DNA from: Siphonodentalium dalli
Lineage: Eukaryota; Mollusca; Scaphopoda; Gadilida; Siphonodentaliidae
Reading direction: 5' to 3'
DNA: 64,000 nt
Assembly: GCA_032622095.1 (NCBI GenBank)
Contig: CP136062.1
Location: 4,774,001 to 4,838,000 of the forward strand
Shown: positions 1 to 64,000 of the stretch, in pieces
How positions within the stretch are numbered: the stretch's first letter is position 1
Layout: each line of letters starts with the position of its first letter
Made by a program: the position numbers and the translations under genes
Notes under the pieces: generated by a model
Databases searched by the model: none
The model's input: the letters and a program-made list of their open reading frames with translations, nothing else
What the model was told of the DNA's origin: nothing

Positions 1-1256
1 AAATAGACCCGACAGTGTTCCATGCAATATAGGTACCCGGACCACATCCAACCCTATCTGACAGGTTCGTGTGACCTTCCTTGGAACATACACATGGCTT
101 TATAAAATAGACTCGAATGTATCCCATGCAACATAAGTACGTACACCCAAGCCCGTGCCACGCCCATTGCTCATTCTGAATATGGGCACCATAAAACTAT
201 GATATATACATAGGCGGCGACATAACAAACGGCACGGCATCGGAAAGATATCGCGGGAATTCGGCCATTTTCGGAAAAGTTCGTTACTTCCCATTGATGA
301 CGGACATGCTACAATTATACAACGGGAACGCGGCCAATTTGAATTTTCGGACAGGTTCTATGCCTCCCAATTTTGACGGACATACCACAACTATGATTCT
401 TCGGTCCTAGAGATCATTATTGATTGTCGCCTATACATAGTCCGGGGAATTTTGTGATATGCATAATAAATTTATAATACTAAAATATCAGCCACGGAGA
501 TATAAACGTAGCTGTTATGATAACGCGGGAATCTGTAAAATATAGTAATTCGTGCGGCCGCTGCGATCTCGGTGGATTCCGATACCTCTCGCTGACAACA
601 ACGGCACCTCCGATGATTATATAAACAAAATAACTTGGCCACGACTGTGTGTGGGATTAAAAGTTGCACATTTTGTGCTTTGTAAGCAATTCATGAGATT
701 CAGGGTTCTCTACAATTTTATTTATACTATTTTTATTTTTGACTGGCTAAAACTGCTCTGACGGCAGACTGTCTGTTCATCATTAGCGGAATGTAAGCTT
801 CCGGTGAGCAAGGCAGGGTACATTGTTTGTGGGCCCAGGACACTGTGGCATCACCCGTTGCTCATTCTGAATATGGCCACCATAAAACAAAAAAACTAAA
901 TAAATATGTTAAAATTTTCAAACATATTTGATGAGTGTACGTCAACCCCCGGGTTCCTATTACCAGCCTAGATAACGTACAAATGAAATGTCCAAATAGA
1001 CTGACATTGTGCCATGCAATATAAATACGTACATCCCAACCATCTTTCGCCGCGTCCCTACACGGGACAAGTCTTGAGAACATGTACATGTAGTGTTCAC
1101 CTCGTCCTTAAATGTGACCAGTCGTGAAACTATGCACGCTACGTGTTCAAACAGACACGACAGTGCACTATAAGTTCGCACACCCAACCCCATATACTGT
1201 CACGTCAGTAGTATTGGCGGCCACTCTGGCCACCCCCTCTTTTTCTGGCCCACCCC
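1..1256. repeat. Host flank with degenerate dispersed repeat copies
   Basis: No gene is supported here. Related fragments recur at about 1-50, 106-165, 1000-1050 and 1150-1195; each has an AATAGACYCGACAGTGT-like start, then CCATGCAA-ATA-AGTACG and a CACCCAA tail. The phrase GCTCATTCTGAATATGG also occurs twice (about 170 and 860). The spacing is irregular, so this looks like an old dispersed repeat rather than a tandem array. The short ORFs are not convincing as genes. Confidence 0.5.
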
Positions 1257-1686
1257 AGTCCTGGAGTTGCCACCCAGGGCCGGGTTCGTCGGTCCAGAGG
1301 TTGTGTTACATTCCAAAGAGTAATGTGAGCGCTTCGAAGGGTTTTGACATAAAAGAGCATAATTTACTAATGCTTCGTTTTTTTCTCGGATTCTAATGGC
1401 AATGTGGTAAGCGAAGGGCGTTCCCCTTCGCTGGACACACTGAACTTAGAATAATACCGAACAACAATCGAGGCATTAGTAAATTGTGTTACTTTACCAG
1501 TGCATTTTTTAACAAAAGCGAAAGTCTTCGGTTAGATTCGAAGACGATAGCGTTGTAAAATATACTTGTAGAAATTACCTTTCAGTGAAATATGTTATGA
1601 GATAATGGTAAAATGGTACATATACAAATCTGCCCGAGTCAAATCGGTGTTTTTATTCGTAGAAATATGTTTTTTGACAGAAAAGA
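1257..1686 (+). repeat. Polinton left terminal inverted repeat
   Basis: Reads closely as the reverse complement of about 15958-16376. It carries two short hairpins: AGCGAAGGG with CCCTTCGCT at 1410-1432, and a GTCTTCG/CGAAGAC pair around 1527-1545 that is perfect in the right TIR. It also contains a single copy of the 30-bp unit (about 1391-1420) that is amplified further inside. Similarity ends near the TTTTTTGACAGAAAAG stretch around 1686. Confidence 0.85.
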
Positions 1687-1722
1687 ACATATTTTACAGA
1701 TGGTTCTATTTGTTCTCTGATT

Positions 1723-2163
1723 CTAATGACAGTGTGGTACGCGAAGGGCGTTCTAATGACAGTGTGGTAAGCGAAGGGCGTTCTAATAACAGTGTGGTAA
1801 GCGAAGGGCGTTCTAATGACAGTGTGGTAAGCGAAGGGCGTTCTAATGACAGTGTGGTAAGCGAAGGGCGTTATAATGACAGTGTGGTAAGCGAAGGGCG
1901 TTCTAATGACAGTGTGGTAAGCGAAGGGCATTCTAATGGCAGTGTGGTAAGCGAAGGGCGTTCTAATGACAGTGTGGTAAGCGAAGGGCGTTCTAATGAC
2001 AGTGTGGTAAGCGAAGGGCGTTCTAATGACAGTGTGGTAAGCGAAGGGCGTTCTAATGACAGTGTGGTAAGCGAAGGGCGTTCTAATGACAGTGTGGTAA
2101 GCGAAGGGCGTTCTATTGACAGTGTGGTAAGCGAAGGGCGTTCCAATGACAGTGTGGTAAGCG
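1723..2163. repeat. 30-bp tandem repeat array, about 14.5 copies
   Basis: Head-to-tail 30-bp units, GCGAAGGGCG followed by TTCTAATGAC and AGTGTGGTAA, with only scattered single-base variants. The unit is one TIR segment repeated. As 30 is divisible by 3, several frames on both strands stay open and produce 10-residue periodic ORFs; these are artefacts of the repeat. The low divergence between copies suggests recent amplification by slippage or unequal exchange. Confidence 0.95.
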
Positions 2164-2300
2164 TTTCCCTTCGCTGGACACACTGAACTGAGAATAATAC
2201 CGAGCAAAAAATAGAAGCATTAGTAAATTGTGCAGCTTTACCAGTGCATTTTTAACAAAAGCGAAAGTCTTCGAATAGATTCGAAGACGATAGCGCTATG
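2164..2300 (+). repeat. Second partial copy of the TIR segment
   Basis: The sequence after the 30-bp array, from CCCTTCGCTGGACACACTGA to AGACGATAGCG, repeats TIR positions about 1422-1555 with small changes. The left end therefore carries two copies of this subterminal block with the amplified array between them; the right end has only one. The second copy keeps the GTCTTCGAAT/ATTCGAAGAC palindrome. Confidence 0.8.
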
Positions 2301-2327
2301 AAAATGTGCATGCAAGATAGCAGGTTT

Positions 2328-2348
2328 TGGGTGGCCCTGAAAATGACC
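2328..2348 (-). terminator. Histone-type 3' stem-loop, cassette A
   Basis: On the minus strand the sequence reads GGTCATTTTCAGGGCC followed by ACCCA, starting 13 nt after the stop codon of the 2362-2793 ORF. Metazoan replication-dependent histone mRNAs end in a 6-bp stem with a UUUC-type loop followed by ACCCA, which this resembles. Compared with copies B-D the stem is slightly decayed (one mismatch, one G-U pair), and the downstream AAAGATACGCTCT motif is missing. Confidence 0.65.
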
Positions 2349-2361
2349 GTTTTTCGCCAGA

Positions 2362-2793
2362 TCACAACAACAGTGGATAAAGGGTCCTTAGGAACTCAAA
2401 TCCATCCTTTTGGTCCAACTCCCGAAAGACAAGTGAACCCTCGATGAGAGATGGAAATATACCTTTCGGTATACTCACATTCCTCACTTGGGATACGCTG
2501 AATCTGTATTGCTTTTTCTCTTTCCAAAACACGAGTTTTCTCTGCAGAAGGGTTGCCGCCACCGTGAGTAAGATATCTGTTGTCCCAAGCCATTCGATAT
2601 GTTCTATATCCTGTCCACTGAACAGTGTAGGATTGCGAGCCCAAGTTGCACAGACAAAAGTGAATAGTTCAAAGAACTTTTCACCTGTACCATACACTGC
2701 CCAGGAAAGGGCCTCACACACTGCAATGTCCCTCGGGGCCGATAAATGGATGGCTCTGACATAAGATCCAAGATCAGTAACAGCGTATTCCAT
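2362..2793 (-). CDS. Cassette A: small protein, possibly OTU-like
   Basis: An intact 143-residue ORF starting at the ATG at 2793. The region EALSWAVYGT (about residues 28-37) followed later by EWLGTTD and VAATLLQRKLVFW (about 67-90) has the order and spacing of an OTU-type cysteine protease fold: an AL.YALYG-like helix, then WGT and a hydrophobic strand. The usual Asp-Gly-x-Cys nucleophile motif is not in canonical position and no convincing catalytic His is visible near the C terminus, so it may be inactive or another fold. Cassette C contains a similar AATLLQ segment, suggesting the two are paralogues. It is flanked by the shared upstream element (2828-2925) and a histone-type stem-loop. 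It is intact while the capsid genes beside it are broken. The OTU assignment is an inference. Confidence 0.6.
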   Translation of the reverse strand: MEYAVTDLGSYVRAIHLSAPRDIAVCEALSWAVYGTGEKFFELFTFVCATWARNPTLFSGQDIEHIEWLGTTDILLTVAATLLQRKLVFWKEKKQYRFSVSQVRNVSIPKGIFPSLIEGSLVFRELDQKDGFEFLRTLYPLLL

Positions 2794-2827
2794 CGTGGAG
2801 AAATGATATGCTCTAAATGGGATTTTG

Positions 2828-2925
2828 TTATATGTAAAACGCGCGGAGGTCGTTGGCTACGTCATTGTGTTTATCTACCAATTTTCCGGAACGTCATTTC
2901 AAATGTGTTTCTTTTTTTGTTGAAT
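2828..2925 (-). promoter_or_regulatory. Shared upstream element, cassette A copy
   Basis: Read on the minus strand toward the ATG at 2793: GAAACACATTTGAAATGACG, then GGAAAATTGGTAGATAAACA, CAATGACGTAG, a CCGCGCG core and a TATA-like ACATATAAC about 40 bp before the start codon. The same order of blocks is found upstream of cassettes B, C and D. The TGACG half-site is CRE/ATF-like. It is called a promoter because of its conservation and position; activity is inferred. Confidence 0.65.
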
Positions 2926-3208
2926 TAAGATCTTCATCGACATTGCCGAAGACGATCATTAAAAACAGACACTGTTTTTCAACAACATACCTTTTATTTT
3001 TGAATTAAGAATCAACATATTTACAACTGATCATGAAATTATCATATTTGCAATCAATAATTGGTAATTCAATGAACATAATTAACATTTGGTAACTCAT
3101 TTCATCATTAATTAACAATCATCATATTTACAAATGATTATGATTATTAACATATTTAAACAATTGGTAATGAGCACATTTTATCAATAATGAAATTCAC
3201 AGTAAGTC
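2926..3208. other. AT-rich intergenic stretch
   Basis: A very AT-rich spacer with repeated short words (AACATATTTA, AATTGGTAA, TGATTATGATTATT) between cassette A and the protease remnant. No ORF or hairpin of note is visible. Confidence 0.5.
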
Positions 3209-3714
3209 TTACAAGTTTGTGAAATACATGTTTTTGAGTAATGTTTCTGATTCGTTTCGTGCGGGCTCATAGTTTCTATGAAACCAATCCAATACTTTTC
3301 TATCATTTTTGAAGTAGTCACCATCAAAATTCATTTCAACTAATACTTTTATACCATATCCGCTTTTCAAGAAATGTAAAGCAAATATGCAGTAGATACC
3401 ACACACGTTTGTACCGTGATGTTGAAACCGCCCAACGTTTATTTTACATCGTTCGAATTTCTTTGAATAAATGATTTGATATATGTATCAATAACTGGTA
3501 TCCCAAACGAATCGAAATATGTTGCAATGTTTCCATTGAAGAAAATTGCAACCCAGTGTTCTCCTGGTTTTTTCTGACGTATGTGTATTTACTATGTATG
3601 CTTTTACATGATGAGGTTTCTCGTGTGGTACTGATCTTTTGCACACACCACACCATACAATGAACAGAGGTAGGGTGGTTTGTCTAGTATTTGCTGAAGT
3701 TCGCTTGTGTTCAT
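3209..3714 (-). pseudogene. PRO: Polinton cysteine protease (adenain/C48-like), frameshifted
   Basis: Maturation protease that in Polintons and adenoviruses cleaves capsid precursors. The start is taken at the ATG at 3714. The N-terminal frame runs to about 3605 and stops. A second frame (about 3563-3438) holds GEHWVAIF and YFDSFG, which carry the catalytic His and the acidic residue. A third frame (3406-3209, open up to the terminal stop) holds NVCGIYC with the nucleophilic Cys, followed by FALHFLKSG. All three catalytic positions survive but lie in different frames, separated by at least two frameshifts, so no active enzyme can be made. The length, about 168 codons in total, is slightly short for the family. 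It is the last core gene on the left, as is common in Polintons. Confidence 0.8.
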
Positions 3715-3724
3715 CTTCGTAGTA

Positions 3725-4060
3725 TTATTTTACTTTTTCACACCACAAGTCAACAAAAACCGAATTAAATTGGTTACAGTTTGCATAAACAACTCCCTTT
3801 ATATCTTTCCAAAGTTTGAATGCCTCAAATTTCCCTTGTGGTGTAAATGATTCTATTTATGGATACAATTGTTCCATAACTCGGTAGATGTTCAATTTAA
3901 GTAGTGCTATATCAATGAACATATCTACCCATTGTATAGGTGGTGTCCAAAGACAAAGTAAATGTCGTGTCTGACTTGGATGATCTATTTTACATCCTTC
4001 ACAATTGAGTGTCACTTCTTTTGAAATTTGCAGTCTCAATTTTGCGTTGATCACTGAAGC
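3725..4060 (-). pseudogene. Conserved Polinton Cys/His-rich small protein
   Basis: The frame contains LNCEGCKIDHPSQTRHLLCL, a C-x2-C...H...H...C pattern that I associate with a small protein found between capsid and protease genes in many animal Polintons. Its function is unknown; the residues could bind zinc. An in-frame TAA at about 3857 splits it, after which the same frame continues with a lysine- and tryptophan-rich segment and ends at 3725, just before the protease ATG at 3714. Its N terminus is lost: the frame runs straight in from a major capsid protein C-terminal remnant. Confidence 0.6.
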
Positions 4061-4853
4061 TAGAGCTGCAACAAACTGAAGCTCTAACCTTATGTTACCA
4101 GTTTGTATAGGATGCAAATGTCCTTCCTCTGCTCATTGTTCAGGTGTGAGGTCGTAACCCCAGAAACAATAACCATAATACTAATTTTCCGTCTGCCTGA
4201 CCAATTAAAGAGAATTTTGGATTTGCTCTAATGAGAAGAATTCTTATCTCAATTCCATTTGGTAAGTATTTCTCTTGTAGAAATATATCTGTGTGTAAAC
4301 GACCACACAATTATACCGTTTTACTACCTGCTATGATTGCTTGGCGAGATTTCAATCCATCATTACGACCAGCTTTAGTGTTTTCGGTGAACTGTTTAGC
4401 GGTGTCTGGATACCACATTTCTAGTGCGGCAAGTTGATTTTCTTTACATTCACCAGAATAGGCCAAGAGATTTTCCATATAGACTCGATAAAGATAGGTA
4501 TCTCCGTTTGCCGTTACAAGTTTGTTATTTAGGTTCATATCGATACTACTGAACATGCTATGGAAAAGGTTTTTAATAGGCGCAATTTCATCAGTACCAT
4601 CAACCAAGTTTGTTCCATCTGCTTTTGTGATTTTGAATTTCAGGTACAAATATGATTGATTCACATATGTCCATTTTTCAGTTTGAGGCGGAATTACCAA
4701 TTCTACCGGTGCGGAATTATTCAAAGAGCTAATTGGGTGATGTTCTATCCATTGTGATTCCAACATCGTTGTCATTGTTGGTGGAACATCAGAAGCATCA
4801 ACTCTAACTTGCTGCATTAGCATGATCCATTTTGCATCATCATGATTAATCAA
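4061..4853 (-). pseudogene. MCP: Polinton major capsid protein (double jelly-roll), internally deleted
   Basis: The first 180 codons (4853-4311) are open and resemble the N-terminal jelly-roll of the Polinton major capsid family (often auto-named F54H12.2-like): PPQTEKWTYV, SYLYLKFKI, LFHSMFSSIDMNLNNKL and DTYLYRVYMENLL are characteristic. After a frame break near 4311 another frame carries GRLHTDIFLQEKYLPNG (about 4305-4200). Then most of the second jelly-roll is missing and the C-terminal GYDLTPEQ and IQTGNIRLELQF signatures appear at about 4155-4065. The family is usually 400-500 residues, so more than 150 residues are gone. The ATG at 4853 overlaps the end of the upstream small gene (4846), the usual tight packing. 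It cannot form capsids. Confidence 0.75.
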
Positions 4854-5224
4854 ATATATCGAGAGATCGTTTTGATTTCTTTACATGCGCTTTAATGGAC
4901 TTACTTCTAACTTGTTTGCAAGAAGAATGATTTTTCAAAGGCCGCGATGATCTATTTATGCATTTGGTGTTGATATTTTCTTTATTGTTTCCTTTCCAAA
5001 AGATTTCAATGCTTCTTTGCCTTGTTTCAAAAATACTTTTTTGGACTTTTACCATGATGAATGATATCTTCGACTGCAGCAAGTCCATGCTTGAATACTT
5101 GTTGTTTAGCAATCTGACCAATAGGTTTTAGAAACGGTACTACTGTTCTCATTGCAGATTCGAATAGTGAACCAATTCCATTTCCATACTGTCTAGGTAC
5201 GCCTCTATACACGGGGATCATCAT
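4846..5224 (-). pseudogene. Small Polinton virion-type protein (pVI/core-like), frameshifted
   Basis: The start at 5224 encodes MMIPVYRGVPRQYGNGIGSL and continues through an amphipathic FLKPIGQIAKQQVFKHGLAAVEDI helix region before a frameshift near 5027. The +1 frame continues with an Arg/Lys/Ser-rich tail ending at 4846. The combination of a glycine-rich N terminus, an amphipathic helix and a basic tail is typical of the minor core or membrane-lytic proteins encoded next to Polinton capsid genes, compared in the literature with adenovirus pVI or pX. Exact homology is not certain. Its ATG overlaps the penton stop (5221-5223), and its end overlaps the MCP start. Confidence 0.6.
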
Positions 5225-6021
5225 AAATACAAATTACTTCGGCGTCGGAAATGCAACTTTACCATAGTCTTTCCACCAACAAACTGAATTGCTTTGTCAG
5301 TATCACCAGATATATATACACATTTATGATATCAAAGCTAGACTTTGATACTGGTACATAATGTAAGTTTTTGAATTCATGCTTAATATGTTGACCATTA
5401 TGTATTCTTTAACCCTCGAATGGTGTCTCTCGTAATATCGGTGCCTCAACTTAACCAACAATTGTATAATCAGCGATATCAGAATAAACAAACAACTGAT
5501 TATGCTCCGCATTTAAATCAACTCCATATGGAATTGTTATCGAATAAGTAGCAAATGTAGCAGTATCTGATTCTGTTCTGTAACCAAGGTTATCCAAAAG
5601 AGCTCTGGGGAGTACAAGACCTACTTTGGTGTAACTATTGGTTGAAATTTTAACTCGTTGTTGTGCTTTGGAATATCCGAATTCGAATTACAGTTGCTTA
5701 CTGTACTATCAATTACACTTTGAATTGTATCTGTCAAATGTGCTGTACCAGAATATGCTCCTTCTGGTATTGTTAATTCTATACCATTTTCTGGTTTTGA
5801 AATTACTACATCACTTATTGGTAACTTGTGCAGGTATTGTAAAATTCTTGGAACAGAAGTTTTTTATGTTATTATGCAAGCATCTCCAATAATGTTGTAT
5901 GTTTCCGATGGTACAATTAGGTCAACCATTGCAACTTCACAAAGCTCTTTATCAATATGTATGTATTTTGGTAATTTCACTGTGAGTTGGCTGGGTAAAG
6001 TGACATTGAACTATCACTCAT
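5221..6021 (-). pseudogene. Polinton penton/minor capsid protein (single jelly-roll), broken
   Basis: The ATG at 6021 opens a frame that stops after about 14 codons. Another frame then gives LTVKLPKYIHIDKELCEVAM, the usual early strand of Polinton penton proteins. Pieces of the protein recur in different frames down to the C-terminal FVGGKTMVKLHFRRRSNLYL and the TGA at 5221-5223. At least three frame changes and internal stops are visible. In the family this single jelly-roll protein occupies the five-fold vertices. It lies directly upstream of the pVI-like gene, with stop/start overlap. Confidence 0.65.
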
Positions 6022-6193
6022 AAGAGTTATGTAGAATTAATTCATTTTTTCTCAGTATGTTTCAATAATTTCAGTCCAGGTGTTGGTAGAATATAACCTA
6101 GAGAACTACTTAGAAGAATAAGCCACAATTCTTTGTTTGCGCTATGGATACTAATGTGTATAATATATGTAATCATTTTGATATAAATAATAA

Positions 6194-6292
6194 TTATCTG
6201 CGTGTGACTTGGTTCTTAGCAACGTTTTCACCACAGAACTTAAATCGTGATGGTTCATAGAGATTAATTGAATCTGAATGAGATTGGGACAT
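6194..6292 (-). CDS. Short ORF remnant between integrase and penton
   Basis: A 32-codon frame beginning MSQSHSDSINLYEPSRF on the minus strand, ending in TAA at 6194-6196. It lies between the integrase terminus (6306) and the penton start (6021). The remaining 170 bp has no open frame. It may be the broken N terminus of a virion protein or a leftover of the penton 5' end. Function unknown. Confidence 0.25.
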   Translation of the reverse strand: MSQSHSDSINLYEPSRFKFCGENVAKNQVTRR

Positions 6293-6305
6293 GATAAATT
6301 ATGTT

Positions 6306-7007
6306 TTATACTAAATTTGAAGCTGGGATCCAACTGTCAAACTGTTTTGGGTATCCAAGCCAATGAACTTAAATTTCTTTTACTGTTTTAACACCCACTC
6401 TCCTCGTTCTTTTATCAATAACTGATTCTATTTCATACAACTTACTGTCTTTTATATGTTGGATTTCATGTTTGTAGAATTATCCATCAATCTCTTCACC
6501 ATCAAGATCAGAAACTTTGTATGTGATTGGATTAGTTTTACAAATTTTATCAATTTTGAAAATTTCACGAGTCCAGTTTGGTAAATAACCCTTTTCAAAT
6601 GTTCTTTTGGTTTTGTTGATACGAACCAAGTCACCCAATTTCAGTGTATATTTTCCTTTTTTATTTCCTGTTCCATATAGATTTTTGGAAATTTCAGCTT
6701 CAGTTTTCAAAGTAACTTTCGACGGTTTCGATTTTATTCTACGGTGATAGCTATTGTTGTAAGAATCGACTAGGGGCTGTAAAACATCGATATATCTTGA
6801 AGTTTTACTGTGTGTGAAATATTTCCACATACGAGTTTTTAAAGTTCTTTGAAATCTCTCAACAATACTGGATTTAGTCTGTGGATTCTCAGTTGTGAAG
6901 AAATGAAGATCAGCTAAATCTGCCTGCCATTGAATATCAATTCCAGCTACAACAGTCTTTCTACGTTGGAATTTTCGAATTATTGGTTTGTGTAAAGTAT
7001 ATGTCGA
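6306..7007 (-). pseudogene. INT: Polinton integrase (retroviral type) with deleted core, chromodomain tail
   Basis: Immediately after an in-frame TAG (7007-7009 region) the same frame continues with YTLHKPIIRKF and then GIDIQWQADLADL, which holds the first catalytic Asp. It passes directly to HFFTTENPQTKSSIVERF, which holds the catalytic Glu in IVERF, and then the C-terminal SYHRRIK and LGDLVRI regions. The stretch between DLADL and HFFTTEN, which should be roughly 80-100 residues and contain the second catalytic Asp, is missing without a frame change. After a stop near 6480 the same region continues as a chromodomain ending HWLGYPKQFDSWIPASNLV at 6306. The enzyme would insert the element by DDE chemistry but is dead here. 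Confidence 0.8.
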
Positions 7008-7882
7008 CTAGCCTTGCAACCATTTCTTCACATCTATGAGTTTTATTTTTTTATTTAACTTTTTCGCTTCATAAAAAAGTTTCTTTACACCGCCATAACT
7101 TCCAACTTTCTTCGAATTATAGATAATTTTAGATAACTGTTCATCTAGTATGGATCCCATTGTGTTTGTTTCTGTTTTAATACCCTTTGGTGTCAACCTA
7201 TCTGCTATTTTAGTTTTTGAATGTCTTGCTTTTATACCTTTCATTTGTGTGAATCGATGAGAATCAAATCGTTTTGGTTTTATGCTTTGTACCTGAGTTT
7301 CAAAATTATCATCTGAATCATCTTTCAAATGTTTTTTAATCCAAAGCAAACGGTTTCTGTTCCCTACAAAATCGTGAGGTACATTTTGTTCGCATAATCC
7401 TTGTGAAAAGGTTTGCCAACCTGTTGGTTCGAAACCTTGTCTTTGTCGTACAATATCATTGAGGAGATCAACAATATTTGATCCTCTAATAACTTTTTCA
7501 CCATATGTTAATTGTCCATTTTCATCAAACTCCATTTGCGGATGTTTTGAAATCAGTTGTAAAAGTTGTTCAGCTTTTGTTCTCATCTTTAGCGGAATAC
7601 TTTCCAGCACATCCCTATGATGATTAAATGGTTGTTCTGTTTTCGGGGTTGAAATAGCTCTAACTGATTTTTGAGAAGTTTTCAATTTGTGCAAAGTTGT
7701 ACCATATAATTGAACCTTCTCAGATTCTGACAAATTTTTATCAGAAACTTAATTCAATTCTCTGCTTAGTTTGAAAAATTCGTAATTTCAGGATTAAGTG
7801 GTAATTTCAGATTAGTTAGACTCATTCTCCATTTTTTAATGTCATCCAACATTTTGAAGGGAACAGCGACCATTTTCTTCAT
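7008..7882 (-). pseudogene. Conserved Polinton protein continuous with integrase N-terminal domain
   Basis: The likely start is ATG 7882 (MKKMVAVPFKMLDDIKKW); a frame change and stops lie near 7770-7735, then 7733-7008 is open for 241 codons. Residues about 60-120 of this ORF (GSNIVDLLNDIVRQRQGFEP, GWQTFSQGL, VPHDFVGN) match a hypothetical protein commonly seen in animal Polintons, and the preceding basic and Ser-rich part is typical of it too. From about residue 195 (LSKIIYNSKKVGSYGGVKKL to VKKWLQG) the frame reads as the integrase N-terminal helical domain. The TAG at the end is an in-frame stop before the integrase core. The two genes are normally separate, so this looks like a fusion or loss of the boundary. 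Confidence 0.6.
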
Positions 7883-7884
7883 GT

Positions 7885-8226
7885 CTAACCACGAAGTATT
7901 CCAGCGACTGGTTTACCAAGCAACGGTGCTAGCATAAGAAGTGGTAAAAAACCTACTTTCTGGTTTAAAATTTGTTTTTTTCGTTTCAAAGATGTTGATT
8001 TACTTGCAAGTTCTCTGAGGTGTCTACACCTCGGACGAAGTTTGCGCTTCTGAGCTTCTGTTAGTTTTACATTGCCTTTTAAAATATTTTTACAGTATTC
8101 TGACATGCAATCAATCACTCTCTTTGGGGCATCTTTTATCATTTTGTTTCGAAAATGAGTTGGTGCCTGATTCTTAGCCATTACAAAACTACCATATTTT
8201 TTAATCAGTGGAGTTTTTTTCGCCAT
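7885..8226 (-). CDS. Polinton small basic protein with hydrophobic C terminus
   Basis: An intact 113-residue ORF. It is lysine-rich with the segment CMSEYCKNILKGNVKLTEAQ, then KRKLRPRCRHLRELA and KSTSLKRKKQILNQK, followed by a hydrophobic GFLPLLMLAPLLGKPVAGIL tail (about residues 90-111). This architecture is a recurrent Polinton protein of unknown role. The gene to its right (8263-8829) has the same plan, so the pair look paralogous. It ends 3 bp before the next start at 7882. A virion-core or membrane-interacting function is plausible but not shown. Confidence 0.6.
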   Translation of the reverse strand: MAKKTPLIKKYGSFVMAKNQAPTHFRNKMIKDAPKRVIDCMSEYCKNILKGNVKLTEAQKRKLRPRCRHLRELASKSTSLKRKKQILNQKVGFLPLLMLAPLLGKPVAGILRG

Positions 8227-8262
8227 ATTTACTCTTCAACAGTTGAATGTCAAATTACTTAT

Positions 8263-8829
8263 TTACTTATTACTTTTACGTTTATTATAATTACGATCAA
8301 ATGCCATCAAAGCTAATTTTGATGGGTTTGAAAGATTCATAATTGTTGAGTATCGTTGAACCAACGGGTAATGTTCTGCTTCTTGAACTGATGGAATTGG
8401 TTGCGGACCATTATCGTTGAGTGGTTGAAATCTAGCAAATGTAGAATTTAATCCAGTAGTATTTACTCTAGCTGGAGTAGCTCGCTGTGAAATTGTATAA
8501 TTTACTCTAACTGGACTAGCTCGCTGTGCAATTGTAGAATTTACTCTAGTAGCATTTACTCTATTTGGTCTAACTCGTGCAATTGATTTATTTTCTTTTT
8601 GTCTGAGAAGACTTCTGATCAAAACTCCACCGAGAAATCCATCTCCACCAGTTTTTAAAAGTATTTTCTTTTTTGAATCGATATGAGTTGTACAGTCAGC
8701 TATTTTCTTCAGCTCTTTTTTGTGTTTTTGTAGAAATGTTCATGTCTGCTTTGGAAGCTTTAAGTGATCATCAATAATTAATTTAGCTATAGTCAAAAAT
8801 ACACTCAACACTGCTTCATGCGACTCCAT
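8263..8829 (-). pseudogene. Paralogous small basic protein fused to a repeat-rich tail, one frameshift
   Basis: ATG at 8829. The first 29 codons read MESHEAVLSVFLTIAKLIID and so on to a stop; the neighbouring frame then carries FLQKHKKELKKIADCTTHID, KKKILLKTGGDGFLGGVL and continues into the open 8622-8263 ORF. That ORF contains about three imperfect 15-residue repeats of the type AQRASPVRVNYTI (about residues 15-60), with period-like DNA repeats. The first part is the same basic-then-glycine/hydrophobic plan as the 7885-8226 gene. The repeat-rich tail is unlike usual Polinton proteins and may be a local expansion. Function unknown. Confidence 0.5.
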
Positions 8830-8860
8830 GATTGGAAATGAAAATATTATGTTGATAGAC

Positions 8861-9464
8861 TTATCTTAATACCGATGAATATATTACCGCACCTCGGTCG
8901 TCATTTGTGAGCCAGATATGGAAAATATCAGTTCTCAGTCTCAACGATTTATCCGTTTTCGGGTGAAGATCGAGTAGTAAATAACCATGATTGGTTGAAG
9001 TTGCATCATCATATGCTTTGAAATAGTACTTTGAAATAGTACAAGTGTAATGTGCATTCAAACTCAAAGTTCTAATCGCTTTAGATTTCTGAAACATGTT
9101 TTGGGTTATTTAAATAACAGACCTATTTCTGTGATGTCCTTTTCTTGTAAACCAAAACATAATTTTTTCTTCATCTTTATCACCTAACATGTCGTCAAAA
9201 ACGACGAGGTGCGGTAAGTCTGTGTCATCGACAAGTTTATTGTCATCATCCGGTATTCCATTTATAAATTAAATATTGTGAAATTCTTGCATCTGACTAT
9301 AGATATTTTGCCATTCTTTGTAACACCAAACGATTTTTATGGAACAGGTTTGAACAAGTCATCTTTATATTCGATAATTTCTTAACAAATTATGTTTTAC
9401 CACAACCACTTGGTCCCGATATGAAAATGTTACAGGGATGTTTGAACAACAATGATTCGTCCAT
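8861..9464 (-). pseudogene. ATP: Polinton packaging ATPase (FtsK/HerA-like), frameshifted
   Basis: ATG at 9464. Walker A reads CNIFISGPSGCGKT (about 9427-9388). The Walker B region reads PHLVVFDDMLGDKDEE (about 9215-9165) in another frame. The C-terminal ORF (9097-8861) carries AIRTLSLNAHYT and DATSTNHGYLLLDLHPKTDK, typical of Polinton genome-packaging ATPases. The stretch between Walker A and B contains frameshifts and stops and is shorter than usual. It would pump DNA into the capsid; it cannot be made intact here. It sits between the unknown gene at 9510 and the small basic protein pair. Confidence 0.75.
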
Positions 9465-9509
9465 GTTTACCCTGAGACAGATCATGTAAGACTGATTAGG
9501 ATTGTTCGG

Positions 9510-9860
9510 AATGAACCTTTTTTATTTTTAATGAAGAATCACCATAACTCTAGATTATTCCAAATGTCCATATGAGTTCATTATCTAAGTCTGAATTAGG
9601 TCTAGTGGTTTTTACAATATAATCCAGACACTTTTTCTTCAAATAACTTTTCACCAGTGAAAATTGCACATGGTTCTCGGAGAATAATGTATCCATATAT
9701 TCTCGTCACCTCTTCGAATTTCAAAGTTTTTTCATGGAGAATCCTGTCTTGATATTCAGCAAAACGAGTAAAATTAATTTCAACGAATTTCGTTTATTTT
9801 GTTTTTAGGAACACCATGAAATATTCAATAATCTGAAAACAGTTGATCCAATATATCCAT
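9510..9860 (-). pseudogene. Unrecognised Polinton gene, broken
   Basis: A minus-strand frame from about 9860, with a frame change near 9830 and a stop near 9800, contains FTRFAEYQDRILHEKTLKFE followed by IYGYIILREPCAIFTGEKLF (about 9775-9650). After another shift it continues TRPNSDLDNELIWTFGII to about 9555. Codon use and the lack of stops over these stretches look like a decayed gene rather than noise. I do not recognise the family. It lies between the F-box-like ORF and the ATPase start at 9464. Confidence 0.4.
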
Positions 9861-9878
9861 TAAGAAATCAGTTTCAAA

Positions 9879-10106
9879 TTATGATCTCTCAATCAAACAT
9901 CTCAATCGACTCTGCCCCTCAGAGAAATGTCCGTTCAGCAAAGTCTGCACTATAATATTACTTTCCTTCAAAAACCAAGTTTGTTTAAGTTCTCGTTTGA
10001 TTTCTTGATAAATTTTTGACATTTCGATCAAGTTATTATAAATTTTCAAAAGCATCTCTGCTGGTAACACATCAAGTCCACCCATAAGGAATTGTGTTGT
10101 ATTCAC
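9879..10106 (-). CDS. Small ORF with F-box-like motif overlapping polymerase end
   Basis: An intact 75-residue ORF whose ATG (10106) lies 35 bp inside the polymerase 3' end. Residues 12-25 read DVLPAEMLLKIYNN, similar to the LP.E.L..I..L signature of F-box or related BC-box motifs that recruit ubiquitin ligases; the remainder is helical and charged and does not extend the match. Short F-box-like proteins occur in many large DNA viruses. The short motif could be coincidence. Confidence 0.4.
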   Translation of the reverse strand: MNTTQFLMGGLDVLPAEMLLKIYNNLIEMSKIYQEIKRELKQTWFLKESNIIVQTLLNGHFSEGQSRLRCLIERS

Positions 10107-13100
10107 TCACAACAAGTCGTTTGGTGTACACAGATCGGAATGTTTTTGTTTGCTCTTCACTAAATACTTCTCGGTTCTTTGTGCGTTTAATTCTGCATGG
10201 ATAGTTTATGACACGTTGAAAGTTTGACCGGTCATTAACACATTCAACCATTGAATGAAAATGTATTTGCTGTTTAGTTTTATAATCCCGAGTGATACCC
10301 TTGACCTTACATACATATTTTATGACACCATCTTTCACGTACGGATATCCATAATTTTTCGGTCCTAACCCTACAAATTTCATGATTTAACATCCGGATG
10401 CTCATCAGTCCATTTACCAAGGTAGCTGTCTTCGGTTTTGATATTTTCTTTTTCTGGATCGAAAATATACATACAGCTATCGGTGTCGAAATACAACACC
10501 CTATCTTGGAGTTTTTCTAAAACATCATACAACTCCAAGCGTGCATATGCTGTGACAGATGATGCGACAACTACATTGGCAGATGGATGTGGTTCTATAA
10601 TATCGGTTTTATTTTCATAGCTGAATAATATGAATTTATCATGTTCAAGAATTTCAACTACTTTGACGGTGATATTTTTATCAGTTAGTAGTTCAAAATA
10701 TCTGGATGGTTCTGAGATATATTCAGTTTTAGTAAGAATATTATTTTGTGCATTTTCCCCCATATGCAATTTATCATTAATTTTGCGCACTGGCAGTGTC
10801 CTGGGGTTTTCTCGATTTTTTCTTTTTCAAGTTTTATACCTTCAAACTGATAATAATCTTTAATGTATTTATCTTTATCTTCTTCACTTTTAACAGAATT
10901 TGTATATCCACTTGCTTCTTGCTTAATTTTGAGGTATTTATCAATGTAGTCCCTGTATACTTTGTCCGACCACTCAGTCCAATGCCAAACTTGATGACCA
11001 AGAGGGTACTCCCTATATTTATTCACACTAGGATACAAACTGCATATATCGATATATTTTATTTCCTGTTTAGATGATGGTTTTATTTCATGATATAATT
11101 TTACTGCCAAGAGGGTACTCCCTATATGTATTCACACTAGGATACAAACTGCATATATCAATATATTTTATTTCCTGTTTAGATGTTGGTTCTATTTCAT
11201 GATATACTTTTAGAGCATTAGTCCTACCACCAAATATTGTTTCCCTTGGTTTAATTGGCTCTTGATGCAAATATAATTGATCCATAGTTTGTTCTAAATT
11301 TTTTCTGCTTTACATTTATTGTCTAGGTCATGATCCCAGATGCATATTAATATGCATCCCAAGCTTTTGATTTCAGTTTCCGTTTTTATTGTTTTTTTCA
11401 TACAATTCATGCATTGTTATATTACTGTATGGGTCACACCAATACATTTCATACAATGTGTTTGATTTTGCATGATAACCATCAACATAATGTGTGCCTA
11501 TTGTATCTTCACCACCATTTAAAACATGTTTTATGTTTATATTTTGTTATGTAGCAATTTACTGTAGCCATCGAATTGCTTTCATTGAAAATTTACGCGC
11601 TTGTGGATATCCAGCAATTGAAATTATACCTAGAGAATTCTCTGGTAATGAATGTTTTCTCCATGCAAGATTACAGGTTTGAGCTAATGTTATTGCTTCC
11701 CGGAATGGATCAATTTGATCATTTTCCATTACACATAGTCTGAATTTATCACATCCACGTCTTAAAATGTCTACATCTGATTTACAATACTTTTGAATTT
11801 CTTTTTGGATATCAAAAATAGCCTTACCCCTAGCTTCGTACCATTTCAGAAATGGATCCTTATTTTCCTCACATGATATCAGGTTTATAGTATTTATTGT
11901 CTAGATATGGTCCTACGTAATTCTGAAAGTCCTGTGTATTTGCCCAATGTGGAAAATAACCTTTAGCCATTTCTTCAAGTTGGAATGTTTTTGGAAATTA
12001 GATAATGCCATTGGGATGAAACACAATGAATCGATTACTCTAACACCATTACATTGTAAACTCAGTATTTTGATACCATTCATAATAACATTAGGTTTTT
12101 ATTTTCCATTGTTCACCTAGTAATGTAAGAGGAACCGACTATCGTAACCTCTTGCATTGTGAGCAATACATGTTGTGCCTTTATGGTCGTTGGTGTAAAA
12201 CAACCATTTACAAAATCTTTCCAATACATTTTCACCTTTAAAAACATATTCTCTATTTGACAATACAGATTCACATGAATTGCATATTTCATCAATGGGT
12301 TTACATATACAATTTTCACAAGCAGTTTGCGCAACACAAACATTGGGTATATGAACACCAATATCTTGTTGACATTCAAAATCCAAAAAATAAGAATGGT
12401 ACCTTTACTTCTTTCTGTGTTTCTTTCTTTTCGTACTGTTGAATATGACATCTGTGGTCTGATGGAACGATTTCCTTACAGTATTTGCACTTCTTTGTTC
12501 CCGGACAGATATGTCTTTTCTCCTTTCGTGTGACAATATCAACCCCGCATTTCTGGAATTTGTGTATCATATCACAAATAGTTTTGTCTTGTTTTGGTAA
12601 TTTTTTTCAAATGATTGTCGAGACATCGTTTACTTCTAAAAGTCCTCTAACATTTGGTGCAGTGTATCCCTCGTTCAAAGGGACATATCTGTCCCTCCAA
12701 ACACATACACTTGTATGAACATAAATGATCACCTCTGCTATTCGTACCGACATCAAAGTGCTCACAGTAATAATGACATCCAAGGAATCCTGTGACAGTT
12801 GTGATCACATCGTAGAGGTTGTCATTGAAATATAAATGGATAACTTTACTTTCTTTCCCAACTGGTGGTGGTTGAAAAGTAAAGCCTTCGTCAGAAAATT
12901 CATTATGTATTTTTATAACATACTCCGGATATAGTTGTTCCTGAATAAGTTTGTATTCCTCAACCCCGCAACTGGTGTCGTGTGATATACCCACTTTATC
13001 CAACACTGACTTTGCAGATTCCCGTTATGGAGCTCTTGCTGGTCTCATAATCCGTTTCCATTGTTGCTTTCATTCAACGGTATCGTTTTTGTCAACATTA

Positions 13101-13675
13101 CACATACCAAAAACGACAGCCCTCGCAAAACACATGTTATCTTCTGCGTTCTGAATCAGAAGAATACTTTTCTTTACTGTTTTCATTTGATTTTTTTCAC
13201 CGAATGCTCCATAATGTAAGGTATGTCTTGCGGTCCCTGTAGGCATGCGCGAGACAGTGATATCAAATGTCATCTGTCCGTCATGAATTTTGAATTATTT
13301 GTCCGATTGTGCAACTTTCTCTATGTTGTCAAGCAATAATTCACCCGTCAGTTCTTTTGCTTCAGTGAACGGGACGTGAATCCCTAGATCTAGCCCTAGA
13401 TGAAAGATGGAAATTCTCATGTGATCTTTTGGTCCTGCATTACACTCATCTTTCAAACTGTTCACCAGATCTATGAAAATTCTGTGAACAGTCTGAAATG
13501 GTTGATTAAATTCTTGAAATGTGACTTTGTATTTCTTTGATGTTGTTTTACATTTCCTCGAGTATTTATCGGTCAGATTTGTTATAGTATAATATTTACA
13601 ATCGTCATCCAGTCGCACTCTCTTTCTATTATCTCGTTCGCTTTCGCTATCTGAATATGGCACAAGGCGCTTCAT
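10072..13675 (-). pseudogene. POLB: Polinton protein-primed DNA polymerase B
   Basis: The start at 13675 (MKRLVPYSDSESE) opens 126 codons and a single in-frame TAA (13295) before the same frame continues to 13070. Further open segments hold the Cys-rich N-terminal region (13006-12647, 12570-12376), exonuclease motif I in FDFECQQDIGVH (about 12388), ExoII in AHNARGYDSRFLLHY (about 12160-12117) and ExoIII in YCKSDVDILRRGC (about 11790-11750). Polymerase motif A reads YIDICSLYPSVN (duplicated), motif B KLMINCIWGK (about 10765) and motif C YFDTDSCMYI (about 10490-10460). The C terminus reads GLGPKNYGYPY to KRLVVSEYNTIPYGWT (10383-10072). Multiple frameshifts, stops and a duplication show it is inactive. 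Total length, about 1,200 codons, matches the family. It is transcribed away from a palindromic promoter at 13678-13795. Confidence 0.88.
10998..11216. repeat. 109-bp tandem duplication over polymerase motif A
   Basis: The block starting CCAAGAGGGTACTCCC at 10998 recurs at 11107, and the two copies match over about 105 bp with a few substitutions. Each copy encodes KYIDICSLYPSVN on the minus strand. As 109 is not divisible by three, the duplication also shifts the frame. It must post-date the loss of selection on polymerase. Confidence 0.85.
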
Positions 13676-13677
13676 CT

Positions 13678-13795
13678 TGAAATGACGACGTGATGAAACA
13701 TCGCGTCGCGTTTATGCTCTGACACGGGCATGCGCAGTCATCGCCCGTGTCAGAGCGTAACAGCGACGCGATTTTTCATCACGTCGTCATTTCAC
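13678..13795. promoter_or_regulatory. Palindromic bidirectional promoter between polymerase and 13827 ORF
   Basis: An inverted repeat with arms of about 52 bp (13678-13729 and 13744-13795), starting TGAAATGACGACGTGATGAA and ending CTCTGACACGGGC, with a loop of about 14 bp. It lies exactly between the polymerase start (13675, minus) and the 58-codon plus-strand ORF (13827). Each arm carries TGACG and ACGTGAT motifs near the gene-proximal end. The same palindromic head-to-head plan occurs at 14418-14584. Regulatory function is inferred from position and symmetry. Confidence 0.6.
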
Positions 13796-13826
13796 TGACG
13801 ACTAAATAACGCACCGAACGCTGACC

Positions 13827-14003
13827 ATGGATCCACGATTGCAGTGTAACAACATACAACATTTACGAAAAATTGCATTAGAAGTTTTAAAGAATACAAA
13901 GTGGATACCACCATACGGTAACAGTTTTAGGTGCAATTCGAGTTCACATTGGGCTTTTCAATGTGATGGCACTACGAAAAAGAAGATTGATCAGATGATT
14001 TAA
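13827..14003 (+). CDS. Small plus-strand ORF, 58 residues, unknown
   Basis: ATG at 13827 after CTGACC, 32 bp from the palindromic promoter, with TAA at 14001-14003. The product begins MDPRLQCNNIQHLRKIALEV and contains a Cys/His-bearing middle (FRCNSSSHWAFQCDG, about residues 36-50) and a lysine-rich end. No family is recognised. It is convergent with cassette B. An AATAAA at about 14096 on the plus strand could serve as its poly(A) signal, as no plus-oriented histone-type hairpin follows it. It is intact but short, so moderate confidence. Confidence 0.45.
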   Translation: MDPRLQCNNIQHLRKIALEVLKNTKWIPPYGNSFRCNSSSHWAFQCDGTTKKKIDQMI

Positions 14004-14027
14004 TTACTTGTTACATTTTTTTAGCAA

Positions 14028-14074
14028 TTTCAGAGCGTATCTTTTGAAAAATTTGGGTGGCCCTGAAAAGGGCC
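14028..14074 (-). terminator. Histone-type 3' stem-loop plus downstream motif, cassette B
   Basis: The minus strand reads GGCCCTTTTCAGGGCC (14074-14059), a perfect 6-bp stem with a TTTC loop, followed by ACCCA, the normal cleavage flank in histone mRNAs. About 12 nt further is CAAAAGATACGCTCT, shared with cassettes C and D and purine-rich at its start like a U7-binding histone downstream element. The stem starts 2 nt after the TAA of the cassette B ORF. The loop composition makes the signal strand-specific for the minus strand. Confidence 0.8.
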
Positions 14075-14076
14075 GT

Positions 14077-14409
14077 TTAAATTGTTGGTGAGTCAATAAA
14101 ATTCAGACAAATCAGGATAAAGTCCACACTTGTTGTATGTGGGCCAAATTCAGACAAATCTGGATATAATGCTCCCTCCTTATACGCGGGTTTCCACTCT
14201 GGAGTTTCCACATACACCTTGGGAGGACAAGGTCTCCGTCTTTGCAGGAATTCTTGAACTCCAGCTCTAATTTCTAACTTATGTCTCTCCGAATCTCTAA
14301 CATTCTTCTGCTAATGCTTTAATCGAGCATCGGCAGAGAATTTTAGCAAAACTTTCTCTTTTAGTTTAGAGACATTTTGAAGATAAAAAAACGCTACTCT
14401 GCGCTCCAT
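14077..14409 (-). pseudogene. Cassette B: 110-codon basic protein with one in-frame stop
   Basis: A minus-strand frame from ATG 14409 to TAA 14077-14079, interrupted only by a TAG at 14311-14313 (codon 33). It starts MERRVAFFYLQNVSKLKEK, is rich in Lys/Arg/Glu in its first 60 codons (RDSERHKLEIRAGVQEFLQR) and ends with an acidic/hydrophobic segment. A coiled or helical, nucleic-acid-binding type composition is visible but no family is recognised. It is driven by the left arm of the palindromic promoter at 14418-14584 and followed by a histone-type stem-loop. The single stop may be a recent lesion. Confidence 0.55.
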
Positions 14410-14414
14410 ATTAT

Positions 14415-14584
14415 ATGAAACGCGCGGACGTCGCCGACGACGTCATTGCATTTTTTCAACAATTTTCCCCGAACGTCAAATCAAGTGTGTTTCTTTTTGA
14501 CAAAAAGAAACACACTTGGTTTGACGTTCGGGGAAATTTGTTAAAACACGCAATGACGTCGTTAGCGGCGCCCGCGCGTTTTCA
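14415..14584. promoter_or_regulatory. Palindromic divergent promoter of cassettes B and C
   Basis: Two copies of the shared upstream element head to head: 14418-14499 serves cassette B (minus), 14503-14584 serves cassette C (plus). Outward from the centre each arm reads AAAAAGAAACACACTTG, TTGACGTTCGGGGAAA, CGCAATGACGTCGT, a GCGCGCG core, and then a TATA-like TTTCATATAAT (B side) or an A-rich stretch (C side). The arms match at most positions. The ORF that seems to start inside it (14415) is a by-product of the palindrome. Confidence 0.7.
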
Positions 14585-14627
14585 AAAAAAAATAAACATA
14601 CATCCACCATTCTTCATTCATACTGAA

Positions 14628-15050
14628 ATGGATTACCGAGATCTGTATCGGAGTTATTTGGAGGAGGGGTTGATGGTGAGATGTGTTTTTGGAGATGAAA
14701 CACAGATGATCTGGAAGGCTTTGAGTCTAGCAACACCGGGTACTGTAGATAACTTCTTTGATATATACAGATATACGTTATGCTGATATCACAGAGGTTG
14801 GTTATTCGGATTACCACCACGGTTGTTTGGATACACCAGGTTGCTGGGATCGTCAAGACTGACGGTGCGACTCGCTGCTACCTTGCTGCAGCAGTCTATT
14901 ATAATCTTCTCAGGGCACATGGTCTACGAGTTCTTACCGCTCTGGGGGATACAGACAGGCCAGCTATGCAATTGTGCCATTTGGTTGCGACGTTCCCAAG
15001 ATAACTTCCAGGTTTATTCAAACCCAAATACACAGTGCGGTTTCTTTTGA
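14628..15050 (+). pseudogene. Cassette C: small protein with one probable frameshift
   Basis: ATG at 14628 (MDYRDLYRSYLEEG) opens 52 codons to a TGA at 14784. An overlapping frame continues to the TGA at 15048-15050 and carries SRLTVRLAATLLQQSIIIFS (about 14853-14912). The first frame contains GDETQMIWKALSLATPGT and the second AATLLQ plus a hydrophobic strand; this is the same order as cassette A (EALSWAVYGT then VAATLLQRKLVFW), suggesting paralogues with an OTU-like plan, one frameshifted. The Cys nucleophile position is again not canonical. It is driven by the right arm of the palindromic promoter and ends at a histone-type stem-loop. Confidence 0.5.
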
Positions 15051-15063
15051 AACCATCCAAAAC

Positions 15064-15106
15064 GGCCCTTTTCAGGGCCTCACAAATTTGTCAAAAGATA
15101 CGCTCT
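15064..15106 (+). terminator. Histone-type 3' stem-loop plus downstream motif, cassette C
   Basis: The plus strand reads GGCCCTTTTCAGGGCC (15064-15079), a perfect stem with TTTC loop, 13 nt after the stop codon at 15050. It is preceded by CCAAAAC and followed by TCACAAATTTG and then TCAAAAGATACGCTCT (15091-15106). This is the only copy on the plus strand, and its loop orientation switches with the gene orientation, which is strong evidence that it acts on the transcript. Confidence 0.8.
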
Positions 15107-15126
15107 ACCATTGCTACCGTACGATT

Positions 15127-15236
15127 TGTTCATTCTTCCTGAACTCGGAGAGAATGTTCACATAATTTATCAAACATTACTTGTTCATTCATCCTGATCT
15201 TGGAGAGAATGTTCACATAATTTATCAAAGAATACT
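15127..15236. repeat. 55-bp tandem duplication
   Basis: TTGTTCATTC followed by TCCTGA and GGAGAGAATGTTCACATAAT, TTATCAAA occurs at about 15127-15178 and again at about 15182-15235 with a few changes. It lies in the spacer between the convergent ends of cassettes C and D. No function is visible. Confidence 0.7.
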
Positions 15237-15306
15237 TCCCTAACAATAAAAAACCCACTACCACCCTTCATATCTATAATACGATCATCATGTAGCATAA
15301 TAATAC

Positions 15307-15349
15307 AGAGCGTATCTTTCGTGAATTTGAAGTGGCCCTGAAAAGGACC
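15307..15349 (-). terminator. Histone-type 3' stem-loop plus downstream motif, cassette D
   Basis: The minus strand reads GGTCCTTTTCAGGGCC (15349-15334), with one G-U pair in the stem and a TTTC loop, 19 nt after the stop of the 15369-15803 ORF. It is followed by ACTTCAAATTCA and then CGAAAGATACGCTCT (15321-15307), the motif shared with cassettes B and C. Confidence 0.75.
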
Positions 15350-15368
15350 GTTTAAAATAATATAAAAA

Positions 15369-15803
15369 TCATTTCTTTTGTTTCTTCATCACTGCTAAAT
15401 CTTTCCCGAATGATCCAAATGTTGATCGCTTCGTAGGTTGTTTCTGGAAACCATGTACCTCAATTGGTATGTCGATCGTGTGAGGTTTCAAGTTGATTGT
15501 ACATTCACCCGGTTTTTGTGTTAACTGCTTTCGCAAATCCTTCATTTCCTGACAAATATTCCGTAACAACTTTGTCTGTTCTTCCCCTTGTGAACTGTTG
15601 ATAACTTGGTATATAACAGGTTGAATCATTTGTTGTGTTTTCACCGGCGGTATATACACTGGTTGTTGATACGTTCGCGGAAACATCGTTGGTACATGTT
15701 GCTGTTCTAACCGTGGTGTCACATTTCCCGCATACATTTGCGTTGCAGGAACAGGATCGTACTGTACATCAATAGTCTTGAGAAATTCCGTTACTGGATC
15801 CAT
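15369..15803 (-). CDS. Cassette D: intact 144-residue protein, unknown
   Basis: ATG at 15803 (MDPVTEFLKTIDVQYDPVP). The middle (residues about 30-65) is rich in Gln, Pro and Tyr (PTMFPRTYQQPVYIPPVKTQ). A helical charged stretch follows (EEQTKLLRNICQEMKDLRKQ, about 73-92), suitable for a short coiled coil. The C terminus is basic and ends DLAVMKKQKK, a possible nuclear localisation signal. No family is recognised; a virion-accessory or DNA-associated protein is one guess. The upstream shared element (15862-15957) and downstream histone-type hairpin frame it. It is intact despite decay of the core genes. Confidence 0.6.
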   Translation of the reverse strand: MDPVTEFLKTIDVQYDPVPATQMYAGNVTPRLEQQHVPTMFPRTYQQPVYIPPVKTQQMIQPVIYQVINSSQGEEQTKLLRNICQEMKDLRKQLTQKPGECTINLKPHTIDIPIEVHGFQKQPTKRSTFGSFGKDLAVMKKQKK

Positions 15804-15861
15804 GTTTCAAAATTACACTAACGTTAAAATTTACGCATGTAATAACGTTAACATCTTCGAG

Positions 15862-15957
15862 GATCAACTATATGAGATGCGCGGGCGTCGCTGACTACTC
15901 CATTGTGTATTTTACCAATTTTCCACGAAAGTCAAATCAGGTGTGTTTCTTTTTTTT
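15862..15957 (-). promoter_or_regulatory. Shared upstream element, cassette D copy
   Basis: The minus strand reads AAGAAACACACCTGATTTGA, GTGGAAAATTGGTAAAATAC, ACAATGGAGTAGTC, GCGACGCCCGCGC and then a TATA-like TCATATAG about 65 bp upstream of the ATG at 15803. The order matches the copies at cassettes A, B and C; the CRE-like site is degraded here (CAATGGAG). It directly abuts the right TIR. Confidence 0.65.
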
Positions 15958-16376
15958 GTCAAAAACATCATATTTCTGCGAATAAAACACCGATTTGACT
16001 CGGGAAGATTTTTATATGTACCATTTTACCATTATCTCATAACATATTTCACTGAAAGGTAATTTCTACGAGTACATTTTACAACGCTATCGTCTTCGAA
16101 TCTATTCGAAGACTTTCGCTTTGGTTAAAAAATGCACTGGTAAAGTGGCACAATTTACTAATGCCTCGATTTTTGTTCGGTATTATTCTAAGTTCAGTGT
16201 ATCCAGCGAAGGGGAACGCCCTTCGCTTACCACACTGCCATTAGAATCCGAGATAAAATCGAAGCATTAGTAAATTATGCTCTTTTCTGTCAAAACCCTT
16301 CGAAGCGCTCACCTTACTCTTTGGGATGTAACACAACCTCTGGACCGACGAACCCGGCCTTGGGCAGCAACTCTGG
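15958..16376 (-). repeat. Polinton right terminal inverted repeat
   Basis: Inverted match to about 1257-1686. It carries the perfect GTCTTCGAAT/ATTCGAAGAC hairpin (16092-16113) and the AGCGAAGGG/CCCTTCGCT hairpin (about 16205-16228), but only one 30-bp unit. The outermost bases (CAACTCTGG at 16368-16376) differ from the left tip, so the terminus may be slightly eroded. Confidence 0.85.
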
Positions 16377-16930
16377 CCCACCCCCTCTGGGTCGACCCAG
16401 GTTTTTTCTGGCCCATCCCAGCTCTGGATTAATACGGTTCCATGTGATAGCAAAGAAAAGTAATATTAATTTTGTAACTCCGTAATGCCAATGTGAAATC
16501 TATTGATACAGGTTAAGCGAAGTTTTCCCGTATCATATATCACCCCGCTGGGAGAAATGAATTTTCGCCCATTCACCTTTTACTTTCCAGAAACTAAGAC
16601 CTCCGTTGTTTCCTGAGAGGAGTCCTGATTAGGCTAAAACGACAGCGCCAGAAAACACCGACTACGTTCGTGAGACCATGGAAAGGGTCGCGGTCTATAA
16701 GAGATCATGACCGATACAAGACAAAGCAGTCGTATGAATATAGAGACACATACACTTCGCGTGGAAGCAGATACACAGACTACTGATAACACAATCTATC
16801 ACACCTCCAAAATGACAGCCACCCGCCAAATAGAGAAGAAACAAGAACAAATTAAATGTTTTCGGACCACTCCAAATTAAAGGCATAACATGAGGGTGAC
16901 GGAAATGGCATATTGACTATTTTGTGCAAC
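16377..16930. other. Host flank right of the Polinton
   Basis: 16377-16432 resembles the left flank 1229-1257 in direct orientation (CCACCCCCTCT, then TTTTTTCTGGCCCA and CCCAG), so the target was a repeated sequence or the target duplication is longer than usual. Nothing recognisable follows up to 16930. Confidence 0.4.
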
Positions 16931-17935
16931 CCATATTTTAGATAGGTCTGCCTCTATATAAAAGATTTACTGAAATTTGGGCTCCTGGTTGGATACCTGT
17001 AGGTCTGCATCTATATAAAAGATTTAATGAAATTTGGGCTTCTGATTGGGAATTAAGAGCATGGAGCTGGCCCAACAATAGCCGCAACCATGATAAAACA
17101 ACTGTGCCATATTTCGTGCCAACTGTGCCATATTTCGTGCCAACTGTGCCATATTTCGGAGTTCTCTCAGACTCTACTCATTCTGAAAATTAATGAACAT
17201 TTGACTTCAGAATATAGGCAGGCACTGAACAAAAACAATTTGGTCATCTGAAAGGGATTTTGGGCTCAGTGCAGAGGAGGTGAATATTTGTGTTTCTTAA
17301 CAGTAAAATTTGTATTGTTAACTTGCATTGGGCTCTGCAACACATACATATACATGTATGTGTTTAGCTCCAGTACTTTATGTGTTTCTGAATATGTCTG
17401 CATCAATACAAAAGTTTGGACTCGCAGTGGGATTAAAGGACAAACAGCCAGCCCGAAACCCACAGCATCTATGATAAATCATACAGAACTGTGCCTTTAA
17501 ATTCATATTTCTGAGTCAGTGTTCTCTCAGACTTTACTCATTTACGAAATTATTCCACATTTGACTTTTGTCTAAGGCAGGAAATCAACAAAACATAAAT
17601 GGGCACCTGAAAGGGATGTTGGATTTTTTTAATTTGGCCCTGTAACCCATTATTTATGTTTCAGTAAAGTACTTATAGTGTTTTTGGAAAGTTCTGCATA
17701 TACATGCAAAAGTATGGGCCTCTCGGTGGGATGTAAGTATATGGAGAGGGGCCAACACCCATGGCACCCATGATAAAACCATACAGCACCCGTGCCTATG
17801 AAATCTTGTTTTCTGGGTTAGAGTTCTCTCAGACTATGCCAATTCTGACAATTAATCCACATTTGACTTTAGAATATATGGAGGCAATATATGGAGGGAA
17901 CATTTATATAGTATTCCCTCCAATACAGGTATTTT
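16931..17935 (+). repeat. Degenerate tandem repeat, about 350-bp unit, three copies
   Basis: Shared landmarks recur in order three times: a variant of TCTGCATCTATATAAAAG, an array-name-like GCCAACAATAGCC...ATGATAAAAC, TGTGCC.ATTT, GTTCTCTCAGACT.TACTCAT, and CACATTTGACTT...AGGCAGG. TCTCAGACT is at about 17166, 17528 and 17828. A 23-bp subrepeat (CCAACTGTGCCATATTTCG) is present three times at 17104-17158. No coding potential. Confidence 0.7.
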
Positions 17936-19299
17936 TATTGTAAATTGGTCAGTATTGAATTAGCATCGGGAATTGCGATGCGAATCCAGTTACATTCAGC
18001 CCTGATTGTTTTTACGTGCATGTTTGTTGTCGTCGTTGGTCGTCGTGTTAAATTTGCATCATTTGGAAATTTTGGTCTGGACCATGGGATGCAATTGGAT
18101 ATTTGAAACCCTGTCACAAAGACCCTTTAGCCAGTGTGTTGTCCAATGAACACCCCTAGCCTCATCCCTGTACACCAATACAGTTTACCATACCGGTAGC
18201 CATACGGCACTGGGATGGCTGCAGCTCCCCCCATATATTTTAAAAGCTCTATTTTTTTTAAATGCCGCTCCACTTATCAGAATTGATTAATTGCCCATAA
18301 ATAATGCTGGCCGCAGTTAACTATAGTATAAAATTGTCCAAAACCTGTTACACGTATTTATCAGCATTTTGGTTCAACTAAATTTTGCCAGCTCGTCAAA
18401 AAACCACTTGATTTTAGATCCATCTTAATACACAATTTGAGACGAGACTGTTTTCTTGTCAACCTTTTAATGGGCCACTAAAATTATCGGTGGTGAAAAA
18501 TAATGGATTTCAAAAATCAATATCTGATCACTGATATCTGATCTGAACTTTGATGGGTGTGTTCCTCGACTCAAATTGACTGCATTGATTCCCAAGTCAT
18601 TGCATTTAATTTGAATGCTGTCCTTACTCTTTTAGCCGTTTACAACATTGCAAAATTTTCTGTTGTTGGAATCTTATGATATGGAGACCATTGAATCAGA
18701 TTAAGTTCCTTTAATTGCTTAATTCATGAAAACATTTGTTTGTGACTAAATCAACTTACATGTAATCAAGGTACTAGTAATTGACGACATATAACATGGT
18801 GTCACCCTGGTAATACTGCGGTATTACACCGTGGTAACCTCCAACACCGTGTTAATGTTACCGCTTCAACACTTCTAGTACATGTATATGTGGAACATGG
18901 ATGGCCTTTATTATCCGATTTTACGTGGGACCGTGCCCTTGATCTTGACCTCACTCATATACGCTCATATACATGTACATGGACACTCATATAGGCATGT
19001 TTCTGGATCTCGACTGATCCTACTCAAATTTGGTATGTAGACCAGTACATGTACATTTTATCCCGGGAATAATATGGTCGGGTCCAATTTTATGTGCGAC
19101 AGTGTTCTTGACATTGACCTCACTCCTACATGTATATACACTCATATACATGTATGTATGTTCTGAACAATAATTTGTTCTTTCTCCTGCCGGATCACAA
19201 AGAAATCCCTAAATAACCCTGACAAAGTCGGGCACATTCGCTAGTAGATTATAATTTAAAAATAACAGTTACCAAATTTCCCCAAGAATGTACTGAGAG
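17936..19299. other. Intergenic; short related repeats
   Basis: No gene is supported. 18785-18870 has GGTGTCACCC and GTAATAC/GGTATTAC palindromic words and is related to 37335-37410. Two related stretches around 18910-18985 and 19075-19155 share TTTTA.GTG.GAC.GTG..CTTGA and GACCTCACTC followed by ATATACATG words. Confidence 0.45.
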
Positions 19300-19740
19300 T
19301 ATAAAAGATACATGTAATAATGCTCATACATTGTATGAATGCGTTATTATCCACAAAATACATTTTGTGTGAGCCGATCGTTTATCTATATGCATCACAT
19401 AAATAGTGAGCGACAGGCAAAATACTCAACACTGTGGCGATTGTTTAGGAGACTGATTCATGGTGACCCATTCAACCCAGACTTTTCGAGAAGTGAAGAC
19501 TTGTGATAGCTACCGGTATACTGCATGGTATGTTGTAAACAACTTGGTGGCATTTCTGACAAAAGTTCAAATAGTGGCGTTTTCCTCGGTGTTGAGTGTT
19601 TTGCTTATGACATACATTTACCCTTTATGTTCTGTTTGTTTACATGACACGGCATTTGTTTACATAACACAGAGTACTCACATGACGTATCACCCCGTTT
19701 ACTTTACTTTAATTATAGTAGGATACCCACTTTGAAGACG
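19300..19740 (+). repeat. Dispersed repeat, plus-oriented copy
   Basis: Matches, in inverted orientation, parts of 34690-36030. Shared landmarks: GCGTTATT.TCC.CAAAA, GTGAGCGA, CAACACTGTGGCGATTG, TTCATGGTGACCCATTCAAC, and CGGTGTTGAGTGTTTTGCTTA followed by TTACATGACA. It may be a MITE or other non-autonomous element; ends are not resolved. Confidence 0.6.
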
Positions 19741-21590
19741 AAGGCTGCCCGTATCTTTGAAGGTTGATTACTACCGGTAGTATCTCTTTGTAAACATGTA
19801 TTTTTCAATTTGCTAGAATCAAATGATTTTGCAGCATTGGTAGATTTGTTATCCCATTCCTTTCCAATTACATGTATTTTCTAGAAAACTTTCATTTAAA
19901 TGCATTTCAATCTGATTTGCGCACACGTCAATACTATAATGGTAAATTTCAGTAAAATACTCCCCCTCTCAGCAGATAGTCTTGTCTTTTGAAAACTTAC
20001 AGTTTGACATTGCGAGTTTATATTTTATAATAATTTGTACAAAAGGAACGGCTTTTAAATATATTTTAAGTATGTGAGGTGATGAGCTCGTAGTCCGTTT
20101 GCATTGTGAATCTCCGATTTATCGCATGCCCTTATATATGATTGACATAATTTATACACGAAATGCTAGCTATAGGACCCACTCATTCAATGAACCATTC
20201 TGCATGTCTGGAGTGTTATTAATCACAATTACACCACGATTCAAGGCCTAAGTGAATCTTATTTTATGAAATACGTATCTATGAAGTTATTTTTATAATA
20301 AAAAAAGGCCACATATATATATTTACTTGCTTGTGCGTTTGGTTTAGCTGTGGTTCGTTAATACGCTAATGTGTGGTCATATTACACTAAAGGAATAACG
20401 CAAAACTATAAGATCCTTTTTGTTTCGGGACGTGTGTATTCGGTTTTGTATTCGGTTTGTGTTCCAACAGACTTTGTCAAGTGATCTTTTAAGCATAAAC
20501 TTAACAACTTCGAGTTATGTTTTCCAGAATGCCTAGATTTGAACACATATATTGGAACCCCCCCCCCGCGGATCTAAATGTCTTATAAACAATGTAGTCT
20601 TGTGGATAAGCGTCTACATAAGGTTGATAGAGGACAAATATGATTAAATTTGAGTGCATGAAAAAAATTGCAGTACACATTTGTTACGGCCCGGCACACC
20701 CACCCCCGCCTCGTGTCCAGAACAACATCAGCAGACACCCTGACATACAAATATATACTATTACTTTCAAATATACCTGTAATCATGAGTACATTTTGAT
20801 TACTTTTTTATTACTTTTACTATAACATCCACATGGATGGCTATTGGATACTCATAGTATCACACTATAGTACTGTGGAGTGTGCACAGATACAAACACC
20901 ATATCAGAAAGTTAGTAAAAACAATTCATGACTGTGCTACAATGTGTACCTTCTGGCAGTGGACACAGATAACAACACACAATTTCTGAAATGTTGAATA
21001 CAGCATTATGATACAGACAGTGAAATGTTATAATATGAATACAATAGGCTAGCCAACTTCAATTAGGATTAACTAGTATTGTGACTGCTGCCGACAATGG
21101 CTGCAGGCATACTGGTACAATATTGCTAATTGACTGAACAAAGCAGGTGTGATGTACAGCGGTAGACCGAATTAGCTAGTTTGTCATTTACTGCACTCAA
21201 GGAATTAAGCCTAATTTAATCCTCATATTGATATCAATGTATGATCATCAAACAACTCTTAGTGTTATTTTCATTGTGTAATGAATCTAACAAATACTTT
21301 ATGATTGTTTCTAATGATAGTTTCAATAATATTATGCGTTAGTTTCAATGCATGTAAGAAAATTGAAAAATATATTTACATAAATAAATACACATACAAA
21401 ATAAGTTGGTGCACACCTCACCCATACATGTTAATGTAAAAACTGTATATGTTTATTCTTGCTTCTTTCTATTGTTTCAGTCGTTTCTTGTTTCCATGTT
21501 ATGTAGTGATGTTTTTTATTCAATAACATTTTATTTCTTTATTTATTCCTATGCGATCAAAATGTTTGGAAACTAACAATTGTAATCAGA
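19741..21590. other. Intergenic, no gene seen
   Basis: AT-rich sequence with a C10 run at 20561-20571 and frequent TACATGTA-type words. I see no convincing exon, RNA gene or repeat boundary. Confidence 0.4.
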
Positions 21591-21594
21591 TGTA

Positions 21595-21727
21595 AAAGGT
21601 AATCGATTACATTTACCAAAGTAATTGTAATCGTAATCGATTACATTGAACAAATTGAATCAGTAATCGTAATCATGTAAGTCAAAAGTAACTGTAATCG
21701 TGATCGATTACATTGGCATGTAATCGC
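21595..21727. repeat. GTAATCGATTAC-type simple repeat
   Basis: Repeated AATCGATTACATT, GTAATCGTAATC and TAATCGTGATCGATTAC words over about 130 bp. They form overlapping palindromes of the ATCGAT type. Confidence 0.75.
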
Positions 21728-21949
21728 CCCAAACCTGTACTATACCATTGACCAGGTTCACCTGTCCGATATTGGGAATAACACACCATCTATCATATTC
21801 CCCAGATTCCCAAAATCATTAATCTAAGTTACAATACATTTCAATGTGTCTCATTGGCCATGAAATTTCCTTTATTTTTAATGTATAAATCGATATTATC
21901 AAACGAAAGTAAATTATCGAAAACTAGCGAAACCTGCCACAAAAAGTAT

Positions 21950-22160
21950 TTACACCGCTATTGGAATATCAGACCACATAGGTTAATAATCTTCACATAG
22001 GTTCAAATTGAAGTATCTGAAATAAGCTCATAATTGACCTATCACCAACAAGTAGTTGTACCGATATTGGAACATCAGACCAAATAGGTTAATAATCTTC
22101 ACATAGGTTTATCTTGTATTATTTGATTCTGAAATAAGCTCATTATGGACCTATATAGGC
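21950..22160. repeat. Tandem duplication, about 105-115 bp
   Basis: TATTGGAAYATCAGACCA followed by ATAGGTTAATAATCTTCACA and GAAATAAGCTCAT.AT.GACC occurs at about 21960-22045 and 22067-22155. No gene. Confidence 0.7.
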
Positions 22161-23080
22161 CCTATCAGGTAGTCTGTTCTTTGGCGCAGACCACAGTGAA
22201 AACACATTATAAAGAGCATACATCTGATACATCGTGAGTTTATTCGTGTTATTTTCAGCCATAACTAATTTACAATAAGTCATTGACACTCTCATTTTCA
22301 GCTCGCTATGGCCTCAAAATAGATATGTCCAGATTTGGTGCAAGAAATATACATTATGCATATGTAACCGGGTTACAGAGGTTACAAGTCAAAATTATCG
22401 GCCGTGTGTTTTTGTCACAATGTTACATTTGGAAGTCGTTTAAAAAATGAGACGTGATTTTTGTCACAAAGTTACCAATGATTATCAGCGCACATGCCAG
22501 TTAAATATTATGTCTGTTCAATGATATGCCTGCGTTGGTTTCCGGTCAACTGCTTCATACATAACTTTTGCTCCTGAGATTTGCATGGAAATCCCCATTC
22601 AAAATTGTTCAATTGACCTCCCTCTTAAATACTATACAAGGTTTCCTGGCCTCAATGCTCATGTTAAAGTTATTTATACGAATAATGCTAGTGTGTGCAA
22701 ACACCTTACATTTGGCACAGTGGAGCTTAATTTAAGGCCACCACGACAACAACACAATAATCAGAGAGAGAGAGAGAGAAGATGCTCTGGTTTGATGAAA
22801 CCTTGAATCACAGCGGATTCTATACACAACGCTAAACGTTCAGCAAATCTCTAAAAAGCCATTCATATACTGTAACAATTTAACAATGGTGGGTTTGTGC
22901 TCATGGTGTTACGCATGATCATCTTACTTAATTATTAAACATTATGATTTGTATACCGCTTGCAACGTTGGGACTCTGGTTCAGTAATGCACACGAACTG
23001 CTTTCGTGGTGTGTGAATACATACTCCTTTCATGAAACATGACCATAATTAAATGTAGTTCTGGCCCATTAATGGGAGGC
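22161..23080. other. Intergenic, short (GA)n tract
   Basis: No gene supported. A GA microsatellite lies at 22763-22780. The open frame at 22585-22806 has no protein-like features and crosses the microsatellite. Confidence 0.4.
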
Positions 23081-23084
23081 TTTG

Positions 23085-23760
23085 TTATCGACTTTCAAAG
23101 TAGTTGTTTCACCACGTTTAGAACTGTTGTCAACGGTCCTACTAAAACCCGACCGAGCCCGACCGCACCCGACCGTACCTGACCGATCCCGATCGCACCA
23201 TCCCGAGGGATCCGATCGAGATTGTTCAATATCGTGCAGAATAGACTCGTATGTGCCAAAGTTTCAATCCACAAGTCGATATCTTGAGCGGAAACGGGTC
23301 TGTTAACGCCTAACTTGCGGCCGATTCCGCCAGGTATGCAAAATAAAAAAGGCACCGACCGCACCTCTCATAGCTGTCTGGCCACAGAAAGCGACATCAT
23401 ATCATGCAGCTAATACCCCTTTACACCCATGGGCGATCGGGCAAGTTGCCATGTATACCGGAAGCGAATATATTAACCCATACGCTGCGGTCGAATTCGC
23501 TATGCATGTACGCCATAACACAGAAAATAACACCAGCCGACCGTACCGCCACCAGGGGACCGAGCGAGATGGGGCATGTACTATCGTTCAGAATAAACCT
23601 GTATGTACCAAATTTCCAATCCCCTAGTCGATACCCCAAGCACAAACGGCACTGTTAATCCCTAACTTGCGGCCGATTCCGCCAGATACCCAACATAAAA
23701 ATGCACCGACCCTAGCTGCCTGACCACAGAAAGGAACATCATCATATTATATCGGTAAGC
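23085..23760 (+). repeat. Direct repeat, about 370-bp unit, with inverted copy elsewhere
   Basis: Two copies share CCGACCGTACC, TTCAGAATA..CT.GTATGT, CTAACTTGCGGCCGATTCCG, CCAGATA and GACCACAGAAAG (about 23150-23395 and 23540-23745). The linking piece GGGCGATCGGGCAAGTTG...TTAACCCATACGC matches an inverted copy at 42895-43230. Higher GC than its surroundings. Confidence 0.7.
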
Positions 23761-24094
23761 ATGCACGAGTGAATACTTCGACACTACAAATGACAACATC
23801 AGGGTGTAGGACAAATTTCCTCTGTAAAACTCTGAAATTTGTCTTCGGACACTTGACCACTCCCGCCACATAGACGCATCCTCGCAAATATTACACGAAA
23901 ATATTATCATACAGAAATAAAAATAAACCACGAACTCGATGAATATATCATACGTTTTTAATAGTTGTATTGATATATTACTTATTATCATATCATAACC
24001 AATGCAATGTATGTAATGATAGTGTTTTATAGCAATTGAATGGCGTTTCCGCTTGAGAAATCGACTACAGGATTAGAACTTTGGTACATACACT

Positions 24095-24345
24095 GTTAAA
24101 AAATATCTGTAATTTTACGGCACAATGTGCTGGTGACTTTGCTGCCATCACATTTGCTGTAACAATACGGAACTTCCTTCAAAATGATAAACTTCCCATT
24201 CCGTAAAATCACAGGATGTTAACCTAAATTAACGGAACTTCCGCAAAATTTTAATTGACACCTTCTGTAAAATTACGGAACTTCCTTCAAAATGATAAAC
24301 TACCCACTCCGTAAAATCATAGGATGTTGACCTGAATTACACAAC
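24095..24345. repeat. Tandem duplication, about 110-bp unit
   Basis: ACGGAACTTCCTTCAAAATG, ATAAACT.CCCA.TCCGTAAA, and ATC..AGGATGTTRACC occur twice (about 24165 and 24275). Isolated ACGGAACTTCCG words and GTAACCAGTAAC/GTAACTAATAA words follow to about 24530. Confidence 0.7.
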
Positions 24346-26340
24346 ATCGCTGCCAACATTTTACCGTTAAACATACGGTCATGCCATAGCATGTTCCACG
24401 GTATAAAACCATTAAAGTAACTGGCAGACCGTAACCAGTAACTGTCAGACCGTTGTATTTTTTACGGTTCAGCACCCTTTAATTAATATCAAGACCGTAA
24501 CTAATAAAGGTCAGACCAATGGTATTTTTCATGGGTCAACACCAATGTTTTGCTCTTTATTTGCTAATTTACTATAGAATTAGCCAGGTTGCCATGGTAA
24601 CAATATGATTTCCCGATAGGCATTGCGATTCATATGTTTTTGAATTGTCGAAACTAGTATTATTCATAACTAAAAAATACATTTTACCGGTAGTTCTTAT
24701 GTTATGATCATAGTTTACGATACTTATGAAACTTTGCAGTTTGCAGAGGATCAAGCTTGTTATCTGCCTCATGGAATTTAATCTGGAAAAGGCTGGGCAA
24801 TCGTAATGTGTTCGCCTTGAAACCCTTTCACTAACTACTGTATAGATATGGCTGTAAATAAAAATAAGCCAACCCATCACTATTCAGTTATGAGTAATAC
24901 TAATTTCGACCATTCTAAAACATGAATCGGCATGCGCTTTAAGCCATAAAAAAGAAAGCTACACAGTTAGAACTCAAATTTATGTACATTTAAAAGCGAA
25001 ATATATTAATGGCATACTTTTTGGTAACATGTATACATGTATAAGGCATGAAACTGTCCAGTCAATTGTAAACACAGTTTTTGTTTTAACAGGTGAATCG
25101 TACATCATGACAATACGGTACCAGTCAGAAGTGGTATTTTTATGCGCGCCTTTATTGTGATATTGAGGGAGCTCAATTTAGAAAAACGTGTGATCATAGC
25201 ACAATACCAGTCCCGCTTATTGATATATTCAATGCAAAATATTGCGATACTAAGCGCGCTAAATTTCACACAGACCCGATAGTGTTATATTTATATAATA
25301 TTAGATAAATACGTGCATATAGTGTACATATATCATATACAACTATAATTATAAACATATCTAAAACATTGTCTCTATGTATACAATGAACAATACAGAA
25401 GAAGCAAGATTTTTATTTAAAATGTCACAATTTTAAGCGCAAGATGTTGCAAAATATGTTGCAAAATATTGCAATAATATCACATGCGACATGCTTATAA
25501 GCGTTTCCACTTGCAATATTATTGCGATATTGAGTGCGAAAATAGCGCGATTAAACGGCTTAATATACCGTACTATTATACCACTTCTTTTGATCGGTAC
25601 TGTATATATACCGGTATTAATTAATAGCTTTTTGGGATTGGAACAATAAAGACAACAGCAGATCCCATAATAACTGTGCACAATGACATGACGACAATGT
25701 TCTCCTGTAGTCGCACATTTTCCATGAAATATCAGGGAGTCAGCTATTAAGATGATTTGATAAGAACATCCAACTAATAGTGTACATGTCCTCCAGGTAA
25801 ACTGTCGTAATACCGGTAACTTGACAATAACATGGCGAATAATGGCAATGTCTCATATCCACACGTTTCAATGAAAATTGATGAATATGGGATGAATTGG
25901 TCTGAGTAATTGTAAAGTTGCATGGCGTCAGTTCATTGTTTACGGTGTTGTTGACTTTGAAGTTCTTTGAATTACACTGGTGCACAGAGTACCGGTAGTG
26001 CAATACATGTATATCCTCTCTTGTAAATGCACATGCATGTGGGATGATGTGCTTTGAAACATCACTTCTTGAATCAGATTCTGAACACTGTGACTGTCAA
26101 CCTGTCAACTGCATTTTCTACATTGTAAATATAAATGGCTGCTCGTCGAGTTGTTGTTGTTGTTATTATTGTCATTATTGGTTGACATCGAAGCTCGTGT
26201 TAATTGTACCTGTATCCTCATGTATCAGGATATACGCTAGTGTTTTTATACTAAGTCACAACTGTCAGTCAACACATCACTGAATTCTGAATGAAATGAG
26301 ACTCTCACTATGGCCTGGATTCAGCCCTACCGTATGGAGT
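24346..26340. other. Intergenic, no gene seen
   Basis: AT-rich with several CCGGTA words and a TTG/TTA-rich trinucleotide tract at 26150-26180. No supported gene, RNA or mobile-element end. Confidence 0.4.
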
Positions 26341-26438
26341 GATTGCCGTATATAATATGATCGTACGTGACACGTAATGGAGCAACCACCAAGTTGATCA
26401 TTAAGTTCAATATTACAATAATTATAGGATGTTACGTA

Positions 26439-26967
26439 CAGGGTACTACATGTGCTACGCCACTCGGAGACATGTCTGTGTCATCACACTAAAATACCAT
26501 GTTAGAACTTTGATTGATATATTCGTAATCGTATATAGTCACCAATAGCAGGGTTACTACTGTAGTACCTGACATTGCCCGTCTAGTGAACTATTCAAAC
26601 ATAGCATTAAAATCATGGTTATGATCAGTCCAAGTTCGAACATAATATAATAATAGCAGAGAACCTGGTGTGAATTGAACTGTGGTGGGGTCTCAGGCAT
26701 ATCTACCCCTGCACGTCAGAACAAAATTATGCCATGAAATGGCATAAGTTGCTTGAGGATGGAAGTTAACCATCATTCCACAGCGAAATCAACCAGGCCT
26801 GCTGGGTTTGAATAGTTCAGTAGATGGGCAATGTCAGGTACTACGGTAGTAACCTGGCTATTGGTGACTATATACGAATAAGAATATATCAATCAAAGTT
26901 ATAACATGGCATGTTAGTGTGATGACACAGACATTTCTCCAAGTGGTGTAGCACATTTAGTACCCTG
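26439..26967. mobile_element. Inverted-repeat MITE, copy 1
   Basis: A 529-bp element starting CAGGGTACTACATGTG and ending CATTTAGTACCCTG, flanked by TA on both sides (26437-26438 and 26968-26969), as in Tc1/mariner-type target duplications. Its arms are about 165 bp and complementary (for example GTAATCGTATATAGTCACCA against TGGTGACTATATACGAATAA), with about 200 bp between them. No ORF, so it is non-autonomous. An (AT)n run follows the right end. Confidence 0.8.
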
Positions 26968-27639
26968 TATGTATATATATATATATATATATATACCACA
27001 GCAGAAGTTTCCTTAGAATTAATGGATGGAAATAGAATGTACTGTAATATTTGAGTCGGACATAGATTACCTTAGCTGAAGGCAATCAATGCAATACATG
27101 TAAACTATGTAGAAAAAGAAATTATTGAATGAGGTGTAGTGAATATGATGCGTCACTTCAATATTTGAGTCGGATATAGATTACCTTAGCTGAAGGCAAT
27201 CAATGCAATAAGCGATGCAGAAACGGAAATTATTGAATGAAGTGTAATGAATATGAAGCGTCATTTTAATGAAATATCGATTGTGTGGAAGAGAAATGTC
27301 ACTTTAATAGTTAACTATAATATACATGTAGAATTCAATGGGGTATCCCCATTGAAGACGATCAATGCAATGAACAGTGTAGAAATGGACAAATGTTGCC
27401 TGAATGAATCGATGTGTGAACACAAAGTTTCACTTTAATGAAATGTTGAGATGATGGAATCAACGGTGAATTTGCAATTTCCTTAATGATGAAATTGGTT
27501 TACATGTAAATGCAGCTGAAAATGTGAGTTGACTGAAATGTAATTATGAAAGTGTCAATGACACTGTATCTCAACTTAGAAAGAGAATACATGTAATTTC
27601 ATGTGTTACAGTCAATGGAGCGATTAGGAATGTGGAAAG

Positions 27640-29861
27640 TTGAAAGGCCTAGTTATGCAAAGATTAAAATCCAAGATGGCCACGACACCCACGTTTTTTT
27701 TGCCAAATGACCCCAAAAAAAGAATCCTTCCTATTTACATGTCATTGTTAACATCCTGCACAATTTTTATAATGATCCGACAAAAGATACGACCTGTAGA
27801 GATACGACCTGTAGCCTGTGTCAAAGGATTTAGTTGTGTAAAGAGTAAAATACAAGATGGCTGCTGGCGGCCAGGTTTTTTGGTTGAATTCAAAATAATT
27901 CGTTTCCCATCTACATATAATTGTTAACATCCATGACAAATCTCATGATGATCGGATCAAAGATAAGACTTGTAGCCCTTGCCAAAGAATTTGGTCATGC
28001 AAAGAGTAAAATCCAAGATTGCTGCTGGCGGCCATGTTGTTGGCCGAACGCCCCCAACATTACTTCTTTCCCATCTACGTGTCAATTGTAACATCCATCA
28101 CACATTTAATAATGATCCGACAAAAGATACGACCTGTAGCCCGTGCTAATGGATTGAATTTTGAACAACCCCAAAATGACTCGTTCCCATCTACATTGTA
28201 CATGTCAATAGCCATGACAAATATCATAATATTCTGACCAAAGGTACGACCAAGAGCCTGTGCCGAAGGATTTAGTCAAGCAAAGAGTAAAACCCAAGAT
28301 CACTGCTGACGGCCATGTATTTTGACCGAATGACCACAAAATGATTCGTTCCCATCTACATGTCATTGATAACATCAATGAAAAATTTCATGAAGATCCG
28401 ACCAAAGATACGACCTGTACCCCGCGGCAAAGGATTTGCAAAAGAGAAAAATCAAAGATGCTCATGACGGCCATGTTTTTTGGCCGAACTACCCCAAAAT
28501 GACTCGCTCCCATCTGCCTGTCATTATTAACATCCATGACAAATTTCATGATTATCAGACGAACAGTACGACCTGTAGACCGCTCCAATCGATTTAATTT
28601 TGAAATCAAAGATGGCTGCCAGCGGGCATGTTTTTAGGCCGAATGACCCCAAAATGACTCGTTCCCATCTACATATAAGTTTCAACATTCATGACAAATT
28701 TCATAATGATCTAACCAAAGTAAGGACCTGTAGCCTGTGCCAAAGGATTTAGTCATGCATACAGTAAAATCCAAGATGGCTGCTGGTGGCCATCTTTTTT
28801 GGCCGAATGACCCCAAAAGGACTCGTTCCCATCTACATGTCATTGTTAACATCCATTACAAATTTCATGAAGATCCGACCAAAGCTACGACCTGTAGCCC
28901 ACGCCAAAGTATTTAGTCATGCAAAGAGTAAAATCAAAGAATTTAAGATGGCTGCTGGCGGCCATGTTTTTTGGCCAAACAACCACAAAATGACTCATTC
29001 GCATCTACATGTCATTATTAACATCCATGACAAATGTCATGATTATCCGAAACAAAGCTACGACCTGTAGCCCGCGCCAAATGATTTAGTCATGCAAAGA
29101 GTAAAATCAAAGATGGCTGCTGGTGGCCATCTTTGTTGGCCAAACGACCACAACATGACTCATTCCCATCTACATATCATTATTAACATCCATGACAAAT
29201 GTCATGATGATCAGACAAACAGTACGACCTGTAGACCGCGCTAATTGATTTAATTTTGAAATCCAAGATGGCCGTCAGCGGCCATGTTTTTTGGCCGAAT
29301 GACCCCAAAATAACTCGTTCCCATCTACATGTCATTGTTAACATCCATCACAAATTTCAATAAGATCCGACCAAAGGTACGACCTGTAACCCGCACCAAA
29401 AGATTTAGTCATACAAAGAGTAAAATCAAACATGGCTGCTGGCGGCCATGATTTTTGGCTGAACGACCCCAAAATGACTCGTTTCATATCTACATGTTAA
29501 TTTTAACATTAATAACAAATTTCATAAAAATCATACCAAAGGTACGACCTGTAACCCGCACCAAAAGATTTAGTCATACAAAGAGTAAAATCAAACATGG
29601 CTGCTGGCGGCCTTGTTTTTTGGCCAAACGACCACAAAATGACTCATTCGCATCTACATGTCATTATTAACATACACGACAAATGTCATGATTATCCGAC
29701 CAAAGCTACGACCTGTAGCCCGCACCAAAGGATTGAGTCATGCAAAGAGTAAAATCAAAGATGGCTGCTGGCGGCCATGTTTGTTGGCCAAACGACCACA
29801 AAATGACTCATTCCCAACTACATGTCATTATTAACATCCATGACAAATGTCATGATGAGGC
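27640..29861 (+). repeat. 164-bp satellite array, block 1
   Basis: About 13 units of about 164 bp. Landmarks per unit: GCAAAGAGTAAAATCCAAGA, TGGCTGCTGGCGGCCATG, GACCCCAAAATGACTCG, TTCCCATCTACATGTCA, GACAAATTTCATGATGATC and ACGACCTGTAGCCCG. Divergence between units is substantial. Many short ORFs cross units; none is conserved as a frame. Confidence 0.9.
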
Positions 29862-29935
29862 CTAAAAAAATAATACCTTTGTTTCCGCTAACGAGCTAAA
29901 CAAATTTAGGGTAGGTAGGTAGGCTTAACTTTTTT
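29862..29935 (+). repeat. Inverted motif at satellite break, left side
   Basis: GGCCTAAAAAAATAATACCT followed by TTTGTTTCCGCTAAC begins exactly where the satellite unit breaks off. Its reverse complement lies at 40395-40432, where the satellite resumes. It could be the end of a large insertion or a short dispersed element. Confidence 0.6.
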
Positions 29936-30424
29936 TGTTTGTTAACTTTTTTTGTTTCAGTATCTTTAAAAATAACTGTATAATACTTGTCAATAACCCA
30001 AACTATGCACTTCTTGGCCCCAATCAGGTCAACCCAGATGACAGAGGAACTAGAAACATTAATCTTACATATGTTTTAATATTTACATATATACTTATCT
30101 ATATACTAATATAGTCTTGGATAATTCTAATATTTCCCATATGGTCTGGCGACAACTGGAGTCAGTCCAGCACCACTGCACTGTTCACATATTGGAGTGA
30201 CCGTCTTGTACCGATCTCTTAAGGATGGCTTCACAACACCACCTTCTCCTCCGCATTCAGTGAAGGATGTAGGTATTGTTTGGGGACACCTGTTTTTGGG
30301 CAATGATATGCCGAAGGCATAAACTGAAGGCCTGAGAGGAGGAATGTTTGGGAAGGGTGCCCCCTGATGATGGTGGGGGTTCTCCCCCTGGAATTTTTTT
30401 GAAAATCCATTGCATTTAGAGCTA
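29936..30424. other. Spacer before duplication copy 2
   Basis: No gene is supported. A frame on the minus strand (30467-30231) contains RGRTPTIIRGHPSQTFLLSG, with a G/C-rich repeat-like look, and is probably part of a transposon-derived repeat rather than a gene. Confidence 0.35.
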
Positions 30425-30515
30425 ATCTAATATGATCGTACGTGACACGTAATGGAGCAACCACCACAAGTTGATCATTAAGTTCAATGTTACAATTATT
30501 ATAGGATGTACCATA

Positions 30516-31055
30516 CAGGGTACTACATGTGCTACACCACTCGGAGAAATGTATGTGTCGTCACACAAATACCATGCTAGAACTTGGATTAATATATTCG
30601 TAATCGTATATAGTCACCAATAGCCGGGTTACTACCGTAGTAACGGACATTGTGCATCTAGTGAACTATTAAAACCCAGCATTAAAATCATGGTAATGAT
30701 CAGTCCAAACATATGAGTAAAGTTCGAACATAAGATAATAATAGCTGAGAACCTGGTGCGAATTGAACTGTGGTGGAGCCTCAAGCATATCTACCCCTGC
30801 ACGTCAGAACAGAATTATGCCATGAAATGGCATAAGTAGCTTGAGGATGGAAGTGAACCATCATCCCACAGCGAAATCAACCAGGCCTGTTGGGTTTGAA
30901 TAGTTCACTAGATGGGCAATGCCAGGTACTACGGTAGTAACCCGGCTATTGGTGACTATATACGATTACGAATATATCAATTCAAGTTCTAACATGGTAT
31001 TTTAGTGTGATGACACAGACATTTATCCGAGTGGTGTAGTACATGTAGTACCCTG
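30516..31055. mobile_element. Inverted-repeat MITE, copy 2
   Basis: A 540-bp counterpart of the element at 26439-26967, with the same CAGGGTACTACATGTG start, TAGTACCCTG end and TA flanks (30514-30515, 31056-31057). It was carried by the segmental duplication, since flanks on both sides are shared too. Confidence 0.8.
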
Positions 31056-31744
31056 TATGTATATATACATATATATATATATCACAGCAGAAGTTTCCTT
31101 AGAATTAATGGATGGAAATGGAATGCCTCTAATATTTGTATTATTTGAGTTGGACATAGATTACCTTAGCTGCAGGCAATCAATGCAACACATGTAAACT
31201 ATGTAGAAAAAGAAATTATTGAATAAAGTGTAGTGAATATGATGCGTCACTTTAATATTTGAGTCGGACATAGCTTACCTTACCTGAAGGCAATCAATTC
31301 AATAAGTGATGTAGAAACAGAAATGATTGAATGAAGTTTAATGAATATGAAGCGTCATTTTAATGCAATATCGATTGGGAGGAAGAGAAATGTCACTTTA
31401 ATAGTTAACAATGATATACATATATAATTATAGATTATCCCCATTGAAGACGATCAATGCAATGACCAGTGTAGAAATGAAAAAAAAATGTTGCCTGAAT
31501 GAATCGATGTGTGAACAAAGTCTCACTTTAATGAAATGTTGAGATGATGGAATCAACGATGAATTTGCAATTTCTGTAATGATGAAATTGGTTCACATAC
31601 CGGTATACATGTATATGCAGCTGAAAATGTGAATTGACTGAAATGTAATTATGAAAGTGTCAATGACACTGTAGCTCAACGAGGAAAGGGAATAATTTCA
31701 TGTGTTACAGTTAATGGGGCGATTAGGAATGTGGAAAGTTGAAA

Positions 31745-34303
31745 GGCCTAGTTATGCAAAGATTAAAATCCAAGATGGCCGCGACAGCCATCGTTTTTTT
31801 GCCAAATGACCCAAAAAAGACTCCTTCCTCTTTACATGTCATTGTTAACATCCTTCACAAATTTCATGATGATCCGACAAAAGATACGACCTATAGCCCG
31901 TGTCAAAGGATTTAGTCTGTAAAGAGTAAAATACAAGATGGCTGCTGGCGACCAGGTTTCTTGGTTCAATTCAAAATGAATCTTTTCCCATCTACATGTA
32001 ATTGTTAACATCCATGACAAATCTCATGATGATTGGACCAAAGATTCGACTTGTAGCCCTTGACAAAGAATTTAGTCATGCAAAGAGTATAATCCAAGAT
32101 GGTTGCTGGCGGCCATGTTTTTGGCCGAACAACCCCAAACTTACTCATTTCCCATCTACATGTCAATTTTAACATCCATGACAAATTTAATAATGATCCG
32201 ACAAAAGATACGACCTGTGGCCCGTGCTAATGGATTGAATTTTGAAATCCAAGATGACCGCTGACGGCCATGTTTTTTGGTAAAACGACACCAAAATGAC
32301 TCGTTCCCATCTACATTGTACATGTCAATAGCCATGACAAATATCATAATGATCTGACCAAAGGTACGACCTAGAGCCTGTGCCGAAGGATTTAGTCATG
32401 CAAAGAGTAAAATCCAAGATGCTCATGACGGCCATGTTTTTTGGTCGAACTACCCCAAAATGAATCATTCCCATCAGACTGTCATTATTAACATCCATGA
32501 CAAATTTCATGATAATCAGACGAACAGTACGACATGTAGACCGCGCCAATCGATTTAATTTTGAAATCAAAGAGACAAAGATGGCTGCCAGCGGCCATGT
32601 TTTCTGGCCAAATGACCCCAAAATGACTCACTCCCATCCACATGTCAACGTCAACATTCTTGACAAATTTCATAATGATCTGACCAAAGTAAGGACCTGT
32701 AGCCTGTGCCAAAGGATTTAGTTATGCAAAGAGTAAAATACAAGATGGCTGCTGGCGGTCATGTCTTTTGACCGAATGACCCCAAAAGGACTCAATCCCA
32801 TTTGCATGTCAAGGTCAACAGCCATGACAAATTTCATGAAGATCCGAACAAAGCTACGACCTGCAGCCGGCGCCAAAGGATTTAGTCATGCAAAGAGTAA
32901 AATCCAAGATGGCTGCTGGCGGCCATGTTTTTGGCCGAACGACCCCAGAATGACCCGTTCCCATCCCATGTACATGTCAATATTAACATCCATACAAAAT
33001 TTCATGATGATCAGACAAGCAGTACGACCTGTAGCCCGTGCCAATGGATTGAATTTTGAAATCCAAGATGGCCGCTGGCAGCCATATTTTTTTGTCGAAT
33101 GACCCCAAAACTACTCATTCCCATCTACATGTCATTATCCATAACAAATTTCATGAAGATCTGACCAAAGCTACGACCTGTAGCCCGCGCCAAAGGATTT
33201 AGTCATGCAAAGAGTAAAATCCAAGATGGCTGCTGGCGGCCATGTTTTTTTGCCGAATGACCCCAAGATGACTCGTTCCCATCTACATGTCAATGTCAAC
33301 ATTCATGACAAATTTCATAAAGATCTGATCAAAGCCACGACCTGTAGCCCGCGCCAAAGGATTTAGTCATGCAAAGAGTAAAATCTAAGATGGCTGCTGG
33401 CGGCCATAACAACCCCAGAATGACTCGTTCCCATCTACATGTCAATATTAACATCCATGCAAAATTGCATGATGATCAGACAAGCAGTACGACCTGTAGC
33501 CCATGCAAATGGATTGGATTTTGAAATCCAAGATGGCTGCTGGCAGCCATGTTTTTTTACCGAATGATCCCAAAATGACTCGTTCCCATCTACATGTCAA
33601 TGTCAACATTCAGGACAAATTTCATAAAGATCAGACCAAAGGTACGACCTGTAGCCCGCGCCAAAGGATTTAGTCATGCAAAGAGTAAAATCCAAGATGG
33701 CTGCTGGTGGCCATGTTTTTTGGTCAAACTACCCCAAAATGACTCGTTCACATCTACATGTCAATGTCAATAGCCATGACAAATATCATAATGATCTGAC
33801 CAAATGTAAACCTAGAGCCTGTGCTGAAGGATTTAGTCAAGCAAAGAGTAAAATCCAAGATGTATTTTGGCTGAATGACCACAAAACAGCTCGTTCCCAT
33901 CTACTAGTACATGTCATTGTTAACACCAATGACAAATTTCATGAAGATCCGACCAAAGCTACGACCTGTAGCCCGCGCCAGAGGATTTAGTCATGCAAAG
34001 AGTAAAATCCAAGATGGCTGCTGGTGGCCATGTTTTTTGGCCGAACGACCCCAAAATGGCTCGTTCCCATCTGCCTGTCATTATTAACATCCATGACAAA
34101 TTTCATGATAATCAGACGAACAGTATGACCTGTAGACCACGCGAATCGATTTAATTTTGAAATCCAAGATGGCTGCCAGCGGCCATGTTTTTTGGCCAAT
34201 GACCCCAAAATGACTTGTTCCCATCTACATGTCAATGTCAACATTCATGACAAATTTTATAAAGATCAGACCAAAGGTACGACCTGTAGCCCGCACCAAA
34301 GAA
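31745..34303 (+). repeat. 164-bp satellite array, block 2
   Basis: About 15 units with the same landmarks as block 1. The opening units correspond one to one to those of block 1 (for example the divergent AGATTAAAATCCAAGATGGC unit and the CCAAGATGCTCATGACGG variant). Confidence 0.9.
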
Positions 34304-34685
34304 AATTGTTGACGGACACACACACGCACACATGGACGTCGTTGAGCTAATAATGAATATGTGATGTGTCGCTTTTAATGAATTGGCAATGACAGCAGTA
34401 TGGAAACGGTCACTGCGGTGGAGTTACGATACATGCCGTTAGGTTATGATACACGGTCTACAGCCCTACAGGTATTAGCGGGTTGTCACACCAGATGTTG
34501 AAGAAAATTATGATATATGTCCATGAGGATCTTTTTAAAGATTGGGTAAGTGTTGGCGCTGGGTATAGCTGTTAAAACAGTCACATCCGTTAAAACCGCC
34601 ATAAACAGAATTAATATTATAAACAAACCTTGTTCTTATACCAATCATAAATACATGTATCACATTAATTTCAGCATGATGTTAT
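34304..34685. other. Intergenic, no gene seen
   Basis: A (CA)n-like tract at 34317-34332 and ordinary AT-rich DNA. No feature supported. Confidence 0.35.
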
Positions 34686-36035
34686 GTTAGTACTTTGTGT
34701 TACATTGTATGTAAGCAAACGTCATCTTATGTAAACAAACAGTACATGTACATGTATGTAAAGAGTATGCGATAAGCAAAACATTCAACACCGAGTAGAC
34801 CCCCACTGCATATACATGTATATGAATTTTTTTTAGAAATGCCACCGTTATTTCACGCCTTTAGATTAGGCTAATTTGGGGACATTTTGGGGGACAGAGG
34901 TGATAGGTTTGAGTGAGGGGGGGGGTACCCCCTTGTGACTATTGGGGGTACTTTTTAAAGTAAACCTAAAATGGGGGCTGTCTGGTTGTTCTGAAGCATA
35001 TGAAAGGTGAAAGAAATGAACCAATGGCCCCCATATCATTTCCTGGCAACTTGGGCTTATATCAGCATTCAGCAAGTTACATGTATGTTACATGTACCCT
35101 TATATTTTCAAGTTTTGTAGGTAACAATTTATGAATATTGGGAATATTGGATCATTTGACATCATCAAAGCCATTTTATAGATGTATGGTGCTTGAAACT
35201 TCACCAAGCAGTTCACCAACACACTGATCATGGGTATTTCTAATTAAAATTTAATTTAATCCAAGTTAAATCGCATAATCAAAGTAATTAACGGCTGAAC
35301 ATCACCAACTTCAACTGTGGAATATCTGATCCAATGCCTCCCATACAGAGAGGCCTAAGCTGAATGAGGTTCCCAGAGGGTGAATTTGGTGATGCTAGCC
35401 CTCTGGGGACCTCATTCCGCAAATGTCAACCACACTAAATTCAGGCTTGGGGACCGCCCACCTCTAGTTCTATTGAGAATCATATATTAACCCTTCCTTT
35501 ACTAAATGCTTATTGACAAGTAGATGTTGTGGGAAGTGTTCAGATAAAGTCGTTTGTTGAACTTTTCTGAACATTTCCAACCAATAAATAGATATCCTTC
35601 TACACATGTACATGTATGTCTTATCTGTTAGTCTGTTGTCATCTGCTTGCATTTCCTGAACAACCCTCTGAATGAATAATAGATCATTCAAATAAATTCT
35701 TTTTTACTTGGTGGGAGAATCCATTTAGTAAAGAAAGGGTTATATCAAATTTTCGCTACGATAAGGCATCAATGATTCATAGCCCCTACAATTCAGTGGA
35801 ATCATGAACTTATTTACAACATACCGCATTACCGGTATAGCCATTTAATAAGCTAAATCTCAGATTGTGGTGTTGAATGGGTCACCATGAATCACTCTCA
35901 ACCTAATCAATCGCCACAGTGTTTTGCTTATCGCTCACTATTTACATGCTGTATATATACAAACGCTCCGCTCACACAAAGTGTTTTGCGGAAAATAACG
36001 CATTCTTAATATATTTCATTATTCTACATGTACGG
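34686..36035 (-). repeat. Dispersed repeat, inverted copy with internal insertion
   Basis: 34690-34800 and 35800-36020 together match 19300-19740 in inverted orientation. About 1 kb of unrelated DNA (34810-35790) separates the two parts, including a G9 run at 34918-34926 and complementary GAGGTTCCCAGAGGG/CCCTCTGGGGACCTC words (35368-35415). This looks like an insertion into the repeat. Confidence 0.55.
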
Positions 36036-37325
36036 TATACTATTAGGATATTTTTGAGGAAATTTTCATAATTTGGTAACTGTTATTTCTAAATTATTAC
36101 TTATTACATGTACATATGTACATGTACACATGTACCGGCAGACTTTCATTTTTAGAAAATGTAGGCGCGCAGAGTCCTGCTCGCTGGGTTTTGGCCAGGC
36201 ACGCGGTTTCTATCAAGATAAAATAAACAGCGGAAATACATTCATAAATGACGCGTAAATTGAATTTGTTTACTCACGATTGATGTCCAGTGAATCTCTT
36301 TGATGGTTTAACACTGCTTAATCCACTATCCATAAGCACAAGTGAATGTTACACACTATGTTTTATATACTACATGCTCCTAATGCTTCCTATATTAAAT
36401 GTAATTCATAATTATTAATAAGGAATCAATTTAATACTCAGATTCCAAGCTGACAGAATAAATATCAATATCTCCCGGCCACGTGGTCTCGCTTTGATTT
36501 TCGAGGAATTTATGTGACGTCATAAGCCATACCGGTACATAGAAATGTATTTTTAGCTTCGATTCATTCAGTCTCAGACAGATAGTACATTTGACACGTC
36601 ACACTGTGTGACCTCGTCTGGGTAGACACTGATAATAGCGTTATCAGGTTCGCTCTCTGTATTTGGCCTAGGTGCGCAATCGATCGCTCGCTGGTTTTCA
36701 GTTTTAGCCGTGCGATGGTGCGCAAGAGCGATCGTGCGCCTCAAAAATGAAAGTCTGTACCGGTACACTTAGCTGATGTGCCTGACTTCATCCGGGCTCT
36801 TTAGGGAACAACGTTGCCAACCGGTATACATGTACAATGTATGAGTATATATCGAGGTCGCAGTCAAGGACACAGTCGCATATGAAATTGGACCCACCCA
36901 TATAGTTCCCGGGATCAAAGTAGGCCTTTGGTACATTAATACCAAATTTGAGTCCGATCAGTCGTGCAGTTTTCAAGTCTATAACACACAGAGACAGAAG
37001 TTCTAAAATATAAAATAATAGACCAAATGATGTACCTGACTTTGTCCGCGCTATTTAGGGATTTCTCTATGATCGCCTCCGTTTGGACAAAATATACAGC
37101 ATCTGGTCAGTGGAAAAACGATCAGTCGAGGTCCAGAAACCGATGAGTGTATATGTGCGCTACCGGTATGTCAATGTCAAGGACAGTCGCATGTGAAATT
37201 AGACCTCCCATATTGTTTCCAGGATGAAAGAAGCCTACCGTGCATACAATGTACATGTACCAATCGATTGGTTGAGGTCCAGACACATGCCTATAGTATA
37301 TGAGCATATACCGCTATACTTAAAG
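36036..37325. other. Intergenic, two related short stretches
   Basis: 36775-36985 and 37025-37215 share TGTACCTGACTTYRTCCG.GCT, CAGTCGCAT.TGAAATT.GACC and CCCATAT.GTT words, suggesting a degenerate direct repeat. No gene supported. Confidence 0.4.
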
Positions 37326-37329
37326 TAAT

Positions 37330-37630
37330 TGACCACCAATAACGTGGTGTCACCCCGTTAATATGGCAGTACTATACCGCAGTATCCTCCAATACCGCGG
37401 TACTGATACCGCTTGTTAATGCGAACAAGTATGTGTGAGTAAATACCTCCCCTAAAAGAGTTCCATGAAAATCATCGCGGTATTCAAAAAAATTAATGCG
37501 GTGCCCGCTAAAAGACCACGGTATCATTATCGCCCAATGCCGTAACTCCACGCCATGACCGTCTCGATACCGTTTATTACCGGTATCACCGCGGTCATGA
37601 CCGGGGTATCACCCCGTTTTTCTGGTCAAT
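37330..37630. repeat. GGTATNACCGCGGTA-type palindromic repeat
   Basis: Dense short palindromes (CCGCGG, GGTATCACC, TACCGGTA) starting ATTGACCACCAATAACGTGG, related to 18780-18870. Probably a degenerate dispersed repeat. Confidence 0.5.
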
Positions 37631-37714
37631 TACATTGAGAATAGCGGTACCTACATGGTCACTCATGAAATTGGACCCGCCCATTTCCGGGATCAAAGTA
37701 GACATACAATACAT

Positions 37715-38055
37715 GTACCCCGCTGGACAAAACAAGTATCCATTGGCACCGCAGTGTATTTGCTGTTCGGCTGCAGTGTCAGAGTTTGTAACTGCAGTTG
37801 AGCACCGCAGCCGAACGGCAAGTACACTGCGGCCAAACGGCAAGTTCACTACGGCCGAAGGGCAACTACCCTCACAGTCGAATGGCATGTACACCGTGGT
37901 TAGATTTCTGGTTTATATTTTCTTTTTTCAGTTTGATGAAAGTACACCGTGGCAAATACACCATGCCGAATGGCAATTACATCACGACCCAACTGTAGTT
38001 AGCCGGTGGCGCCGCGGTGTAGTTGCATTTCAGCCGCGGTGGCAATGCTAACCAC
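37715..38055 (+). repeat. GC-rich minisatellite element, plus copy
   Basis: Built from units like CCGCGGCCGAACGGCAAGTA of about 22-25 bp, ending with GGTGGCAATGCTAACCACAC. It begins with CTGGACAAAACAAGT. The same element lies inverted at 41330-41715 and partly at 38480-38625. Confidence 0.75.
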
Positions 38056-38084
38056 ACCGCAGTTAAGTGGTCCCACGCACAGAC

Positions 38085-38800
38085 AGAATTTCCGAAAAAC
38101 AACCGATCGATGAACAAATGACCGATGATGATCGAAAAACAACGAAAAAACACACCGGCTGACGAATGGTGGCAAATGACAGATAAATGACGAGGATGAC
38201 GATGGCAAATGGCAACAAACAACAACGAAGAAAAATACCGACTGATGACGAAAAACAAATCGGCAACGACTAACACGATGTCGAACAATCGATGACGAAA
38301 AATTACTGATGACGAAAAACAAACAGCCAAAGATGAACACGATGTCGAATGATCGATGACGAAAAATGTCTTGATGACAAACACATCGACCCAGGCCTGC
38401 AGGTTTCAAAATTATGTGTAACCTACAGTACATGTATTTTTTTTTTGCCTGGTAATCCTAGTCCAAATCTACGGGATATAATGTACCCTGCTAGACAAAA
38501 CAAGTTTCCACTTGACCACGGTGGAGTTAGCATTGCCACAGCCGCCGAAATGCACTACATTGTACACCGCGGCTCCACTGGCTAACTACATTTGGGCTGC
38601 GGTGTACTTGCCACAAAAACCACGACTGACGACAAATGAACAAAGGATGAAAACAAATGACCAACATTAATAAACACGACGACAAACTACCAAGGACGAA
38701 AAACGACAGACGACAACCAAACACGAATGACGACAAACACACTGACTGTGACACTGATGATCAACGAATCACCACGACAAATTGTCAAATGATGAAAAAT
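38085..38800. repeat. Purine-rich GATGACGAAAAACAA low-complexity region
   Basis: Irregular repetition of GATGACGAAAAACAAA and CGACAAA words, interrupted by a fragment of the GC-rich minisatellite element at 38480-38625. The Phe/Arg/His-rich reading frames on the minus strand are composition artefacts. Confidence 0.6.
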
Positions 38801-39479
38801 GAAATAATAATCAAAATTTAATTTTTAATTTAAAGCAAACAGACCTTCGGTACCTTTAAAAAAATCTTGGATTTGGAGAAAAATGCCTCCAGGAGCACGC
38901 ATTGTGCTGTTGTGTTCACAACACCACCAGAATCCACATCAGACATCAATTCCTTGAACTTAAGTTGAAGTTGAAGATGGTAACTAGGAAACATACTACA
39001 ATTTTAGTATCACAATTTACACGTAACACAGAATTCATTCTTTCATTTTTTTTATCTTTCTTTGAACTTCGAACTTTTTGGTTGATTGAATGATTCTGGA
39101 ATCTTGATCATTGTTGTCTGTAACAGTTTACAGTGAAGCCTAACTCAGTAACTGTCGATTGTCACGAAATCAAGCGATTAATTAATCTACGTACACTCGT
39201 ACATTTGTGAAAATTGTTTGCCATGAAGCGAAGGTGAAGGCCTTATCGGTCTATGGGATATACGGAAGTAATTTCCGATCAAGTAACTGCCGTAAGCCGG
39301 ATGACACTGACAGGACGGTCGCTTGACTGGGGATAATTAATTATTATGCTAATGATATACCAATGATTTTTATCAGATGAAAAGGCTGTAATTAATCCTC
39401 AGAAAGAACTGAATAGGGCAAACTTGAAAGTCGGGTACATTCTAGAATCTGGGAATGAATTTGATCAGTTGTTGTTGTT

Positions 39480-39700
39480 GTCTGCATATTCATCCGTTAA
39501 ATCGGAGCACACTGTCGTTTCTGCTAGATTCTGCGCAGTCACCACCCGGAAGTCACGTGTTAAATTCACAAATAAACGTACCCGGTACTTTCTCTCATGG
39601 TATATAGAAATATATAAAAATTATATAAAAATTATATGACGTCATAATTCACATGCATTTAGGTATAAACACCCACTGGGGTGGTTGCTATTATAAAGGC
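39480..39700 (+). repeat. Dispersed repeat with CRE-like site, copy 1
   Basis: Shared with 42580-42775 (same orientation) and 63755-63915 (inverted): GCTRGATTCTGCGCAGT, CGGAAGTCACGTGT, TATAGAAATATA, AATTATATGACGTCATAATT and GGTATAAACACCCACTGGGG. The conserved TGACGTCA and TATA-like words make it look like the end of an LTR or a promoter-bearing repeat. Confidence 0.65.
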
Positions 39701-40364
39701 TCTTTGAGTAAGTATTTTGAATTTTACTGAGAGGTAAATTTGATCAAGTTTCTCAAGCATAACTTTTGAACTTTTTTATATATGTATGGATTGTAAATGC
39801 TTATAAGTTATTGTCAGATATATTTTGGTTCAATGGATTATGCTTATCCTGCTTGAAATGAGACTTGCCATTTTCACTCTAATTCATAAATAGGCTATTT
39901 TATAAAATTCAAGTGAGACACATACCCGGTACCGTACATAATATACTACGTGTATATGTAGTACAGAAATCATACATGTACATGTAGTACAGAAACAATG
40001 TACATGTGTTAAGGTAGTAATGACTATATATGGTACTAATCTCTATGTTAATTTTTCATTTGGTATTATGAGATCCCACTTGATAACCAGGTTGGTTTGA
40101 TCAAATTGTTAATGTTCCTGTGCTGTAATTGATTGAAATACTGAAGTCTGAACTCAAATTATTTGCAGTTTTCCCAGATGAAAGCTAGATAAAGCCAAAC
40201 ATACTTTACATGTCAATTTATATATAAATATATAAATGTTTTGCATCCTGTTATGATATGAATTGGGACCTAAATTTAAAAAAAAAAAATTAAATAAAAA
40301 TGTTTTTTTGTTTTGTTTTGTTTTTTGGTCCAATTTTTTTTTTTTGCAATGGCAATACAAAGTT
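39701..40364. other. Intergenic, homopolymer-rich
   Basis: AT-rich with A and T runs at 40276-40345 and TACATGTA words around 39970-40000. No gene supported. Confidence 0.35.
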
Positions 40365-40432
40365 TAGGGTCGGGGGTTTAAAATAGGGTCGGTCGGGTTA
40401 GCGGAAACAAACGTATTTTTTTTAGGCCTGAT
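40365..40432 (-). repeat. Inverted motif at satellite break, right side
   Basis: GGTCGGGTTAGCGGAAACAA followed by ACGTATTTTTTTTAGGCCT, the inverted partner of 29862-29896. The satellite unit resumes directly after it with GATCAGACAAACAG. Confidence 0.6.
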
Positions 40433-41320
40433 CAGACAAACAGTACGACCTGTAGACCGCGCCAATTGATTTAATTTTGAAATCAAAGATGGCTGCCAGC
40501 GGCCATGTTTTTTGGCCAAATTACCCCAAAAGGACTCGTTCCCATTTACATGTCAAGGTCAACAGCCATGACAAATTTCATGAAGATCGGACCAAAGCTA
40601 CGACCTGTAGCCCACGCCAAAGGATTTAGTCATGCAAAGAGTAAAATCCAAGATGGCTACTGGTGGCCATGTTTTTTGGCTGAACGACCCCAAAAGGACT
40701 CGTTCCCATCTACATGTCATTGTTAAAATTTATGACAAATTTCATGAAGATCCGACCAAAGCTACGACCTGTAGCCCGCGCCAAAGGATTTAGTCATGCA
40801 AAGAGTAAAATCCAAGATGGCTACTGGTGGCCATGTTTTTTGGCCTAACGAACCCAAAATAACTCGTTCCCATCTACATGTCAATATTAACATCTATGAC
40901 AAAATTCATGATGATCAGACGAACAGTACAACCTGTAGACCGCGCCAATGGATTTAATTTTTAAATCCAAGATGGCCACCAGCGGCCATGTTTTTTGGCC
41001 GTTTATTCCAAAAGAACTTGTTCCCAACTACATGTCATTGTTAACAACCGTGACAAATTTCATGAAGATCAGACCAAAGGTACGACATGTAGCCCGCGCC
41101 AAAGGATTTAGTCATGCAAAGAGTAACATCCAAGATGGCAGCTGGCGGCCATGTTTTTTATGCCGAACAACCCAAAAATGACTCGTTCCCATCTACATGT
41201 CAATATTAACATCCATGACAAATTTCATGAAGATCAGACTAAAGCCACAACCTTGAAATCCAATATGGCCGCCAAGATGTTTTTCGGTCGAAAGACCCCA
41301 AAATGATTTGTTCCCATCTA
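40433..41320 (+). repeat. 164-bp satellite array, block 3
   Basis: About five and a half units of the same satellite as blocks 1 and 2. The first unit starts mid-phase at GATCAGACAAACAGTACGAC, the phase at which block 1 stopped. Confidence 0.9.
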
Positions 41321-41329
41321 CCCTGCTGG

Positions 41330-41715
41330 GAAAAACAAGTGTCCACTTAACCACGGCGCGGTTAGCATTGCCACCGCGGCCGAAATGAAACTACACCGCG
41401 GCTCCACTGGCTAACTACAGTTGGGCATTGGTTTATTTGCCATTCGGCCATGGTGTAGTTGCCGCTGTGTACATTCATCAAACTGAAAAAAGACAATACA
41501 AACCAGAAATCTAACCACGGTGTACATACCATTCGGCCCCGTTGTAGTTGCTTTTTGGCCATGGTGTACATGTGTACTTGTCGTTCGGCCGCGGTGTACC
41601 GGTACATGTACTTGCCGCTCGGCCGCGGTGCTCAACTGCAGTTACAAACTCTGACACCGCGGCCGAACGGCAAACACACCGCGGTGCCAATGGTCACTTG
41701 TTTTGTCCAGCAGGG
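41330..41715 (-). repeat. GC-rich minisatellite element, inverted copy
   Basis: Reverse complement of 37715-38055, from GTGGTTAGCATTGCC-like start to CTTGTTTTGTCCAGCAGG. It includes the same middle piece reading AACCAGAAATCTAACCACGG. It abuts satellite block 3. Confidence 0.75.
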
Positions 41716-42579
41716 CAGTACGATTGATCTTTTCAATTTGAAAACAGAAACAGATCTTTTTCAGTCCTAAATCAAATGATTAAATTAATGATAAGCAAAT
41801 ACCTGTGCAACCTTTGATGATTAGAGAACAAATTCAACAATGCCTCCAACTCCAAGCTCCTGTCGAAAGTGAAAGTGCAATAATCATGTCACAAACACAG
41901 TTTACACATGATGTCATGAAATTGAATACACTTAACATTGAATTGACTAGTCTTCGTGTATCTGTGGTACACAATAATCCATAAAATCCTCAAAACAACA
42001 TTCATTGTTGCAAATTACATGAAACACAGATCAATCACTCGTTGATTTTTCAATTTCGTGCCATGTGGGCCTTGACCTTGTAGTGGAGAAATCGGTGTAT
42101 ATAAAGTGTTTGTCGACGCCGATGCCGGCTCTAAATAAAAGTGTAATGTCGCGCTTCTTCGTTGATTCTCAGTGGATGTGAATGCGATTTGGTATGCGTG
42201 TCCGGGTTGGGTCATGGATGATATTGATCATCGTACATGCACATTTGATTTGTTTTTTTAATTTCCAAATTTCGAGTAGAAGATTTGTTTACAATCGAGA
42301 TGGCTAATCACAAACTGTGCCACGGTAATATTTTACCGAATGCCATGTTATCAGACTAGAAAGGCTGTGATTTAATGATTAATCCTCGATTAATCTATTA
42401 TTTGATTGAGTCTCTGAATGACTCAGTGAGGACAATTAAAAGGTGATCATCGGCAATCGTTGTTATTGTTGTACTTGTATGTAAATTCCTCCGTCGCGGT
42501 TGTCTTCGGCCGGAGCACGCTGCTCTCCTAACTCAGTACCGTTACTAACAGTCGATTGCGTTTGAAGTTGATGTGAAGA
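41716..42579. other. Intergenic, no gene seen
   Basis: No gene or clear repeat except a region around 42350-42560 loosely related to 39080-39200 (CTAACTCAGTA, ACAGTCGATTG). Confidence 0.35.
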
Positions 42580-42775
42580 AAACGTAATTCTTCGATCAGT
42601 TTCTGCTGGATTCTGCGCAGTAACCTCCCGGAAGTCACGTGTGAAATTTACAAAAAAGCATACACGCTATTTTCGCTCTTGGTATAGAAATATAGAAAAA
42701 TTATATGACGTCATAATTCACCTGCATTTAGGTATAAACACCCACTGGGGTGGTTGCTAATATTGTCGCCGATAA
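42580..42775 (+). repeat. Dispersed repeat with CRE-like site, copy 2
   Basis: Same landmarks as 39480-39700, including GTCACGTGT, TATGACGTCATAATTCAC and the terminal CACCCACTGGGGTGGTTGC, which forms a short CCAC..GTGG hairpin. Confidence 0.65.
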
Positions 42776-42894
42776 ATATACTATTGAATTTTCACGTCGT
42801 AAAGTTTTAATCACGATAATATTAAATTCCAAGGCAGGAATTCTACCAGATTTGTTTGCATGCTTGATGTAAAATTACAACAATTTGATGTATA

Positions 42895-43235
42895 ATATAA
42901 TTACGTACCGTCCTTCAAAGATTTGATAGCACAATGTGCTGTATGAATACATATTGTTTGCACAGTGTACAGGTCTATTGTGCACGATAGTATCCATGAA
43001 CCATCTCGATCGGACCCGGGAGGTGGTACGGTCGGTGGGTGTTTCTCTGTAAATTTTGCGTACATGCATGGCGACTTCGACCGCGGCGTATGGGTTAATA
43101 TATTCACTTCCACAAGTTAACAACTTGCCCGATCGCCTATGGATGCCGAGGGTTATTCACTGCATGACATACTATCTCATTCCGTGGTCGGACAGTTAGG
43201 AGAGGTGCTGTCGGTGCCTTTTCTTTAGTTTGCCT
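42895..43235 (-). repeat. Inverted copy of the 23.1-23.7 kb repeat
   Basis: Contains inverted forms of GGTACGGTCGG, GCGTATGGGTTAATATATTC, CAACTTGCCCGATCG and CTGTCCGACCAC words found at 23400-23760. Confidence 0.65.
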
Positions 43236-43654
43236 TGTTCTTGATATGAATATCACGAGAGGCTGTTCACAAAGAAAATCATGCCAAGAATTTCTAATCC
43301 GCCTACGCCCTATACTATAGATATAATATTCTACCTACTCAAAACCTCGGAATTGAAAAGATATCGACACACATTGATGGGACTCGTTCGCGTGAAACGA
43401 AACAGAACAAAATAGCGAAAATGACACCGCGTATCGTAATTTAAGATGCCATGTGAGGACACCCTATTCAACTCGCGAATGAGAAAACACGCCTATTAAT
43501 TGTTGATGGGCGGTTGTAAGGGTATTATTACACTTTAGAGCCATGTATAGTTCTGGTCTACTTTTTCGTCTTGATAATATACATGTCAGTCACTGGAACG
43601 GGAAGATGTGTATGTTCGTGATAATTGATTTAAACGATACAAACAACACTGCAG

Positions 43655-43746
43655 CTTATAAGTGAGAGACGCGAGTTGAACATTTTTAACACACATCGGA
43701 AAGCTTTCAAGTTATCAGTTGGCTGTTCATTTCTCAAAAGGTAAGT
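43655..43746 (+). other. Possible host 5' exon: TATA-like box and splice donor
   Basis: GCTTATAAGTG at 43655 resembles a TATA box and a consensus splice donor (AAAAG followed by GTAAGT) lies at 43736-43746, about 60 bp after the expected start site. No ATG-led reading frame of note lies between. This could be a non-coding first exon of a host gene whose coding exons are outside the window, or coincidence. Confidence 0.2.
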
Positions 43747-44199
43747 TCAAAGGGCCCAATGCCTTCATGGGTTCATGTGAACGTGTTTATAATGTGATTA
43801 GAACACAATTCCATTGTTACAATTGTTCCCGATTGTATGGAAAAGTATACTTTTCCGACGGGTTAGCGATTGAATGCTAAATGATTGGGTAATTGTTTGG
43901 CACGCCATTCATGCAAATATATCGCAAAGGCGCAATGTAACAATGTGTAAGCAAAAATCGCGTGTTCAATCGATACAAGAAAACCATAGTCAGAAATGGT
44001 AACGCCACCAATATCATATTATTAGCCATAAATATAAATTATAATACAATTATTCTATAAACTAGCTTTCAAATTTTATGTGGGAAATTTGCATACTTCT
44101 ATATTTCAAGTTTTCCCGTTTCTCGTGTTATACATTACTTTCTTCAAACTGTCTTCTTTATTACACAAGCTGATGGGCCCGACTTCGTCCGGGATGTTT

Positions 44200-44750
44200 C
44201 CCATCTGATTTCCGGCGAAAGGCGCGATTTGACCTTCAATTGACTATTTCGAAAGTCAAGGTCAGGTCAGGATCATGATTTGACCCGTCCAAAACACCCC
44301 CACCCGGAGAAAAGTACCAGTAGGTATCAAATTTCGTCGAAATCCGTCCGTTTTACCCCACTTGACCTTTAATTAACAATTTTGAAGGTCAAGGTAAGGT
44401 CGGAGTCATGATTTGACCCGTCCAAAACACTCCCCCGACAAAAGTACACATAGGTATCAAATTTCGTCGAAATCCATCCGTTTTACCCGATTTGACCTTT
44501 GATTGACCACATTGAAGGTCAAGGTCACGCCGATGTCACGATTTGACCCGTTCAAATCACTCCCCGGACAAAATTATCCCTAGGTATCAAATTTCGCCGA
44601 AATTTGTCCGTTTTACCCAAATTGACATTGCATTGACAGTTTTAAAGGTCAAGGTCAGGTCGGGCTCACGATTTGACCCATCCAAAACACTTCCCGGACA
44701 CAAACACCCACAAGTATCAAATTACGTTGAAATCTATGGAAAGCCGAAGA
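44200..44750 (+). repeat. Tandem repeat, about 125-bp unit, about 4.5 copies
   Basis: Units contain GAAGGTCAAGGTCAGGTCGG, TCATGATTTGACCCGTCC, AAAACACTCCCCGGACAAAA, TAGGTATCAAATTTCGTCG and AATCCGTCCGTTTTACCC. Divergence is moderate. Confidence 0.8.
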
Positions 44751-45119
44751 GGACATGTTAGTTGCTAATTGCTAGATATACGACGCACCAATTTTCGCGG
44801 TATTTTAAAGGTGTTTCAAACTAGGAGATAGAAGAATTCTGCGTTTCAAATGGTGATGAATTATAGTAATTTATTCAAATTTTATGGCATAAATTGTTAT
44901 TAAAACCGTATATACTATAACAAAAATGAATGACTCGAAAATTAAGTGGGCCTTTATACAAAGTCACAATTGCAGTTAGGCTCATCTCATACTCGTTTAA
45001 TCAGCGATATTCTGCTGCGCAGTTTGTTATAGTTCCCAGTATTCATTGAGCGTTATAGCCCCACTGTTATAATTTGCCTTTAGCAGGCGTACTATTGCTT
45101 CAGATTATTGAGATATTAG

Positions 45120-45975
45120 GTCACACGTAATGACATTAAATCGCATGGAAACATAGCAATTGTGTGGGCTGCTTGGCGTGAATATTTAATGAGAAATAAA
45201 GTCATACGTAATGACATTAAACTCAAGAAAACCCGCGAAAACAAAACAAAATCACATTTAATGTTTTAAGTTATTTCCTTCATAAAAAGAATCTTCGTGA
45301 TAATGAACCCTCCCAATACTTTAGAATATAGAATTAACCTTAAAATAACAAAAACCTTCGGAATACAGAACCTTCGGAATAACGAACCTTCTGATTGGTG
45401 AACCTTCGGAATAGCGAACATTCAGAGAAATTTCGGAATAGTGGACATTCTTGATAGTGAACCTTCAGAATAGAGAGATGCCCCCAATATTCATAGTATA
45501 TGCCCAGAGTTCAAAGTATGGCCCATAAAATCTTAAATTTGTCCCTTAAAATATTGAACTCCAAATTGGAGCACACACAGAACATCACTTAAGTCAACTG
45601 TACCTGTGTCATGTCCCAATGCGGGAGGGTCCACAATATACCACAACATTCATATTATATGCCAAAAATTCAAAAGTATGGGCCCACGTAATGACATTAA
45701 ATCTCAAGAAAACCCGCGAAAACAAAACAAAATCACATTTAATGTTCTAAGTTAAGTTATTTCCACCTGTATCTGTATCGGTATGCGCACAGGATCAGTT
45801 CGGATGTGAGCGCACACTCCGTAAAAATAATCTTTGTGATAATGAACCCTCTCAAATTAGTCTCAATACTTTAGAATATAGAATTAACCTAAAAATAACA
45901 AAAACCTTCGGAATAGAGAACCTTCGGAATAGCGGACTTTCGGGATAGCGAACCTTCATAATAGAAACATGCCCC
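45120..45975 (+). repeat. Direct repeat with GAACCTTCGGAATAG minisatellite
   Basis: ACGTAATGACATTAAA, AAGAAAACCCGCGAAAACAA, AACAAAATCACATTTAATG, TTAGAATATAGAATTAACCT and GAACCTTCGGAATAGCG occur twice (from about 45195 and about 45685). Within each, CCTTCGGAATAG-type units of about 16-18 bp repeat three to six times. Confidence 0.75.
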
Positions 45976-46239
45976 CACAAGTACACCGGTGACGTAAACA
46001 CATGTGCTAATCGTTGTTGTACTATCGTGACTCTATCGGTACGATTTATACTCGGTACGAAATAACAATAATAATACAGTCGCCCAGTGGATTATCGATC
46101 GACCACAGAATATGAAAATCTGCTTACCAAGCAACACCACGGTGTGGCGTAATAACAATAATTGCAGCTAAAAGCTGCGCGCGGATTTTTTTGCACGTTT
46201 ATAAAAGTCATGGGCTGATCTACATTATATATCAGCTTT

Positions 46240-49200
46240 CGCGGATACATGCGTTGTATTTATTATGTATAGTCAAAGTCCTTCTAATGAGTTTATTAAA
46301 GGTCAGATACATGCGTTGTATTTATTATGTATAGTCAAAGTCCTTCTACTGAGTTTATTAAAGGTCAGATACATGCGTTGTATTTATTATGTATAGTCAA
46401 AGTCCTTCTAATGAGTTTATTAAATGTCAGACACCTGTGTTGTATATATTAGGTATAGTCAAAGTCCTTCTAATGAGTTTATTAAAGGTCAGATACCTGC
46501 GTTGTATATATTATGTATAGTCAATGTACTTCTAATGAGTTTACTAAAGGTCAGATACATGCGTTGTATTTATTATGTAGAGTCAAAGTCAAAGTCCTTC
46601 TAATCAGTTTATTAAAGGTCAGATACCTGTGTTGTATGTATTAGGTATAGACAAAGTCCTAATGAGTTTATTAAAGGTCAGATACATGCGTTGTATTTAT
46701 TATGTATAGTCAAAATCCTTCTAATGAGTTTATTAAAAGTCAGATATATGCGTTGTATTGATTCGGTATAGTCAAAGTCCTTATAATGAGTTTATTAAAG
46801 GTCAGATACATGCGTTGTATTTATTATGTATAGTCAAAGTCCTTCTAATGAGTTTACTAAAGGTTATATACCTGCGTTGTATATATTAGGTATAGTCAAA
46901 GTCCTTCTAATGAGTTTATTAAAGGTCAGATACATGCGTTGTATTTATTATGTATAGTCAATTTCCTTCTAATGAGTTTATTAAAGGTCAGATACATGCG
47001 TTGTATTTATTATGTATAGTCAAAGTCCTTCTAATGAGTTTATTAAAGGTCAGACACCTGTGTTGTATATATTAGGTATAGTCAAAGTCCTTCTAATGAG
47101 TTTATTAAAGGTCAGATACCTGCGTTGTATATATTATGTATAGTCAATGTCCTTCTAATGAGTTTACTAAAGGTCAGATACATGTGTTGTATTTATTATG
47201 TAGAGTCAAAGTCAAAGTCCTTCAAATCAGTTTATTAAAGGTCAGATACCTGTGTTGTATGTATTAGGTATAGACAAAGTCCTTCTAATCAGTTTATTAA
47301 AGGTCAGATACATGCGTTGTATTTATTATGTATAGCCAAAGTCCTTCTAATCAGTTTATTAAATGTCAGATACATGCGTTGTTTTAATTATGTTTAGTCA
47401 AAGTCCTTCTAATGAGTTGATTAAAGGTTAGATACCTGCGTTGTATTTATTAGGTATAGTCAAAGTCCTTCTAATGACTGTTTATTAAAGGCCAGATACA
47501 TGCGTTGTGTTTATTATGTATAGTCAAAGTCAAAGTCCTTCTAATCAGTTTATTAAAGGTCAGACACCTGTGTTGTATGTATTAGGTATAGTCAAAGTCC
47601 TTCTAATGAGTTTATTAAAGATCAGATACCTGCGTTGTATTTATTATGTATAGTCAAAGTCCTTCTAATAAGTTTATTAAAGGTCAGACACCTGTGTTGT
47701 ATTTATTAGGTATAGTCAAAGTCCTTCTAATGAGTTTATTGAAGGTCAGATACCTGCGTTGTATTTATTATGTATAGTCAAAGTCATTATAATGAGTTTA
47801 TTAAAGGTCAGATACATGCGTTGTATTTATTATGTAGAGTAAAAGTCCTTCTAATGAGTTTATTAAAGGTCAGATACCTGTGTTGTATGTATTAGGTATA
47901 GTCAAAGTCCTTCTAATGAGTTTATTAAAGGTCAGACACCTGTGTTGTATGTATTAGGTATAGTCAAAGTCCTTATAATGAGTTTATTAAAGGTCAGATA
48001 CCTGCATTGTTTTTATTATGTATAGTCAAAGTCATTATAATGAGTTTATTAAAGGTCAGATACCTGCGTTGTATTTATTATGTATAGTCAAAGTCAAAGT
48101 CCTTCTAATGAGTTTATTAAAGGTCAGATACCTGCGTTGTATTTATTATGTATAGTCAAAGTCCTTCTAATGAGTTTATTAAAGGTCAGATACCTGCGTT
48201 GTATTGATTCGGTATAGTCAAAGTCCTTCTAATGAGTTTATTAAAGGTTAGATACCTGTGCTGTATTTATTATGTATAGTCAAAGTCCTTCTAATGAGTT
48301 TATTAAAGGTCAGATACCTGCGTTGTATTTATTATGTATAGTCAAAGTCAAAGTCCTTCTAATGAGTTTACTAAAGGTTAGATACCAGCGTTGTATTTAT
48401 TATGTATAGTCAAAGTCATTATAATGAGTTCATTAAAGGTCAGGTACCTGCGTTGTATTTATTATGTATAGTCAAAATCATTCTAATGAGTGTATTAAAG
48501 GTCAGATATCTGCGTTGTATTTAGTATGTATAGTCAAAGTCATTATAATGAGTTTATTAAAGGTCCGATACATGCGTTGTATTTATTATGTATAGTCAAA
48601 ATCCTTCTAATGAGTTTATTAAAGGTCAGATACCTGCGTTGTATTTATTATGTATAGTCAAAGTCCTTCTAATTAGTTTATTAACGGTCAGATACATGCG
48701 TTGTATTTATTATGTATAGTCAAAATCCTTCTAATGAGTTTATTAAAGGTCAGATACCTGCGTTGTATTTAGAATGTATAGTCAAAGTCATTATAATGAG
48801 TTTTCTAAAGGTTAGATACCTGCGTTGTATTTAGTATGTATAGTCAAAGTCCTTCTAATGAGTTTACTAAAGGTCAGGTACCTGCGTTGTATTTATTTTG
48901 TATAGTCAAAGTCCTTCTAATGAGTTTATTAAAGGTCAGATACATGCGTTGTGTTTAGTATGTATAGTCAAAGTCCTTCTAATTAGTTTACTAAAGGTTA
49001 GATACCTGCGTTGTATTTAGTATGTATAGTCAAAGTCCTTCTAATGAGTTTATTAAAGGTCAGATACCTGCGTTGTATTTATTATGTATAGTAAAAGTCC
49101 TTCTAATTAGTTTATTAAAGGTCAGATACATGCGTTGTATTTATTATGTATAGTCAAAGTCCTTCTAATGAGTTTATTAAATGTCAGATACATGCGTTGT

Positions 49201-49330
49201 ATTGATTCGGTATAGTCAAAGTCAAAGTCCTTCTAACGAGTTTATTAAAGGTCAGATACCTGCGTTGTATTTATTATGTATAGTAAAAGTCCTTCTAATG
49301 ACTGTTTATTAAGGGTCAGATGCATGTTTG
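46240..49330 (+). repeat. 62-bp minisatellite, about 50 copies, with higher-order structure
   Basis: The unit reads GGTCAGATACATGCGTTGTA, TTTATTATGTATAGTCAAAG, TCCTTCTAATGAGTTTATTA and AA. Variants include ACCTGCG or ACCTGTG in place of ACATGCG, ATTAGG in place of ATTATG, and 68-bp units with an extra CAAAGT. An ordered run of variants near 46426-46690 recurs near 47048-47310, about ten units on. No spacers, so not CRISPR. Confidence 0.95.
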
Positions 49331-50225
49331 GCCCAAATTTTCTGGTATTTCTAAATGGATTTTATCAAAATATGTCGGGAGGATACACTATTTAATTTAC
49401 TTCACTTTTATTGCATGGAAAATATTTAAAATTTCACAGTGTTAAGGTACCAAGCACCTTTGTAGATTAGATTTCTTTCAAAGGTGCAGTTCATATATGC
49501 ATGATATCATATCTGAAGATCATGAGAGGAGACTTAATTTTTGTTGATTCATGAAATTTTATTAGTTTCACTTAGAAAGACTATATGTATACCCACAAAT
49601 AATTTTCTATGTTTGAGAATTTTCATGTCATTCATGTTGTTCAATGAAAAATTGGGCTGAGGTGAGTTCTGGGTCATGGCTTCATAACCAAGTTAAAGCT
49701 GACCACCATTTCTTTTAACACCTCGACCTAATTTCCAGTTGATTCTGCACTGCTTGAGTGGACCACACTACATATCAACATTTGTTTCCATTGGGCTGGA
49801 ATATCTTTATACTTCATTGTAATATATTGGGGTATGACACAATATTATGCAATTAACAATCTAACTCCATATAATGATACAACTGAATCCTGCTCTCATG
49901 AAGCCAACAATAAGCTGTTTAGTGATTGGAGTGTTGTGTGAAATTATTAATTATTCCAGCAGTGCTTTGTACCGAAAGGGACAACAAAGAACATAATATT
50001 TTCAAACTCCCAAATGTATTATAATCCATTGTTTTTGTCACCTCTTAATAATTGCTCAGATTCTGCGAATAATGATGATGTGTAAAATTCAAGATATTTT
50101 GTGCGATAGATCCAGAGAAATTCTTTGTTGAAAATCTCTTGCCATATTTGGCTGTAATTATGAAAAACTCGCGTCTCCATCTTAATCAGACAAATAACGC
50201 ACGATGTCTATTTCTTTCTGGAAGT
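49331..50225. other. Intergenic, no gene seen
   Basis: AT-rich, non-repetitive at this level; no supported coding exon. Confidence 0.4.
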
Positions 50226-50316
50226 TCAAGATCTCCCTGACCTCAACCAAAACATAGAGTTATTGAACTTACATAGATACAATGCATTGCCAGTGAGATA
50301 CCACATCCTACCCCTA

Positions 50317-50793
50317 CTAATCGTAGACACAATCAGGATTTTCTTTTTCTTTAAGATGCCTCCCTGATCGTCTGGAATATACATTGCTTGATGTCCTCCC
50401 ATCAAGTTTCTGGTCAACCAATGGTTGATCTGGGTCTATTGGAACTGTATCCAAACCTCCTGATCGTCCTGCATATACATAGCTTGATGTCCTCCCATCA
50501 AGTTTCAGTTCAACCAATGGTTGATCTGAGTCTATTTGAACTGTGTCCACATCTACTGTGATGCCAGTAAAAGGTTGATCAGAGTCTATTTCCACTGTGT
50601 CAGTTGAACATAGTTGAGAACTAGGATATTGTCTTATGTATTCTGCATATCTAGTAACAAACACACGGACCCTGGCTCTTACGGACCCTGGCTTTTTACG
50701 GCCCTCCGGCTCATACGGACCTGGCTTATACGGACCCCGGCTGTTACGGACCCTGGCTTTTACGGAGCTCCGACTCATACGGATTTCATTCAA
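50317..50793 (-). CDS. Repeat-containing ORF, doubtful
   Basis: A 158-codon minus-strand frame. Residues about 65-145 hold two and a half copies of a roughly 35-residue repeat with DTVQIDSDQPLVELKLDGRT followed by SSYVYAGRSGG. Residues 10-45 (KPGPYEPEGRKKPGSVRARV) are translated from the arm of a foldback element, which argues against a real N terminus. The C-terminal part could be the remnant of a repetitive protein exon; the DNA repeat period (about 102 bp) is divisible by three, so an open frame could also persist by chance. No family recognised. Confidence 0.25.
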   Translation of the reverse strand: MNEIRMSRSSVKARVRNSRGPYKPGPYEPEGRKKPGSVRARVRVFVTRYAEYIRQYPSSQLCSTDTVEIDSDQPFTGITVDVDTVQIDSDQPLVELKLDGRTSSYVYAGRSGGLDTVPIDPDQPLVDQKLDGRTSSNVYSRRSGRHLKEKENPDCVYD

Positions 50794-51600
50794 ATTAAAT
50801 TAAAATTTATTTTATTTATATTTTTATTTTATTTTGTATATATCTTCTAAATGATTATAAAGGATTATTTCCTTTTAACTTTAAATTATATTTGTTTGTT
50901 ACTCACTTGTTGTAAGATAATACAATGTATAACTGACTTATTTCCGTTGTGTTCTGGCTTGTAAACATTTAGTGAATGGTGTTCATACCTGAACATTAAA
51001 ATGATAGGATACTACTGTATACGTTATCGAACGATGCGAAGAACATATTAATTTTGACAAAAGTGAGATGGTCCCATAAATGGCCTATTGACTATTTGGT
51101 GTTATGTGCCCTATAATCACGTTACTTTTGTATACACACGTGTGTGTGATACTTTCACCGCTGTATAAACATACACGCTATGATGAGTGGTCAGTCATTG
51201 ATGATCAGCATGAATCCACTGAGTTCGATTTGTTGTGAAAACAGGTTTTTAAAAACAAATATGATATATAGATTTCTTAAGATTTTTAAGATCGACAATG
51301 GTTTTAGGAAAGGCAACAGAAAGCTAGTATCCAGTGGCGGCTATATGCTTTGTTTAGAAGCGACCCAGAAGAAGATATGAATTTTGTCAGTATTTTAATT
51401 TATTTTATTTTAATCTATTTAAATAAAGAAACATATACCTATATAATTAAAACATTTTAGTTTAGTTTGAATTGAGGTCCGTGTGAGCAGGAGGTCCGTA
51501 AAACACATAGTCCGTAAAAGCCGGGGTCCGTAAAAGCCAGGGTCCGTATCAGCAGGGTCCGTAAGAGCCAGGGTCCGTATCAGCCGGCATTCGTATTTAT
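50660..51600. mobile_element. Foldback-type element with repeat-built arms
   Basis: The left arm (50660-50800) is made of about six 17-18-bp units of the form ACGGACCCTGGCTTTT, then ATTCAAATTAAATTAAAAT. The right arm (51440-51600) is the inverted equivalent: GGTCCGTAAAAGCCAGG units preceded by TAGTTTAGTTTGAATT. The interior is about 640 bp of AT-rich DNA with no convincing gene. Long inverted arms composed of short subrepeats are the hallmark of foldback elements. Target duplication not resolved. Confidence 0.7.
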
Positions 51601-51779
51601 CACTTCAAAGATATTTGAGGCTAAGTCTCGAATAACCACATTTTTTGTTGGTTCGAACTGAGGAGTTAATTTTGTTCTGCCTGAAACTGGCCAACATCAT
51701 AATATCATCCACTTTAATTCCATCTGAGTAAGATTTGTGAAACATTACTACTTTCTGCTAAACACCTTCACTGAAAAAC

Positions 51780-51960
51780 TTTACCGTGTCAAATGACACG
51801 ATAAGTTGTCCATATAAAGCGCTTCAAATGACACAGTAAACATGTCATGTGACACAGTAAACGTGTCATGCGACACACCAATCGTGTCAGGTGACACTCT
51901 AAACGCGCCACAGAGTTGTCCATAGAAAGCGCGCCAGGCGTGTTAAGTGACACGTTTGGG
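51780..51960. repeat. GTGTCATGTGACAC minisatellite, about 20-bp unit
   Basis: Imperfect units of GTGTCATGTGACACAGTAAA, each itself a short palindrome, with GTTGTCCAT.GAAAGCGC recurring at 51808 and 51914. Confidence 0.7.
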
Positions 51961-52835
51961 CCGACACGTGAGTGTCTGTATGGCCAATGGTGAGGTGAAC
52001 AGGTATACAAGGAGTGACTGTATTATCATGAATGTGGCGAATATGTATACAGAGAGTGACTATATGGTCATGGGTAAGGTGTATGAGTATACCCGGTGTG
52101 CCTGTATGGCTGTAAGGTCATGTGTAGGGTGTACGGGTATACATAAGTGTGACTGTATGGTTATGGAGAGATAAGTGTATAAAGTGAGTGGCTATATCGC
52201 CATTAGTGAGGTGCATATGTTTACCTAGAGTGATTCTATGTATATCATGCATGTCTATTTTGCCATGGGTTTGGTGAACATGTATACAGTGAGTGACGTA
52301 TGACCAACGGTGAGGTGAATTTGTATACAATGATTGACTGTATGATGATGACTGTGTTGAATATAGGTACACAGTGGGTGACTATATGGTCATGGGTCAA
52401 GTGTATGAGTATACCTAGTGTGCCTGCATGGTGACTCATGGCTGTATGGGCATGTATGGGGTGTACATGTATACACGAGTCTGGATATATATGGTCATGG
52501 GTGAGGGGTACGTATATCAAGCGAGTGGTTATATGGCCAATGGTGAGATGCATTGCATATGTATACATGGAGTGACTCTATGGTCATGGATGGGGTGAAA
52601 ATGTTTATCTTGAATGGCTATTTTGACCATGGCGAATAGGTACACGGGGATTGACCGTATGGCCAATGGTGAGATGAATAGGTATACAAGGATTAACTTA
52701 TGGTCATGAAAGTGGTGAGTAGGTATACAGGGAGTGAATATCTTGTCATTTGTGTGGTGTTTATGTATATATATGGAGTGACTGTATGTTACTGGGTTGG
52801 TTATACATGTGTACATTGGGTTGCTATTGCTTTCC
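51961..52835 (+). repeat. 57-bp minisatellite, about 15 copies
   Basis: Units of GAGTGACTGTATGGTCATGG, GTGAGGTGTACATGTATACA with small length changes; highly diverged. All frames over it are composition artefacts rich in His/Ile/Thr on the minus strand. Confidence 0.8.
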
Positions 52836-53160
52836 ACAATAACTCAATGACATATTAGTCGATAGAGAGGTCATGTCAGAGAGTTCTCCATCTTGATGCC
52901 GTTTATGCACGTTGGAGAAAATGGTAAATTATTTCCCCCTGATAATAGTTAATAAATTTTGAGGCTAATGGGCAGGTGATTCAAGTCAAATGTACAGAAG
53001 AATGCACTTATTGGGTTCCATTCCTTCACAGGTAATGATACCTTCCAAAAAGGAAAAAAAAAATTGTCTGGAAGTTGCTGGAAAGACGATCAAAATATAT
53101 GGAAGTCATGGCATATTTAGGAATGAATTGGGTTTTGGACAGTGACACGCATGTGCTTAA
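52836..53160. other. Intergenic, no gene seen
   Basis: No repeat or gene evident before the exon-like segment at 53160. Confidence 0.35.
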
Positions 53161-53417
53161 TATGTTCAAAGTTCGAGAAAAGTGAATCAAGCTAGGCGGA
53201 TAATGTTCCCACAGAAGTTCGAGAATCAGCAGCAGCTACTTGATCTTTCTACACTTCCACCATGTGAGGAATCTTTAATTCTACACTCAAAACGATCCAA
53301 CATGATAACAAAACAGTGGAGACTTGAAACCGTTGCCAAACCAACCACTCCCGGTTTAGCACTTCATGGATGGACGGCCGATAGGCAGCCTGAGTTGTTT
53401 GAACCATTATCCCGGTA
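53161..53417 (+). pseudogene. Exon-like coding fragment with splice donor
   Basis: An open frame from the stop at 53158 to a consensus donor (CCCG then GTAAGATG, 53411-53421). The translated segment NQARRIMFPQKFENQQQLLD, LSTLPPCEESLILHSKRSN and a TPGLALHGW end has the LPPC..SL..H..R...................HGW pattern that I associate with a multicopy domain in predicted proteins of marine invertebrates, usually encoded in repetitive, transposon-like loci. No clear acceptor is visible upstream. It may be the last full exon of such a gene or an isolated fragment. Confidence 0.4.
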
Positions 53418-54160
53418 AGATGTTGCACAGAAATTATATTGACTGATACCATCACATTTAATTTGATGAAATTGACAATGAAGATGAGATTGCATAATCC
53501 GTGGGCAGAACTATTGCAATTTATGATATGAATTATATCCACTTAAGTATGAACAACCTTTCGAGTTTAGTATAGCATACAATTGAGAGCATTGAGAACA
53601 CTATCTTGTGGTAGGGTTAAGTTTTACTTTATTTCTCAATTCTGGTCTGGTACATGATTATAGCATTTCATGTCTGATATTGGGGAAGAATTCATGCTTA
53701 TTGTGGTGCATGTTGTGCAGCTGTATCCATACAACTGACAAAGTGATGGGAATTTTTCAGAAAATGTTCACTTAAAATCAAAATTTTAGCTAATTTATTC
53801 AAAAAAAATCAAAAAGTTTAACAAAAATAGATTCTACCATAACATAAACCTCCTCAGATACATGCTAATTCCATGATATATGATAAGACTCTGAATTGGT
53901 TAACAAAACAGAACGAAAACGGGCTATTCTGACTTGACAGGTATTTTCAGATAGAAAATCAGTTTTAGGGGGGTGGGTTAAGTTTTTGGGAAAAATGAAT
54001 ATTGTATAGGAAATCTTCTGGAATTTTTTTTGGAAAAAGCACTACAATTTATGCATTTTTTGGGGCATTTTCGTTAATTTTTCAAAAAAATTGTTGATTA
54101 ATATAACTTTTTGCACATAATAAATGTTAAGCAACCCAGATAGAATAAATATCTGATATG

Positions 54161-54980
54161 CAGTGTTCACCCTGCCGTTAGCAAATTTAGCAAATTGCGA
54201 AAAAAAATACGAAGTGGCTAAAATAATATGCTTGTGGCTAAAAATATGGCGACAAACATTTTATGTGTCGAACGGGGAATCAACGACAATTTATTGTAAA
54301 CAAAGAGACTTAACGTTATTAGCGAGAGATGACGAGAAGTGCGAGATTACGGGTGTGTTCTATTAGCTATAATATAGTTAATGATCGTTTAGAGGTGGAT
54401 TCTTAAGACGCTATATAGCACAATTGAGTAAACATAGGTTTATGAAATGGCTTCCTGTGTGACAAAAGAGGTTTATTGTACGGTGTTCTAAACTGATTGC
54501 AAAAGAGTGAAGTCGTATATACGCTCAATTCAATAGCTTCTCACATTCCCCCGCAATGGATAGTGTTGAATGGGACGAGACTCGCGCCTGTTATGAATCA
54601 GTATAGGCTTTAGGGGCAATTAATTTGAATAGACCAACGCATTCAGGCTTTGTTAACTAATTCGGAAGTGTGGATACCACAGGGCCTCCAATTGACCAGT
54701 TTGATTTTGAACTTGCATTCAGAAAGTGGAAAGATGTGAAATCGCGTAGGATTTTTAACAGTGTTTGAAATTTGAACGTTATTGTTAATTTATTGATATT
54801 GTATATTGTTATGTGTTAAAAGTGCTGATAACTTTGAGTAAATTAATGTTTATATCGTATTACATCTTGTGCTAATTTATCCCATAATATGTGGCTAAAC
54901 TTTTTTTAAAAGTGGCTAACAAAATTGCACAAGTGGTTAAAAAAATGGCTACAAAAAATTTCGGACCAGGGCGAACACTG
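54161..54980. mobile_element. Non-autonomous hAT element with perfect 8-bp target duplication
   Basis: Terminal inverted repeats CAGTGTTCACCCTG (54161-54174) and CAGGGCGAACACTG (54967-54980) differ at one position. Both ends are flanked by CTGATATG (54153-54160 and 54981-54988). An 8-bp duplication with CAGTG...CACTG ends is diagnostic of the hAT superfamily. At 820 bp, with no transposase frame, it is non-autonomous. Subterminal AAGTGGCTAA-type words recur near both ends. Confidence 0.92.
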
Positions 54981-54988
54981 CTGATATG

Positions 54989-56050
54989 CAAGTATATTTT
55001 ATTCAACATTTGTCTTATTTTATTGGTTTTCCTGATTATACTGAAATTTGCAGGTCAAAAACACCAAAAAGGTAAAAAATATATATATTTCCCACTTGCT
55101 CCGCCCTGGATACCTCAGTGTTTTGGAACCCCCATGTGACAAGGATAATTGGAGATAGCGTCAAAATTTCTACCCTTTCGTGTGACACTACCCTCATCTG
55201 GAGGCCGGTCTATGTCCCTAGAGAAATTTACATTGAACAGCCTTTAACGGCTAAAGGAGAGTAATCAGTTCTATACAAACGGTTGTCAAGGAGTACACTA
55301 AATAAAATGCGAGCATGGTTTCTTAATCCTTCAAAACACTAGTAGTATATATGCAATGAATGGGTAAAGTTTAAGAATCAATGCTGAAATAATTTTGTAT
55401 CACGAAGATGCTTGTTGTGTTGCCTAATTAATGGTCATTGGAACAACATATTAGCTGATTAGTATGTGCATATATGATATCGTTGACATGGAAACAGGTT
55501 TTTTCCTGACACATTACCCATAGCCGGGAGTAATTGATTGGTGTTTTGTCTATGCAATTATCATGTTTGAAATAAAAGAAATGTACACGCATTCCACCAC
55601 AATTGGGATACAGGCAATACATAAATTATAGTATTTAAGAACTGCAATTTCGATCAAATGGCTGCCATTTAATCCGCTATTTTGAATTTACCCATAATAT
55701 ATAAGATAATGTTGTCAACGGGTATACAGTCTGATACATGTCCGACCAACATAGCAGTGTTTCTCGCAGTTACTGGTCAACCGTAATTTACAATGGCTTA
55801 GAATGGGAGGAAAACAAACGTTTTCACCAAAATGGTTGCCATGTCAACCATGACAAATTTCCAGTTTGGTATGATATCCAAAATTACTATTCATGTGTTT
55901 CAGATGTGTGCCAAATGTTGCACTTTTACCATAACATGCACAAATTGTCATATATCCGCCCCACTAATAACATCCCATGTATAAGGATGACTGTGGCCCA
56001 TTTACGTATACAAGTTATGAAATAAAAAATGTTGGTGAGCCCACGTCCGC
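54989..56050. other. Intergenic, no gene seen
   Basis: The open frame at 55738-56025 has no recognisable features and unbalanced composition. No repeat boundary is clear. Confidence 0.35.
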
Positions 56051-56054
56051 TTAA

Positions 56055-56960
56055 GATGTGACTTTTGTGGCGTTGGCTACGAATAAGAAAAAAGGTCCGA
56101 AATGTGGAAAATTTGATTCCATCTTGACTATGACCTGTGTGTTCTCAAAGGTGGAACATATACCAGATATCAAAAGTTTCTTTTGAAGTTTGTTCAAGTT
56201 ATCATTTAGGCATACCAATATGATTATTCTTAACAAAGGCGCATAACACCATCAAAATCATTGAACCATGACAACATTCCAACTTGACCTGTGTTTTCTG
56301 AACTGTAAACCGTTTACCCACTAACAAGAAATTCTGTTCAAGTTATCATCTGGATAACCGAAATTATTTCTAAGTGTGAAAAGATGCATAACTCTGTCAA
56401 AAATCATCAGGCCGTGATCCATTTTCGGTCGAACTTGACCAGTATTTTTGTTCAAACGTTAATTAGTAATAATTACATACCAGATCGAACAACCTTAAAC
56501 AAAACTTGATTTCTAAGTCGAGCAAGAGGCAGAACTCAGCCAACAATCAACGTACCATCACCAAATCAGAAGACGACATGACCGTGTCTTTCCAAATCTA
56601 AATAACGTACCAGCTGCATGTATCAACAATTCTGTCTAGCGTTAGTCGTCAAGTTATCATAGTTTCTAAGTTGAAAAGGGGCATAATTCCGACTGATAAC
56701 TGCATCAACTAATATCAGACCATAATCAAAAGCGAACTTGATGTGTATCTCAAATGCGATCCACATGCCATGTTATGTCAAAAATCATTTTGAACTTATC
56801 AACCGCAAAACAGGACAAAGTTGAGAAAGGGGCACACATCCGGTCAAAAATTACCGGACTTTGAACAAATTCGAATCTGACATGTGTGTTTTTACAACCA
56901 ATACACACACGATTGCACATATAGCGAAATATACTTAATCTGGGTTCACTATTTATCTGG
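56055..56960. repeat. Degenerate tandem repeat, about 170-bp unit
   Basis: Recurring landmarks: ACTTGACCTGTGT.TTCT, TTCAAGTTATCATYTRG, GATTATTYTTAA or ATTTCTAAGT, and GGCGCATAAC.CC.TCAAA. About four to five much-diverged units. Confidence 0.55.
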
Positions 56961-57489
56961 CGATTTATTTTCACTCAGAGTAGCACGGTCGTGTCACGCG
57001 AGGTTGTGATTAGGAGGATATAAGTGACGAATTAACGATGATAATTATTCATAAAAGTGTTTTTAAGAAGCACTCAAAACCTCTCCCCAACCACGCACAC
57101 AATAGGAGAATTTGACTTATGACACATTGTGCACATAGCAATGTATTGTACTACATGCATGTGAGTGAATGAATGAGGGGTAGCCACGGTCTATCAAAAT
57201 GCTGAACGATCGTCCAACTATATATACATCGTAGAGAAGAATAGAATATAGCCATGCATAAAGAGTAGAGACCAACATTGGTACAACGCAACGAGCTTAT
57301 TGGTCAGTGAACTGATTGTGTGAAAACCCAGCGGGCGACATGGCTAGCTAGTACTTATATAACGACAATTTTTCACAAAACCCACAATAACAAGACGCCA
57401 TACCTACAATATACCATCGCTACTGTTTTGTTAGCAGCCAATGGTTGTTCCAGGAATCAAATTTTACATTTCTAAAAAAGCTACCGATC

Positions 57490-57970
57490 CAATAAAGCTA
57501 CATTAATGTGTGGCCTAGCGGTCTTTTATCCCCCCGCCCGACATTCCGTCAGAGGATAATAGTAATGAGCCTCGTCAGTGCGTCCGTGTGTGCGTGGGAA
57601 TGTATGCCCGTACGCCCGTCCGGAACTTTGTCCAAGCCTGCATGTATTCTGTCATTTTAAACTTGGCACACATATCAACCTGCATGGGAACCTGCGCACT
57701 TGCGATTTTGTTTTGGGTAAACAATTTGGACAGAAATGGTCATAATTTGGAAATTTTCCAACCTTAGGGAGGTGACAGGTTGGAAATTTCCAACACTTGG
57801 AAAGCTTGTGTCCTGGTCCCTCCCCCGTGGCCAGTCAAAAACTTCTAGTTAATTTAAGAAAACAATATTGTCATACATTTGGTCAACATTGTCATTGGAA
57901 TTGTCATCAGTTGGAAAATTTCCAACCTAAGTGGGGATGTAGGGTTTGAAATTTCCAACTGTAGGAAGGC
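57490..57970. other. Intergenic; GGAAATTTCCAACCT words
   Basis: GGTTGGAAATTTCCAAC palindromic words at about 57745-57800 and 57915-57960 recur at 60430-60490 in inverted order. Probably a diverged dispersed repeat. Confidence 0.4.
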
Positions 57971-57971
57971 T

Positions 57972-58225
57972 TGAGGCTAGTCTAGATGCTAGGATTTTGC
58001 GATTTTCTTGTTCAGATTTCAAACTTTTCTCACACCGGGCCGAACAGCCATGGTCGGCCCGGTGTGTCCTGGTCTCTTGTCCGTAGCCAGGAAAACTTCA
58101 GTTGAGGCCAGTCTAGATGCTAGGATTTGCGACTTTCTTGTATAGTTTTAAAAATTTTCTCACACCGGGCCGAACAACCATGGTCGGCACGGTGTGTCCT
58201 GGTCTCTTGTCCGTAGCCGTGTGCA
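57972..58225 (+). repeat. Tandem duplication (130 bp) carrying a strong hairpin
   Basis: Two copies of a 130-bp unit starting GGCTAGTCTAGATGCTAGGA. Each includes CACACCGGGCCGAAC and GGTCGGCCCGGTGTG, a 15-bp stem hairpin at 58031-58066 and 58161-58196 (one mismatch in the second), followed by TCCTGGTCTCTTGTCCGTAG. Confidence 0.8.
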
Positions 58226-59080
58226 TTTTTCTGGAATTAAACCAGTAGGTGTTTTTTGGGGCATTTTTCAGGTTAACATATTTGAACGTTCTCATACCGG
58301 GAATATAGAACCATGGCGTATGAATATATAGGAAATTAGACCTGAGCATTGAGGTATAAGGGGGGTGCAAATGGAATTATGCAAAATTTGTGTTTGGTCT
58401 GATTCTGAATCAAGGGGGTGGAGTTGGAATTTCCCAAGGTGGACACCTTCCCCCCAACAGATACCCTCTAGCCACGTCCCTGCATTCATTCACCGAAACG
58501 AATTTGATATGCTACATCATCTGATATCGGCTATCATAGTTTGCATAACAATGCTCAATGCATTGGTTTCTTTGAAAGGCTATTTGTTTACCAGTAACGA
58601 CATGCAGACTGAATAATACAATAAATACCTACTTGGCCAAAGTTTGAAATGAAGCTGGTAAGTATTATGGTAATGATTACGTGATGTGCTTTCAGCGCAG
58701 GAATACCTTGGGGTCTAATTTCACAGTAGTACACATATAATTTTTGTCATGCAGCTGCTATTGTAGGACCTGTTGATGTGCATTAAAATGATATCTGATC
58801 CACGAATTCATGTACCAGCGAAAAAAGGGAGATAACTCTACCAAAGAAAGTCACACAGACGTCACAATTGCAAGTGCACAGGTTCCCATGGTACTACGTA
58901 TCTGTTCCAAGTTTAAAAAAATTGACCTAAAATAATAAATGCTGGGAAAGTTTCACAGAAAATGATAAATAAAAACAACTGAGAAAAACTCAGGACAAAT
59001 TTGTGTCCACGGACGACGGACGGACGACGGATAGACGGTCAAGCTGATCCCAGTATACAACCACAACCTTCTGTCGAGTT
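58226..59080. other. Intergenic, no gene seen
   Basis: 58840-59060 has the CAGGTTCCCATGG and GGACGACGGACGG words frequent at the ends of dispersed repeats, but boundaries are unclear. Confidence 0.35.
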
Positions 59081-59084
59081 CTGG

Positions 59085-60150
59085 GCTATTCAGAGACCCG
59101 GATTCCAGTTTTCACTCATTTATTATTAAAAACGTATTGCCGTGGTAACATCAGAACCTGCCTACATGTGTCCACTAGCACATTATTATATTTATTAATT
59201 ATATCAAAAACATAAACTATAATTTGATAAAACTGGGAATTGCTATAAGAAATGTCTGCATTAATGTTTACTACATTGTAAGTGGTGATTCCACAATTCT
59301 CTCATGTTTCACACAAAACAGCATTTCTTTTTATCCGAAAATATAATCCCAGAAAATTGACGTACCCGATAATTATCTTATGGTAGGTGAACATGATCAC
59401 ACTTTGTTATTTACTTAACTGGATTCCATTTTTGACTGGTTTCACTCACGAAAAAGCCTATTTTATCCCAAAATCAGAAATCGCTCAATATTTCACAAGA
59501 AGGCAACACCGGAACGTTATCTGCTGTACCAATATGAAACTTTTTATACATAACTAATCTTGTTACTCTTTCACATGCTTCAATTCGAATAAGTGCCGAT
59601 TCCGGCTCCGCTAATACATGTGTAGGGCCTATATATAATTACAAGTAAAGGGGATGCTACTCAGAGTACTCAAGTCCAGTTTTTACTGATTTTATTAATT
59701 CAAATCAGATTACCCTGGTAACTATAGAACCTGCCTTATTCCAAAACTGCCTTGTTAATTTATTATCTACATCTAAAACTTAATTTTTTAACATTGAAAC
59801 TGGGATTTTTTTGTAAAATGGAATGAATTAATGATGCATATCTTGTTGTGGTAGATTTTGTTCACAAAAAAGCGATATTTACCCAAAAAACAAACCCTAG
59901 AACATTGACATACTCCAAAATTATTTTTCAAAATGTGAGCATGTCCAACCTCTGTTGTTTATTGGTGTTTGCATAACAAAATAGATGTAAATGTTATTTA
60001 GGGAGCTGGATTCCATTTTTCACTGATTTGTTTCTCGAAAAAGCCCATTTTACCCCAAAATAAGAACTTGTACAACACTACACGAAAAGGCAACACCGGC
60101 ATGTTAGCCGCTGTATCAATACGGACATTTTGATATATAATTCAGTTTGT
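59085..60150 (+). repeat. Direct tandem duplication, about 560 bp
   Basis: TTCCAGTTTTCACTCATTT, GGTAAC.T.AGAACCTGCC, CACAAAAAAGC.ATTT, GAAAAAGCC.ATTTTA.CCCAA and AAGGCAACACCGG occur in the same order from about 59090 and about 59650. Confidence 0.75.
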
Positions 60151-61470
60151 TACTCTTACACTTGGTTGAACTCGAAAAATAACGCCCAATTCTGGTCCCA
60201 GCTGCTCCACTATAGGTCTCCTGTTTGACACCATCTGGGCGGTGGCCATTTTGGATCTGTATGGAATGGGTATCCACCATACAACACGCTTTATTTGACC
60301 AAATGTAGTAAAAATTCCAACTGATGACAATTCCAATGGCAATGTTAACCAGTTGTAGGACAATATGTTTTTCTTAAATTAACTAGTAGTTTTTGACTGG
60401 CCATGGGGAGGGACCAGGACACAATCTTTCCAAGTGTTGGAAATTTCCAACCTGATACCCGCCCCCATAAGGTTGGAAAACTTCCAGCTGATGGCCTTTC
60501 CAGCCCAAAATTTTGATAAAAAGTAGGAAATTATGCAAATATTGGTCCGAAAACAATACCCCCGCCAATATAATGTTTGAAAATCAAACTACAAGATCAT
60601 TTTCAACCTATTGTTGGTTTGGAAATTACAACTAATGTTGTCTCAGGTATGAAATGTCCAACTATTGACAAATTTGACCAAAGTTGCCACGTACCTGTCC
60701 GTGTTCAATATTCGAAATACACGGGTTGAAATGACAACGAACGCTAAAACACATTCGCCAAGCCCGAGTAACAATTAATCAAAACAGATTTGTCTGTCAC
60801 AATGTGTAGCGGACACGATTTTTGCTCACACGAACTAATACCGTTTTCTTTCTGTGTGCATTTATATATCAACCCGTTTACACTAGTCTGCGTGTAGATC
60901 TGTGTACAGTTATATAGCAATGTAAATGCACCCTTAGTCATCAATCTAGATATTAGGAAAAGAAGATATGTAGGAACATAATATAATTTAGAGGGTGAAA
61001 ACGTCGTTTGCACAAAGGTACCGCAGTCTTAAAAGGCGAAAATACTTGAATATCCGAGGAAAGTAGTAGCATTTCTCCGAAGAAAGGCAAATCCTCGAGT
61101 ACAGACTTACACACTGTGGGATATAGGCACTTGTAGTGGTTTCAAGACATATTATGTACTTATTCGGGTGCTTGTAACTGATAAGTTAGTATTCAGGTGC
61201 TATGCCAATTGCAGGAATATGTAGCATTCTACTAACATCACCGAAAATTTTAAGCAAATCGACCGTACCACTCCATAGAAAACATTGTCTGAACCACAGG
61301 TATTAGGCCAAAACAAAAATTGGCAAAAAAAATAAATACAAAATATAAAGGTTAGTATCAAGGCTGATAGTGAAAATAGGAGGTAAAAATCATCCTCACA
61401 AAAGAAAAATTTGTTTATCAAATTGATCTGGAATTCTAGCATTATGTGCCCAAGTAATCATATTTTTTGT
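60151..61470. other. Intergenic, no gene seen
   Basis: Contains inverted GGAAATTTCCAACCT words near 60430 related to 57750. No supported gene. Confidence 0.35.
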
Positions 61471-61479
61471 TAAAGTTTA

Positions 61480-63400
61480 GCTTTCCGCCGTACTTTAAAC
61501 AAGTGGGCATAGAAAATAATTCGAAGTTGTCAATGATATTTATTTTTTGGTTCCCGAAACGTCCGTCCAATGAAAAATCAAAAAATCAAATAATCCAACC
61601 GGTAATCACCGAAATCTATACTATTATCATCAAACTAAATAGCCATATTGTCAAACAGGCGTTGTTTCATGAAGTACAGCTAATTTGGGGGTGTTACTCA
61701 ACATACATCGAGTTTAATAACGATTTATGCAGGGGGGGGGGGCGTGAAACAATTTACACATACAGGGCCCAAAAAAAAGAATTACAGCCCTTTTGCTACC
61801 CACCCACCCTTTTTGTTCAAATTTTTTTTTTTTTTTCCGCCTGATTGTTTTGGACCCACCCCCTAAAATAAGACAAAAATCATTTTAAATCTATTCAAGA
61901 CCAAATCAAACAGAATCAGATGTAAGTTTTAAATTGGTCCGTTTCTGTCAGATTCCAAGTGTTCAAACAATTGAAAAACTATCAACGGTTATGATGTTGT
62001 TTTCGACATTGAAAAATACATTTTTAAATAAAAAAGTGTTTTATTCTACAGTATGCACATATATTGTGAGGTAATATTTATAGTGCCAATAAGCCAACAT
62101 TGTGTTTAATTTTTACATAAATAGTCCAGTTACTTATTAATGACTTCTTCACTGTTGCTCCCAAAAAGGTGCCACCAACCATCATATCAGAACACCTTAT
62201 AGCCATACCTGCAATGACAGTTATATAGTATATAAGTATCACTCTTTGGAGCTAAATAAACAGGCTGGCATGTTTATTTTTTTAATTTGAGGTATTTTGT
62301 TAGCCAGCACTCTGCAGCACTAGTATTATTTGGTCATTAGACATGCCAAAGTGAAAATGCCAGCACTATCAGGCACTATTCAATATTAATTTTAGGTGAA
62401 ATGCAAACCAGCACTCCTATTCAGTCATCACTTTTATTTGGCACCAGAGAGTGCTTTATCTTATACCTACATATGTTATTAAGTGTTGGTTAAGGTCATA
62501 ATCTATGTTAGAACACATTTATTAGTGAAAACAACTTAAAACAATGTCCATAATGTGGGTTGAAAAAAATTTGCACAAACAATTTTTTTCAGGCCTCTGA
62601 GATGCACCCACCCCGCCCGGAATAGGTATGTTTTTGGAAGATCTCCCCTGTATTACTTATGTCTTATAGCTACCCTGTTCCTAAGTGTCTGTAAAGGCCA
62701 TAACCTGCCTTAGAACACAATTATTAATGAATATATTTGAAAACAACTTAAAACAAGGGAAAAAATGTGAATAGAAAAAAATTTGCACGAACTCATTTGT
62801 CGGGCCTCTTCGGACCCACCCACCCTGGTCCTGTATGATACAACTTTTGTGCGCCCCCCCTGATTTATGTCCTTTTTTTCGTCAGTTAAACATATTTCTT
62901 TTCGCGGGAGGCCATTTTGCAAAACTGAAAGCGAAACTAACTTGAACTTTATTAAATTAATTTTAATATCTCTTTTAATTGATATCCGGCATTCTTAATG
63001 ACAAAAATCATGCGGTGGATATATAATACCCGCTAGATAAGGAATTAGACAAAACTTTTTTTTTATCGATGTAAAATTATTTTATTTTGGAGTCATTTAC
63101 TGCAGCGTTTATCGAGTTTGTTTCGCACTTTCAAAATGGCCTCCCGCGAAAAGAATCATGTATAGCTGACGGAAAAAAAGACAAAATTCGTTATTAAACT
63201 CGATGTATGTTGAGTACCACACCCAAATTAGATGTCCGTGAAACAATATCTGTTTAACAATGTGGCTATTTAGTTTGATGATTAGAGTATAGATTTCGGT
63301 TATTTAGGGTTGGATTGTTTGATTTTTGTATTTATCATTGGACGGACGTTTCGGGAACCAACCAAATAAATTTGATTAACAACTTTAAATGTTTTTCTAT
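61480..63400. mobile_element. Large foldback palindrome interrupted by a nested insertion
   Basis: The left arm (61480-61729 plus 62870-62945) and right arm (63100-63400) are complementary over about 320 bp: the ACGTCCGTCCAATGAAAAAT, ACTCAACATACATCGAGTTT and TTCTTTTCGCGGGAGGCCAT segments appear inverted on the other side. The loop between arms is about 155 bp (62946-63099). The left arm is split by an 1132-bp insertion that the right arm lacks, so the right arm shows the uninterrupted site. Confidence 0.8.
61730..62861. mobile_element. hAT-like insertion with GATTTATG target duplication
   Basis: Starts CAGGGGGGGGGGCG and ends GCGCCCCCCCT. GATTTATG flanks it on both sides (61722-61729 and 62862-62869), so the duplication is 7-8 bp depending on how the shared G is assigned. 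An internal direct repeat (AACAACTTAAAACAA and ATTTGCAC.AAC, at about 62530 and 62745) is present. No transposase is visible. The uninterrupted counterpart in the opposite arm supports insertion. Confidence 0.75.
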
Positions 63401-63754
63401 GTTCACTAATCTCAAATACGACGGCAAACCAAACTTTTTTGAAAACTATGATTATTTGGTCACATAGTGCTGCAATTACAGATCAATCACAAATAAAATG
63501 TTGCTTTTGCAGAGAAAAATGCTGATCTCTATTAAAAATGAGATAGATACCTTTCCGAGATTTTGATTAAATTAAAAAAAAAATTGTGCCTAAATTAAAT
63601 ACCTGTGGTCTGAACTACGCTAAATTGTATATATTACTACTCGAATCGGGACGCTTTTATCGGCGATAAACTAACGAAAACGATTTCGCCATCGGCAGTC
63701 ACTGCATTTGATTAATATATAAGAATGCCAGTGTGTTGTCAATTTAGATATAAT

Positions 63755-63915
63755 AGCAACCACCCCGGTGGGTGTTTATACCTAAGGCGTGTGTGAATGA
63801 TGACGTCATATAATTTTTCGATATATATTTCTATACGATGGAACGATTTTCAGGAAAGAGTGTATGCTATTTAGCGAAATTGACACGTGACTTCCGATTA
63901 GCAACTGTTTAAAAT
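63755..63915 (-). repeat. Dispersed repeat with CRE-like site, inverted copy
   Basis: Inverted relative to 39480-39700 and 42580-42775: AGCAACCACCCCGGTGGGTG, TTTATACCTAA, GATGACGTCATATAATTTTT and CACGTGACTTCCG. It continues to the window end without a clear boundary. Confidence 0.6.
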
Positions 63916-64000
63916 TGCGGAATCGGAAGTGGAACAACGAGATGAAATGCCACGGCCCATGACGTAATTTACGTCATGTTGGCTTCGTATGTGCAACATT

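Follow-up and report, generated by a model that had tools for sequence, protein, structure and literature searches.

Four short genes, here called A to D, placed at the two ends of one Polinton-like element, each carry an upstream module of about 87 bp and, 2 to 19 nt after the stop codon, a hairpin in the sense orientation (four of four, one hairpin damaged). Judging from sequence, we consider it likely, at a probability of roughly 0.8, that the element ended the mRNAs of these accessory genes with the host histone 3′-end machinery (SLBP/U7). The signals share order, orientation and spacing, are confined to genes A to D except for one further hairpin at 15039, and have been preserved although the reading frames and most of the flanks have lost all DNA similarity. 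All positions refer to the window, the whole 64-kb stretch of DNA that was analysed.

A histone-type 3′-end signal on gene B

The first-pass annotation described, on the minus strand, a perfect hairpin followed by ACCCA only 2 nt past the TAA of a Polinton-borne ORF, and both statements proved correct. Stem-loop B (14059..14074, -) has a perfect 6-bp stem and a UUUC loop (GGCCCU UUUC AGGGCC) with a fold of -11.4 kcal/mol (z -2.75), and it starts 2 nt after the final TAA of gene B at 14079-14077. The Rfam family Histone3 (RF00032) is matched over all 46 positions by the minus strand from 14079 to 14034 at 38.0 bits (E 1.5e-7; gathering score 34), the sole gathering-level Rfam match in the 64-kb window. 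Read downward from 14079, the minus strand runs UAAAC-GGCCCU-UUUC-AGGGCC-ACCCA-AAUUUUUCA-AAAGAUACGCUCUG. The exact 16-mer of the hairpin appears among the human stem-loop sequences given in PMC7807067.

Human histone pre-mRNA is mainly cut after a CA, 5 nt past the stem (PMC6303110), and the 5′ end of U7 base-pairs with the HDE, mutation of whose purine core (AAAGAG in mouse) nearly stops processing (PMC7026596). A purine-led element had also been noted about 12 nt downstream of hairpin B; it is present as the HDE-like 13-mer AAAGATACGCTCT (14032..14044, -), at a distance of 14 nt from the stem, and its core reads AAAGA(U). The description of the element gene ahead of the hairpin needs one correction. 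Gene B (14077..14409, -) is a 111-codon frame, counting the final stop and a start codon that was chosen, and it carries one in-frame stop, so it is dead in the window's copy.

Three further cassettes

A single hairpin, that of cassette B, had been reported. What follows gene B, a Polinton-like, non-histone gene, is a genuine 3′-end signal of the histone type, and the signal recurs on three further genes (one copy decayed), giving four cassettes in all. Gene C (14628..15050, +) is frame-shifted, and its frame 14787-15047 ends in a TGA 13 nt before stem-loop C (15064..15079, +), which Histone3 matches at 28.1 bits (E 7.9e-4; match span 15059-15104) and which is followed by the HDE-like element AAAGATACGCTCT at 15094..15106 (+). 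Gene D (15369..15803, -) is an uninterrupted ORF of 144 aa whose TGA lies 19 nt before stem-loop D (15334..15349, -), a stem with one G.U pair and a Histone3 match of 25.7 bits (E 0.0062; match span 15354-15309); its HDE-like element, again AAAGATACGCTCT, is at 15307..15319 (-). The matches of C and D are both under the gathering score. Gene A (2362..2793, -), an uninterrupted ORF of 143 aa, ends in a TGA 13 nt before stem-loop A (2333..2348, -), which has decayed. Found by a pattern search with 2 mismatches, stem-loop A has five of six pairs standard, with one non-standard and one G.U pair; it keeps the flank ACCCA, has no HDE and gave no Rfam match at E <= 5. At that threshold, the Histone3 matches in the 64 kb are those of B, C and D only.

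All pairs of the 6-bp stem with its 4-nt UUUC loop are standard in three of the four hairpins. The stop-to-stem distance is 13 nt in A, 2 nt in B, 13 nt in C and 19 nt in D, and 14 nt lie between stem and HDE in each of B, C and D, the three of the four cassettes that hold the identical 13-mer, which A lacks. Past the stem, the bases are ACCCA in A and B, UCACA in C and ACUUCA in D; A, B and C keep the CA 5 nt past the stem, and in D it lies one base further on.

Upstream module and hairpin co-occur in all four cases. The modules lie at 2829..2918 (-) for A, 14412..14498 (-) for B, 14502..14588 (+) for C and 15869..15956 (-) for D. Those of B and C together form a palindrome, one arm each (88.6% over 88 bp), which is why genes B and C are divergent. 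When the upstream stretches of A, C and D were compared with the window (E <= 0.001), each matched the four cassette sites and no other place. TGACG words occur twice in each of modules A, B and C and not in D, and a TATA-like stretch lies upstream of A, B and D. The module may be a promoter.

No relative of genes A and D was found at E <= 0.001 in a large protein set, and gene A had no solved-structure match at E <= 1. At E <= 10, Pfam families matched neither A nor the pieces of B and C, and D drew four names, all sub-threshold; no histone family matched the scanned pieces of A to D, which for B lie beyond the short part that precedes the in-frame stop. Two pieces of gene C have weak protein similarity to gene A. 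Single-sequence structure models of A and D had a mean pLDDT of 43 and 45 and were set aside. Capture of a whole host histone gene was rejected for the ORFs, as they have no histone similarity; for the 3′ end alone it is possible.

Occurrence of the signals against shuffled sequence

Four hairpins of the form GG....TTTN....CC with 6 pairs lie in the element (B, C, D and the one at 15039), whereas dinucleotide shuffles of it gave 0.03 on average and never more than 1 (500 shuffles). When 5 pairs suffice, the element has five such hairpins, and 300 shuffles averaged 0.20 with at most 3 in any one. The 13-mer AAAGATACGCTCT is found exactly in only three places in the window, each time after a hairpin, and with up to one mismatch there are still 3, against 0.05 expected. 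When two mismatches are allowed the count is 10 against 1.1 expected, the remaining seven being five from one related word of a flanking satellite and the sites at 2802 and 58457.

A looser hairpin scan gave six sites, namely the four cassette hairpins, 15039-15054 (+) and a 5-pair site in a flanking satellite at 28625. Scanning under a different definition (end pairs of any kind and two T in the loop) gave 12 sites, 8 of them not of histone type, and a hairpin site with 3 mismatches lies at 2698, inside gene A. The site at 15039-15054 (+) is a perfect 6-bp hairpin, GGTTTCTTTTGAAACC, followed by ATCCA; it overlaps gene C's stop codon, has 9 nt between its end and stem C, and is possibly an older, diverged histone-type stem-loop.

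Conservation between cassettes

For each of the six ORF pairs, nucleotide identity equals or comes close to that of shuffled sequences; the values for A-C and C-D fall in the upper part of the range of their 20 shuffles. The upstream modules, by pairwise comparison, are 76-88% identical and the 26-nt hairpin regions 77-88%. When the 3′ regions were compared (400 bp, E <= 0.01), only the hairpin with a few adjoining bases and the HDE aligned; the exception is B and C, where a single 47-nt alignment runs through the stem-HDE spacer. Thus the cassettes stayed alike at their outer parts while the intervening sequence diverged.

Hairpins A to D show one one-sided change (a G.U pair, in A and D), one broken pair (in A) and no two-sided change. 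Because no pair has changed on both sides among the four, covariation lends no support, and pairing shuffles do not separate the four hairpins. Support for the hairpins comes instead from their sequence, position and spacing.

The element and its poly(A) signals

The carrier of the four cassettes is a Polinton-like, virus-like mobile element, now decayed, in a genome that the histone-type signals suggest is that of an animal. It resembles Polintons/Mavericks and Polinton-like viruses in its terminal inverted repeats of about 420 bp each (left 1264..1684, right 15952..16373, neither assigned a strand; 397 of 423 aligned positions identical), in the span of about 15.1 kb that they enclose, in its pieces of a viral family B DNA polymerase and in a small basic protein. 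The polymerase pieces lie in a leftward core block (3212..13675, -) with many breaks. Two overlapping stop-free pieces at 10688-11309 match Pfam DNA_pol_B_2 at 29.8 and 32.4 bits (cut-off 25.8), a third piece at 12.5 bits is under the Pfam cut-off, and the piece 10383-10826 matches a PHROG DNA polymerase family at E 4.2e-14; a polymerase piece compared with phage records gave no match. Both DNA_pol_B_2 matches are in or beside a 109-bp tandem duplication, which lies at 10998-11212 within the polymerase gene and has 95% matches.

The small basic, core-like protein (7888-8235, -) has 11 unnamed database relatives at E <= 0.001 among 19 candidates, some of them encoded on contigs longer than 1 Mb. 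A histone-fold family also matches this protein, but below its threshold (17.3 bits, cut-off 21.4). By eye alone, further frames of the element look integrase-, capsid- and protease-like; single pieces of them matched no such family or solved structure.

Reading frames are broken in many places, and the copy in the window is dead; our claim concerns the element while it was active. The same C-rich words stand on both flanks, so no target-site duplication can be read. A nearly identical C-rich stretch (CTCTGGCC(C)ACCCCCTCT) is found on both outer flanks, at 1223-1240 and 16370-16388, so the insertion either fell within a GC-rich repeat or duplicated one. Directly inward of the left terminal repeat is a 30-bp tandem repeat of about 15 copies (1721-2163); at the right end no tandem array scoring at least 300 was listed. 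The host flank has arrays of a 164-bp satellite at 27800-29858, 31749-34301 and 40480-41253, and about 49 copies of a 62-bp satellite at 46244-49321.

Neither strand of the core block (13675 to 3212) holds a GG....TTTN....CC site, and Histone3 has no match in it. AATAAA and ATTAAA hexamers are many on its strand, including an AATAAA (-) at 2998 past the last listed ORF; as the block is AT-rich, a lone hexamer carries little weight. Another palindrome, unrelated to that of modules B and C and 125 bp long (13675-13799; 86% over 118 bp), lies between 13675, where a leftward ORF starts, and an ORF in the opposite direction near 13826; it is unlike the cassette module, and no sense histone hairpin was found just after either adjoining ORF. 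MicroRNA names that fell on the palindromes 13675-13799 and 14466-14534 were under their families' gathering scores and were taken as artefacts of long inverted repeats. In none of the four cassettes is there an AATAAA or ATTAAA between stop and hairpin. Poly(A)-type hexamers do lie downstream of two of them, an AATAAA (+) at 15245, 166 nt past stem C, and an ATTAAA (-) at 14004, 55 nt past stem B, so poly(A) ends are possible for B and C. The next minus-strand signal is about 680 nt off after A, at 1657, and after D it is at 15018, inside gene C.

Discussion

Genes A to D probably formed a regulon, whose unit was a promoter-like module, a short ORF and a 3′ end of the replication-dependent histone type. 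The UUUC stem-loop would be bound by host SLBP and AAAGAUACGCUCU paired by the host U7 snRNP, and CPSF73 would cut about 5 nt past the stem (after ...CA), leaving mRNAs without poly(A). With AAAGA(U) as the HDE core, a sequence close to AGAGCGUAUCUUU is expected in the 5′ region of the host U7 snRNA. The mRNAs of A to D would then be made, exported and translated while SLBP is present, and would decay once DNA synthesis stops. SLBP is present in S phase in most somatic cells, or in the oocyte and early embryo, and it is from the behaviour of SLBP known in other animals that coupling to S phase is suggested here. The block on the polymerase side would have used ordinary poly(A) signals. We lean, with some reserve, towards an element with two classes of mRNA, its replication and capsid genes ending in poly(A) and its terminal accessory genes, under one promoter module, having host histone ends and being expressed only in DNA-replicating cells; going by the literature searched, these would be the first protein-coding mRNAs of histone type described from a mobile element or virus. 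Set against use of the host machinery are a single decayed element, a hairpin in A that lacks one pair and an HDE, and hairpins in C and D that singly fall under the gathering score.

The hexamers past stems B and C bear on how these mRNAs normally ended. Poly(A) may have been the usual end of A to D, with the histone signal a minor or conditional alternative, and downstream poly(A) signals are also found on histone genes of other animals (PMC1924863). We regard this as unlikely: each hairpin closely follows its stop, with no hexamer in between in any cassette, and the next signals on the minus strand are far off after A and inside gene C after D. It is also conceivable that the four cassettes are copies of one, or products of gene conversion, so that the likeness of hairpin and HDE reflects ancestry rather than use. 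That the upstream modules are so alike, that those of B and C are arms of one palindrome, that pieces of C weakly resemble A in protein and that B and C have a stem-HDE spacer in common all fit such an origin. Copies free of selection, however, would not lose DNA similarity in the ORFs and in most of the remaining 3′ sequence and yet retain just the hairpin, the HDE and its 14-nt distance from the stem, and we hold ancestry as the whole explanation to be quite unlikely.

The further strong palindromes in the element, at 13675-13799 and 14466-14534, raise the thought that the hairpins are DNA or RNA signals unrelated to histone processing, such as cruciforms, terminators, or replication or packaging signals. 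A signal of that kind would hardly be expected to have the histone sequence and loop, always in sense to the preceding gene and with an A-rich 5′ flank, nor the CA at or next to the cut site, nor, in three of four cases, a U7-type element at constant spacing, and we find it very improbable. Look-alikes such as the 5-pair satellite site at 28625 and the 3-mismatch site in gene A at 2698 show that similar hairpins can turn up by chance, but four hairpins against 0.03 per shuffled element, together with three exact copies of the HDE where, allowing one mismatch, 0.05 would be expected, leave a chance origin of both signals a negligible probability. Use of the host histone 3′-end machinery by the active element is the reading that we prefer.

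Metazoan replication-dependent histone pre-mRNAs, whose 3′ ends depend on SLBP and HDE/U7 (RF00032), share with the four cassettes the 6-bp stem and UUUC loop with its GG..CC base, the A-rich 5′ flank, ACCCA (in A and B), the CA at or next to the cut site, the purine-led HDE 14 nt downstream (in B, C and D) and the short distance from stop to stem. They differ in that here the ends belong to four non-histone genes of a mobile element and are predicted from sequence signals. The nearest functional parallel in the literature covered is that of iridoviruses, DNA viruses with mRNAs that lack poly(A) and have 3′ hairpins (PMC5923455). Unlike the hairpins described here, those of iridoviruses are tied to TAATG/CATTA motifs, measure 22-56 nt and are not of histone type, and the accessible text of that paper mentions no U7 element.

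Stem-loop patterns searched for in viral contigs had 0 matches with one pattern and 8 with another; the eight were taken as chance, having no ACCCA-type 3′ flank by eye, no AAAGATACG at the loci and no Rfam match at E <= 0.1. Protein-guided scans of the viral contigs (capsid-like, a core-like alignment of 12, integrase-like and a polymerase piece) and a scan of prokaryote genome contigs with the core-like alignment confirmed nothing, and the combined pattern of stem-loop and HDE had 0 matches in viral and prokaryote contigs. As both collections are poor sources of animal Polintons, these negatives say little.

The first-pass annotation had known of no description of such 3′ ends in Polintons. 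For gene context and function this still applies: in the open-access literature, with subscription papers and preprints mostly outside the scope of the search, we found no description of histone-type ends on genes of a Polinton, another mobile element or a virus, nor of several such ends under one promoter-like module in Polinton-like elements. The stem-loops themselves had already been counted, with 6 at the Rfam cut-off among 8,300 genomes of Polinton-like viruses (or virophages), undiscussed in the accessible text of PMC12220804, in which the cryptophyte elements of its title have no histone stem-loops. Unlike our analysis, that text gives a count only, without position, gene, HDE or interpretation. 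If the six matches are real, the histone stem-loop is rare in Polinton-like virus genomes.

Should the preferred reading be true, the hairpin that otherwise ends animal histone mRNAs would have been used by four genes of a mobile element, and an integrated virus could in this way follow S phase or the early embryo. Transcripts of the A to D type would be missed by poly(A)-selected RNA-seq, and the six unexplained histone stem-loops of Polinton-like virus genomes would gain a meaning.
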